Positions 1 to 39,578 of a DNA stretch of 39,578 nt are shown piece after piece (position 1 is the first letter of the stretch; every line of letters begins with the position of its first letter). The DNA is taken from positions 1-39,578 of the IMG/VR virus record IMGVR_UViG_3300025112_000055; one strand, written 5' to 3'. This DNA comes from a virus. The position numbers and the translations under genes are program-made. The notes beneath the pieces are model-generated. The model was not told the DNA's origin and searched no databases. It worked only from the letters and a program-made list of their open reading frames with translations.

Positions 1-1593
1 CTCTAATTGCATAGGTACGAAGTTCGTATTTCTAATACGCATTGTGGTAAGATTCTCAGCTTGCATCTGAATATCCAACCACCCTATACTGGTAATTGAG
101 TCACCATTTGTATGTGCGTTAGCCAAATCAAAATCAGTTATATTCTGACCAGCTTGTGGTGTGACCTTAATCAATACTTGTCTATACCCATCTGATGTAG
201 TTGTGGCACTTGATGTAGCCGAATAAACTATATCGTTCTCTGCTATTACACCTGCACCATAGTCGATGTCACCACCACCATCACCCCAATTAACTGTGAA
301 GTCACCAGTACATTGAACTGTAACGTAGTTATGAGACCTATCCCATACCGCAAACAAACCGTTAATTTCTTCCGTACTGGTTCCTCCCGTAATAGTAGGG
401 AGAGTCAACCAATCACTTGGTCTCTCATAAGGTGCCACGGCTAAATGTATATCTGCTGGTGTGGCGTCAAACGCTGTTACTATACCAGTATCCTTAGCAG
501 ACCCCGATAGAGACCAATCACCATAAGCGCCAACCGTCCAAGCGTATGTGTCACCTGTTTGTGTTACTGTATCATAATGACCATCACCCTGTGGGATATC
601 AAAGTTATAATATTCTATAGCAGTGGCACCTGTCGTTGACATTTTAAGGTATACAGTTTCACCAAAAGTAGTTGCGGTTATACCAGAAGTTGCGCCTGAA
701 TCTGAATACATTTGGATATCAACACTTAATGTTGGTGTCACTGGAGTACAAACTATTACGTCACCGTATTCATTCGTATTACCAGTTGAACCATCACTAT
801 CAGTATATATGTTATCGGCTATAGTATAGCCTGTGGAAACTGATGGGGTCGTATCTGTAAATCCAGATGCACTACTGAATATCGAAGTATCAGGTAATAC
901 CAATGTGGTATCAATTGGAACATTAGCTGTATATGCGCTCGTAGAGTTGGTAACGGTACCACCTGTGCTACAGGTTGTAGCAGTAAATCCTACCTGAGCA
1001 GGTGTCAATACTGGCGAACCATCACTATCATAATTGGTTACGTTAGGTAATACCAACTGTCCACCAGATTCAACAGTAACTGAGTAGGTTACACCTGAGT
1101 TAACTACTGTACCATCAGGGCATATTACTGTTGAGCCGCTAGTACCAGTGAAAGGTATAGAACATTCGCTACCTTCGGTCTCTACTTCAATTGAGTAATC
1201 AGTATACCAACCAGCCGTATAGTCCAATAGAACTGATTTAACGGGTGTTGAGTTGGGGTTACTTAATAGGTTGAAGCCATTGTCTTCGTTCTGACGTAGC
1301 CAGTTGGTGAAGTCTCTTGATGTTGATAGTTGGTCTGATAGTACATCTCTCTCATTGGAATCATCCTTCTCAAGGATGTCAATGAAGTATACTCTCATAT
1401 TGTATTGGGAAACACTATTTTCTAGGTGGTCTACAGATGTTGGAACAATCCACATAAACGGGAACTGCTCATCAGCAGTCTCAAACGACTGCATATTATC
1501 GTAGAAGCCTTCTTCAAATTTCTGGATACCATAGTGTGGAGTAGCGAAATTATCGTTAATGTTGTCTATGAACCGATTATAAGTGTCTAACAT
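1..1593 (-). CDS. Tail terminator-like protein fused to adhesin domains, cut by the window edge
   Basis: The frame is open for 531 codons from the ATG at 1593 to base 1, with no stop. Residues 1 to about 150 resemble the short neck or tail-terminator protein common in Bacteroidota siphophages, which caps the tail tube and joins it to the head (family recognised from memory). After that come Ig-like repeats of the type NSGVTYSV...LPNVTNYDSD, then a WGDGGGD-containing domain and the start of a leucine-rich region. From about base 1090 down to base 1 the DNA is homologous to 29405-28319, and bases 1-117 are identical to 28319-28435. The missing C-terminus would be supplied in frame by 28318-27125 if the molecule is circular, giving 928 residues. 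The role as an exposed receptor-binding protein is inferred from the adhesin domains. Confidence 0.8.
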   Translation of the reverse strand, partial: MLDTYNRFIDNINDNFATPHYGIQKFEEGFYDNMQSFETADEQFPFMWIVPTSVDHLENSVSQYNMRVYFIDILEKDDSNERDVLSDQLSTSRDFTNWLRQNEDNGFNLLSNPNSTPVKSVLLDYTAGWYTDYSIEVETEGSECSIPFTGTSGSTVICPDGTVVNSGVTYSVTVESGGQLVLPNVTNYDSDGSPVLTPAQVGFTATTCSTGGTVTNSTSAYTANVPIDTTLVLPDTSIFSSASGFTDTTPSVSTGYTIADNIYTDSDGSTGNTNEYGDVIVCTPVTPTLSVDIQMYSDSGATSGITATTFGETVYLKMSTTGATAIEYYNFDIPQGDGHYDTVTQTGDTYAWTVGAYGDWSLSGSAKDTGIVTAFDATPADIHLAVAPYERPSDWLTLPTITGGTSTEEINGLFAVWDRSHNYVTVQCTGDFTVNWGDGGGDIDYGAGVIAENDIVYSATSSATTTSDGYRQVLIKVTPQAGQNITDFDLANAHTNGDSITSIGWLDIQMQAENLTTMRIRNTNFVPMQLE

Positions 1594-1607
1594 ATCTTTC
1601 TTTTTAT

Positions 1608-1620
1608 CTATCTATAATTA
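1608..1620 (-). promoter_or_regulatory. Recurrent upstream motif, candidate late promoter element
   Basis: The minus strand reads TAATTATAGATAG 15 bases before the start at 1593. The same 13 bases occur upstream of the major capsid gene (7773-7785), and a one-mismatch copy lies upstream of the fibre gene (21892-21904). All three face minus-strand structural genes. It lacks the TTTG/TAnnTTTG form of the early-side promoters, so it may be read by a phage sigma factor. The region is AT-rich and chance is not excluded. Confidence 0.25.
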
Positions 1621-1688
1621 TATTATTGCCTGAAATGCTTTTACCACACAGATTATAATCCACGATAATTAATAGTAAACACAATATT

Positions 1689-2201
1689 ATGCAGACAATT
1701 AAACTAAATGAGGAAAACTTCCAACTAATCAATAGCTTGGAAGAACTTAAAATCAAAGACTTTAAACAAGTCCTCGATATCGTCCAAGACGATAACCTAT
1801 CTGAAGTAGAGAAACAAGTAAGACTACTTAACCTATTGAGTAACAACGCTATAACCGAAGACCAAGTAATGGACTTGGATTTGGAAGTGTTCGAAGAGTT
1901 GGTATCGATTATTAACGTTGATAATGCTGACTATCCAATCGAACCTATCTACAATCTTGGTGGTGTAGTATATAAACTAAAGGGTGATTTCCAGAACTTC
2001 AAGTTCACGGTTAACCAAATGCTTAACATACAGAAAGCAATGGGTACCGATATCAACGATTATATCCATCATATGATGGGATTCCTTTACCAGAACCCAA
2101 ACTATAGCGCCAGAGAACGTGCTGAATCCTTTAAGGAACATATGACTATGGATTATGTATCACCATTCCTCAACCTATTATTAGCTAAGTATGGTTCGTA
2201 A
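1689..2201 (+). CDS. Hypothetical acidic protein, possible tail assembly chaperone (first of pair)
   Basis: A 170-residue acidic, mostly helical protein with no recognised motif, signal peptide or membrane segment. It overlaps the next gene by 11 bases, in a layout like the gpG/gpGT tail assembly chaperones that act during tail assembly in siphophages. That role is a guess from size, acidity and the overlap. Against it, the pair lies on the opposite strand from the tape-measure operon. It diverges from the adhesin gene at 1593, with a 95-base AT-rich gap between them. No consensus promoter is seen in that gap. Confidence 0.7.
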   Translation: MQTIKLNEENFQLINSLEELKIKDFKQVLDIVQDDNLSEVEKQVRLLNLLSNNAITEDQVMDLDLEVFEELVSIINVDNADYPIEPIYNLGGVVYKLKGDFQNFKFTVNQMLNIQKAMGTDINDYIHHMMGFLYQNPNYSARERAESFKEHMTMDYVSPFLNLLLAKYGS

Positions 2202-2964
2202 GTGGGAAGACGTAACCTTGGGAATGTATATCGAGATAATCGATGTAATGAAAGATAGCGACCCAGAGGAATCTGATGGTAGCTTGGAGATTATATCCGT
2301 TATTCTGGACAAGTCCCTTGATGATGTGCGTGAAATGGACTATGATGACTACTTAAAGGTAGTCAATAGGATTAAGTTTATGAATGAACCTATCCCATCT
2401 AATGTATCAAATACAATTACATTAAGTGGTGTGACAATGGAGTTACTACCATTCAACCAATTGGAGTTCGGTGCCTTCATTGATATTGAGCATTACTTCG
2501 CAGATAAGAACAATTATACCCATAACCTTCCAAAGATATTTTCCATACTGTACCGACAAGTGGTAACACCCTCTGACACTTTAAATAACGCCACCTACGA
2601 GCCTTACGGTGACTGGCTGGACATACGAGGTATTTTATTCGAGAAAGTGCCTGTAACGGCTGTATATGGACTCGTCACTCAATATATGAACTTTCGCTCA
2701 AAGATATATAAGAACTATGAAGGGTTATTCCAAGAGAAGGAAGAAGCCTTGAGTGAGGAAGATGAGTTGGAGATTACTAAGGGTATGACCTCTAAAGAGA
2801 GGGAAGGGTATGAACACGAGAAAGCTGTGGGTAATTATGGGTGGGATTTATTCCTATTAAGGTTGGCTAACAATGACCCATTGAAAATGATGGAAGCCAC
2901 TAAGCTTCCTATTATCTTTGCATTAAATATCTTGGGTATGCAGAATACTCTTCGTATGAGTTAA
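2191..2964 (+). CDS. Hypothetical protein, possible tail assembly chaperone (second of pair)
   Basis: A 257-residue protein in the +1 frame relative to its neighbour, starting at an ATG inside the last codons of 1689-2201. This suggests translational coupling. A TAG at 2182-2184 closes its frame just upstream, so only a frameshift in the last 17 bases of the first gene could make a fusion. It starts WEDVTLGMYIEI and ends with a helical segment TKLPIIFALNILGM, a layout I associate with Bacteroidota phage proteins encoded near tail genes. Function is not established. Its TAA overlaps the convergent endolysin stop as TTAA (2961-2964). Confidence 0.7.
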   Translation: MVRKWEDVTLGMYIEIIDVMKDSDPEESDGSLEIISVILDKSLDDVREMDYDDYLKVVNRIKFMNEPIPSNVSNTITLSGVTMELLPFNQLEFGAFIDIEHYFADKNNYTHNLPKIFSILYRQVVTPSDTLNNATYEPYGDWLDIRGILFEKVPVTAVYGLVTQYMNFRSKIYKNYEGLFQEKEEALSEEDELEITKGMTSKEREGYEHEKAVGNYGWDLFLLRLANNDPLKMMEATKLPIIFALNILGMQNTLRMS

Positions 2965-3434
2965 TCTATTACTCTATAACTGGTCTTACCTCTACGGTCT
3001 TTCTCCGCTTTCAAGCAACGCTTTCTATTTTTTTCTGGACTAACATAACTAACGTGAACCCAGTCAGGGTTTGCATCGTCACCGAATTCAAAAATCAACT
3101 GGTCAAAGTCCAAATGTTCTTTTATATACCAGAAGATTTCAGCGTTGGTAACACCACCGAATACATCAGCATCAATATCTATTGCCTGACCTTTGCAGTG
3201 TTGGGATGTCTTAGAACCCCCTATCCTACCGTTAAGCGCTTCACTCCTAAAGAATGATGAAACATATAGCGGCTTGCCGAAGTGCTCTCTAACCCTATCG
3301 AAAACCTCTGTACCAAGCGTTTGCATTGCTTTCCATTGGTCAGAGTTGGGTACGTTATGAATACCATACTTGATGGCTGTGTTGGATTTGGTAGCTTCGT
3401 GGTAGCTTAGATATGTTGAAACTCTATTTGCCAC
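2961..3434 (-). CDS. Peptidase M15-type endolysin
   Basis: This 157-residue protein carries the zinc-peptidase signature SQHCKGQAID (residues 77-86), matching SxHxxGxAxD, and DWVHVSY at 124-130. Zinc ligands would be H79, D86 and H127, as in M15A D,D-carboxypeptidases and L-alanyl-D-glutamate peptidases. It should cut peptide cross-links of peptidoglycan at lysis. There is no signal peptide, so it needs the holin encoded just upstream, whose end overlaps this start by 11 bases. The length is usual for single-domain phage M15 lysins and there is no added wall-binding domain. Confidence 0.9.
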   Translation of the reverse strand: MANRVSTYLSYHEATKSNTAIKYGIHNVPNSDQWKAMQTLGTEVFDRVREHFGKPLYVSSFFRSEALNGRIGGSKTSQHCKGQAIDIDADVFGGVTNAEIFWYIKEHLDFDQLIFEFGDDANPDWVHVSYVSPEKNRKRCLKAEKDRRGKTSYRVID

Positions 3435-3912
3435 ACTTCTTTATCAGCGAATACAATCCAAACCTAGTCTTCAATAATTTAACCATTGGCTTTGGTAACC
3501 ATCCAAGCTCACCAAGATTCTCAAGGATTGAGGTGAAGTATACGCTCATAAACCCAGATATCAATATCGTTGGTAACAAGGCGAATACTACTGTTGCCTT
3601 AGCCATCCAGAACCCCAATGAAAGCATCAGAGTGGTTACTAGGAAATATATCGGCATTCTCCATAGTCTGAACGAGACAAACCTTTTCTTGAAGATTGCT
3701 TTAGTAATACCTGTTATATAGTCGATTAGCATCAATGACCATAACGTATAGATGGCTTCTGGCGAATCCCATACGAAACCACCAATGAACGTAGTTATTA
3801 CGGTAAATACTGCTACAAATGCAGTATGAACGTGACCATAAGCGAAACCTATGGTACTAGTAAAGAAATCTGTAGCTGAAGTGAACCCAAAGAAATGTGG
3901 TTTAAAAGTCAT
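3424..3912 (-). CDS. Holin, phage_holin_4-like
   Basis: A hydrophobic protein with several predicted membrane segments. The central part, LMLIDYITGITKAIFKKR, is the hallmark of the toxin-secretion/phage lysis holin family (phi29-type, phage_holin_4). Holins form lesions in the inner membrane and let the endolysin reach the wall. I start it at the ATG at 3912 (MTFKPHFFGF), giving 162 residues and a 20-base gap from the connector gene. An in-frame ATG at 3957 would overlap that gene by 25 bases. It overlaps the endolysin start by 11 bases, so the lysis pair is probably coupled. Confidence 0.85.
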   Translation of the reverse strand: MTFKPHFFGFTSATDFFTSTIGFAYGHVHTAFVAVFTVITTFIGGFVWDSPEAIYTLWSLMLIDYITGITKAIFKKRFVSFRLWRMPIYFLVTTLMLSLGFWMAKATVVFALLPTILISGFMSVYFTSILENLGELGWLPKPMVKLLKTRFGLYSLIKKCGK

Positions 3913-3932
3913 AGTTGATAAAATTAAATAGA

Positions 3933-4439
3933 TTAATTCCAGAAAGCTAAATCGCAATCATCATAACCACCATCGTTAGGACTCATATCGTCTCCGTTAT
4001 CTGTGGTGTATTCTGAGAATAACGAACCATTCTCACATAGATACACACTCAACCTCTTAGCATAGAATTCGGCTCTATCACGTAGTTCATTCCTAACATA
4101 CTTCATAGCATCCAAATCAGCATTAGCTGCGTAATCTCCAGTCTGAGTCATCACACCTTTATTTTTCAACTGATAGTTGATGAATACCGATGCTTGTTCA
4201 GCCGTTCTATGAGCTAAGGCTGGTTTCACCTTATTCATTAGAGTTATCTCATTAGCGGTAAGCGTTTGAGCGCTGAAAGCGTCTTGTAAGTAATCGTAGA
4301 AGTTAGTTCCAAGGATATCTTGAATGTAACTATCTTGAGCCAATTCAGCAGTGGATCTAATCTCAGCCCACTCTACAAGGTCTCCTATCGGTGTAAAAGC
4401 TTTTATATATGCTTCTGATACGAATAATGTTCTAGCCAT
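3933..4439 (-). CDS. Head-tail connector (adaptor)-like protein
   Basis: A 168-residue, mainly helical protein beginning MARTLFVSEAYIKAFTPIGD. It continues with an alternating helical pattern (DSYIQDILGTNFYDYLQ) typical of the adaptor that binds under the portal in Bacteroidota siphophages (DUF6712-like, from memory). Its place 11 bases after the portal gene supports a role in completing the head-to-tail joint. The C-terminus is acidic and rich in Asp, Asn and Gly. The exact family is not certain. Confidence 0.65.
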   Translation of the reverse strand: MARTLFVSEAYIKAFTPIGDLVEWAEIRSTAELAQDSYIQDILGTNFYDYLQDAFSAQTLTANEITLMNKVKPALAHRTAEQASVFINYQLKNKGVMTQTGDYAANADLDAMKYVRNELRDRAEFYAKRLSVYLCENGSLFSEYTTDNGDDMSPNDGGYDDCDLAFWN

Positions 4440-4450
4440 TGTATATTAGT

Positions 4451-5707
4451 TTATTTATTTTCGTTATTTTCAGAGTCATCACTTTCCATAGCTATAGGCT
4501 CACCACCGTAATTCAATTCAACTGAATCAAGCTTGAAGATGACACCCAATTGATTAACAGTTAAGAAACCATTGATTATTCTCTCGATGTCTTTCTGTGC
4601 TGGTTCAACGAAACTCTTAACAAAGATGTCATAAGATGTTGCAAGCTCAGTAGAGTTACCTAGAGAACCTGGAGTCTTAAGACCAACTAATGTTGGGTTG
4701 ATACGGTGAGCATAACAGATGTTACGTTGTATCTGGTCAGCAGTCACATTGAATTGCTTATCAATGTTGCTTACCGCAATCGGCTCGATGTCTGGTGCAG
4801 TGTCTTTACCGTCACTGAAGAATACCATAGCCTTACCAGTGTTGGAGCTTCCTTGGAAGTTCTTCTTAACACCGTTAAGGATAAGTCTCTTCTCTTCCTC
4901 ATTTGCTGGCTTCTTGTAGAATTTAAGTGCCATAGAAGGGTTGATAGAGTTCTCTATGTTAGACTTGTGGTAGTTTGATATCTCACCATCCAACTTCATC
5001 CAGTTTGCACCAGATGCGTATTGTGGTAATGTATTCCAGTTAACCGTTGGGTTAGGGTTGATGAACCTGTATATCTCAACTCTCTCACCATTATTATCCG
5101 ATGGTGCGTAAGGTGGGAACTTAACTGTAGGGTATCTACCTTGTTCTCTCCAATCGAAGTTGTAGTAGTAAGCGTTTATCTCTGACACATCCTTTGGGTC
5201 TACACCTATTCTTATCTTAGAAGGTTCTATTCTTTTAAGTTTTAGAATGCGACTCTTATCGCTGTTCCAATATACTTTGAAGTATACGGTACCGTGGATA
5301 AGATAATCCAACGTTAGTTCGTTCAGTGAGTGCTCTAAGCTATTCTCACCATCAATAAGGTTGATGAATTGCTTCATCTCTACCTTCTTCATAGTTTCTA
5401 AGTTCTCTTCTCCTTCAATGGTGAATCCAGCACCTGATATAAGGTTACGCTTGAATTCAATGATTGCTGAGTGAAGACCTGAGCTATTGTATAAGTTGTT
5501 AAGTAAATCTGGATAAAGATTATCCAATCCGAATAGGATATGTCCATTACCATTATATCGTTCTAGATAAGGTGTTGTTAAGTCGTAGTTTCTATTAAAG
5601 AAGTCAGCCGACTGATTGTACACACCAGTTGGTGTATATGACATCTCAAGGTTCTCTGGCACCACTTCTGGTGTTTTCTTACCGAATTCTATTCCTAAAA
5701 ATTTCAT
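4451..5707 (-). CDS. Portal protein
   Basis: A 418-residue protein with the layout of phage portal proteins. It has an N-terminal segment with GLDNLYPDLLNNLYNSSGLHSAII, a stem/wing region with LDYLIHGTVYFKVYW and LKRIEPSKIRIG, and a C-terminal crown helix region near STELATSYDIFVKSF. It would form the dodecameric ring at the capsid vertex through which the terminase pumps DNA. The length is usual for compact siphophage portals. The end is acidic (SDDSENNENK). It starts where the upstream 128-aa gene stops, sharing one base, so the two are likely coupled. Here the portal lies after the capsid gene rather than between terminase and capsid as in many siphophages. Confidence 0.85.
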   Translation of the reverse strand: MKFLGIEFGKKTPEVVPENLEMSYTPTGVYNQSADFFNRNYDLTTPYLERYNGNGHILFGLDNLYPDLLNNLYNSSGLHSAIIEFKRNLISGAGFTIEGEENLETMKKVEMKQFINLIDGENSLEHSLNELTLDYLIHGTVYFKVYWNSDKSRILKLKRIEPSKIRIGVDPKDVSEINAYYYNFDWREQGRYPTVKFPPYAPSDNNGERVEIYRFINPNPTVNWNTLPQYASGANWMKLDGEISNYHKSNIENSINPSMALKFYKKPANEEEKRLILNGVKKNFQGSSNTGKAMVFFSDGKDTAPDIEPIAVSNIDKQFNVTADQIQRNICYAHRINPTLVGLKTPGSLGNSTELATSYDIFVKSFVEPAQKDIERIINGFLTVNQLGVIFKLDSVELNYGGEPIAMESDDSENNENK

Positions 5708-6093
5708 TATAAATATATGTTATTAACGTTTGAATTATTATTGTATTCAACAGGGTATCCATTCACGAAGTATCTTCCTTCTTCCAATATTCTACCAGTT
5801 GTTCCTGATATCTCTAGAGTTTGTGTTGCGCTCTCGTATACTTCATACTTCCCCCAACCATACTCTAAGTTAACGGTACTAGCTGAAAGATTCTCATAAG
5901 TGGTTCCACTCTCAGTCAATTCAAATAAGTTAAACCTTCTTTGATATCCAGAAGTATCTGTCATATTGAATAGCTTTTGCTCACCACTGGAATCATTAGT
6001 GAAGCTGAATAAGTATTTGGGGTTGCCCAATTGAGACCTCTCCGTTAAGGTGAAGATAATTGAGTTTTCTGTATCTTTATTGATTGTTATCAT
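5707..6093 (-). CDS. Hypothetical beta-rich structural protein
   Basis: This 128-residue protein has alternating strands (MITINKDTENSIIFTLTE, PKYLFSFTND, RFNLFEL, YGWGKYEVYE, GRYFVNG). I recognise a small conserved protein found between capsid and portal genes of many Bacteroidota phages, but no function is known to me. A capsid or neck decoration role is inferred from position only. It sits just downstream of the terminator at 6141-6172, so it needs either read-through or its own promoter. The upstream minus strand contains TAATTATAAC, close to the recurrent motif. Confidence 0.65.
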   Translation of the reverse strand: MITINKDTENSIIFTLTERSQLGNPKYLFSFTNDSSGEQKLFNMTDTSGYQRRFNLFELTESGTTYENLSASTVNLEYGWGKYEVYESATQTLEISGTTGRILEEGRYFVNGYPVEYNNNSNVNNIYL

Positions 6094-6140
6094 ATCTTAA
6101 AGTATTCAGTTATAATTATGGTAAAAAACGTTTTGTAAAT

Positions 6141-6172
6141 AAAAAAGCCTACCCATTAAATGGATAGGCTTC
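6141..6172 (-). terminator. Rho-independent terminator
   Basis: On the minus strand the stem AAGCCTAtCCAT pairs with ATGGgTAGGCTT around a short TTA loop and runs into six T (complement of 6141-6146). It closes the tail-tube gene at 6200. Confidence 0.85.
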
Positions 6173-6199
6173 AATTATAAAGTTATAGTTGGTTACCTA

Positions 6200-6715
6200 T
6201 TATAGTAAACCTGCGATGATTGAAGAGTCAACCTCTGGCATCTGCTCTGGTTCCTCAGACAAGAATGTCAATGAGTATTTAGTACCATCTGCCTTAACAA
6301 CACCCGAACCTTCTCCTTGTGCGGATAGGTTTGCACCATTTGCCCAGCCTTGCGCCCAATAAAGGTCGTTGGCATCTTGCATAATGATGAATAAGTTTTG
6401 TTGACCAGCAGCCAATAATGCTAATGAGTTTCTCTTAACAGATTCTCGTCTTGGTATAATCAAGCTAGATGTAGTTGAGTAGTATGTTGAACCATTCTCC
6501 AAAGAGATAGTACCATCCTCAACAAAGCTAGATGTATTCTTGTTAAATTCGTATTCAACCATTGTGGTACCACCGCTTAGAGCAACAGCCGTTAGCGTTC
6601 CTGAAGTTTCAGTTGTACCAGTTACGTAGTCAAAAGGAATTACATAGAATTTCTTGATACCACCCAAGTTGTTGTTACAACCTCTTTCGATTCCTGTTAA
6701 TATATTACAAGCCAT
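6200..6715 (-). CDS. Putative major tail (tube) protein
   Basis: A 171-residue protein beginning MACNILTGIERGCNNNLGG. The core VEYEFNKNTSSFVEDGTI and the segment LLAAGQQNLFIIMQDANDLYWAQGWANGANL resemble a family that I associate with tail tube proteins of Bacteroidota siphophages. It would polymerise into the tail tube through which DNA passes. It stands alone between two terminators (6755-6786 and 6141-6172), which fits a protein made in large amounts like the capsid protein. A head decoration protein is the main alternative, given its place right after the capsid gene. Confidence 0.6.
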   Translation of the reverse strand: MACNILTGIERGCNNNLGGIKKFYVIPFDYVTGTTETSGTLTAVALSGGTTMVEYEFNKNTSSFVEDGTISLENGSTYYSTTSSLIIPRRESVKRNSLALLAAGQQNLFIIMQDANDLYWAQGWANGANLSAQGEGSGVVKADGTKYSLTFLSEEPEQMPEVDSSIIAGLL

Positions 6716-6754
6716 TTTTTATTTAGTTTTATTTGTTTTGTTATCTTAAAAAGA

Positions 6755-6786
6755 AAAGGGGCTTGACTGTAGCAGCCAGCCCCTTT
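6755..6786 (-). terminator. Rho-independent terminator after the capsid gene
   Basis: On the minus strand AAAGGGGCT pairs with AGCCCCTTT (9 bp, 14-base loop) and is followed by TTCTTTTT. It lies 23 bases after the capsid stop. Confidence 0.85.
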
Positions 6787-6808
6787 CATTATTATCGTTT
6801 AGCTAATC

Positions 6809-7735
6809 TTAGCTGTACATTACGATTTCAGTACCGTATGCATATGATACAGCAAACTTAACTCGACCAACAACTCTTACAGTGTCGTCACCAGTTACAT
6901 CCAATTGAGGTAGGATTCTGATGTCCTCGAAGTCTGCCATAAGGTCAGAGATAAGGAACAAGTTAGTAGACTCAGCAGCAGCCATTCTGTTTGCTGGAAG
7001 ACCTTGGCTCAATACCATTGGAATACCCAAGAAACTTGGTGCAGCAACTTTCAAGTCGTAGTACGCTTCAGATGAAGCAGCAGCAACAGCTTGGCGGTAA
7101 GCAGCCATAATGTTAGAAGAAACGTATAGTTTCATATCTGGTGAGAACTTAACAGCCTCTGGAATCACATCGTATACGCTGCTGATTTCAGCAATTACGT
7201 TAGAAGATGTAATAGTAGTTGCACTTACGTCAACAACATCACTATCAGCAGTCCATTGTCCGATAAGACCTTCACATAAAGGAATTGGGTAAGTTCCACC
7301 TGTGTTAGAAACATCACCTTGCCATACCAATTGTTCGAAGTCAGCAGACATTTTCTTGCTCAACTCAGAAGTCAAATAGTTTCTGAAGTCCTGTGGAAGG
7401 AAGTCAGCGTGGTTAGAACCGCTAGCCATCTCGTGAGAAACGAAAGACGTTTCAAGAGTTGATTGGCAAATTGCGAAGTTAACCTTAATAGGACAAGCAT
7501 CTACCAATTTCTCAGATAGAGTACCAGCACCTTGGTCGTTGAAAGTACAAGAGTCAGATTGAAGAACTTCTCCAAATCCACCCTTTCTCACACGAGCCTT
7601 ATCCTTAACATCCAAGATTGGAGTGAAGGTTTCTTTAGACCCACCTTGAATAAGTGCAGCCGCATAAATCTCAGCGCTATCTACTGGGTTAGTAGTTGAT
7701 GTGTCTGTGATATCAAAAAGTAAATTCTTTTTCAT
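6809..7735 (-). CDS. Major capsid protein (HK97 fold)
   Basis: A 308-residue protein directly after the protease-scaffold gene. The N-arm is followed by KARVRKGGFGEVLQ and then the P-domain helix LTSELSKKMSADFEQLVWQGD. The A-domain half has MKLYVSSNIMAAYRQAV, LGIPMVLSQGLPANRM and the closing beta strand RVVGRVKFAVSYAYGTEIVMY. This is the pattern of small HK97-fold capsid proteins in Bacteroidota phages. It should form the icosahedral shell. Its gene has an isolated upstream region with the recurrent motif at 7773-7785 and a strong terminator behind it, consistent with high expression. Confidence 0.85.
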   Translation of the reverse strand: MKKNLLFDITDTSTTNPVDSAEIYAAALIQGGSKETFTPILDVKDKARVRKGGFGEVLQSDSCTFNDQGAGTLSEKLVDACPIKVNFAICQSTLETSFVSHEMASGSNHADFLPQDFRNYLTSELSKKMSADFEQLVWQGDVSNTGGTYPIPLCEGLIGQWTADSDVVDVSATTITSSNVIAEISSVYDVIPEAVKFSPDMKLYVSSNIMAAYRQAVAAASSEAYYDLKVAAPSFLGIPMVLSQGLPANRMAAAESTNLFLISDLMADFEDIRILPQLDVTGDDTVRVVGRVKFAVSYAYGTEIVMYS

Positions 7736-7772
7736 TTTAGTTTATTTTAGTTTATAGTTTATTATCTCGTTA

Positions 7773-7785
7773 CTATCTATAATTA
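7773..7785 (-). promoter_or_regulatory. Recurrent upstream motif, candidate late promoter element
   Basis: Identical to the 13 bases at 1608-1620 (minus strand TAATTATAGATAG), here 37 bases before the major capsid start. See the entry at 1608 for the other copies. Confidence 0.3.
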
Positions 7786-7809
7786 GTATAATAACAATTT
7801 TGTTAATTC

Positions 7810-8820
7810 TTAACCCTTTGCTCTGAAATTCTTGATGAAATTAAGTCTGTTATCGTCCTTAGAGAATTCAACAGCTTCCTCTTCTTCAGCTTCGCTTCCT
7901 TCCAACTTGGAATTCAATTCAGCAATCATAGCCAATAGCTCGTCATACTTAGCGTTTACCAGTTCTCTAACAGCGTCAGATACTTCTTCTGGTGCTTCCT
8001 CAGCAGGTGCTTCTTCTTCTTCAGCTACTTCTTCCTCAGCAGGTGCTTCTTCTTCCTCTTCTTCAGATTCAGCTTCAACTTCTACCTCAGCTTCCACTTC
8101 AATCTCTTCTGAGTCTTCAGCGTCTTCAGCAGCAATTTCTTCTTCCTCTTTTTCTTCTTCGAAAGTCTCAGTAGATTCTGCTCTAAATTTTTCAATCATT
8201 GCCAATTCTTCTGGCATTAAGTCTTCAATTTTCATTGTGTCTTCGTTTTTAGTTTTATTATTATTAAATCGTTGGTCGGTCAACTCTAGGTCAAACATTC
8301 CCTCTACAGAGAACCCGAACTTGTTATTACCTTTTATTTCGTTAGCCCAGATATCAGCATCATCAACCTTAACCTCAAGGAACCAAGTTCCAACTGGTAG
8401 GTTATCAAATCCATACATCTTAGACTTATCGTACTCAGAGTCCTCTATAATCCAGTTAGACTTGATGAATGCGCTTTCAACTGCTTCAGCGTGGTCTAGG
8501 TTTATTTGGTACCCCTTGTTTTCTTTGTTAAACTTCTCAGCCAACTTCTCAATTACTTCCTTGGTGAAGACTACGTAAAATTCGTATCCGTCTGCATCAC
8601 GTCTGTATAAAGGTAAGTCAGGTATCATTGCAGGACCTGCAACAATTTGTTTATCTGAATTGGAATCGAACTTAAATTCATAAGCGTTATCCTTATTGAA
8701 CGCCAATCCCATTTCCATAATGGCTGGCTCATCAACAAAGCTAACGAAGTTTAATCCAGCATCAATGCTATCTAAAGCAATAGTATATACTGGTAACCCT
8801 TTATTTTCTTTATCTTCCAT
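7810..8820 (-). CDS. XkdF-like prohead protease fused to scaffold
   Basis: A 336-residue protein with two parts. Residues 1 to about 185 match the XkdF-type prohead serine protease, with GPAMIPDLPLYRRD, FYVVFTKEVIE, INLDHAEAVE (H110) and NNKFGFSVEGMF (S171), the likely catalytic His and Ser. Residues about 196-336 are scaffold-like, with a very acidic Glu/Ala/Val tract (about 215-285) and a coiled-coil-like segment LVNAKYDELLAMIAELNSKLEG. During assembly it would guide capsid subunits and then cleave the scaffold or shell proteins. An internal ATG at 8235 (MKIEDLMPEEL) begins exactly at the scaffold part and could give a separate scaffold. It sits between terminase and capsid genes, as expected. 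Confidence 0.8.
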   Translation of the reverse strand: MEDKENKGLPVYTIALDSIDAGLNFVSFVDEPAIMEMGLAFNKDNAYEFKFDSNSDKQIVAGPAMIPDLPLYRRDADGYEFYVVFTKEVIEKLAEKFNKENKGYQINLDHAEAVESAFIKSNWIIEDSEYDKSKMYGFDNLPVGTWFLEVKVDDADIWANEIKGNNKFGFSVEGMFDLELTDQRFNNNKTKNEDTMKIEDLMPEELAMIEKFRAESTETFEEEKEEEEIAAEDAEDSEEIEVEAEVEVEAESEEEEEEAPAEEEVAEEEEAPAEEAPEEVSDAVRELVNAKYDELLAMIAELNSKLEGSEAEEEEAVEFSKDDNRLNFIKNFRAKG

Positions 8821-8854
8821 ATCTTTAATTATTATTTCTACGTTATTGTTAATT

Positions 8855-10195
8855 TCATATACTTATAAAGACGAAATCACTTGCGGTCATCGTTGTATTG
8901 CGAAGCTGGAAGAACATACCATATGCCAACGCATCTGCGAAGTCAGGGCTTCTACCTAACAACCTCTTCATCTCTGTCTTGGTTATCAACTCAAGCTTAT
9001 CCATACTCTCTCGTGGCTTATGCTTGATGATACTTAATTCCTCTTCTATGTCCTTCCTGAAGATTGGGTCTTCTATCTTTACCTTACCTTCTTTCATTAG
9101 CTCTGATAGCTTGAAGAATAGCTCGGCTTTAAGGTTCTTATAACCATCGTTCTGTATGGTCTTACCATTGTTGTGTATCTCTCTGGCGCTTGGTAGGTAT
9201 TGCTTAATGTATTTACCCACACCGTCAGCATCGTAGCTTATATTGTCTGTACGGATGTTGTGCGTCTTAGCCAGTTCCTTTATCCTATCTACTATTGTCT
9301 GGTCATTCGCCTTGTCATACTCCACTATCTTCTTGACAGTTAAGCCTGACCATACCACGAAGATACACTTATCACTGGTGAAGGCGATGTCACAACTCAT
9401 TCGCATCGTGTCATCATCATCCAAGTATATAGAAGTGTCGTATGCTAACTGTATATCACCGAACTTGAATAGTGATGTCTCATCATCAGCTACATCCCAC
9501 TCACCTCTTAACAACCTGCGCTTCTCGTTGAGGCTCATTGTCCTCTCAAGGTTGGATAGGTATTCTTTACTGATGTGTGGGTTGTCGCTTGGTAGCGCTT
9601 GGATAAACGCTTGGTAGTCCTTTAGGTTATCCTCTATGTTAGGTACGTAGTATTCTCTGTATAGGAAGTTCTTGGATGGGTTACAGGTCATCAATAGGAA
9701 AGGCTTGATATCGAACTCATTGTTCTTCCACCTACCAAGTCTCGATTGGAATATCTCCTTACCTCTCTCATCTATCTCACCAGCCTCATCGATTACACCA
9801 AAGGTGAATAAGAGTCCACCTAATCGTGTATACTGTGGGTCTGATGGTAGATACCTTAGCTCAGTTAATACTATCTCAGAATCATTGAAGAACCTTATGA
9901 TACCACTCTGTGAGTTATAGTTATAATGTTCACCAGCCTTCAACCCCCAGTCACCCAATACTTCCATCAATGAAACCACCGTGGTCTTCTTAAGCGTTGT
10001 AAGCTCGTTTCTCGCCAACCCTATGCGGATAGCCTTATGTTGAATACACTTCATTACAAGCAATGCTGCAAGCACATAGGACTTACCTGAAGACAGTGAA
10101 CCCCCATAGACAACTTCTGTTGTATGAGGGTTATCAAACAGTTTGAATATCTCTGCTTGCTTTGGTGTTGGTTTGAAGTTAATCTCTGTTGCCAT
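8855..10195 (-). CDS. Terminase large subunit
   Basis: A complete 446-residue packaging motor. The ATPase domain has Walker A GGSLSSGKS (31-39), Walker B VIDEAGEI (134-141) and coupling motif TCNPS (170-174). The RNase-H-like nuclease domain has D269 (SCDIAFTSDK), D322 (YDADGVG) and D418 (SPDFADALAYGMF). It pumps DNA through the portal and cuts the concatemer. It follows the small subunit gene by 68 bases. The length is typical of siphophage terminases. It is quite unlike the second terminase-type ATPase at 34346-35236. Confidence 0.95.
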   Translation of the reverse strand: MATEINFKPTPKQAEIFKLFDNPHTTEVVYGGSLSSGKSYVLAALLVMKCIQHKAIRIGLARNELTTLKKTTVVSLMEVLGDWGLKAGEHYNYNSQSGIIRFFNDSEIVLTELRYLPSDPQYTRLGGLLFTFGVIDEAGEIDERGKEIFQSRLGRWKNNEFDIKPFLLMTCNPSKNFLYREYYVPNIEDNLKDYQAFIQALPSDNPHISKEYLSNLERTMSLNEKRRLLRGEWDVADDETSLFKFGDIQLAYDTSIYLDDDDTMRMSCDIAFTSDKCIFVVWSGLTVKKIVEYDKANDQTIVDRIKELAKTHNIRTDNISYDADGVGKYIKQYLPSAREIHNNGKTIQNDGYKNLKAELFFKLSELMKEGKVKIEDPIFRKDIEEELSIIKHKPRESMDKLELITKTEMKRLLGRSPDFADALAYGMFFQLRNTTMTASDFVFISI

Positions 10196-10263
10196 CTATG
10201 ATTCCAATTTTAATTAAAAAATGTATATAGTATACAACACACCTATGGGAATGGTTGTTAACA

Positions 10264-10758
10264 TTAATCCAATTCTTCTTCTGGTAGATTATGTCTATCT
10301 GTTGGGTCTTCCTCTTCTGGTTCTTCAGGTGGGTTAGGTAGGTCTACTATAGGCTCTTCTTCTGGTTTAATGAAGTTGAAGGTGATACCGTTACCTGTAA
10401 CATTCACCTCTTTCTTCTCAGTGTAATTACCAGCCATCTTGTTAAGCATATCCAATGACTTCAATAGGTGTTGCCTATCGGCATCATCCTTACATTGTTC
10501 GATTAGTTCCATCAAATCTTTAATGATGATACCTCTATTAATCTCGTATTGCTCATCAAGTTGCGCTCTATGCTTGGTCATCAACTCTTGGATGTAAGGC
10601 ACTCTCATAAGCTTATATGCAGCCTTAGACGCATATATAGGGTCTTCAACCTTGAAGGCTTTCATATACGCCTTATCCTGTCTGTTACCATTGGCTAGAT
10701 ATTCTTTTACGAATTCTCTATGTCTAGCTCTCTTTTCTTTCTTTGTTTTTCGTGGCAT
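10264..10758 (-). CDS. Terminase small subunit
   Basis: A 164-residue protein with a basic start (MPRKTKKEKRARHREFVKEYLANG). The helix-turn-helix pattern RQDKAYMKAFKVEDPIYASKAAYKLMRVPYIQELM is the classic small-terminase layout (FVxEYL...QAYxxAG...A...A..LL..P.V). It recognises packaging sites and loads the large subunit encoded next. The last 45 residues are rich in Pro and Glu, an acidic tail that may contact the large subunit. Confidence 0.85.
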   Translation of the reverse strand: MPRKTKKEKRARHREFVKEYLANGNRQDKAYMKAFKVEDPIYASKAAYKLMRVPYIQELMTKHRAQLDEQYEINRGIIIKDLMELIEQCKDDADRQHLLKSLDMLNKMAGNYTEKKEVNVTGNGITFNFIKPEEEPIVDLPNPPEEPEEEDPTDRHNLPEEELD

Positions 10759-10806
10759 AATTTCTTATCTTATATAGTATTAGTATTATTGTGGCTATGG
10801 TCAACA

Positions 10807-11019
10807 TTAGTCGAATCGTTCGAACTGTACCTTAGTTATGTCCTTTATATAGTCTTCCTTCTCGGTGTCATATATTTGGAAGATGTCGAACCCTAGATTA
10901 AGATAGTTATCATAGTTCTCTTCCTTAACCGTTGGTGAGAAGGTTACCTCACCCAGACCAGCTACATTCTTAGTTATAGTTACACCGTCATATTCTGGTT
11001 TAAGTCTGATTAAAAACAT
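10807..11019 (-). CDS. Hypothetical 70-aa protein
   Basis: A small beta-rich acidic protein (MFLIRLKPEYDGVTITKNV, then GLGEVTFSPTVKEENYDNYLNLG). It overlaps the end of the preceding gene by 20 bases and precedes the small terminase. The layout, with the segment ENYDNYLNLGFDIF, is typical of small uncharacterised proteins next to Bacteroidota phage terminases. No function can be assigned. Confidence 0.6.
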   Translation of the reverse strand: MFLIRLKPEYDGVTITKNVAGLGEVTFSPTVKEENYDNYLNLGFDIFQIYDTEKEDYIKDITKVQFERFD

Positions 11020-11200
11020 AAGCTTTTAATTTACGATGCATCCTCGCACGACACGCTGAACAGTTCCTTGAGAATTCCTTGTTATTAACATATATCTCAT
11101 TGTGTAGCTGTTGCATCTCAATCCTAGCAGCATTGGATACTATCTTAAACGTGGGGTTACTCTCAAGGAAATCCTTTACTCTTGATTCAATTGGTTCCAT
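11000..11200 (-). CDS. Small CxxCR protein, copy 2
   Basis: A 66-residue protein whose C-terminal half, QLHNEIYVNNKEFSRN followed by CSACRARMHRKLK, is similar to the neighbouring 11176-11382 product (ALHNYHFPKHKEHGKS, then CPPCRGRVFARMK). The two cysteines of CxxC, perhaps with nearby His, suggest a small metal-binding or nucleic-acid-binding element rich in Arg and Lys. It overlaps its paralogue by 25 bases, indicating tandem duplication and coupled translation. Function unknown. Its place beside the small terminase hints at a packaging or DNA-binding role. Confidence 0.65.
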   Translation of the reverse strand: MEPIESRVKDFLESNPTFKIVSNAARIEMQQLHNEIYVNNKEFSRNCSACRARMHRKLKAYVFNQT

Positions 11201-11382
11201 ACCGTCTTCATTCTTGCGAATACCCTACCTCTACAAGGCGGGCAACTCTTGCCGTGTTCTTTATGCTTTGGAAAGTGATAGTTATGTAGGGCAAATAACT
11301 CTTCAGTCTGCCACCCTTCAATTCGGTTCTTACCTTTAAGGCTTTCAAGCACCGTACCTAACCTATCATTAAAATTCTCCAT
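11176..11382 (-). CDS. Small CxxCR protein, copy 1
   Basis: A 68-residue paralogue of the next gene. It has a helical N-terminus (MENFNDRLGTVLESLKGKNR) and then LFALHNYHFPKHKEHGKS and CPPCRGRVFARMK. Here two His lie before the CxxC pair, so a His/Cys zinc site is possible; the second copy lacks them. It is encoded 24 bases after the membrane protein gene. Function unknown; a family of this pattern recurs near Bacteroidota phage terminases as far as I recall. Confidence 0.65.
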   Translation of the reverse strand: MENFNDRLGTVLESLKGKNRIEGWQTEELFALHNYHFPKHKEHGKSCPPCRGRVFARMKTVWNQLNQE

Positions 11383-11406
11383 ACTATTATTAATTAGTTT
11401 AAATCG

Positions 11407-11667
11407 CTATCTGTTCTCCCATAGGTAAGCTAATGTTGACACCATAACAGCCATTATAAATGATTGGGATATACATAATGTTATCCAGAATGATGAACAG
11501 AAAAGACAGGTAACTAATCTGTATAGTCCCTGTCCTATCTTATTCCACTTATCGTAGTTCTCTTCCTTGAAGCCCATCATTCGCTTCGTATGTATCATTG
11601 GTTCACTATACACAAATAGTACAGCCAGTCCAAAGTAAAATAGTAGTTCAGCTATCAGGATCTCCAT
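11407..11667 (-). CDS. Small membrane protein with CLFCSSFW motif
   Basis: An 86-residue protein with two hydrophobic segments (about residues 3-20 and 50-80) separated by a basic, polar stretch. The second segment begins LVTCLFCSSFWITL, a CxxC-x2-FW pattern as in DUF1360-type small phage and bacterial membrane proteins. It is likely an inner membrane protein of unknown role. Its start lies 20 bases inside the sigma-like gene, so translation is coupled. Superinfection exclusion is a possible role but nothing in the sequence shows it. Confidence 0.6.
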   Translation of the reverse strand: MEILIAELLFYFGLAVLFVYSEPMIHTKRMMGFKEENYDKWNKIGQGLYRLVTCLFCSSFWITLCISQSFIMAVMVSTLAYLWENR

Positions 11668-12214
11668 CGTATCCGTCTTTTAAATATTTCTTTAGGTTCT
11701 TAATCATATAGTAAGTTGAGGTTCTATTGACCCCAATATATTTGGAGAGTTTACCAGAGGTATTATAATCACCACTTATAGCTAGGTCAAATAGTATCCT
11801 GTCTGTAACACTGAGCTTACTTCTCTGACCTTCGATATGGGCTACCTTGCGTTGGTGTTCGAACTCCTTCTCCAACACTTCATCCTCATCGCCCACCTCA
11901 TCCAGACATTCCTCATAGTTGAAGTTATCCAGTATCTGAAGGTCACCACCTTCAATGAATGTCTTCTTGAATTTGGTACCATTCCACTTCACTTGCTTGT
12001 TCATAAAGTTAACTACTATACTCTCAAGCTTACCTTTCTGAATAAGCGCTTCTAAGACATCTTGCTTCTCAATGATATACAGATATGACTCGGTTACCAA
12101 TGTGTCGGCTAAGTCCGTCCTAGATAGGTTAGAGAGGATGTTATGGGCTATACCGTTAAGCTTCGGTGTATTCTCCGAATAATAATTGTCGATGATTGAT
12201 TTGGTGGATTTCAT
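11648..12214 (-). CDS. Sigma-70-like HTH factor (divergent)
   Basis: A 188-residue protein with a helical N-terminal half (NGIAHNILSNLSRTDLADTLVTESYLYII) resembling sigma region 2. The C-terminal helix-turn-helix (KLSVTDRILFDLAISGD, then LSKYIGVNRTSTYYMIKNLKKYL) resembles sigma region 4. It would recruit RNA polymerase to phage promoters, possibly together with the second sigma-like factor encoded just upstream, whose stop overlaps this ATG by one base (TAATG). The sequence is too divergent to name a class. A non-sigma DNA-binding regulator is the alternative. Confidence 0.65.
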   Translation of the reverse strand: MKSTKSIIDNYYSENTPKLNGIAHNILSNLSRTDLADTLVTESYLYIIEKQDVLEALIQKGKLESIVVNFMNKQVKWNGTKFKKTFIEGGDLQILDNFNYEECLDEVGDEDEVLEKEFEHQRKVAHIEGQRSKLSVTDRILFDLAISGDYNTSGKLSKYIGVNRTSTYYMIKNLKKYLKDGYDGDPDS

Positions 12215-12894
12215 TAGTCTAATAGTTGTTTAAACCTTTTCTTATTATCCTTCAACTCTTTCAAAGCTCTATATTTTAATTCGTTTACATTTTTGTGAGT
12301 TTTATTATCAACCTTGGCTATCTCTTCAGTTGTCATTGGGTCACACCCTATACCAAAACTCCTTATCAATACACTCTTACGTTTCTCTGTTGAGACTATC
12401 TGGTTAATCATATATAACATAGTATCAGTGTCAACACGTTCTTCTTCTTCAATCGGTACTGTTAACCCTGCGAAATGTTTATTAGGGTCACCGAATTCAT
12501 TTTTCTCATTGAAGTCAGCGTTGAAGTCTACCTGTGGTCTCCACACTTTAACAGTAGTATATTCATACCCAAGCATTAGTTGGTTGAACCTTGTGTTACA
12601 TTTGTTATAAACACCTATCTTAGCGTATGTTACAAATGAGGCTTTCTTTGTTGCATCGTATTTCTTGGTGGCATTCCACACAGCTTCCATACCAACACCC
12701 ATATAATCTTCAAATGTAGTATCTTGTCTATAGTGTGGCTTGGCATCAAGCGTTGTCTTGGTGAAGCTATCTGCGATACTTCTAACCAATGGTAACGTAC
12801 AGTTGATTACTGTGTCCATATCATCTATTTTAATAGCCTCAATGAACTGGTCATTGGTTAGTAGCTTATACTTCTTACTATTTTCTTCCATCAT
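12214..12894 (-). CDS. Sigma-70 family RNA polymerase sigma factor
   Basis: A 226-residue protein. Region 2 is clear at about residues 61-105 (FEDYMGVGMEAVWNATKKYD, then KKASFVTYAKIGVYNKC), the core-binding and -10 melting segment. Region 4 lies at about 165-222 with an HTH (MTTEEIAKVDNKTHKNVNEL). It should redirect host RNA polymerase to phage promoters, most plausibly the late structural genes. A 40-aa gene overlaps its start (ATGATG), and the second sigma-like gene overlaps its end. Two start codons are adjacent (12894 and 12891). Confidence 0.85.
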   Translation of the reverse strand: MMEENSKKYKLLTNDQFIEAIKIDDMDTVINCTLPLVRSIADSFTKTTLDAKPHYRQDTTFEDYMGVGMEAVWNATKKYDATKKASFVTYAKIGVYNKCNTRFNQLMLGYEYTTVKVWRPQVDFNADFNEKNEFGDPNKHFAGLTVPIEEEERVDTDTMLYMINQIVSTEKRKSVLIRSFGIGCDPMTTEEIAKVDNKTHKNVNELKYRALKELKDNKKRFKQLLD

Positions 12895-13013
12895 AATGTG
12901 TAACTTAATATGTAAATATTACTCTTGTTCGGATTTTCAGGGTAAATGTTACAGGCTTCATCCTTGGTCATATCATCGAATCTTGTGTGTGTATATACTA
13001 CTGTATTATTCAT
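12891..13013 (-). CDS. Short coupled protein, 40 aa
   Basis: This short gene encodes 40 residues starting MNNTVVYTHTRFDDMTKDEA and ending in YILSYTL. Both ends fit tightly. Its ATG overlaps the nuclease stop as ATGA (13010-13013), and its TGA lies within the sigma start ATGATG (12889-12894). That perfect nesting in a chain of coupled genes is the main evidence that it is translated. No motif or function is recognised. Confidence 0.6.
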   Translation of the reverse strand: MNNTVVYTHTRFDDMTKDEACNIYPENPNKSNIYILSYTL

Positions 13014-13462
13014 AGTTGCTTTAGTTTAATTATTGTCGCATTTTCTATGGGATATGCACATACATCCTTTAATATTATCTCAGTATCACCAGAAGTAGTC
13101 TTAGGCATTGGTACATTCTTCTCAATACTATGTGACGAAAGTAGGTCGAAAATAAGAAGAATAAAGTCTTCCTTATAAAATGCATAGTATGTCACGTCTA
13201 TACTTGGGAATTCTTTACTCTCTTCTATCATTTTATTTACCTTATCCAGTTCCAGATATGCCGTGGGATAATCATCGTGGCTCAGGTCTCTTATCTTTAC
13301 CTCTACCATCTCTATCTGTCTACCTCTCGTTATTAAAGCGTCCCACGACTCATATGAGCCTATCTCACTCAATCTTATTATGTTCAGGGTTGGTATCTTA
13401 TCCTCCAACCATTTGAGGGCTTTACGCTCACTCTTTTCACTCTCTGTAAATTTGCACATCAT
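13010..13462 (-). CDS. Putative PD-(D/E)XK nuclease-like protein
   Basis: A 150-residue protein beginning with a Lys/Glu-rich helix. The segment SYESWDALITRGRQIEMVEVKIRD gives D41 followed after 12 residues by E54-V-K56, the D-Xn-ExK catalytic core of PD-(D/E)XK nucleases. The length suits a single-domain enzyme such as a resolvase or a nicking or repair nuclease. The substrate is unknown. It is the first gene of a chain with ATGA-type overlaps leading to the sigma factors and terminase, so it may act in processing DNA before packaging. The fold call is inferred from one motif. Confidence 0.55.
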   Translation of the reverse strand: MMCKFTESEKSERKALKWLEDKIPTLNIIRLSEIGSYESWDALITRGRQIEMVEVKIRDLSHDDYPTAYLELDKVNKMIEESKEFPSIDVTYYAFYKEDFILLIFDLLSSHSIEKNVPMPKTTSGDTEIILKDVCAYPIENATIIKLKQL

Positions 13463-13550
13463 TCCAAAAATGTTTTTACTTTACGTTGTTATTGTTTATG
13501 TTCCTATAGTAATAAATATAAGGCTAATCCAAGAAGTTCGAATTATTATT

Positions 13551-13595
13551 AAAAAAAAGACCCACCCAAGCGCAGACAAGGCTTGAAGGTGGGTC
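13551..13595 (-). terminator. Rho-independent terminator
   Basis: On the minus strand GACCCACC (13595-13588) pairs with GGTGGGTC (13566-13559), extended by TTCAAGC/GCTTG, and runs into eight T (complement of 13551-13558). It ends transcription from the 13646-13945 gene and shields the nuclease-sigma-terminase operon. Confidence 0.85.
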
Positions 13596-13598
13596 GCG

Positions 13599-13632
13599 GG
13601 CAGAACGCCCTTATAGGCAGAACGCCCTTATA
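13599..13632 (-). repeat. Tandem 17-bp repeat with GGGC/GCCC hairpins
   Basis: GGCAGAACGCCCTTATA occurs twice head to tail (13599-13615 and 13616-13632), exactly. Each unit folds as GGC-agaac-GCC, with four base pairs for the first (GGGC/GCCC). It lies between the stop at 13646 and the terminator, so in the mRNA it makes two small hairpins just before the terminator. Confidence 0.8.
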
Positions 13633-13645
13633 TTATAATCAACCA

Positions 13646-13945
13646 TTAACTGGCTAACATTTTCTCTTTATTACGAGTCAGTAATTCATCGTATATTAAT
13701 TGAAGTACTTCATCTATTTTAGGTTCATCGATAGATAGGTCAGATGATAGTAGCGTACACCATTCGTTGAATAAGTCTTCCTTATCTTTCATTAAAGCAG
13801 CGCACATCTCATAACCCTCTTGGTCTACCAATAACACAACATTAATGGCAATTGAATTTAGTTTGGTATATATCTTATCACCCATTGGTGTAGATAGAAT
13901 CCATTCCATTATCTCGATATCATCTACCTCGTATTCCACAACCAT
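13646..13945 (-). CDS. Hypothetical acidic protein
   Basis: A 99-residue acidic, helical protein (MVVEYEVDDIEIMEWILSTP... ending NKEKMLAS) with two cysteines and no known motif. It forms a short transcription unit with the gene at 14020-14436, bounded by the terminator at 13551-13595. It could be an early regulatory or host-takeover protein, since the unit faces away from the primase block, but this is a guess. Confidence 0.6.
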   Translation of the reverse strand: MVVEYEVDDIEIMEWILSTPMGDKIYTKLNSIAINVVLLVDQEGYEMCAALMKDKEDLFNEWCTLLSSDLSIDEPKIDEVLQLIYDELLTRNKEKMLAS

Positions 13946-14019
13946 CTATTAATAATTATCTTTTATTAGATTCTGTTTTTTTCATACCGATTCATAACTA
14001 AAGATTTAGTTGTCAGATA

Positions 14020-14436
14020 TTATCTAGTCCACTTATTTTTCTTACGTGGCTTATAGGGTGTACAGCCTGTTCTGGTCTTCGTTGGTCTAACGTCTGGATG
14101 CTCTGATATCCAAGAGTCAACACAGTCCATACATCGTTTATAGTATATATCACCTGGGTTCCAGCTACCGCAATTCAATAGGTATGCATCCTTGATGGTT
14201 ACCTTCTTTATGATTGGTGGTGTGGGTATCTTAGTTATCTGTTGTGTTACTGTTGCTGGTGGTTTAGGAAAGCTTTCGTATTCCACTACCGTTATTATAT
14301 CAGGTTGTTGTGTTACTATGTTATTGATATCTACTGTAGTGGTCTGTCCTGATATGATGTTAGCGTTGATGAGTATATTCAGTTCTTCAAGGAGTTCTGC
14401 AACTTGTTGGATATACGTACCGTTTGATGATGCCAT
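14020..14436 (-). CDS. Hypothetical protein with Cys pairs and basic tail
   Basis: A 138-residue protein. The N-terminal coiled-coil-like helix (TYIQQVAELLEELNILINANI) is followed by a Thr/Pro/Val-rich linker with IPTPPIIKK. The C-terminal part has CGSWNPGDIYYKRCMDCVDSW, a fourth Cys further on (TRTGC) and a Lys/Arg-rich end. The cysteines could bind zinc. The first 12 helical residues are similar to the 23-aa product encoded immediately upstream, and the two genes overlap by one base (TAATG). Function unknown. Confidence 0.6.
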   Translation of the reverse strand: MASSNGTYIQQVAELLEELNILINANIISGQTTTVDINNIVTQQPDIITVVEYESFPKPPATVTQQITKIPTPPIIKKVTIKDAYLLNCGSWNPGDIYYKRCMDCVDSWISEHPDVRPTKTRTGCTPYKPRKKNKWTR

Positions 14437-14507
14437 TATTTCTTAGTTTTGATTGTGTTTATTATCTTCTCTAGCGTTTCAGCTATCTGTTGGATGTATG
14501 TATTCAT
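14436..14507 (-). CDS. Micro-ORF similar to the next protein's N-terminus
   Basis: Encodes 23 residues, MNTYIQQIAETLEKIINTI plus KTKK. The TYIQQIAETLE stretch matches TYIQQVAELLE at the start of the 14020-14436 product. Its TAA overlaps that gene's ATG. It may be a real coupled peptide or the remnant of a partial duplication. Confidence 0.4.
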   Translation of the reverse strand: MNTYIQQIAETLEKIINTIKTKK

Positions 14508-14541
14508 AGTATAAGTAATTAGGTGTTGAAGGTAATATGTT

Positions 14542-14611
14542 AATTTTTGTACCCCCTACTACCCTATATGTTCTTCTTTCTTCTATATACAGTAGTATGG
14601 GATACAAAATT
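14542..14611. repeat. Palindromic element, intergenic copy
   Basis: Imperfect inverted arms AATTTTTGTACCCCC-TACTA (14542-14561) and TAGTATGGGATACAAAATT (14593-14611) enclose a 31-base loop. A second copy sits inside the primase gene at 15525-15589. Its left arm shares 13 identical bases and its right arm differs by one base, but its loop is in the opposite orientation. It lies 25 bases upstream of the early promoter at 14636. It could be a mobile palindromic element or a protein-binding site. Confidence 0.75.
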
Positions 14612-14635
14612 ATATCCACTTAGTTTGTATAAACA

Positions 14636-14667
14636 CTTGACATATTGAAAAGGATTGTGTATCTTTA
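14636..14667 (+). promoter_or_regulatory. Bacteroidota-type promoter for the primase block
   Basis: CTTG (14636-14639), 20 bases, then TATCTTTA (14660-14667), fitting the TTTG-N19-21-TAnnTTTG consensus read by the host primary sigma factor. It points at the HTH gene at 14686 and the primase behind it. The context AAACACTTGA recurs at the 31374 promoter. Confidence 0.7.
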
Positions 14668-14685
14668 TACTATAAATTAAGAGAT

Positions 14686-14862
14686 ATGAGATTTAGATTA
14701 GTAAAAGAAGGAGTGAATTTAGGTAACTTCAAGTCAATAAATGATATTGCAGTACACATTGGATGTACAAGACAGCATATATATCTAACAAGGAATGAAG
14801 GTAAATTCAGTTTCCTTAGAAAGAATTATGAAATAATTGATAGATTAAGTGAACTTTCGTAA
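14686..14862 (+). CDS. Small helix-turn-helix DNA-binding protein
   Basis: A 58-residue protein. SINDIAVHIGCTRQHIYLTRNEG (about 17-39) has the spacing of a helix-turn-helix with a recognition helix TRQHIYLTR, as in Cro- and YdaS-like or excisionase-like small regulators. It is the first gene after the promoter at 14636 and is likely an early regulator of this phage, perhaps of the divergent minus-strand units. It was identified by reading the sequence because it is short. Confidence 0.6.
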   Translation: MRFRLVKEGVNLGNFKSINDIAVHIGCTRQHIYLTRNEGKFSFLRKNYEIIDRLSELS

Positions 14863-14887
14863 AGTTGATGATATTTATTTAATGATA

Positions 14888-14952
14888 CAAGGTCGCAAGA
14901 CAGTATCCTTGGGGTATAGGTGGGGGTTGCTTCTCACCTTTCCCTCCCCAAG
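14888..14952 (+). promoter_or_regulatory. Structured leader of the primase gene with alternative stems
   Basis: CTTGGGG (14908-14914) can pair with CCCCAAG (14946-14952), enclosing an inner stem AGGTG (14918-14922) with CACCT (14935-14939). The 5' side can instead pair upstream, CAAGG (14888-14892) with CCTTG (14907-14911), and the two folds exclude each other. It lies in the 134-base gap before the primase start and has no T-run, so it is not a simple terminator. Translation or transcript control is an inference. Confidence 0.5.
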
Positions 14953-14996
14953 TAAAGAGTTAAAGGGAACATAATAGAGTATTAAGGGATAAAGAA

Positions 14997-16250
14997 ATGA
15001 CAAACACATTAGATTACTACACAAACATCAAGGCACCAACGGTTGTCTCTGGTATTACTTCAACTGAATGGTTGAATATGATTCAAGATAACGAGTATAG
15101 GGATATCATCCAAGACCTACGTAATGGTTATGGTGATAAGACTAGGATTAAAGAGTCACTACCTTGTGTTACATACAATTACAACTTTACTGTAAAGAGA
15201 GCCAATGCTAACGTATCTACTTCCACTGGACTCTTCTTCATCGATATTGATGATAGTTCCTTTAACCCCTCTGTATTGGACTCAGAGAAGGTATATGCTT
15301 ACTATAAGTCGTTAGGTGGTGATGGTTATCACATTATCGTACAAGTAGCAGATATACCAACTGATTCTTATAAATCTACATACCGACAGATTGTCAGTGA
15401 ATTGGGTATCCAAGAGTATGCAGATACGGGCGCAGCCAAGATAAGTCAACCTACCGTTCTTTCTTATGATAGGAACCTATACCGTAATGAGTCTTCTTAT
15501 GTATTTTCATCTACCACTGAAAGTGTACCCCCTACTAGTGTATATAGAAAAAAAAAAGAAACATATAGGGTAGTAGGGGATACAAAATTGGATAATGATA
15601 CTTACAGAATTAGATATGATAACCTAAGTGCTTATGAGTTCAATGGTGATTATATGGTAGACTGGGGTAACATAGATGTAATAAAAGCTTACATACCTAT
15701 CAACAAGGTGTCTAATGGTAATAGAGCATCTAGTATGATGGCATACGCAGTTAACCTATTACACCTCAACCCTTGGTTATATAAAGAGAAGATGATAGGT
15801 ATGTTAGGTAATGTTAATAGTACTATGTGTATCGAACCATTGGCTAATCAACAGATATTTAGTATCGTTGAATCGGTATTCAAATATAAAGAAGAAGGCA
15901 CCTTAGAACCTATCTATAGTAAGAAGAAGAGAAGTATTATCTTTAAGGAAGGTGCTGGCTGGACTAAGGAAGATAAGATGAGTACAGTTCACGCAGTAAT
16001 GCGTGAGAAGCGTTCTAACGACAGTATACAGAAATTGTATGGTATCATAGAGGAATGGGATTTCGATGCGTTAGGGAAGCTCTCAATACGTAAGGTAAGT
16101 AGTAACCATCCAATCAGTACCAAGACGGTAGCTAAGTATTGGGGAGAGTTCAAGGAATATGTAACAGAATTAAATAACGAGTATAGATTAAACAAGTGTG
16201 GGGGTGAACGAAAAACGCATAAGGGTTATAAATGGGAATATAAAAACTAA
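14997..16250 (+). CDS. VirE_N/BT4734-type primase-like replication protein
   Basis: A 417-residue protein. Residues 1 to about 165 match the BT4734/VirE N-terminal domain, an archaeo-eukaryotic-primase-like fold, with GLFFIDIDD (D83, D85) for metal binding and GGDGYHIIVQV (H112) as the second motif. The C-terminal half, after a polar linker, includes NGNRASSMMAYAVNLLHLNP and a helix-turn-helix-like stretch NHPISTKTVAKYWGEF. It probably primes replication, with the rest supplied by the host, since no helicase or polymerase lies in the 1-28318 part. The linker (about residues 176-197, SVPPTSVYRKKKETY) is encoded by a copy of the palindromic element at 15525-15589. Confidence 0.75.
   Translation: MTNTLDYYTNIKAPTVVSGITSTEWLNMIQDNEYRDIIQDLRNGYGDKTRIKESLPCVTYNYNFTVKRANANVSTSTGLFFIDIDDSSFNPSVLDSEKVYAYYKSLGGDGYHIIVQVADIPTDSYKSTYRQIVSELGIQEYADTGAAKISQPTVLSYDRNLYRNESSYVFSSTTESVPPTSVYRKKKETYRVVGDTKLDNDTYRIRYDNLSAYEFNGDYMVDWGNIDVIKAYIPINKVSNGNRASSMMAYAVNLLHLNPWLYKEKMIGMLGNVNSTMCIEPLANQQIFSIVESVFKYKEEGTLEPIYSKKKRSIIFKEGAGWTKEDKMSTVHAVMREKRSNDSIQKLYGIIEEWDFDALGKLSIRKVSSNHPISTKTVAKYWGEFKEYVTELNNEYRLNKCGGERKTHKGYKWEYKN
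15525..15589. repeat. Palindromic element, copy inside the primase gene
   Basis: Arms GTACCCCCTACTA (15525-15537) and TAGTAGGGGATAC (15571-15583), 12 of 13 paired, followed by AAAATT. The loop carries GTATATAGA...ACATATAGGG, the reverse complement of the loop in the 14542 copy. It is read through in frame and codes for the linker between the two primase domains. Confidence 0.75.
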
Positions 16251-16251
16251 G

Positions 16252-16725
16252 ATGGAAATAGGAGAGAAACAAAGTAGAGGTAGACAGAAAGGTATGAAGA
16301 TAATATTCCGTACCAGATATAAGGACATCACCAATGGTCTAACGACCCATATAACCTCGTTTAATCTCACTGAGGACATCCGTAGCTTCACCATTAAGAT
16401 AGGTGGACACTATCTACCAGAAGAAAGAGAAGGTGGCTTAGAAGCGCTTAAACGGCTTGATAGAGATATTAAGAAAGATTTGCGGTGGCACCTTGGGGTG
16501 AACGGTGATATATGGAATGTACTCATAAGTGACTTGGATTATTTCAAGACACCATTTACCAGTGGTTCATCCTACGTTGAGTTGGATATTACAACTATCC
16601 TTCACTGGGGTGTGACCGAGTGGGATGCGTGTAGGGGTGATGTTATGAGGGTATTGGAACTGGTTAAGGATATCCTTGAAGATGCGCCATTTACCTATAC
16701 AGAAAAAAAGATTAAAAGAAAATGA
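16252..16725 (+). CDS. Hypothetical protein of the early block
   Basis: I start this at the ATG at 16252, one base after the primase stop (MEIGEKQSRGRQKGMKIIFRTR), giving 157 residues. An upstream in-frame ATG at 16198 would overlap the primase by 53 bases. The protein has a basic N-terminus, mixed alpha/beta content and a C-terminal helix with a Lys/Arg tail (TEKKIKRK). No family is recognised. Its tight spacing to the primase suggests a replication accessory or DNA-binding role, by context only. Confidence 0.6.
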   Translation: MEIGEKQSRGRQKGMKIIFRTRYKDITNGLTTHITSFNLTEDIRSFTIKIGGHYLPEEREGGLEALKRLDRDIKKDLRWHLGVNGDIWNVLISDLDYFKTPFTSGSSYVELDITTILHWGVTEWDACRGDVMRVLELVKDILEDAPFTYTEKKIKRK

Positions 16726-16770
16726 ACTTTTGGGTAGTAGCCCTATATTTATAATAAACAACAAGAAACT

Positions 16771-17118
16771 ATGAGAAACGAAATGATTAACATTATTGAA
16801 AAACAACAAGGAGAATCCTTGATGGCTTACCTTAACGATATCTTGGATATTGATTACGATAAGAATATCATCCACATCACCAACAAAGAGCAGCATAAGG
16901 AATACTGTAAGATAAACGCTTCACACCAATATAGAGGTGGTGACAATGCCTTCCAAGAATGGGTATCTTATTGCCTGTTTGGTGGTGAGGATTGGTTCCT
17001 TTATGTGGAGATAGGTGAATTCTCTAAGAAGTGTCAATACAATTCTAATGGAGAGTTGGAGAAGTCTGTTAGCTTAAGTGATAACGAATGGTATGTTAAA
17101 GAAGAAGATAATGACTAA
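16771..17118 (+). CDS. Hypothetical 115-aa protein
   Basis: An acidic protein with aromatic-rich middle segments (FQEWVSYCLFGGEDWFLYVEIGEF) and a very acidic end (KEEDND). No motif, signal or membrane segment is recognised. The 45-base gap before it contains TATATTTA (16744-16751), which fits the -7 part of the phage promoters but has no -33 partner at 20 bases. It overlaps the next gene by 8 bases. Confidence 0.6.
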   Translation: MRNEMINIIEKQQGESLMAYLNDILDIDYDKNIIHITNKEQHKEYCKINASHQYRGGDNAFQEWVSYCLFGGEDWFLYVEIGEFSKKCQYNSNGELEKSVSLSDNEWYVKEEDND

Positions 17119-17377
17119 TAACGAAATGGACGAAATGATTAAAGCAACAGATGAATTGGCTAGCCATTTGGTAGCCAACGCAAATAAATTCGCAGAGGCT
17201 CTATACTATGAAGAGTTTGAGACGTGTGAGGCTATCACCAAAGAGAAGAATAAGTATATAACCCTTTACCTTCAAGTGATGAGCCTATATAGTGACGTAG
17301 ATGACTACCAAGCTGTGGTCACATTGAATGAAACCTATGACCTGATTGTGGAGAAAGTAACAGAAAGATTGAAATAA
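17111..17377 (+). CDS. Hypothetical helical protein
   Basis: Started at the ATG at 17111, which overlaps the upstream stop (ATGACTAA), giving 88 residues. The earlier in-frame ATG at 17078 would run deep into the preceding gene. The product is wholly helical and acidic (MTNNEMDEMIKATDELASHL, then ALYYEEFETCEAITKEKNKY), likely a helical bundle or coiled coil. No function is recognised. Confidence 0.6.
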   Translation: MTNNEMDEMIKATDELASHLVANANKFAEALYYEEFETCEAITKEKNKYITLYLQVMSLYSDVDDYQAVVTLNETYDLIVEKVTERLK

Positions 17378-17378
17378 A

Positions 17379-17410
17379 TTTGGTAGTCTCAGATATTTTA
17401 CTTATCTTTG
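17379..17410 (+). promoter_or_regulatory. Bacteroidota-type promoter for the secreted-protein gene
   Basis: TTTG (17379-17382), 20 bases, TATCTTTG (17403-17410): an exact match to the TTTG-N19-21-TAnnTTTG consensus, 25 bases before the ATG at 17436. It gives this gene its own host-type promoter. Confidence 0.8.
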
Positions 17411-17435
17411 TACCATACTAATCAAAACTAATCAA

Positions 17436-18041
17436 ATGAAAAACGCATTACTGATAATCTTTTTACTATTGAATGTCACCGCACAAGGGCAAACTTCAAG
17501 ACTTATAAAGGATTTGACCAGAATATCAAATAATAATCGTAAGATAGAAAGAGAACAGGCGTCATCTCAATATGAGTGGGATGTGATAATTGATTCTTTG
17601 GGTACCTCTAAAGAAGGGTTGTATAATATGACTAAAATGTTTATAGCCGAAACTTGGAATTCTGCTAATAATGTGATTCAGAATGATAATAAAGAGGGTG
17701 GTCAAATAGTAGTTAAGGGGTCAACACATAAAACAGTATATGAAAATTACGGACAAGTTAAGATAACTAATTACTACAGGTACACCATTAAGTTCTACCA
17801 AAAGGATGGTAAAGTTAGAATGATAATAACTGATGTTAACCATAAACTAACCACACCACATAGATGGTCAGCTTACCCTGTTAACTTATACAGTCCATTC
17901 CGTACCAGAATGAAAAGTGGTTATGCCGCACATAATTATAATACGGTAAAGACAGGTATCAGTAAGAATCTTCAATCATTAGTAACTAGGTACGCAAAAT
18001 ATATCCAACAAGAAGTGGTTGTTGATGATAATGATTGGTAA
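17436..18041 (+). CDS. Secreted DUF4468-like protein
   Basis: A 201-residue protein with a signal peptide (MKNALLIIFLLLNVTAQG, likely cut near residue 18-19). The mature part resembles DUF4468 (TBP-like fold), a domain of secreted proteins common in Bacteroidota genomes: SKEGLYNMTKMFIAETWNSA, VIQNDNKEGGQIVVKGS, then YRYTIKFYQKDGKVRMIITD. It would act in the periplasm or at the outer membrane. With its own consensus promoter and a host-like family it looks like an acquired cargo gene rather than a virion or replication gene. Envelope modification or exclusion of other phages is possible but not shown. Confidence 0.7.
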   Translation: MKNALLIIFLLLNVTAQGQTSRLIKDLTRISNNNRKIEREQASSQYEWDVIIDSLGTSKEGLYNMTKMFIAETWNSANNVIQNDNKEGGQIVVKGSTHKTVYENYGQVKITNYYRYTIKFYQKDGKVRMIITDVNHKLTTPHRWSAYPVNLYSPFRTRMKSGYAAHNYNTVKTGISKNLQSLVTRYAKYIQQEVVVDDNDW

Positions 18042-18047
18042 TAAAGA

Positions 18048-18079
18048 CTTGCAATTGTCAAATTAATTGCGTATCTTTG
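18048..18079 (+). promoter_or_regulatory. Promoter upstream of the candidate small RNA
   Basis: CTTG (18048-18051), 20 bases, TATCTTTG (18072-18079). It points rightward into a segment with no large plus-strand gene, ending at the palindromic terminator 108 bases later. Confidence 0.75.
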
Positions 18080-18085
18080 TATCGT

Positions 18086-18187
18086 TGAAAGACACATTCC
18101 AGAAAGTGATTCCCACCAAGCGTTGATGATTTATACTTGTTTGGTTGAAAGGTGGGGAAAAGAAAAGAGGGCTTAAGCCCTCTTTTC
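18086..18187 (+). ncRNA. Candidate phage small RNA, about 100 nt
   Basis: A consensus promoter at 18048-18079 and a strong terminator hairpin at 18162-18187 bracket about 100 bases. The transcript folds: TTCCCACC (18110-18117) pairs with GGTGGGGAA (18151-18159) with one bulge, and CAAG (18117-18120) can pair with CTTG (18136-18139) inside. A 16-codon ORF starts at 18126 and ends in the terminator, so a tiny peptide is the alternative. The start point is estimated from the promoter. It resembles no RNA family I know. Confidence 0.5.
18162..18187. terminator. Bidirectional terminator, perfect palindrome
   Basis: GAAAAGAGGG-CTTAAG-CCCTCTTTTC is a perfect 26-base palindrome with a T-run on each strand. 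It can end both the minus-strand tail operon and the plus-strand small RNA. Confidence 0.85.
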
Positions 18188-18289
18188 ACGTTTATATACT
18201 TTCCTATCATAGACCTTACCAGATGGTTTAACCTTGGTTATCATCTTGCGTCTAATGATGGCTTTCTTATGTCTATCACTATTATCCAC
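18173..18289 (-). CDS. Small highly basic protein, 38 aa
   Basis: A GTG start at 18289 overlaps the tape-measure stop and gives 38 residues (MDNSDRHKKAIIRRKMITK, continuing to KREKRA) with 15 Lys/Arg. Its TAA lies in the centre of the terminator palindrome. It is the last gene of the tail operon. If the GTG is not used, an internal ATG at 18244 leaves 23 residues. It may bind nucleic acid; function unknown. Confidence 0.45.
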   Translation of the reverse strand: MDNSDRHKKAIIRRKMITKVKPSGKVYDRKVYKREKRA

Positions 18290-20195
18290 CTTCAAGTAAT
18301 GATGCGTTCTCATACTCAGTTACAGTCTCCTGAGTACCTGTTATCTCTGTCTCAGAGATGCTTACGTTAGCGTTAACCGTTACTGGTTGAGACTCTTCAA
18401 CTCCACCACCAACTGTGTTAAGTCCACCACCTGTACCAACGAATGATACGTTAGGTGCGCCACCATTAGGTACGTCTGGTTCTTGTATTGCAGGTGGTTT
18501 AGGTATACCTCTTGGGCTACTACCACTTCCACCACCAGATGGTGTGTACTTGGATGCTGCGATAGCCGCAATTTGGATAGCACCAGTAACACCAGCCAAT
18601 GCTGCCATAACAGGACCCATCACAACACCAGCAGGTCCTAACGATGCACCAGCATTGAAACCAGAGATAACAGCTTGTGCTGTACTGATAACCGCTTGCA
18701 CGATACCAAGTGCTTTGTTAGCCTCGAAAGCTTTCTTTCTAATCTTCTCTTGTTCCTTCTCATTACCTTGAGCCGCATCCAATTCATTTTGGAATATGGT
18801 ATTGGTAAGGTTGGTCAATGCACCAGCGAAGCTTGATGCGGCAGCTAGACCTTGTTGGATGGTAGCTTGTCTTGCTTTCTTTATATCTTCTTGAGCCTTT
18901 ATCTCAGCTTCCTTACGCTTCTCTGTTTCCTCACCCAAGGCTACACTATGTTCAGCTTCCAATAGAGCCTTCTCCTGAAGCTGTAGAGCGTATAACTCAT
19001 TCTCCATTAGACCAGCCTCTTCCAGAGCCACTAGCTTCGCTTCAGCAGCTGCAATCTCATTTTCGATACGTTTGGACTCTTCCGTCTCTAAGGTATTGGT
19101 AAGCTCTGTCTCAGCATCAATCTCATCAAAGATGACTTGGACACCTTCTTTCTTAAGAGATATCTCATTAACCAATTGCTCTGACCTTTGACCAGCAATC
19201 CTTTCTTCAATCTCAGCCAATTGGGTTTCAGCCTCAATGACCTCTTTAACCAGTTGGATGTTACCTTTATTTCTAGCTTCAGCAGCTTGAGCCGCAGCTA
19301 ACCTTTGGTCTGCAAACGTCTTTTCAAACGCAGCTTGTTCTTCCAATATCTTACCCAACTCAACGTTGGCTTCCATTCGTTTTGCTATGGACTGGGATTC
19401 ATCGTCTCTTATTTGACGTTGTTCTTCTGCTCTCTTTTGGAACTCCAATTGAGCCTTAGCTCTTTGGGCTTCAGCCAGTTCAGCAGCATTAGTTAAAGCT
19501 GTTTGTGCTTGGGCAGCTTTAAGGGTTTCCTTACCGTACTCCACCAAATCATCAACGGCAGCACCGACAGTTTCCTTAACCTCTTTACCGAACTCAACAA
19601 TATCCTCCTTAACCTCAGCGAAACCACCTTTTGCAATCTTAGCAGCCTCAGCAAACTCACCCTTGAATAATGCGGATAGGGCTTTACCAAGCGTTGGTAC
19701 TAGATTGATTATACCATCAAACCTATCGGTAACGAATTCCTTAATGCTCTTACCGAAGTCTTTAAGAGATTGAAGTGGGTCGGTGAATAGGTCACCAAGC
19801 CATTCAGCCAAAGGTATGATACCCTTCTGAACGATGCTATCAAGTACAATCTCAAGGGCTGTACCAGCAGTTGATAGGAAGTCAGCAGCCTTTTGGTTAC
19901 GACCTAACGCTTCCTTTAATTGTTGGAATGCTGCAACAACCAACCCAACGATACCAAGAGACTTAAGGAACGTACCAACAGACTTACCAAGACCCTTGAA
20001 ACCAGCAGACATACCTTTGGTAGCCTTCTTACCAGTCTTCTCAAGCTTCTTGACTTCCTTATTCAGGGTCTCAATATCCTCACCGAAGTCCCCAGTAGCG
20101 TGATTCAAATCATTGATATGGTCAGTTAGTTTCTGGATAGACTTTTGCGGTTGCGAAGTATCTATCTCAATACCTAATACTATCTTCTTTGCCAT
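18282..20195 (-). CDS. Tail tape measure protein
   Basis: A 637-residue protein. It has an N-terminal coiled coil (ISKLTDHINDL-type heptads up to residue 60), a hydrophobic segment GIVGLVVAAFQQL near 80-92, and amphipathic stretches. A long Ala/Glu/Lys-rich coiled coil follows (about 220-470), then a second hydrophobic zone GPAGVVMGPVMAALAGVTGA and a low-complexity Gly/Pro/Ser tail. This is the make-up of a tape measure that sets tail length and enters the envelope during DNA ejection. By the usual 1.5 angstrom per residue it fits a tail near 95 nm. It lies at the end of the tail operon, after the fibre gene, not before the baseplate genes as is usual. Confidence 0.75.
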   Translation of the reverse strand: MAKKIVLGIEIDTSQPQKSIQKLTDHINDLNHATGDFGEDIETLNKEVKKLEKTGKKATKGMSAGFKGLGKSVGTFLKSLGIVGLVVAAFQQLKEALGRNQKAADFLSTAGTALEIVLDSIVQKGIIPLAEWLGDLFTDPLQSLKDFGKSIKEFVTDRFDGIINLVPTLGKALSALFKGEFAEAAKIAKGGFAEVKEDIVEFGKEVKETVGAAVDDLVEYGKETLKAAQAQTALTNAAELAEAQRAKAQLEFQKRAEEQRQIRDDESQSIAKRMEANVELGKILEEQAAFEKTFADQRLAAAQAAEARNKGNIQLVKEVIEAETQLAEIEERIAGQRSEQLVNEISLKKEGVQVIFDEIDAETELTNTLETEESKRIENEIAAAEAKLVALEEAGLMENELYALQLQEKALLEAEHSVALGEETEKRKEAEIKAQEDIKKARQATIQQGLAAASSFAGALTNLTNTIFQNELDAAQGNEKEQEKIRKKAFEANKALGIVQAVISTAQAVISGFNAGASLGPAGVVMGPVMAALAGVTGAIQIAAIAASKYTPSGGGSGSSPRGIPKPPAIQEPDVPNGGAPNVSFVGTGGGLNTVGGGVEESQPVTVNANVSISETEITGTQETVTEYENASLLEGG

Positions 20196-20208
20196 TGTTT
20201 ATTATTCT

Positions 20209-21882
20209 TTATTTAATCCACCAGTCATTACCACCAGTACTTATAAAAGTGGTTGATGATTGTGGGTCTATAGCTACTGATGTGGTTCCTTGAACACTAT
20301 CAGCCACCCCAACATCTACTGTACCAACGTTAGCAATATTATCTACTCTAACTACTGTAAGCACCCTACCAGGATTAGCATTGGCGCTTGGCAGCGTAGC
20401 CGTTACATTATTGGATGTACAATCCATAAATACTGTGTCGGCAGTAATTGTCATTGTATATGCTGACGTTGTTGCTGAAGCAATGTTATCAATTGTTGCT
20501 CTACGATTTGTTAAATCACCATCTGAGGTTAGTCTCATCGACTCGTGATTCCACGCACTATTATTATGTGAATCTGTAGGGTCTGTATACCATACAAAGT
20601 CTTTATCTCCATCGACTGCCAGCCACGTATCACCATAACCTTCATTATATATAACTACGGTATCTGGGAATACTACGTTATTAGTACTACCAAGTCCAAA
20701 TGCTACTCGCCTATTTGAATCATTGACCACGGTATAACCAGCAGCAGCAGTTGTTCCTGTGTTCTGATTAACTATTTGATGTCTCACAGTACCAGAAACG
20801 TTAGCAATAATGGTCAATGGGTCTAACTCCACTATCATAGAGCCTGTGGATCCATTTATTTTAACAGCGTGTCCAATTCTTTGTACGGCATCTATCCCCG
20901 TAGGGTGTATATCTGTCATAGTACCACCAGTACTTAGGTAAAGAATATCACCTGCTTTGAAGGCTGTGGTATCAAACCCCCCTAATAAACCAGTTGTGAT
21001 TATAGATATAGTCTGACCGTCAGATTTTGTTTCTGCGGCTACCGCCAATGTCTCACCTTTTGAAAAGTCTGTATTATCAGCTAAAGCTACTTGTGGAAAG
21101 TTACCTGTAACACCATTGACATAAACCACTTGTCCTACCGATATTCCAGCAGCTTCATTTACTTTAGCTGAAATAGTTATTGCTTCTGCGGTACCAACCG
21201 TTAGAGATGTTTGAGCAATGGCGTTAATTGTACCACCAGTACTTCTAACCAATATATCTTGGGTAGCATCACCAGCAGCAGGTGTACTATCTATATTAAG
21301 GTTAGCTACGTAAGCGGTATTATTAGATGTACCAGTGATACCAGTACCACCTAAGATAGCTGAAGCATTACCCGTTAATAGATTACCACTACCACTGATA
21401 AGCGCATTCTTTGAGTTAGACGTATTATTCTCACCAGTGATAAAACCATTATCAACGGTCGATACGTTATTCTCACCAACAACTAATGAAAGATCACCAC
21501 TTATCGAGTTAGTATAACCACCAACGATATTTCCATTACCACTTATCGAGTTAGTATAACCACCAATGATATTTCCATTACCACTTGAATCTGCTGGATT
21601 AGTACCGCTTAGAACGGCTGTATTAGCACCAGTACCTGCTGACCATAGGAAAGCTCCAGTGCTACCAGTTGAGGTGCTTAGAGGGACTTGGAAGATACCA
21701 TCATCTATCCTGATGAATAATTGGTCGTGACCTTCAAGCACACCGAACTCGGATAATGCTAGGTCATTCGAAGTCCAACCACTTGTGGTGAAATCTTCTG
21801 AAGGTGGTACCGTAAAGTTGGTTGCTCCGGTTGCAGTCAAAGTGTGATGACTGATTCGACTAAATTGTTTTATAATACTCAT
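20209..21882 (-). CDS. Tail fibre-like protein with YadA-type head repeats
   Basis: A 557-residue protein. Residues about 100-180 hold 14-residue repeats (NGNIIGGYTNSISG, NGNIVGGYTNSISG, then SLVVGENN, GFITGENN, ALISGSGN) of the left-handed beta-roll type seen in trimeric autotransporter heads. The middle has an Ig-like repeat region (GISVGQVVYVNGVTGNFPQV). The C-terminus VTATLPSANANPGRVLTVVRV followed by STTFISTGGNDWWIK is a fibre tip pattern. It is probably a trimeric fibre at the tail end. Its ATG is preceded by a copy of the recurrent motif at 21892-21904. No catalytic motif is seen. Confidence 0.7.
   Translation of the reverse strand: MSIIKQFSRISHHTLTATGATNFTVPPSEDFTTSGWTSNDLALSEFGVLEGHDQLFIRIDDGIFQVPLSTSTGSTGAFLWSAGTGANTAVLSGTNPADSSGNGNIIGGYTNSISGNGNIVGGYTNSISGDLSLVVGENNVSTVDNGFITGENNTSNSKNALISGSGNLLTGNASAILGGTGITGTSNNTAYVANLNIDSTPAAGDATQDILVRSTGGTINAIAQTSLTVGTAEAITISAKVNEAAGISVGQVVYVNGVTGNFPQVALADNTDFSKGETLAVAAETKSDGQTISIITTGLLGGFDTTAFKAGDILYLSTGGTMTDIHPTGIDAVQRIGHAVKINGSTGSMIVELDPLTIIANVSGTVRHQIVNQNTGTTAAAGYTVVNDSNRRVAFGLGSTNNVVFPDTVVIYNEGYGDTWLAVDGDKDFVWYTDPTDSHNNSAWNHESMRLTSDGDLTNRRATIDNIASATTSAYTMTITADTVFMDCTSNNVTATLPSANANPGRVLTVVRVDNIANVGTVDVGVADSVQGTTSVAIDPQSSTTFISTGGNDWWIK
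21496..21579 (-). repeat. 42-bp tandem repeat in the fibre gene
   Basis: Two 42-base units (21496-21537, 21538-21579) differing at one base near the end, plus a short third start at 21580. They encode the two GGYTNSISG units and keep the frame, so copy number could change without breaking the gene. Confidence 0.8.
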
Positions 21883-21891
21883 ATCTTAATT

Positions 21892-21904
21892 CTATATATA
21901 ATTA
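21892..21904 (-). promoter_or_regulatory. Recurrent upstream motif, one mismatch copy
   Basis: CTATATATAATTA on the plus strand, one base different from the copies at 1608 and 7773, and 10 bases before the fibre start at 21882. Confidence 0.2.
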
Positions 21905-21925
21905 CCTTATTTGATATTATGTTTC

Positions 21926-24682
21926 TTAGATGATTCTATCTCTGGCTCCATCTACGTTAGTTTCGATTGAATGTGTTCCTAATGGGCGCACTTCATCTCT
22001 ACCACCAGATATGAAATTAACTATCTTGTTATCTGGATATGGGTTAAGTGTGGTATCTCTACCAGCATCCACATAATTGGATATTTTCACCAATGGGTTA
22101 ATATAGGTTCTATTATTCTCATCGTAGTAACCACCATTTAAACCTAACACTGTGATGTTAGTTCCTCGTACTATATTATTGTCACCACTTACAAGCAGAC
22201 TCTTACCCTCAATGTTATTCTTATCACCTAAGAGTATAGATGATGTGGTCTTATTGAGTGTATTTGATTTACCGTAAGCGTGTGATTTAACAGTATCTTT
22301 ACTGTAGGTGTTATTAATTAAACGATTACTAGCCTCATTCAAAATACCATTAACAGCACTGGTATTATTATTAACAGTATTTATCTCATTGTTAGGGAAG
22401 AAGCTACCAATAGTTTTATCAGCAGTAATTAATTCCACTTTAGTTAAACCCTTATCATTCAAGTCGTAATCAATTATCTTATTGATATGCCACCAAGAAT
22501 CGTATACATAGATACGTTCGTTTAAATCTAAGTTGGTAACATCAAGATAAGATAGATTGAAATACCCAGTCATTATATGTCCGTTCTCAAAGATGTCCAT
22601 TTGAGTTCGGTAATGTTGATTGAATAAATTGTTATTAGTTAAATACTTATAGTTATGTGCATAGTAATCACAGATACCATAATTCAAATCGCATTCTGGT
22701 TCAATAGGGTTAGGATAGAAGTGTCCAGCATATCTATAATCATTTTGGTGCTGATGAAATACCTGGTCAAATACTGGTACGAATTCTTCATATGCCCAAT
22801 AATGGGATAGAACATCACCTAGATATAATATTCTAATGTTATTTTTAGGGTGACGAGCATTTATATAAGGAACATAGTTACCATTGTTACTAAGAATAAA
22901 GGTAGGTGAAAATATAGGTTCCACCTTATCAGTACCTTTGATGAATTCATTTTCGAAAATATATTCTAATTGACCGAAAGTTTCGTTAGTAGTTTCAGTA
23001 TATAGTTTATTTAAGACATCATCATCATCTGATGAATACGTGAATTGTTTTATCTTATTCTGTTTATTGGACATCAACTCAACATCAACTTTCGTTATAT
23101 CTAACTTATCTGTCCAGTCCAATTCACCACCATCTGCGTAAAATTGGTCTCTGGTTTTGATAATCATATTGGTGGGGTTGTATTCGTCCTCAACAATATA
23201 AAGGTTGAACATCTTGATTATGCTAAGAATGAAATCAGATTGTTTCACTTTCTTAGGGATAGCAAGATTCATAGCAATAGGTGAACCTTCAATAACATCG
23301 TTATCGGTTTGATTAGTAAAGTGTGCGGTATCATCATTCTGTGCTGATACTTTAATGGTTATCTGACCATCAAACCAACCATCAGGGTTACCATTAATAT
23401 CGGCATTAAAGAATCCTCTCCAATCTTGGAAGACACCATCGATAATAAGTATAGGGTCTATTGTTGTAATTACCTCTATAGTAGAAGCACCAACCATAGC
23501 ATCCAAGTCGATTACACCATTTAACTCTCCTGAGTAACTACCTAAATAGTTTTCAGTATTACTTGAGTATGCTGGGTCACTGTCAGTGAAGGTGTGTTCA
23601 AATAAATCTTCATCAATATCTAGCAATACCATAACGGTACCGAAACTATTTCTTACAGCTAGAAAATGTTTAACAGAGATACCGAAATTAATCCCACCCA
23701 AACCAGTTTTAATGTTGGTTGAAGTTGAAGCACCGAATAACTCTAAGGTAACATCAGCATCATACTTAGCATAAAATTCTACAACACCACCAAGATTGGT
23801 TAGGTCAAATTGACCAGTACCTATATCATACCTACTATCATTATCATACCAACCCTGACTTAACGAATCATCATTATCATAAAGTAATGTCTCGTAATAC
23901 TGAATTGGTGTTACCATTTGCCCATTATTTTCTGGTAAATAAAGGTCTGTATAATAATTGGTAACATCGTGACCAGCCCTAAAAGCCACTAAACTATCAA
24001 CACTAGATTTAATAGCATCACCATTGAATGGTATAATAAGCTTATCGAATTTAAGGTCATATAATTCATCCCACTCATAGGTATATCCAACATCTGAGAA
24101 TATCTTATCCCAATACACTTTAGTATATGTGGCTGGTCTGAAATCTCGTACAGTGTAATTAGAATATTGGTCATCGTTATAAGCTAAGAAATAAGCGTAC
24201 CCATCAGTGGTAGTACCACTTGCCATTGATGCGATAATAGTTTCTGCTCTAATGGTATGGTCATACTCACTTAAATCTACATCAGTTAAATACTTACCAG
24301 ATATCTCATTATAAAATGATGATACTTCTGATTTGATATAGCAATCATACTCAACCTTGAAGTCCTCAGAATTCTTGAATACTTTATTGATTTTACGTAT
24401 TTGGAAGGTACCCTCAAAGGTGGTGAAACCATCAACGATGATTCTAACCTTTTCTTTTATTATAGGGTCGAATGTTAGTGTGTTAACATTAACATTAAAG
24501 ATGTTCCCTAAGATATCATTATTATTATTAGTACCAGGAAGCTTGATGGTCTTTGACCACGCACCACCCCTATTGGCGATATTCCTAATATCGTTTAAGT
24601 TGAAGTTAAGTGCCAATGGAATGTCTTTGGACATATCCAATAAACCGTAATCTACTAATTCTAATTTTACGTTACTACTCAT
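21926..24682 (-). CDS. Large tail (baseplate hub-like) protein
   Basis: A 918-residue protein beginning KLELVDYGLLDMSKDIPLAL followed by RGGAWSKTIKLPGTNNN. I recognise this opening in a family of large minor tail proteins of Bacteroidota siphophages. Its place between the 571-aa tail protein and the fibre suggests the central baseplate or tail hub. The last 170 residues change character: SILLGDKNNIEGKSLLVSGDNNIVRG is a trimeric beta-roll repeat like that in the neighbouring fibre, so it may bind or continue that fibre. No enzyme motif is visible. Confidence 0.7.
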   Translation of the reverse strand: MSSNVKLELVDYGLLDMSKDIPLALNFNLNDIRNIANRGGAWSKTIKLPGTNNNNDILGNIFNVNVNTLTFDPIIKEKVRIIVDGFTTFEGTFQIRKINKVFKNSEDFKVEYDCYIKSEVSSFYNEISGKYLTDVDLSEYDHTIRAETIIASMASGTTTDGYAYFLAYNDDQYSNYTVRDFRPATYTKVYWDKIFSDVGYTYEWDELYDLKFDKLIIPFNGDAIKSSVDSLVAFRAGHDVTNYYTDLYLPENNGQMVTPIQYYETLLYDNDDSLSQGWYDNDSRYDIGTGQFDLTNLGGVVEFYAKYDADVTLELFGASTSTNIKTGLGGINFGISVKHFLAVRNSFGTVMVLLDIDEDLFEHTFTDSDPAYSSNTENYLGSYSGELNGVIDLDAMVGASTIEVITTIDPILIIDGVFQDWRGFFNADINGNPDGWFDGQITIKVSAQNDDTAHFTNQTDNDVIEGSPIAMNLAIPKKVKQSDFILSIIKMFNLYIVEDEYNPTNMIIKTRDQFYADGGELDWTDKLDITKVDVELMSNKQNKIKQFTYSSDDDDVLNKLYTETTNETFGQLEYIFENEFIKGTDKVEPIFSPTFILSNNGNYVPYINARHPKNNIRILYLGDVLSHYWAYEEFVPVFDQVFHQHQNDYRYAGHFYPNPIEPECDLNYGICDYYAHNYKYLTNNNLFNQHYRTQMDIFENGHIMTGYFNLSYLDVTNLDLNERIYVYDSWWHINKIIDYDLNDKGLTKVELITADKTIGSFFPNNEINTVNNNTSAVNGILNEASNRLINNTYSKDTVKSHAYGKSNTLNKTTSSILLGDKNNIEGKSLLVSGDNNIVRGTNITVLGLNGGYYDENNRTYINPLVKISNYVDAGRDTTLNPYPDNKIVNFISGGRDEVRPLGTHSIETNVDGARDRII

Positions 24683-24685
24683 ATC

Positions 24686-26401
24686 TTATCCTGATTGGGA
24701 TGTGTTATCGTTAGCGAATCTCACATCAAGTTTGTATCTGATGTTCTTTTCGTTTATCTTTCTTAGTCTTTCATATCGTCTGTCTGTTACGTAGACAGCG
24801 TGATACACATCATTAATTAATATTGAAGCCTCATTTGTTGTTATAAGTTCTTCGAAGAACGCAGCCTCAGCCTCAGTCAACCAATCAGTATTAAGAGTCC
24901 AAGTCTCAGTGAAGTCAATATTGAAGATACTATTACTACGCTCATTAAGACTGTAAGTGTATTCACCACTATCTAACCCACCAATGAACTTCTTATACGT
25001 ATCTCTCTTACTCACATTAACCTTCTGTTTATTATTAAGACTGAAGTTGAATGGTACATAACTACCGAATTTATCCTTGAATAGGATTGGGTAGTTGGTG
25101 AACTTATTGATACAAGAACAATCAACATTGAATGCTCTATAATCTGATTGCTCAACAGCAAAAGCAGTTATAATATTAATGGTATAGTTATCCACATCAC
25201 AATCAATCATTTGAGTGGTACCAGTACTACCTGATACTACACTGAATATTGCCTGATTTAAACCACGAGGTCCTACACTTACATTCTGGAATTCATCCTG
25301 AGCAGTATATAGGTTAGGATTTAAGACCTCATACTGTCCAATTAAGGAAGATGCCGCATCATAAGTTCTCACCACCATCTTATACATACCAAGTGATATC
25401 TTATTACCCCAGATATCCAAGAACACATCGTTATCCAACGTGACGTTCCAACCGTCTGGGAGCGTTGTTAAGAACTTTTGTCCTGTACCTGAAGGGTTGT
25501 AGTCATTCCAATCCCAATTAACCCAATCAGCGTGTCGTATGGCACCATTGAATACGTGATTATCACTTATGGCTAACCCAGTAGTTTGAGTTAGTCTACC
25601 ATCGTTGTATTCCGTATAGCCAGTATGGGTTGGTGAATTATCAATCCAAGGTTGGTTGATGTCAACGTAATAGTTACCACCAACGGCACCAGCACCAACG
25701 ACAATCTGTAATCCATCATAAGGTTTATTTCTTACCAATGTACCACTTTCATTACCTATGGTATCTCCTTGATATTGGATGGCTAAGATTACGAAATCAG
25801 CATACACAAATTCAACATCCCAAGTACCATTATATTGTGCGAAGGTATATTGTGAATCTTGTTCAACCGTTATACTATCACCTATCACTATGCTGTGTCC
25901 GACAGAATGGAATGCTGCCCTACCAGTAGTGGCAGAAGCGATGTAGTCATATTCGAAGTCTTCAGCAGCGTTAACTACGTTTATGGCATCACCAGCAACG
26001 TAACCAGAATCTGTAGTACCAGTTAGTCTAACCATTCCACTATTGAATATGGTATCACCAAACTCCCATTGAGCGTAATATTCCTCACCAACATTAATTC
26101 GATATTCATATCCAACACTTGGTGCGTTGGTGAACCCTGTTACTGCTGTGTTGAAATCTATATCCTCAGAGAAACAACCTAAGTCGTTATTTATTATCTT
26201 GGATATGTTAACCTCTAATAAATCATCACCATATCTAGGCTTAATCTTTAAGTCAGCCAAAGTAGTTGATGTGCTTTGATTAGAAACACTCACCAAATAT
26301 CTGAAGTTAGATTGGTTTACGTTAGTACTTGAACCATAAAAATACATTGGGTTGTAACCTGCGGTTAACTCTTGTGGTGACCCTGATAGTGTAATAGCCA
26401 T
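24686..26401 (-). CDS. Minor tail protein, distal tail-like
   Basis: A 571-residue beta-rich protein (MAITLSGSPQELTAGYNPMYF... VNISKIINNDLGCFSEDI). Its C-terminal region is FSLNNKQKVNVSKRDTYKKF, then FTETWTLNTDWLTEAEAAFFEELITTNEA. The pattern is that of Bacteroidota siphophage minor tail proteins encoded before the hub protein; a role joining tube to baseplate is inferred from position. It precedes the hub gene by 3 bases, so they are translated together. No catalytic motif. Confidence 0.65.
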   Translation of the reverse strand: MAITLSGSPQELTAGYNPMYFYGSSTNVNQSNFRYLVSVSNQSTSTTLADLKIKPRYGDDLLEVNISKIINNDLGCFSEDIDFNTAVTGFTNAPSVGYEYRINVGEEYYAQWEFGDTIFNSGMVRLTGTTDSGYVAGDAINVVNAAEDFEYDYIASATTGRAAFHSVGHSIVIGDSITVEQDSQYTFAQYNGTWDVEFVYADFVILAIQYQGDTIGNESGTLVRNKPYDGLQIVVGAGAVGGNYYVDINQPWIDNSPTHTGYTEYNDGRLTQTTGLAISDNHVFNGAIRHADWVNWDWNDYNPSGTGQKFLTTLPDGWNVTLDNDVFLDIWGNKISLGMYKMVVRTYDAASSLIGQYEVLNPNLYTAQDEFQNVSVGPRGLNQAIFSVVSGSTGTTQMIDCDVDNYTINIITAFAVEQSDYRAFNVDCSCINKFTNYPILFKDKFGSYVPFNFSLNNKQKVNVSKRDTYKKFIGGLDSGEYTYSLNERSNSIFNIDFTETWTLNTDWLTEAEAAFFEELITTNEASILINDVYHAVYVTDRRYERLRKINEKNIRYKLDVRFANDNTSQSG

Positions 26402-26415
26402 AGCTTATATAAAGT

Positions 26416-26709
26416 TTAAATCGTTTCGAGTTGTATCTCAATTATGTTTGTCATAGCATCTTCAATGGCTTTATTCCATTGAGGTGATTTTAATACGTCT
26501 TCTGTTATCTTATATTCTTCGTCCAGATACTCATAATAATCCTCAGCCTCAATATTGAAAGATATCTTGTTATGCTGAATCTTAGTCTTCACATTGATAC
26601 TCTTAAGTAAACTACCAGTATCAACCAGACCTTTCTTCTTGATACCCTTCTTAATTAATTCCGTTAGAATAGTATCAAGCTTCTGTATTTCAACATTAGT
26701 AGTTGCCAT
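26416..26709 (-). CDS. HK97 gp10-like tail completion protein
   Basis: A 97-residue protein with the short gp10 signature: helix LDTILTELIKKGIKKKGLVDTGSLLKSINV, strands NKISFNIEAEDYYEYLDEEY, then a C-terminal helix. VDTGxLxxSI is the hallmark of the family. gp10-like proteins sit at the head-tail joint near the tail terminator. The tail terminator-like gene would be two genes upstream if 28318 continues at base 1. It shares its start base with the upstream gene's stop codon (26709). Confidence 0.7.
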   Translation of the reverse strand: MATTNVEIQKLDTILTELIKKGIKKKGLVDTGSLLKSINVKTKIQHNKISFNIEAEDYYEYLDEEYKITEDVLKSPQWNKAIEDAMTNIIEIQLETI

Positions 26710-27113
26710 TATACTATAACTAAAGGTTCGAATAAATCTATTATCTGGTCTTTAATGCTTGGATTTCCAGAAGTCCATCCACCATCTGTGACGCTCTCAA
26801 CGAACAACAAAAAAGCGTTATCCCCATTTAAAATGAAGTTGGAAATATTTTCCTTGTGCTCATCAAATACTTCTGGTAAGAAGTTAGAATCTGGTGCTGA
26901 GTCATCTAAAATTAACATAGCGTTAATTGCGTCTATCCTCAATAACCAGTTAGGGTAATCATCTGTTGCTGGAGCTTCCTCAAGCCAAGTCCATCCATCC
27001 ACAGGATAGACGTGTTCACCAGAATTTGATGGTGTCAATTGGTATGATGTGTTAAGTACGGTTCGTCCGTACAACCATTCATCTCCGCTTTTTTTATAAT
27101 AACCTGCACTCAT
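26709..27113 (-). CDS. Hypothetical neck-region protein
   Basis: A 134-residue protein with many Trp and Tyr (GDEWLYGRTVL, DGWTWLEEAPATDDYPNWLLRIDAINAML). It lies between the adhesin gene and the gp10-like gene, so a role in the head-tail joint or tail terminator complex is likely from position. No family recognised. Confidence 0.6.
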   Translation of the reverse strand: MSAGYYKKSGDEWLYGRTVLNTSYQLTPSNSGEHVYPVDGWTWLEEAPATDDYPNWLLRIDAINAMLILDDSAPDSNFLPEVFDEHKENISNFILNGDNAFLLFVESVTDGGWTSGNPSIKDQIIDLFEPLVIV

Positions 27114-27124
27114 AGTTTAAAATT

Positions 27125-30100
27125 TTAAGTTATAACTGTCCACCCTTTTGCTGATGCAATAGTCCCATCAGCCGTTGCTGCACCAGGATTTCCAGTTACT
27201 GTTATTGTCTTCCCAGCCACTACTGGTAGGTCTGTATATATCTCTTCCAATTCAGCCTCTTCTAATTGGCAGTTGAGGAATGTGATTGTAATAGGTACAT
27301 CACAATTTCTCACTCTCGACAATCTTACTGCTGAAGCAAATATCGAACTAACATTAGTCACAGCCGACCAATCAGTTATATTTATTTCTTGTAAGGCTGA
27401 ACAGTTACGGAATGTGTCATTTAAGTTTGCATTAATTGTGGTAACCAATGCTGGAATAACTATTATAGAGTAACAATTAATGAACATTCTTCTAAGTGTT
27501 GTGGCACTGGATGTATCAAGTAATGGTACACGAACTAATGAGTGACAACCACTAAATGTAGAATCAAACGAAAGTACATTGGAAGTATCAAATAATGGAA
27601 CCTCCAACAATGAATAGCAGTTAATGAAGGCACTCGCAAATGATGTGAAATTCGATGTGTCAAATAAACCAATACTCTCTAATGAGTAACAACTTGGGAA
27701 TGCATCGAAGTTGGTAACACTTCCAGTATCAAATGCTGGTGCGTTTTGTAATGACATACACGAACTGAACATACTAGTCCAAGTAGTCAATAATGGGTAA
27801 TCTACGGGTTGGTATTCTTCCAACCCGTAACACGATTTACACATCTCACGAGTTGTGGTCACAAGAGCACCGCTTAATGTTGGTAATCGAGAAATAGAAT
27901 AACAATTAAGGAAAAACCGATAATATGATGTTGCAGATGATGTATCAAAATCCCGTAAATATGATAAGTTATGACAAGAGATAAACGCATTACTGAATAA
28001 AGTAACATTGGAACTATCAACAAAATCCACGGTCTCAAGACTATAATTGTAACCAAATATATTTGTAAAGTTGGTTGCAGCAGGTGTGTCTATTTTGAGG
28101 TATGTTAAAGACTGGCAATTATAATATGTAGTAGAAAAATTAGTTACATTACTTAAATCCATAGTCCCAATATTGGTCAATGAATAACAATCCCTAAAAC
28201 AATCAGTCATATTTGTAGCACTATTGGTAGCAAGATTAGGTACAGACCTCAATCCCGAACAATCCTCGAACATATCTAAGTATGTGGTAATATTAGAGGT
28301 ACCTAAGAAATCAAATTGCTCTAATTGCATAGGTACGAAGTTCGTATTTCTAATACGCATTGTGGTAAGATTCTCAGCTTGCATCTGAATATCCAACCAC
28401 CCTATACTGGTAATTGAGTCACCATTTGTATGTGCATTAGCCAAATCAAAATCAGTTAGATTTGAACCATCTTGTGGTGTGACCTTAATCAATACTTGTC
28501 TATACCCATCTGATGTAGTTGTGGCACTTGATGTAGCCGAATAAACAATATCTCTCTCAGCTATCACGCCCGTACCATAGTTGATGTCACCACCACCATC
28601 CCCCCAATTAACTGTGAAATCACCAGTACATTGAACCGTCACATAATTGTGTGACCTATCCCATACCGCAAACAAACCGTTAATTTCTTCTGTTGATGTA
28701 CCCCCAGTTATTGTAGGGAGAGTCAACCAATCACTTGGTCGTTCATATGCTGCTACACCAAGATGAACGTCTGCTGGGCTAACACTGTATGCTGTAGCAA
28801 CCCCAACATCTTTAACGGAACCAGATAAACACCAATCCCCATAAGCACCAACAGTCCAAGTATATGTGTCCCCAGTTTGGGAGAAGGTTTTATGGGTACC
28901 ATCACCCTGTGGGATATCAAAGTTGTAATACTCGATTCCTGTGGCACCTGTTGTCAAAATCTTAGCATATACAGTCTCACCAAAAGTAGTTGCAGTAATA
29001 GCTGACGTTGTACCTGAATCTGAATACATTTGGACATCAACACTTAATGTTGGTGTTACTGGTGTGCAGGTAATCAGATTACCATACTCTGTTGTTCCAG
29101 TAACCCCATTCGAATCAATCCAAGTAATATCATCAATGGTATAACCTGTGGATACTGAAGGTGTTGTATCTGTGAAGCCAGATGCACTACTAAATATAGA
29201 AGTATCAGGTAATACCAATGTGCTATCAACTGGAGCGTTAGCTGTATATGCGCTCGTAGAGTTGGTAACGGTACCACCTGTGCTACAGGTTGTTGCTGTG
29301 AAACCTACCATTGCTGGTGTTACAACTGGTGAGCTGTCACCATCGTAATTGGTCACATTTGGTAATACGAACGTACTACCAGCAGGTGTTGTGGCTGAAT
29401 ATGTTGAACCAGAATTCGCAATGGTAACTGGGTCACAGGTTGTTGCTGTGAAACCTACCATTGCTGGTGTTACAACTGGTGAGCTGTCACTATCATAGTT
29501 GATTATATTTGGTAAAGTGAACCCACTCTCAGCAGGTACATTCTGTGTATAAGTATTACCAGAATTGGTTATCGTTGACGCTGACACGAACCATGAGACA
29601 CCACTGGCAGCACCAACGGGGTCGAATCCGTTAACAGTGTCAATATTTACGTCTACAACTGATGGGGTAACATATAATGGTAGACTATTAACAGATACGT
29701 TAATATTAGGTAATTGAAGTGTCCCACCTGCCGCCACGGTTCCAGAATATGTTACACCAGAGTTTATTACTGTACCAGACAGGCAGAATGGTGTAGCACT
29801 AAATGATGTTTGTGCTGGTAATATAACCGTAGAACCATCACAATCGTAATGTGTGATATTAGGTAATGTATAACCACTTGTTGCTGGGACGGATACACTG
29901 AATGTAGCACCAGAGTTTATTATATCTGAATTACCAACCACATAAGTACTATTACAGTCAGTCGTTGTAATTAAGTCGTCAGCGCTATCTCTAATAATTA
30001 CAGACCCTTGAGTCCTAATAACTGGTGTTCTCTTATTTTGGTTTGGTAGTGGTTCTGCTGTCTCTGGGTCTATAGCAATCTCATTCAAAACCATCATTCT

Positions 30101-30808
30101 ATTAATGGTTGGATTAACTTCAAAATCCTTCTCATCCAAAATATAACCAGCCAATAACATCTCGTAAGCCTCTACATAAAAACGTCTAGCTTCAAAATCC
30201 TCGATATTACTCTCATCCGTAATAGTTGGTAGAGTGATTGGCATTGGGTGTTGCTTTGGATAGATATATGCTTGTGTTGCATTGAATGCTTTATGAACCT
30301 TCTTATGCATCACGTTAACATCAGACATCTTATTACTGAAGAATCTAACTTCATAGGTAATATCTACGGCTGTTGGTTGTGGGATCTTGTAAATGTCCAC
30401 ACCCAATCTGGAACCATCATTAGATGGGACTTTGTAGTAAGAATAGTTACGTTGTCCTGGTATATTAGCTAACGCTGCTTGGTTAGTTCCCTTCTGAATA
30501 TCTGGGTTTCTAACGATAGTAACGAATGGCATTTTGATGTTTTTATATTCATCAGTAAATTTCCATGTTTTTTTGAAATCGGCATATCTTTGAATAGTTA
30601 GGAAAACAACAGGTACTTCCTCTCCATCAATCTCGATTCGCAAGTCCTTACTTACGTAATCAACGAAAGATGTGTCCATATCCTTTATGTGGACACCTTG
30701 TGGTAGGAACCCATTTCTATCAGCGATATTGTCTAATAGTTCTTCCCTACGTTGTGTACCCACAATCTGTGGAACTAACTTTAACTGTTTTCTAAACCCT
30801 TTTGGCAT
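27125..30808 (-). CDS. Large adhesin: gp15-like N-domain, Ig-like repeats, BspA-type LRR
   Basis: As read, a 1227-residue protein. Residues 1 to about 265 form a virion domain (KMPFVTIVRNPDIQKG, IPQPTAVDITYEVRFFSNKM, FEARRFYVEAYEMLLAGYI) that I associate with tail-completion proteins of T4-like and larger phages. Then come five or so Ig-like repeats with NYDxDSSPVVTPAMVGFTATTC, and a WGDGGGD domain. From about 815 to 1180 there are 23-24-residue leucine-rich repeats of BspA/DUF285 type (for example LFDTSNVLSFDSTFSGCHSL). A cap ends GKTITVTGNPGAATADG. This is a cell-surface-binding protein. The LRR part (27125-28318) may really belong to the gene cut at base 1. Confidence 0.75.
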   Translation of the reverse strand: MPKGFRKQLKLVPQIVGTQRREELLDNIADRNGFLPQGVHIKDMDTSFVDYVSKDLRIEIDGEEVPVVFLTIQRYADFKKTWKFTDEYKNIKMPFVTIVRNPDIQKGTNQAALANIPGQRNYSYYKVPSNDGSRLGVDIYKIPQPTAVDITYEVRFFSNKMSDVNVMHKKVHKAFNATQAYIYPKQHPMPITLPTITDESNIEDFEARRFYVEAYEMLLAGYILDEKDFEVNPTINRMMVLNEIAIDPETAEPLPNQNKRTPVIRTQGSVIIRDSADDLITTTDCNSTYVVGNSDIINSGATFSVSVPATSGYTLPNITHYDCDGSTVILPAQTSFSATPFCLSGTVINSGVTYSGTVAAGGTLQLPNINVSVNSLPLYVTPSVVDVNIDTVNGFDPVGAASGVSWFVSASTITNSGNTYTQNVPAESGFTLPNIINYDSDSSPVVTPAMVGFTATTCDPVTIANSGSTYSATTPAGSTFVLPNVTNYDGDSSPVVTPAMVGFTATTCSTGGTVTNSTSAYTANAPVDSTLVLPDTSIFSSASGFTDTTPSVSTGYTIDDITWIDSNGVTGTTEYGNLITCTPVTPTLSVDVQMYSDSGTTSAITATTFGETVYAKILTTGATGIEYYNFDIPQGDGTHKTFSQTGDTYTWTVGAYGDWCLSGSVKDVGVATAYSVSPADVHLGVAAYERPSDWLTLPTITGGTSTEEINGLFAVWDRSHNYVTVQCTGDFTVNWGDGGGDINYGTGVIAERDIVYSATSSATTTSDGYRQVLIKVTPQDGSNLTDFDLANAHTNGDSITSIGWLDIQMQAENLTTMRIRNTNFVPMQLEQFDFLGTSNITTYLDMFEDCSGLRSVPNLATNSATNMTDCFRDCYSLTNIGTMDLSNVTNFSTTYYNCQSLTYLKIDTPAATNFTNIFGYNYSLETVDFVDSSNVTLFSNAFISCHNLSYLRDFDTSSATSYYRFFLNCYSISRLPTLSGALVTTTREMCKSCYGLEEYQPVDYPLLTTWTSMFSSCMSLQNAPAFDTGSVTNFDAFPSCYSLESIGLFDTSNFTSFASAFINCYSLLEVPLFDTSNVLSFDSTFSGCHSLVRVPLLDTSSATTLRRMFINCYSIIVIPALVTTINANLNDTFRNCSALQEINITDWSAVTNVSSIFASAVRLSRVRNCDVPITITFLNCQLEEAELEEIYTDLPVVAGKTITVTGNPGAATADGTIASAKGWTVIT
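28319..29405 (-). repeat. Adhesin module homologous to window positions 1 to about 1090
   Basis: The first 117 bases (28319-28435) are identical to 1-117 and the reading frame is the same. Similarity then stays high with scattered substitutions and a few small indels, and fades near 29405 and 1090, where the Ig-like repeats diverge. Both copies run on the minus strand. Confidence 0.95.
29285..29490 (-). repeat. Exact 56-bp direct repeats, 150 bp apart
   Basis: The 56 bases at 29285-29340 recur exactly at 29435-29490. The 150-base period equals 50 codons and corresponds to the NYDxDSSPVVTPAMVGFTATTC unit. The shorter copy-1 gene has a similar unit near 960-1040, so unit number differs between the two adhesins. 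Confidence 0.85.
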
Positions 30809-31326
30809 TATTCAGATGTAAATTCATTTTCATCAACTGGAGCGCAAGTAACCTTTTTATATGCACCTTTGTATCCTAATATTGTGTGTTGGTTATCATA
30901 ATTTTTGATACCATCGTTTGCAATGCTGAAGAATCTAACTTCAGTATCACTCACTTGATAACCAATGTAATCACCAACGGTCAATTCAACTTCAAGTTCA
31001 TCTAAATGGGCTTGGTATAATATAAATACTAAGTTACCATCCTGTAAGTCACGTAAATTTGCTGGATTGAAGGTCGTGTTTTCAGCCTCATCCACAATTG
31101 GTATGATATTCAGTTCAACTGGAACCTTATATACAACCTCACCCTTTCGAGCTTCGTTATAAATATCGGTTGTAGTCATTTCATTGTCTACCCGATATAG
31201 AATAGCCTTGAAATTACCATCACCCTCATGAACTTCACGACCCATTCTGATGTCTAATTGGTAATCTTCTTCCGAAAAGAACTTGCTAACTCTATTTATT
31301 GGTACTATTTTATTTAGTTTAGCCAT
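30808..31326 (-). CDS. Virion structural protein, possibly neck
   Basis: A 172-residue protein (VELTVGDYIGYQVSDTEVRFFSIANDGIKNYDN, ending CAPVDENEFTSE). Its stop shares one base with the start of the large adhesin gene, so the two are coupled. In T4-like phages the genes for neck proteins gp13, gp14 and tail-completion gp15 lie together. With gp13-like and gp15-like products encoded nearby, this is a candidate for the gp14 role, but that is inference from position. Confidence 0.55.
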   Translation of the reverse strand: MAKLNKIVPINRVSKFFSEEDYQLDIRMGREVHEGDGNFKAILYRVDNEMTTTDIYNEARKGEVVYKVPVELNIIPIVDEAENTTFNPANLRDLQDGNLVFILYQAHLDELEVELTVGDYIGYQVSDTEVRFFSIANDGIKNYDNQHTILGYKGAYKKVTCAPVDENEFTSE

Positions 31327-31373
31327 AATACTTTTTAGGTAAATATCTTGAGGTTAGGTAAATTCTAAAAACA

Positions 31374-31405
31374 CTTGATTATTAATATAAAAAGGTGTAT
31401 ATTTA
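31374..31405 (+). promoter_or_regulatory. Promoter of the helicase gene
   Basis: CTTG (31374-31377), 20 bases, TATATTTA (31398-31405). The ATG at 31413 follows after only 7 bases, where transcription should begin, so the message is probably leaderless. Context AAACACTTGA is shared with the 14636 promoter. Confidence 0.65.
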
Positions 31406-31412
31406 ACTCAGT

Positions 31413-34349
31413 ATGATTGACTTAGGAGATATTAAAGGAAGGAATGCTTTAATTCGATTGAACCTTTATGAGGGGCGTAACCCGTACCTGACAAAGCTTA
31501 AAGACGAATATAAGCGTAAGGGTAAATTAGCATTGTCTAATACCCAAGAAGCCTACATTCTAGATAATTACGATAGAGAACCTATCAAAATTAATAGAGT
31601 TGTAAGTATATCCGAGTATATCGGAAAAGAGTTTCAAGAGAAACATGACCTCAAATTTACACCAGAACGTATGTATATTGGGTTCGTATTGGCTCAAACA
31701 GAGAAATCATTTCACGTATACGGTAAGTTGAGTCAGAAGCAAAAGGGTAATCGAATCTACTGGTTACCTAAGACTCAGGTAATGGAAGATTTATTCTACG
31801 TACCTGTGGATATTGATGTGGATTTCGATAAGTATCTTGAACTGGATACCAAATCTAGAACACCATTCAACCACCAAGAAAGTGGTATTAAATTCTTATT
31901 GAGTAGAGATGGTGGTATCCTTGCTGATGATATGGGGCTTGGGAAATGTATAAGTACCTCAGAATCAGTGTATTGCCCCACTGGTAAAGTTAAAATGGGT
32001 GATTTAGAAGTTGGTGATTATGTTATAGGTTCTAACGGTAAGAAAACCAAAGTAACTGCGGTTTACCCACAACCTAAAAAGGAGTTATTTAAGATAACGT
32101 TTAATGACGGTTACTCTACTACTTGTTGTAAAGAACATATGTGGACTGTAACGTCTAATAATGGTAGTGTAAATAATAAAAATAGACCAGTTAAGTATTC
32201 AAATCTAACCATTGAACAAATGTTAGATAAGGATTTAGAGTTAGAACAAAAAGGTATTGGTCACAATAAAAATAAGGTTTATAAATTTAAAACTTTTTAT
32301 AAACAATCGAATGGTCAAAACAAATGGCAGATACCAATAGTACAACCAATAGAATTTGAACGCTATGATGTATTACCAATAAACCCTTATCTATTAGGTG
32401 TGAGTTTGGGTGATGGTCATATTAAGAAAAATGGCACTATCGCTATCGAATTGGGTGATTATGATTTTGATGAGATATTCAAAAATCAAGTATTAAATGA
32501 AATTAAAGGTGGGGTAAATAAAAGAAGGAATCAAATTAATACGTTAAGAGAAGAAATTATTAGACTTAATTTGAATGGTACCCTTTCTCACACTAAATTC
32601 ATTCCAGACATATATAAATACTCATCCGTTGATGATAGAATTGCGATTCTTCAGGGGCTTATGGATACTGATGGTTATTGTGCTAAGTCTAATAAAGGTG
32701 TATTTGTTAGTACGGAATATTGTACAGTATCTAAGCAACTTGCTAATGATATTGCTGAGATTGTTCACAGTCTTGGTGGTATAGTTAGGAAGAAATCTAA
32801 GATTGGTTCGTATAAGAAACCTGACGGTACTAAAGTCTTATGTAAGAAAGCCTACAGGCTTAATATTAAATTCTCAAATGATATAAACCCATTTAGACTT
32901 AAGAGAAAAGCTAAAGAATATAATCCACCACAAAAATATAAGGTGGGTAGATACATTAAAAATATAGAATCTATTGGTGATGGTGATAGTGTCTGCATTA
33001 AAGTTGATGCGGCTGATGAATTATTTACATTAAATCATGGTATTGTAACCCATAACACCTACCAATCCATTATTGCCGCTTTGGAAGTGGGTGCTGAAAA
33101 GGTATTGATTGTCTGTCCAGCATCAACCAAGATTAACTGGAAGAGGGAGATTGAGATGTTCGGTGAGACTGATATTGCAATCATCAATAGTTACCAATGG
33201 CAGTCTGCTAAGTGGACAATTATTAACTATGATATCCTGAAGAACTTCCATACAATCACACCAAAGAAGAAAGCTGATAGAGATGCTATCGAATTCTGGG
33301 ATAGAGATATCTGGGATGAGAAGTTTGATATCATGATTGTGGATGAAGCCCACAAGGTTAAAGACCCTAAAAGTAATAGGGGTGCCATTGTTGGAGAACT
33401 ATCTAAGAACCCAGCAACAAAGCGTACATGGCTCTTAACAGGAACTCCTGTAGCCAACAGACCTAAAGACTTCTATAACCTCTTAAAAATCATTAAAAGC
33501 CCTCTGGCAGATAATTATCCATTCTTCATGAAGAGATACTGTGATGCTAAGACCATATACAAAAGGTTAGCTAGCGGTGGCACCAGAAAGATTCTAGTAG
33601 CAAACGGACAATCCAATTTGGATGAGCTATCCATCAAGTCACGAAACTACGTTATGCGTAGATTAAAGACTGAAGTATTGGATATGCCTGATAAGATTGT
33701 TACACCTACTCACCATGCTCTGACTGAAAGTCAATTGAGTGAGTATGAATACCTGTGGGAAGAATACTTGGAAGAAAGAAAAGCTAAGAAGAAAAAGGGT
33801 ACACCTGATAAGGACTTGGTGGAGATTATCCTATTGAGGAAATTCATTGCTCAATCTGCGATACCAAAAACAATTGAAATGGTTGAGGATGCTATTGAAG
33901 AGAACCAAAAGGTTGTTATCTTCACAACATTCAATGAGGAACAAAATGAACTGGCTGAATACTTCGGTAGTAAGTGTGTTAGACATAATGGTTCCATGAG
34001 TGATGCTGAGAAACAAAAGTCTGTGGATAAGTTCCAGAAGAATAAAGGAACTAAGATATTCATTGGTAATATCATATCTGCGGGTGTGGGTATTACATTG
34101 ACTGAAGGTACCGTTGTTGTGTTCAATTCATTTGACTGGGTACCAGGAAATAATGAACAAGCTGAAGATAGATGTTACAGGATTGGACAGGAGAATACGG
34201 TTAACGTTTACTACCAGTTATTCGAAGATACTATCACCACTAGAATGTGGTATACAGTACAGAGAAAACGAGATGTAATTGACCAGATTATCGGAACCAA
34301 AGATAGTGGTATGACCGATATGGTAGACTATGTGGTTGAAGAGGATTAA
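31413..34349 (+). CDS. SNF2-family helicase interrupted by an intein
   Basis: 978 residues as translated, 608 after splicing. The N-terminal part (1-150) precedes the motor. Motor motifs are Walker A DDMGLGK-[intein]-T (172-178, then 549), DEAH box MIVDEAHK (641-648), motif III LLTGTP (674-679) and motif VI QAEDRCYRIGQ. This order is that of SNF2/SMARCAL1-like DNA translocases, which act in fork repair, annealing or recombination; phage versions belong to replication modules. The final FDWVPGNNEQAEDR fits. The mRNA is probably leaderless (promoter at 31374). Its TAA overlaps the stop of the convergent terminase-like gene as TTAA (34346-34349). Confidence 0.9.
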   Translation: MIDLGDIKGRNALIRLNLYEGRNPYLTKLKDEYKRKGKLALSNTQEAYILDNYDREPIKINRVVSISEYIGKEFQEKHDLKFTPERMYIGFVLAQTEKSFHVYGKLSQKQKGNRIYWLPKTQVMEDLFYVPVDIDVDFDKYLELDTKSRTPFNHQESGIKFLLSRDGGILADDMGLGKCISTSESVYCPTGKVKMGDLEVGDYVIGSNGKKTKVTAVYPQPKKELFKITFNDGYSTTCCKEHMWTVTSNNGSVNNKNRPVKYSNLTIEQMLDKDLELEQKGIGHNKNKVYKFKTFYKQSNGQNKWQIPIVQPIEFERYDVLPINPYLLGVSLGDGHIKKNGTIAIELGDYDFDEIFKNQVLNEIKGGVNKRRNQINTLREEIIRLNLNGTLSHTKFIPDIYKYSSVDDRIAILQGLMDTDGYCAKSNKGVFVSTEYCTVSKQLANDIAEIVHSLGGIVRKKSKIGSYKKPDGTKVLCKKAYRLNIKFSNDINPFRLKRKAKEYNPPQKYKVGRYIKNIESIGDGDSVCIKVDAADELFTLNHGIVTHNTYQSIIAALEVGAEKVLIVCPASTKINWKREIEMFGETDIAIINSYQWQSAKWTIINYDILKNFHTITPKKKADRDAIEFWDRDIWDEKFDIMIVDEAHKVKDPKSNRGAIVGELSKNPATKRTWLLTGTPVANRPKDFYNLLKIIKSPLADNYPFFMKRYCDAKTIYKRLASGGTRKILVANGQSNLDELSIKSRNYVMRRLKTEVLDMPDKIVTPTHHALTESQLSEYEYLWEEYLEERKAKKKKGTPDKDLVEIILLRKFIAQSAIPKTIEMVEDAIEENQKVVIFTTFNEEQNELAEYFGSKCVRHNGSMSDAEKQKSVDKFQKNKGTKIFIGNIISAGVGITLTEGTVVVFNSFDWVPGNNEQAEDRCYRIGQENTVNVYYQLFEDTITTRMWYTVQRKRDVIDQIIGTKDSGMTDMVDYVVEED
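31947..33056 (+). other. Intein with LAGLIDADG homing endonuclease
   Basis: 370 residues, from C179 (CISTSESVYCPTGKVKMGDL) to N548 (LNHGIVTHN), followed by extein T549. The start Cys, the VxMGDLxVGDYVIG block A, TxxH-type block B (TTCCKEHMW) and the C-terminal His-Asn are all present, so splicing should work. Two dodecapeptide motifs, YLLGVSLGDGHI (326-337) and ILQGLMDTDGYC (412-423), with acidic residues kept, indicate an active homing endonuclease. It sits in the Walker A loop between Lys and Thr, a favoured intein site because it is hard to lose. Confidence 0.92.
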
Positions 34350-35236
34350 CCTAAATCCATTTCCAGTAACAGTCTTAGGTAATCTGATTGAGACATATCC
34401 AATTCCAAAAGACGCTTATTTAATTTATCAAAAACGTTATTGGGGATTCGTGCTTGAACTAACCTATCTTTCCTTTTTAGTTTCATGTATGTTACAGCAT
34501 TTATGAATTCCGCATATATTTCTTGTCTGAACATATTATCATTATTCATCAACCGTTTCATATCCTTTAACCAGTTTTCATCACGTGATGTTACGTCACT
34601 CCACTTAATGTTGAATATCGCAAACGCATTTTCACCCTTAATTGCTGCACTATGAAGGTCAAAAAACATATTCATACCATTTGGTGTGGACGCTATTATC
34701 ATTCTAGAATCTTCACCTGATGATATCATAGGAACCAAAGCACTAAAGAGGCTTTGTAGGTTCGGTATGTGAGCAGCTTCATCAATTATAAGGTCGTCCA
34801 CCATAATACCTTTTATCGCTCTTTCAGTGTAAGCCCTCACCATGAATTTATTACCATTAACCATATTAATCCTATCAGTCCACTCATCATCAACAATATC
34901 CTGATACCTATAACCTATGGTGTCACATGAATGTCGCAATATATCTTTAACCTTACGCAAAAATGATTTGGCTAAAACCATCTTAGTTGTTGTGTAAAGT
35001 AACACTCTTGAACCCTGATAGCCAGTACCAGTACCATATAATAATTGCCAGACCACATAGGTGGCTAACATAGTACTAACGTAGGTCTGTCTAGGCTTCT
35101 TAACCAATGAAAATTTATTCTCATTGATGTGGTTGAAGAACTTATATTGAAACGGGTCTAAAGTTAACTCAGATAGCTCACCCTTTTTTATGTCGTACCC
35201 GTAAGAACAGTTATTGATAAAATCATTTAATTCCAT
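34346..35236 (-). CDS. T4-type terminase ATPase with ribbon-helix-helix tail, no nuclease
   Basis: A 296-residue protein. It has the adenine-binding Q-motif LDPFQYKFF (26-34) and a deviant Walker A KKPRQTYVST (46-55), aligned with the RQLGKTT of T4 gp17, so the usual Gly-Lys is Tyr-Val. Walker B LIIDEAAHI (149-157), coupling motif IASTPNG (181-187) and the ATPase end MFRQEIYAEF follow. The gp17 nuclease domain should come next. Instead there is RLVQARIPNNVFDKLNKRL followed by MSQSDYLRLLLEM (258-293), a ribbon-helix-helix pattern. It may be a split or repurposed packaging ATPase. A nuclease partner may lie outside the window. Confidence 0.75.
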   Translation of the reverse strand: MELNDFINNCSYGYDIKKGELSELTLDPFQYKFFNHINENKFSLVKKPRQTYVSTMLATYVVWQLLYGTGTGYQGSRVLLYTTTKMVLAKSFLRKVKDILRHSCDTIGYRYQDIVDDEWTDRINMVNGNKFMVRAYTERAIKGIMVDDLIIDEAAHIPNLQSLFSALVPMISSGEDSRMIIASTPNGMNMFFDLHSAAIKGENAFAIFNIKWSDVTSRDENWLKDMKRLMNNDNMFRQEIYAEFINAVTYMKLKRKDRLVQARIPNNVFDKLNKRLLELDMSQSDYLRLLLEMDLG

Positions 35237-35295
35237 TTGTATTACAATTTAAAACTTTTGTCATACAAATAAATATAGAGCTATTGGGTGAAAGT

Positions 35296-35327
35296 ATTGA
35301 CTAGTGAAATCTTTTCCAGTATATTTA
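35296..35327 (+). promoter_or_regulatory. Promoter of the glutaredoxin gene
   Basis: ATTG (35296-35299), 20 bases, TATATTTA (35320-35327), 5 bases before the ATG at 35333. It overlaps the earlier in-frame ATG at 35288, which therefore cannot be the start. Confidence 0.6.
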
Positions 35328-35332
35328 TTGAT

Positions 35333-35596
35333 ATGGTACGATTATATACAATGAAGAATTGCCCGTTCTGTGAAGAGATGAAAACTCGACTTACGGAAGG
35401 TGAGGTTGAGTTCACGGAAATCAAAATAGATGAAGATTTGAATAAACCTGAATTCAATCAGGTGAAGAACATCACAAATGTTGACAGTGTACCCATCCTT
35501 CTTGTAGGAAAACAGTTCTTAGTACCCGAACGCTCATTCCGAACTATCAGAGAGGGGTTCGATATTACGAAGAAATTATTAGACGGTAAGGTGTAA
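35333..35596 (+). CDS. Glutaredoxin
   Basis: 87 residues from the ATG at 35333 (MVRLYTMKNCPFCEEMKTRL). It carries the active-site CPFC (C10, C13) at the end of the first strand, and SVPILLVG with the cis-proline loop typical of the thioredoxin fold. It should reduce disulfides, most usefully for a phage or host ribonucleotide reductase, as with glutaredoxins of T4-like phages. The promoter at 35296-35327 decides this start over the ATG at 35288. It lies 42 bases before the neck protein gene. The message is likely leaderless. Confidence 0.88.
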   Translation: MVRLYTMKNCPFCEEMKTRLTEGEVEFTEIKIDEDLNKPEFNQVKNITNVDSVPILLVGKQFLVPERSFRTIREGFDITKKLLDGKV

Positions 35597-35638
35597 GGTT
35601 TCTTCTTTCGTTGATATTTATAGTTAAATACTAATACT

Positions 35639-36790
35639 ATGGCTATATCGACAGAAGATAAGGAAAGACTGTACAGGCAATTTAGACATTCAATGGGAGC
35701 ACCATTTAGAGATGTTGAATTACTTGACGAAACCCTGTGTACATTAGTTGAGATTGCTATCGAAAACTACGCACAGTACGTGCAAGAGTGGTTAATAGAA
35801 CACCAATGGCAATCATTACTTGGTGCCAACGTCACAACAACAGATATGGCATTCGCTATGTCGGTAAGGGAGTTGGATGCGGTAACCCAATACACGTATG
35901 CGTACTCAAAACAAGTGGGTCTGCAATCTAGAGGTCCTTGGGAGTTAAAGAAAGATTATGTTCAAATTGAGACTGGTCAACAGGTTTATCAAATACCTGC
36001 TGGTCGAGAAATCAATGAGGTATTGTGGATAACACCACCTACTACAGATATGGCTTTGTTTTCACACTATGCTGGACTTGATTATGGTTTCGGTGGTGGA
36101 TATGGACAGCTTGGTTCTGGTGGTGGAACTGGTGGCGCTGGCGGTGCAGGTGGAACTGGCGGATACTATATCGCACCAGCATACGACATCTTACTTACTG
36201 CATCAGATTTTAACCTGAAAAATAGAATTCTTAGAAGCGAATTAACCTATAAAGTGACGGCAGGACCTGAAGGAACTAGACTATTACATCTAATGTCAGT
36301 ACCTGGTTCTAGGCTTAGTTTTGGTCACGCAGGTGGTGCTGGTGCAGGTAGTTCTATTAATATGACTGGTTGTCAAGTTTGGTACCATTATTATGATACT
36401 ACTCCAGATAATGTCGACCAATGTAGATTGGATAACCCTGACATTATCAAAATGTCTAATGAGGTTCCATTATCTAAATTGGACTTCGCAAACTTTAACG
36501 AACCTACCAAGGTCTTAGTTAGAAAGTTATTCGTTGGTGAAGCTAAAAGAGCTTTAGGTAGAACCAGAGGTAAATTTGGTGGTATAGTGGGTCCTCCTGA
36601 AGCTGAACGTACTTTGGATTACGATACATTACTATCAGAAGGTAATGAGGAAATCAGATATGAAATGGAACGTCTGGATGAAAAGTTACAAGCGTTGTCA
36701 TCTACTGCTCAGTTAGAGCGTGTTGCAAATGAATCTGAATCACTTAATCGTCACTTGAAATTCCGACCATTAGGTTTCTGGGCATATTAA
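35639..36790 (+). CDS. T4 gp13-like neck protein
   Basis: A 383-residue protein. The N-terminal part DETLCTLVEIAIENYAQYVQEWLIEHQWQSL followed by YAYSKQVGLQSRGPWELKKD and IPAGREINEVLWITPP matches my memory of neck proteins (gp13 type) of T4-like and larger marine phages. A Gly-rich insert at about residues 149-176 is followed by LTASDFNLKNRIL and a conserved-looking FVGEAKRALGRTRGKFGG. It would join the portal vertex to the tail. The identification is from family memory. The stop overlaps the convergent polymerase stop as TTAA (36787-36790). Confidence 0.6.
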   Translation: MAISTEDKERLYRQFRHSMGAPFRDVELLDETLCTLVEIAIENYAQYVQEWLIEHQWQSLLGANVTTTDMAFAMSVRELDAVTQYTYAYSKQVGLQSRGPWELKKDYVQIETGQQVYQIPAGREINEVLWITPPTTDMALFSHYAGLDYGFGGGYGQLGSGGGTGGAGGAGGTGGYYIAPAYDILLTASDFNLKNRILRSELTYKVTAGPEGTRLLHLMSVPGSRLSFGHAGGAGAGSSINMTGCQVWYHYYDTTPDNVDQCRLDNPDIIKMSNEVPLSKLDFANFNEPTKVLVRKLFVGEAKRALGRTRGKFGGIVGPPEAERTLDYDTLLSEGNEEIRYEMERLDEKLQALSSTAQLERVANESESLNRHLKFRPLGFWAY

Positions 36791-39578
36791 AATCCCCAGT
36801 CCCCTTCACTGTCGTACATCTCCACACCATTGTCTTCGACTTCCGAAAGGAATTCTAACCAAGTAGTGTGTTTGAATTCAGTTGTAATGTTTTGGAAATC
36901 ATCATACATTAACTTAGCAGCAATGTCAATCCAGTACCTATGTGCTGCATCTTGGTCAAGTTCTTCGAATCGTTCATCAGCAAATACTTCTAAGAATTCT
37001 AACCAGTAGTCATATCGAGTTTTCTTTTTGAAATCTCTGGTGTGATAGAACAAAACGTCTACGTAATACTTGTTACGAAGTTCAGCTTTAGCTCTGAAAT
37101 CGAATAGGATACCTAAGTCGGCAAGTACCACATCAAAACGTATTGATTTGAACTTACGTGTATCTACGTCTAAGTAAGCAACTCTAAGTATCTCAGGTGG
37201 AACCTTACCGTAAGTCTCCAACCTAATAATATCATCCAACTCAAGTTTAAGAGCTTCTTCCTCAATTAGAGCTTTCTCTTCGTTGATAGCGTCTCTACGT
37301 CTGATACGCTCACGCTCTTTCCAATCAGACCTCATAGGAACCCAATCTTCAGGTTCCACCAAGTAAGGTACCTCATCAACAGAATCCCAGAATTTAATCT
37401 CCTTATCCTCCATCTTCATCAAACCTTCCACATAGTCATCTTGGTCTTTTTCCTCGATAGGTTGGTTACTGATAAGCTTACATTGACTTTCAGTGAACGC
37501 AGTTCTTTCTACAAGAACGTATTCCTTAAGCTTTCTATCTCTAACCGTTTTGATTAGGATTGAATCTCTAATTTCCTTGTCGAAACAAACCAATAATGGT
37601 GCTACCTTTTTGTTTAAGTTGTTGATATACTTCGCAGCATTGTATTCTTCGTTGGTAAGGTTGGGGTCTGATTCTAACAAAGACTCTGGAATGTTAGTAC
37701 AATTAAGTGTAACACTTCTCTTCTTAGTTTCCTTATCAGTCACCACTTTTACATCACCTGTAGATGCCGCACCAGCATTGTTAACATAGTAAATAACATC
37801 ACCTAAGTTAGGTTTGAGGTTATTTGCTATTATAAGCTCCATATGAGCCTTTCTTGCCTTGAAGGTACCACCTTTGGTTTTGGTCTTACATTCAGCTTTG
37901 TAGGACTCTACAGTTTGCTTAACTTTACTCTTGGATGCAATCTTGATAATTGGAATCTCGTAGTTGAAAATCTCATCTACTTTAGCATGGTAAGCCTGAA
38001 TGAATTCATAACCCTTATCAGCCAATAACAATGGAATACCTTCATCGACAAATTCTTCAATATATGTTGGCATTACTTTAGACTTGATTGAGTTACCAAC
38101 AAGCTTAACCTTACCGTCAATCATGTTAGCGTAGTTCTTTCTCTTAAAGTTGATCGTAGAGTCACAGATGTCATCAACATCAAGACCCATCCAACCTTCC
38201 ATATGAAGTTCGTTAAACTCAGCTACAACCGCATCAACACCAGACAACTCACCCATACCTTCATACTCTTTGGTCTTCCAATGAGCACATGTAGGTGTGT
38301 ATCTATAATCATCTGCTGAATCGGGTACTTCAAAGTTGAAACCATCTGTGTCACCAACAAGCGCTGTGAAACCTTTTTCGGTGAAGAAGCTAACCATTAG
38401 TCTAAGGTGTTGTCTTGACATGCAAGTTGTTCTTTCCGCAGAAGGTAAATCACCCCATGGGAACAAATGTGGCGCACCATACGAACCAAAGAACGAGTTA
38501 GCCAGAATCTTAAGTGGTAACTGCTTCTTATCAGCATCGGATTCTAATTTATAAAGGTTATCTAATTCATCCTTAACCTTCTGATAATCAGCGTGGTTAA
38601 CACCCATCTTCTCAAGACGTTCTTTAACCTTTTTAGCTTTCTTATAATAATCACCCGTTAGGAACTTGTACTTATCACGTGTTGACACAATGTAAGTAAG
38701 TAATCCCTTCATAACATGTGATATGTCTAAGTCTGGGAAGATGTTCCATGTGAGCATTGTTTTTGGGTACAAAGCCGCGAAGTCAAGTTTGATAACTCGT
38801 TTAGCGTAACCAGTACGTAACAATCTAGAAAGACCACCAGTAAATGGTTCTTTAGTACCGAATGATGGGATAGCAAGATTTTGCTCATAAGACCAAGCCG
38901 CCATCAACAGTTTCCACTGACCTGCGGTACCCATTGTAGAACTACGTTGGTATGTTGTTGGTAGAATCTTGGATAATAAGAATGATGCTTGATTGTAAAT
39001 TGCATCTACCTTCTCTGTTTCCCAAAGGTCATCTAACAGGTAACGCTCTACGATGTATGCACCACTTGTGATTTCAATATCACCATCTAACGTATCCCCA
39101 TTCTTGTCAGTAATCTTACCCCAAGTGCCATCCCTATCACAGAACCAGTAATCGTTAACTTTATCTTTCCAAGTGTCGTAGATTTTATTACCCTGTATGT
39201 ATACACGGTTTTTCTTCTCAGCCTTAGAGAATTTGGTTATGTATTTAAGACCCCATTTCTTAATATCCGAGTTAATTGCCTGAGCACGTTTAACTGCGTG
39301 TGAAATGTCTAAGATGTTGAAACCCCATAAGTGCGTCTGTGTATAAACCTCAGAACTCTCACCAAGTTTCAATTTAGAGTTCTCCTGTCGTCTTATCTTG
39401 TTTTTACCATTAAGTGATACCGCTAAGTCGGACATAGGAATACCTAAGCGTTTACAACGCCTCTCAACGTAATCCCAGTCAAAGTTCTCTGAGTTGTAAC
39501 CAGCGATGATGTCTGGTCGCTTCTCGTATATAATCTTGAAGAACTCCCCAATATTGACTCGTTCCGAATCTCTACGTT
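36787..39578 (-). CDS. B-family DNA polymerase, 5' end beyond the window
   Basis: The frame stays open to the window edge, so the Met at 39435 is internal. Upstream codons give PDIIAGYNSENFDWDYVERR, the Exo II motif of the 3'-5' exonuclease. Further on are Exo III-like YLLDDLWET, motif A KLDFAALYPKTM, motif B LPLKILANSFFGSYG and motif C ALVGDTDGF (the usual Ser after DTD is Gly). It is the replicative polymerase of a T4-like or larger phage. A charged helical C-terminal region (RRRDAINEEKALIEEEALKL) and an acidic end follow the thumb. Exo I and the N-terminal domain are missing because of the cut. Confidence 0.92.
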   Translation of the reverse strand, partial: RRDSERVNIGEFFKIIYEKRPDIIAGYNSENFDWDYVERRCKRLGIPMSDLAVSLNGKNKIRRQENSKLKLGESSEVYTQTHLWGFNILDISHAVKRAQAINSDIKKWGLKYITKFSKAEKKNRVYIQGNKIYDTWKDKVNDYWFCDRDGTWGKITDKNGDTLDGDIEITSGAYIVERYLLDDLWETEKVDAIYNQASFLLSKILPTTYQRSSTMGTAGQWKLLMAAWSYEQNLAIPSFGTKEPFTGGLSRLLRTGYAKRVIKLDFAALYPKTMLTWNIFPDLDISHVMKGLLTYIVSTRDKYKFLTGDYYKKAKKVKERLEKMGVNHADYQKVKDELDNLYKLESDADKKQLPLKILANSFFGSYGAPHLFPWGDLPSAERTTCMSRQHLRLMVSFFTEKGFTALVGDTDGFNFEVPDSADDYRYTPTCAHWKTKEYEGMGELSGVDAVVAEFNELHMEGWMGLDVDDICDSTINFKRKNYANMIDGKVKLVGNSIKSKVMPTYIEEFVDEGIPLLLADKGYEFIQAYHAKVDEIFNYEIPIIKIASKSKVKQTVESYKAECKTKTKGGTFKARKAHMELIIANNLKPNLGDVIYYVNNAGAASTGDVKVVTDKETKKRSVTLNCTNIPESLLESDPNLTNEEYNAAKYINNLNKKVAPLLVCFDKEIRDSILIKTVRDRKLKEYVLVERTAFTESQCKLISNQPIEEKDQDDYVEGLMKMEDKEIKFWDSVDEVPYLVEPEDWVPMRSDWKERERIRRRDAINEEKALIEEEALKLELDDIIRLETYGKVPPEILRVAYLDVDTRKFKSIRFDVVLADLGILFDFRAKAELRNKYYVDVLFYHTRDFKKKTRYDYWLEFLEVFADERFEELDQDAAHRYWIDIAAKLMYDDFQNITTEFKHTTWLEFLSEVEDNGVEMYDSEGDWGF

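Follow-up and report, generated by a model that had tools for sequence, protein, structure and literature searches.

Nearly the same putative adhesin module on the predicted tail terminators of a siphophage and a T4-like myophage, met in a viral contig that is most likely chimeric

Background

The window analysed here is a virus record from IMG/VR, 39,578 bases long. It carries two genes with different N-terminal domains that continue into nearly the same module. How did one module come to stand behind two tail-completion domains, and do both genes belong to one phage? We propose that the module is an interchangeable adhesin cassette borne on the tail terminators of a marine siphophage of ~28 kb and of a T4-like myophage, that its distal part was recently exchanged, that the window is a chimera of the two phages and that the adhesin is displayed at the neck. 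To this account as a whole we give a probability of roughly three in four (0.77).

Two genes with one module

The two genes, 1593(-) and 30808(-), are called here the S gene and the M gene (Table 1). They align over 1,057 bp with 83% DNA identity, and at E=0 chance is ruled out as the source of the similarity. The more than one kilobase of strong DNA similarity and the 117-base identical block that had been claimed are both confirmed. The protein alignment, which includes the WGDGGGD segment, reaches residue 531 of the S gene and residue 830 of the M gene, and the linker in the shared module is made of ~50-residue repeats of the type NSGxTYSxTVxAGxxLxLPN. In the M gene, DUF285 scores 65.5 bits against a curated Pfam cutoff of 25 (E=5e-18). 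The leucine-rich part is absent from the visible S copy because the contig start truncates the gene; 531 aa are present, the gene is open at contig base 1, and the contig end falls just before the leucine-rich part.

The original prediction gave both genes a common Ig-like, WGDGGGD and leucine-rich module. Its WGDGGGD part is found in both genes and its leucine-rich part is seen only in the M gene, whereas the Ig-like label is unproven, because Pfam (E<0.1) gave no Ig family for either gene.

Table 1. Positions in the window of the features discussed in the text
Feature	Position	Strand	Remarks
S gene	1..1593	-	terminator domain, ~50-aa repeats, WGDG domain; open at window base 1
S gene terminator domain	1147-1593	-	residues 1-149; Foldseek
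Identical block	1..117 = 28319-28435	-	DNA comparison; contig begins within shared module
Small and large terminase, protease, capsid, portal, adaptor, endolysin	2961..10758	-	most ordered as in G001
Tail genes of 571, 918, 557 and 637 aa (last = tape measure protein)	18282..26401	-	three with homologues, same order in G001
HK97-gp10-like gene	26416..26709	-	E=0.006, below cutoff; 3' of module as in L015, L017
Partner gene, siphophage version	26709..27113	-	134 aa; M version in L003 77.6% identical
M gene (T4-like)	27125..30808	-	1227 aa; terminator, ~50-aa repeats, WGDG domain and BspA-type leucine-rich repeats
M gene WGDG domain and BspA-type leucine-rich repeats	27128-28744	-	DUF285 E=5e-18
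Junction zone	27166..28435	.	T4-like sequence above, siphophage below
M gene terminator domain	30032-30808	-	Foldseek, T4 gp15
T4-like block	30808..39578	.	172-aa gene, SNF2/UvsW-type helicase, partial terminase-like ORF, Ad2-like neck gene, B-family DNA polymerase

Siphophage and T4-like sides of the window

As judged from sequence, the window is siphophage from base 1 to ~27.2 kb and T4-like myophage from ~28.4 to 39.6 kb, so that the S gene and the M gene very probably belong to two different phages. On the siphophage side, a contig holding siphophage sequence only (L025) is 99.9% identical to the window over 230-6146. The two ends of a further relative, G001 (contig of L027; 29,246 bp), share a 146-bp overlap that contains a single mismatch, and we read it for this reason as a circle of ~29.1 kb. 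Its recognisable homologues come in the order TerL, protease, capsid, portal, adaptor, two small genes, terminator, 571-aa homologue, 918-aa homologue and tape measure. In the window the terminator gene stands at the far left, and the 571-aa gene lies at 26.4 kb; these two become adjacent only if the module connects base 1 with ~28.3 kb, and the circle so closed measures ~28.4 kb. In the more distant siphophages L015 and L017 the leucine-rich, partner and gp10-like genes are adjacent, 3' of a terminator. The capsid of the siphophage side has matches in Nonlabens phages at 26% identity.

Two further features were seen on this side. A 45-nt inverted repeat (84% complementary; 14545-14589 and 15543-15587, 953 nt apart) lies around the start of the gene at 14997. 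The 557-aa tail-region gene (20209-21882) has a weak beta-roll (ice-binding-like) match and contains a 42-bp tandem duplication at 21493-21576.

On the T4-like side, window positions 34898 down to 27366 (7.5 kb) recur without a difference in contig L003, which shows 4 mismatches at 27356-27365 and diverges permanently below 27167. Beyond this divergence it runs into its own variant of the partner gene and then into a T4-type sheath gene. Complete sheath and tube genes are visible in L004 and L005, and PHROGs assigns the proteins of L004 to tail sheath and tail tube. The relatives L031-L040 (L032-L040 being contigs of 7-187 kb) have most of the polymerase, Ad2-like neck, helicase, 172-aa and terminator genes in the order of window 30-39.6 kb. 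Sheath and tube homologues lie 3' of the terminator in L032, L036 and L037, and beyond the cassette in L003 and L004. In L032 the terminator is a bare 254-aa protein followed directly by the sheath, with no cassette, and L034-L037 have other ORFs at the cassette site.

The helicase of this side (31413-34349) has an apparent LAGLIDADG intein at residues ~180-548, which is absent in L032, L034 and L037, where the matches split at residues ~178-190 and 549. The neighbouring 296-aa ORF (34346-35236) matches a T4-type terminase in its N-terminal part only (Terminase_6N), its C-terminal tail being unmatched. Because its presence among relatives is patchy (present in L003, L032 and L033, missing at the same site in L031 and L034-L040), it is perhaps a mobile or remnant gene.

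Predicted tail terminators as anchors

Tail terminators cap the tail as a ring at its head-proximal end. We compared AlphaFold models of both N-terminal domains, built from six-sequence alignments, with solved structures by Foldseek; the models are weak, with a mean pLDDT of 69 (S) and 56 (M) and TM-scores of 0.35-0.57. The S domain matched mostly tail terminators and neck proteins (T5 p142, the E217 neck, lambda gpU, T1) with E 5e-3 and a probability of up to 0.99. The M domain matched P1, T4 gp15 (E=8e-6, probability 1.00, TM 0.35-0.44) and T5 p142, and its neighbourhood also fits gp15, with sheath and tube genes downstream in the relatives that extend far enough. The assignments to a siphophage tail terminator for the S gene and to a T4-type tail-completion protein for the M gene are thus supported, and the models favour a tail terminator fold for both domains.

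The two domains had also been called unrelated, and this part falls at the level of fold, since the models of both match tail terminators; the same-fold outcome removes the claim of unrelated anchors and leaves transfer between morphotypes intact. The common fold is taken from Foldseek, because a profile comparison of the two terminator alignments gave no signal. The support is for a common fold and does not extend to common descent, since the sequence profiles show no relation between the two domains. By sequence, the S domain had no convincing match in the PDB and the T4-like terminator had no match among isolates, and a search of 84,980 bacterial and archaeal genomes with the siphophage terminator found no relative. 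Terminators are described as a family largely conserved in siphophages and myophages despite absent sequence homologies (PMC11784142). If the models are right, both phages would carry the adhesin on the same part of the virion, the terminator ring at the head end of the tail.

The putative leucine-rich adhesin, its partner gene and a second cassette

In other phages the leucine-rich gene mostly stands alone and starts shortly before a W-x-R-P-x-x-W motif, and in several of them T4-type sheath genes follow. LRR_5 was found in half of the eight aligned members among its relatives, and the solved structures related to the leucine-rich domain include leucine-rich cell surface proteins. Isolate matches reach only 25-35%, some of them annotated as tail protein (Synechococcus and Klebsiella phages). 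The partner protein has a conserved N-terminal part of ~50 aa ending in YPVDGWTW and no match in Pfam or PHROG. A scan with it gave 22 loci, which include some near-duplicate contigs, and the leucine-rich gene lies directly upstream in all 19 that have upstream sequence. From the domain type and the gene linkage we infer an adhesin with a small chaperone as its partner.

A second, different cassette also occurs at this locus in both lineages. In the siphophage L027/G001 a 295-aa gene follows the terminator gene, and in the T4-like L057 this cassette recurs, flanked by the T4-like kind of repeats on one side and by the sheath on the other. At the DNA level the two agree at 81% over 809 bp and at 94.6% over 223 bp, and the centre diverges. 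In L057 (800-1280) the centre of the cassette protein is strongly divergent and its flanks reach 96% identity. Such a divergent centre is the pattern expected of a recombining recognition tip.

Could the cassette be common to both phages and yet be no host adhesin, serving instead as a neck decoration with a structural or particle-binding role and no receptor specificity? Terminators are placed next to the head, far from the usual receptor-binding tip, and both neck structures with carbohydrate-binding domains (PMC6669499) and the neck fibres of cyanophage A-1(L) (PMC10966104) are known. However, the BspA-type leucine-rich repeats, the variable cassette centres between conserved ends and the linkage to a small partner gene all resemble fibre modules, and some related isolate matches are annotated as tail protein. 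We therefore consider mere decoration unlikely, although it is the alternative that deserves most weight, and we keep the host adhesin as the preferred reading.

A probably chimeric contig

The first base of the contig is also the first base of the identical block. This speaks for an assembly break of the kind left where two genomes share a stretch, and above 28435 the S copy departs from the M copy. We take the window most likely to be a chimeric assembly of the siphophage and the T4-like phage, joined at their common adhesin gene, because L003 leads from its identical 7.5 kb into a sheath gene instead, and because the gene order of G001 fits the window only if this is closed through the module. 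Mis-assembly would also explain why two terminase-type ORFs occur in one contig. The final ~40-240 bp of the M gene are then probably siphophage sequence, and the two phages would be nearly identical across the junction zone; for the leucine-rich part this near-identity is deduced from the assembly collapse. No siphophage contig crossing the leucine-rich part was found: the 43-bp block pattern matched only the T4-like L003 and L004, and the 97-aa and 571-aa siphophage proteins, used as queries, gave no match.

A single real recombinant genome, with siphophage and T4-like genes and two adhesin copies, would be the other way to read the window. The reading frame of the M gene is indeed unbroken across the junction, tetranucleotide composition fails to separate the two halves, which are alike, and the same kind of junction occurs in another contig, L029. 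Up to its base 4051 this contig matches the siphophage L027 at 99.6% identity, and from base 3836 it matches the T4-like L057 at 98.3%; its siphophage/T4-like junction (3836-4102) lies inside the second cassette. Nevertheless, the orientation of the join in L029 is opposite to that in the window, as expected of collapse at shared sequence, and L029 is probably a second chimera. A single genome would furthermore have to begin inside the identical block, to part from its close relative L003 just where this proceeds into the sheath gene, and to hold two terminase-type ORFs, whereas the siphophage portion alone already fits the gene order of a circular relative. We regard one genome as very improbable, and with the chimera as the preferred reading the suggestion of exchange within one genome is not supported. 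When the window was compared by megablast with 50,697 phage records, none matched.

Exchange between morphotypes

The siphophage L025 and the myophage L003 have the module in common without any reliance on the window, and on this sequence comparison the sharing between morphotypes is real and would stand if the window were set aside. The transfer of a module between phages of different morphotypes, as first proposed, is thus borne out by L025 and L003 and again by the second cassette in L027/G001 and L057.

Regarding the age of the exchange, dS values come from short bins and are rough: along most of the module they are ~0.27 in one bin and range elsewhere from ~0.4 to saturation, and they fall to ~0.05 at window 1-219, the last ~220 bp visible in the S copy. 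Because of this drop amid mosaic divergence, we consider the distal part recently exchanged. The claim of a recent transfer is therefore supported for part of the exchange. Uniform old homology was rejected, since the divergence is mosaic. That both copies come from an old common ancestor gene kept in the two lineages without recent transfer is hardly credible, for although the terminator folds resemble each other and synonymous sites in the upstream repeats are mostly at saturation, dS is very low near the leucine-rich part, no sequence similarity can be detected between the N-terminal domains, the second cassette agrees between lineages at 94.6% over 223 bp, and T4-like relatives lack the cassette or have other ORFs in its place.

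Proposed explanation and its meaning

According to the account that we prefer, the terminator of each phage would have a C-terminal extension running from short beta-type repeats through the WGDG domain to the BspA-type leucine-rich repeats, with the partner gene next to it. The homologous repeats and the cassette ends would permit recombination of the distal part between lineages, and the exchange near the leucine-rich part would be recent. Coming from the T4-like phage, the assembler may have run into the module and out of it again along the siphophage; near-identical copies there would have let it switch phages and would thus have made the window chimeric. In the virion, the terminator ring would hold six copies of the repeat-spaced adhesin at the neck, where they may bind the surface of the host or of a particle, before or beside the tail tip, and the partner protein may help to fold or cap the adhesin. 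The position of the ring is established for the terminator family. The shared sequence, the gene orders, the mosaic divergence and the second cassette are observed and the terminator folds are predicted, whereas neck display, surface binding, the role of the partner and the mis-assembly are what we infer. More generally, the terminators of siphophages and T4-like myophages could be a common docking site, at which unrelated phages of the same host trade whole neck-adhesin cassettes; we offer this tentatively, as somewhat short of an even chance.

If the explanation is true, adhesins are rapidly exchanged at the head end of the tail by phages that otherwise have almost nothing in common, and this end is a new place to seek determinants of host range. 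Furthermore, common cassettes generate chimeric viral contigs (the window and probably L029) that can be mistaken in databases for mosaic genomes, which is a tangible hazard.

Comparison with known systems

The exchange of a fibre and its chaperone across morphotypes has already been published: the schitovirus A5, the myovirus V22 and the siphovirus-type P24 of Alteromonas have a tail fibre and chaperone in common (PMC10579305). There, as here, marine phages of differing tail type share a receptor-binding protein and a small downstream partner. However, the Alteromonas module is a tail fibre, whereas the module described here is fused or adjacent to a predicted tail terminator at the head end, and its adhesin is of the BspA-type leucine-rich kind, the two being compared by description. 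A search of the open-access literature found no description of a terminator-borne adhesin, and the mounting on tail terminators appears to be new.

Regarding the anchors, the N-terminal domains are like lambda gpU, T5 p142 and T4 gp15 in predicted fold and gene neighbourhood (PMC11784142). Those proteins are short, whereas the extension here comes to ~970 residues in the M gene and to more than 380 visible residues in the S gene. Appendages at the neck, as proposed here, are known from the neck passage structure of 936 lactococcal phages, which has carbohydrate-binding modules (PMC6669499), from the neck fibres of cyanophage A-1(L) (PMC10966104) and from the whiskers of T4; all of these are separate collar or fibre proteins, whereas here the appendage would be an extension of the terminator itself. 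Finally, the BspA-type proteins (LRR_5, DUF285) have the same repeat domain, with DUF285 found in the window and LRR_5 in its relatives, but here, unlike in those proteins, the leucine-rich repeats follow a WGDG domain within a structural gene of a phage.
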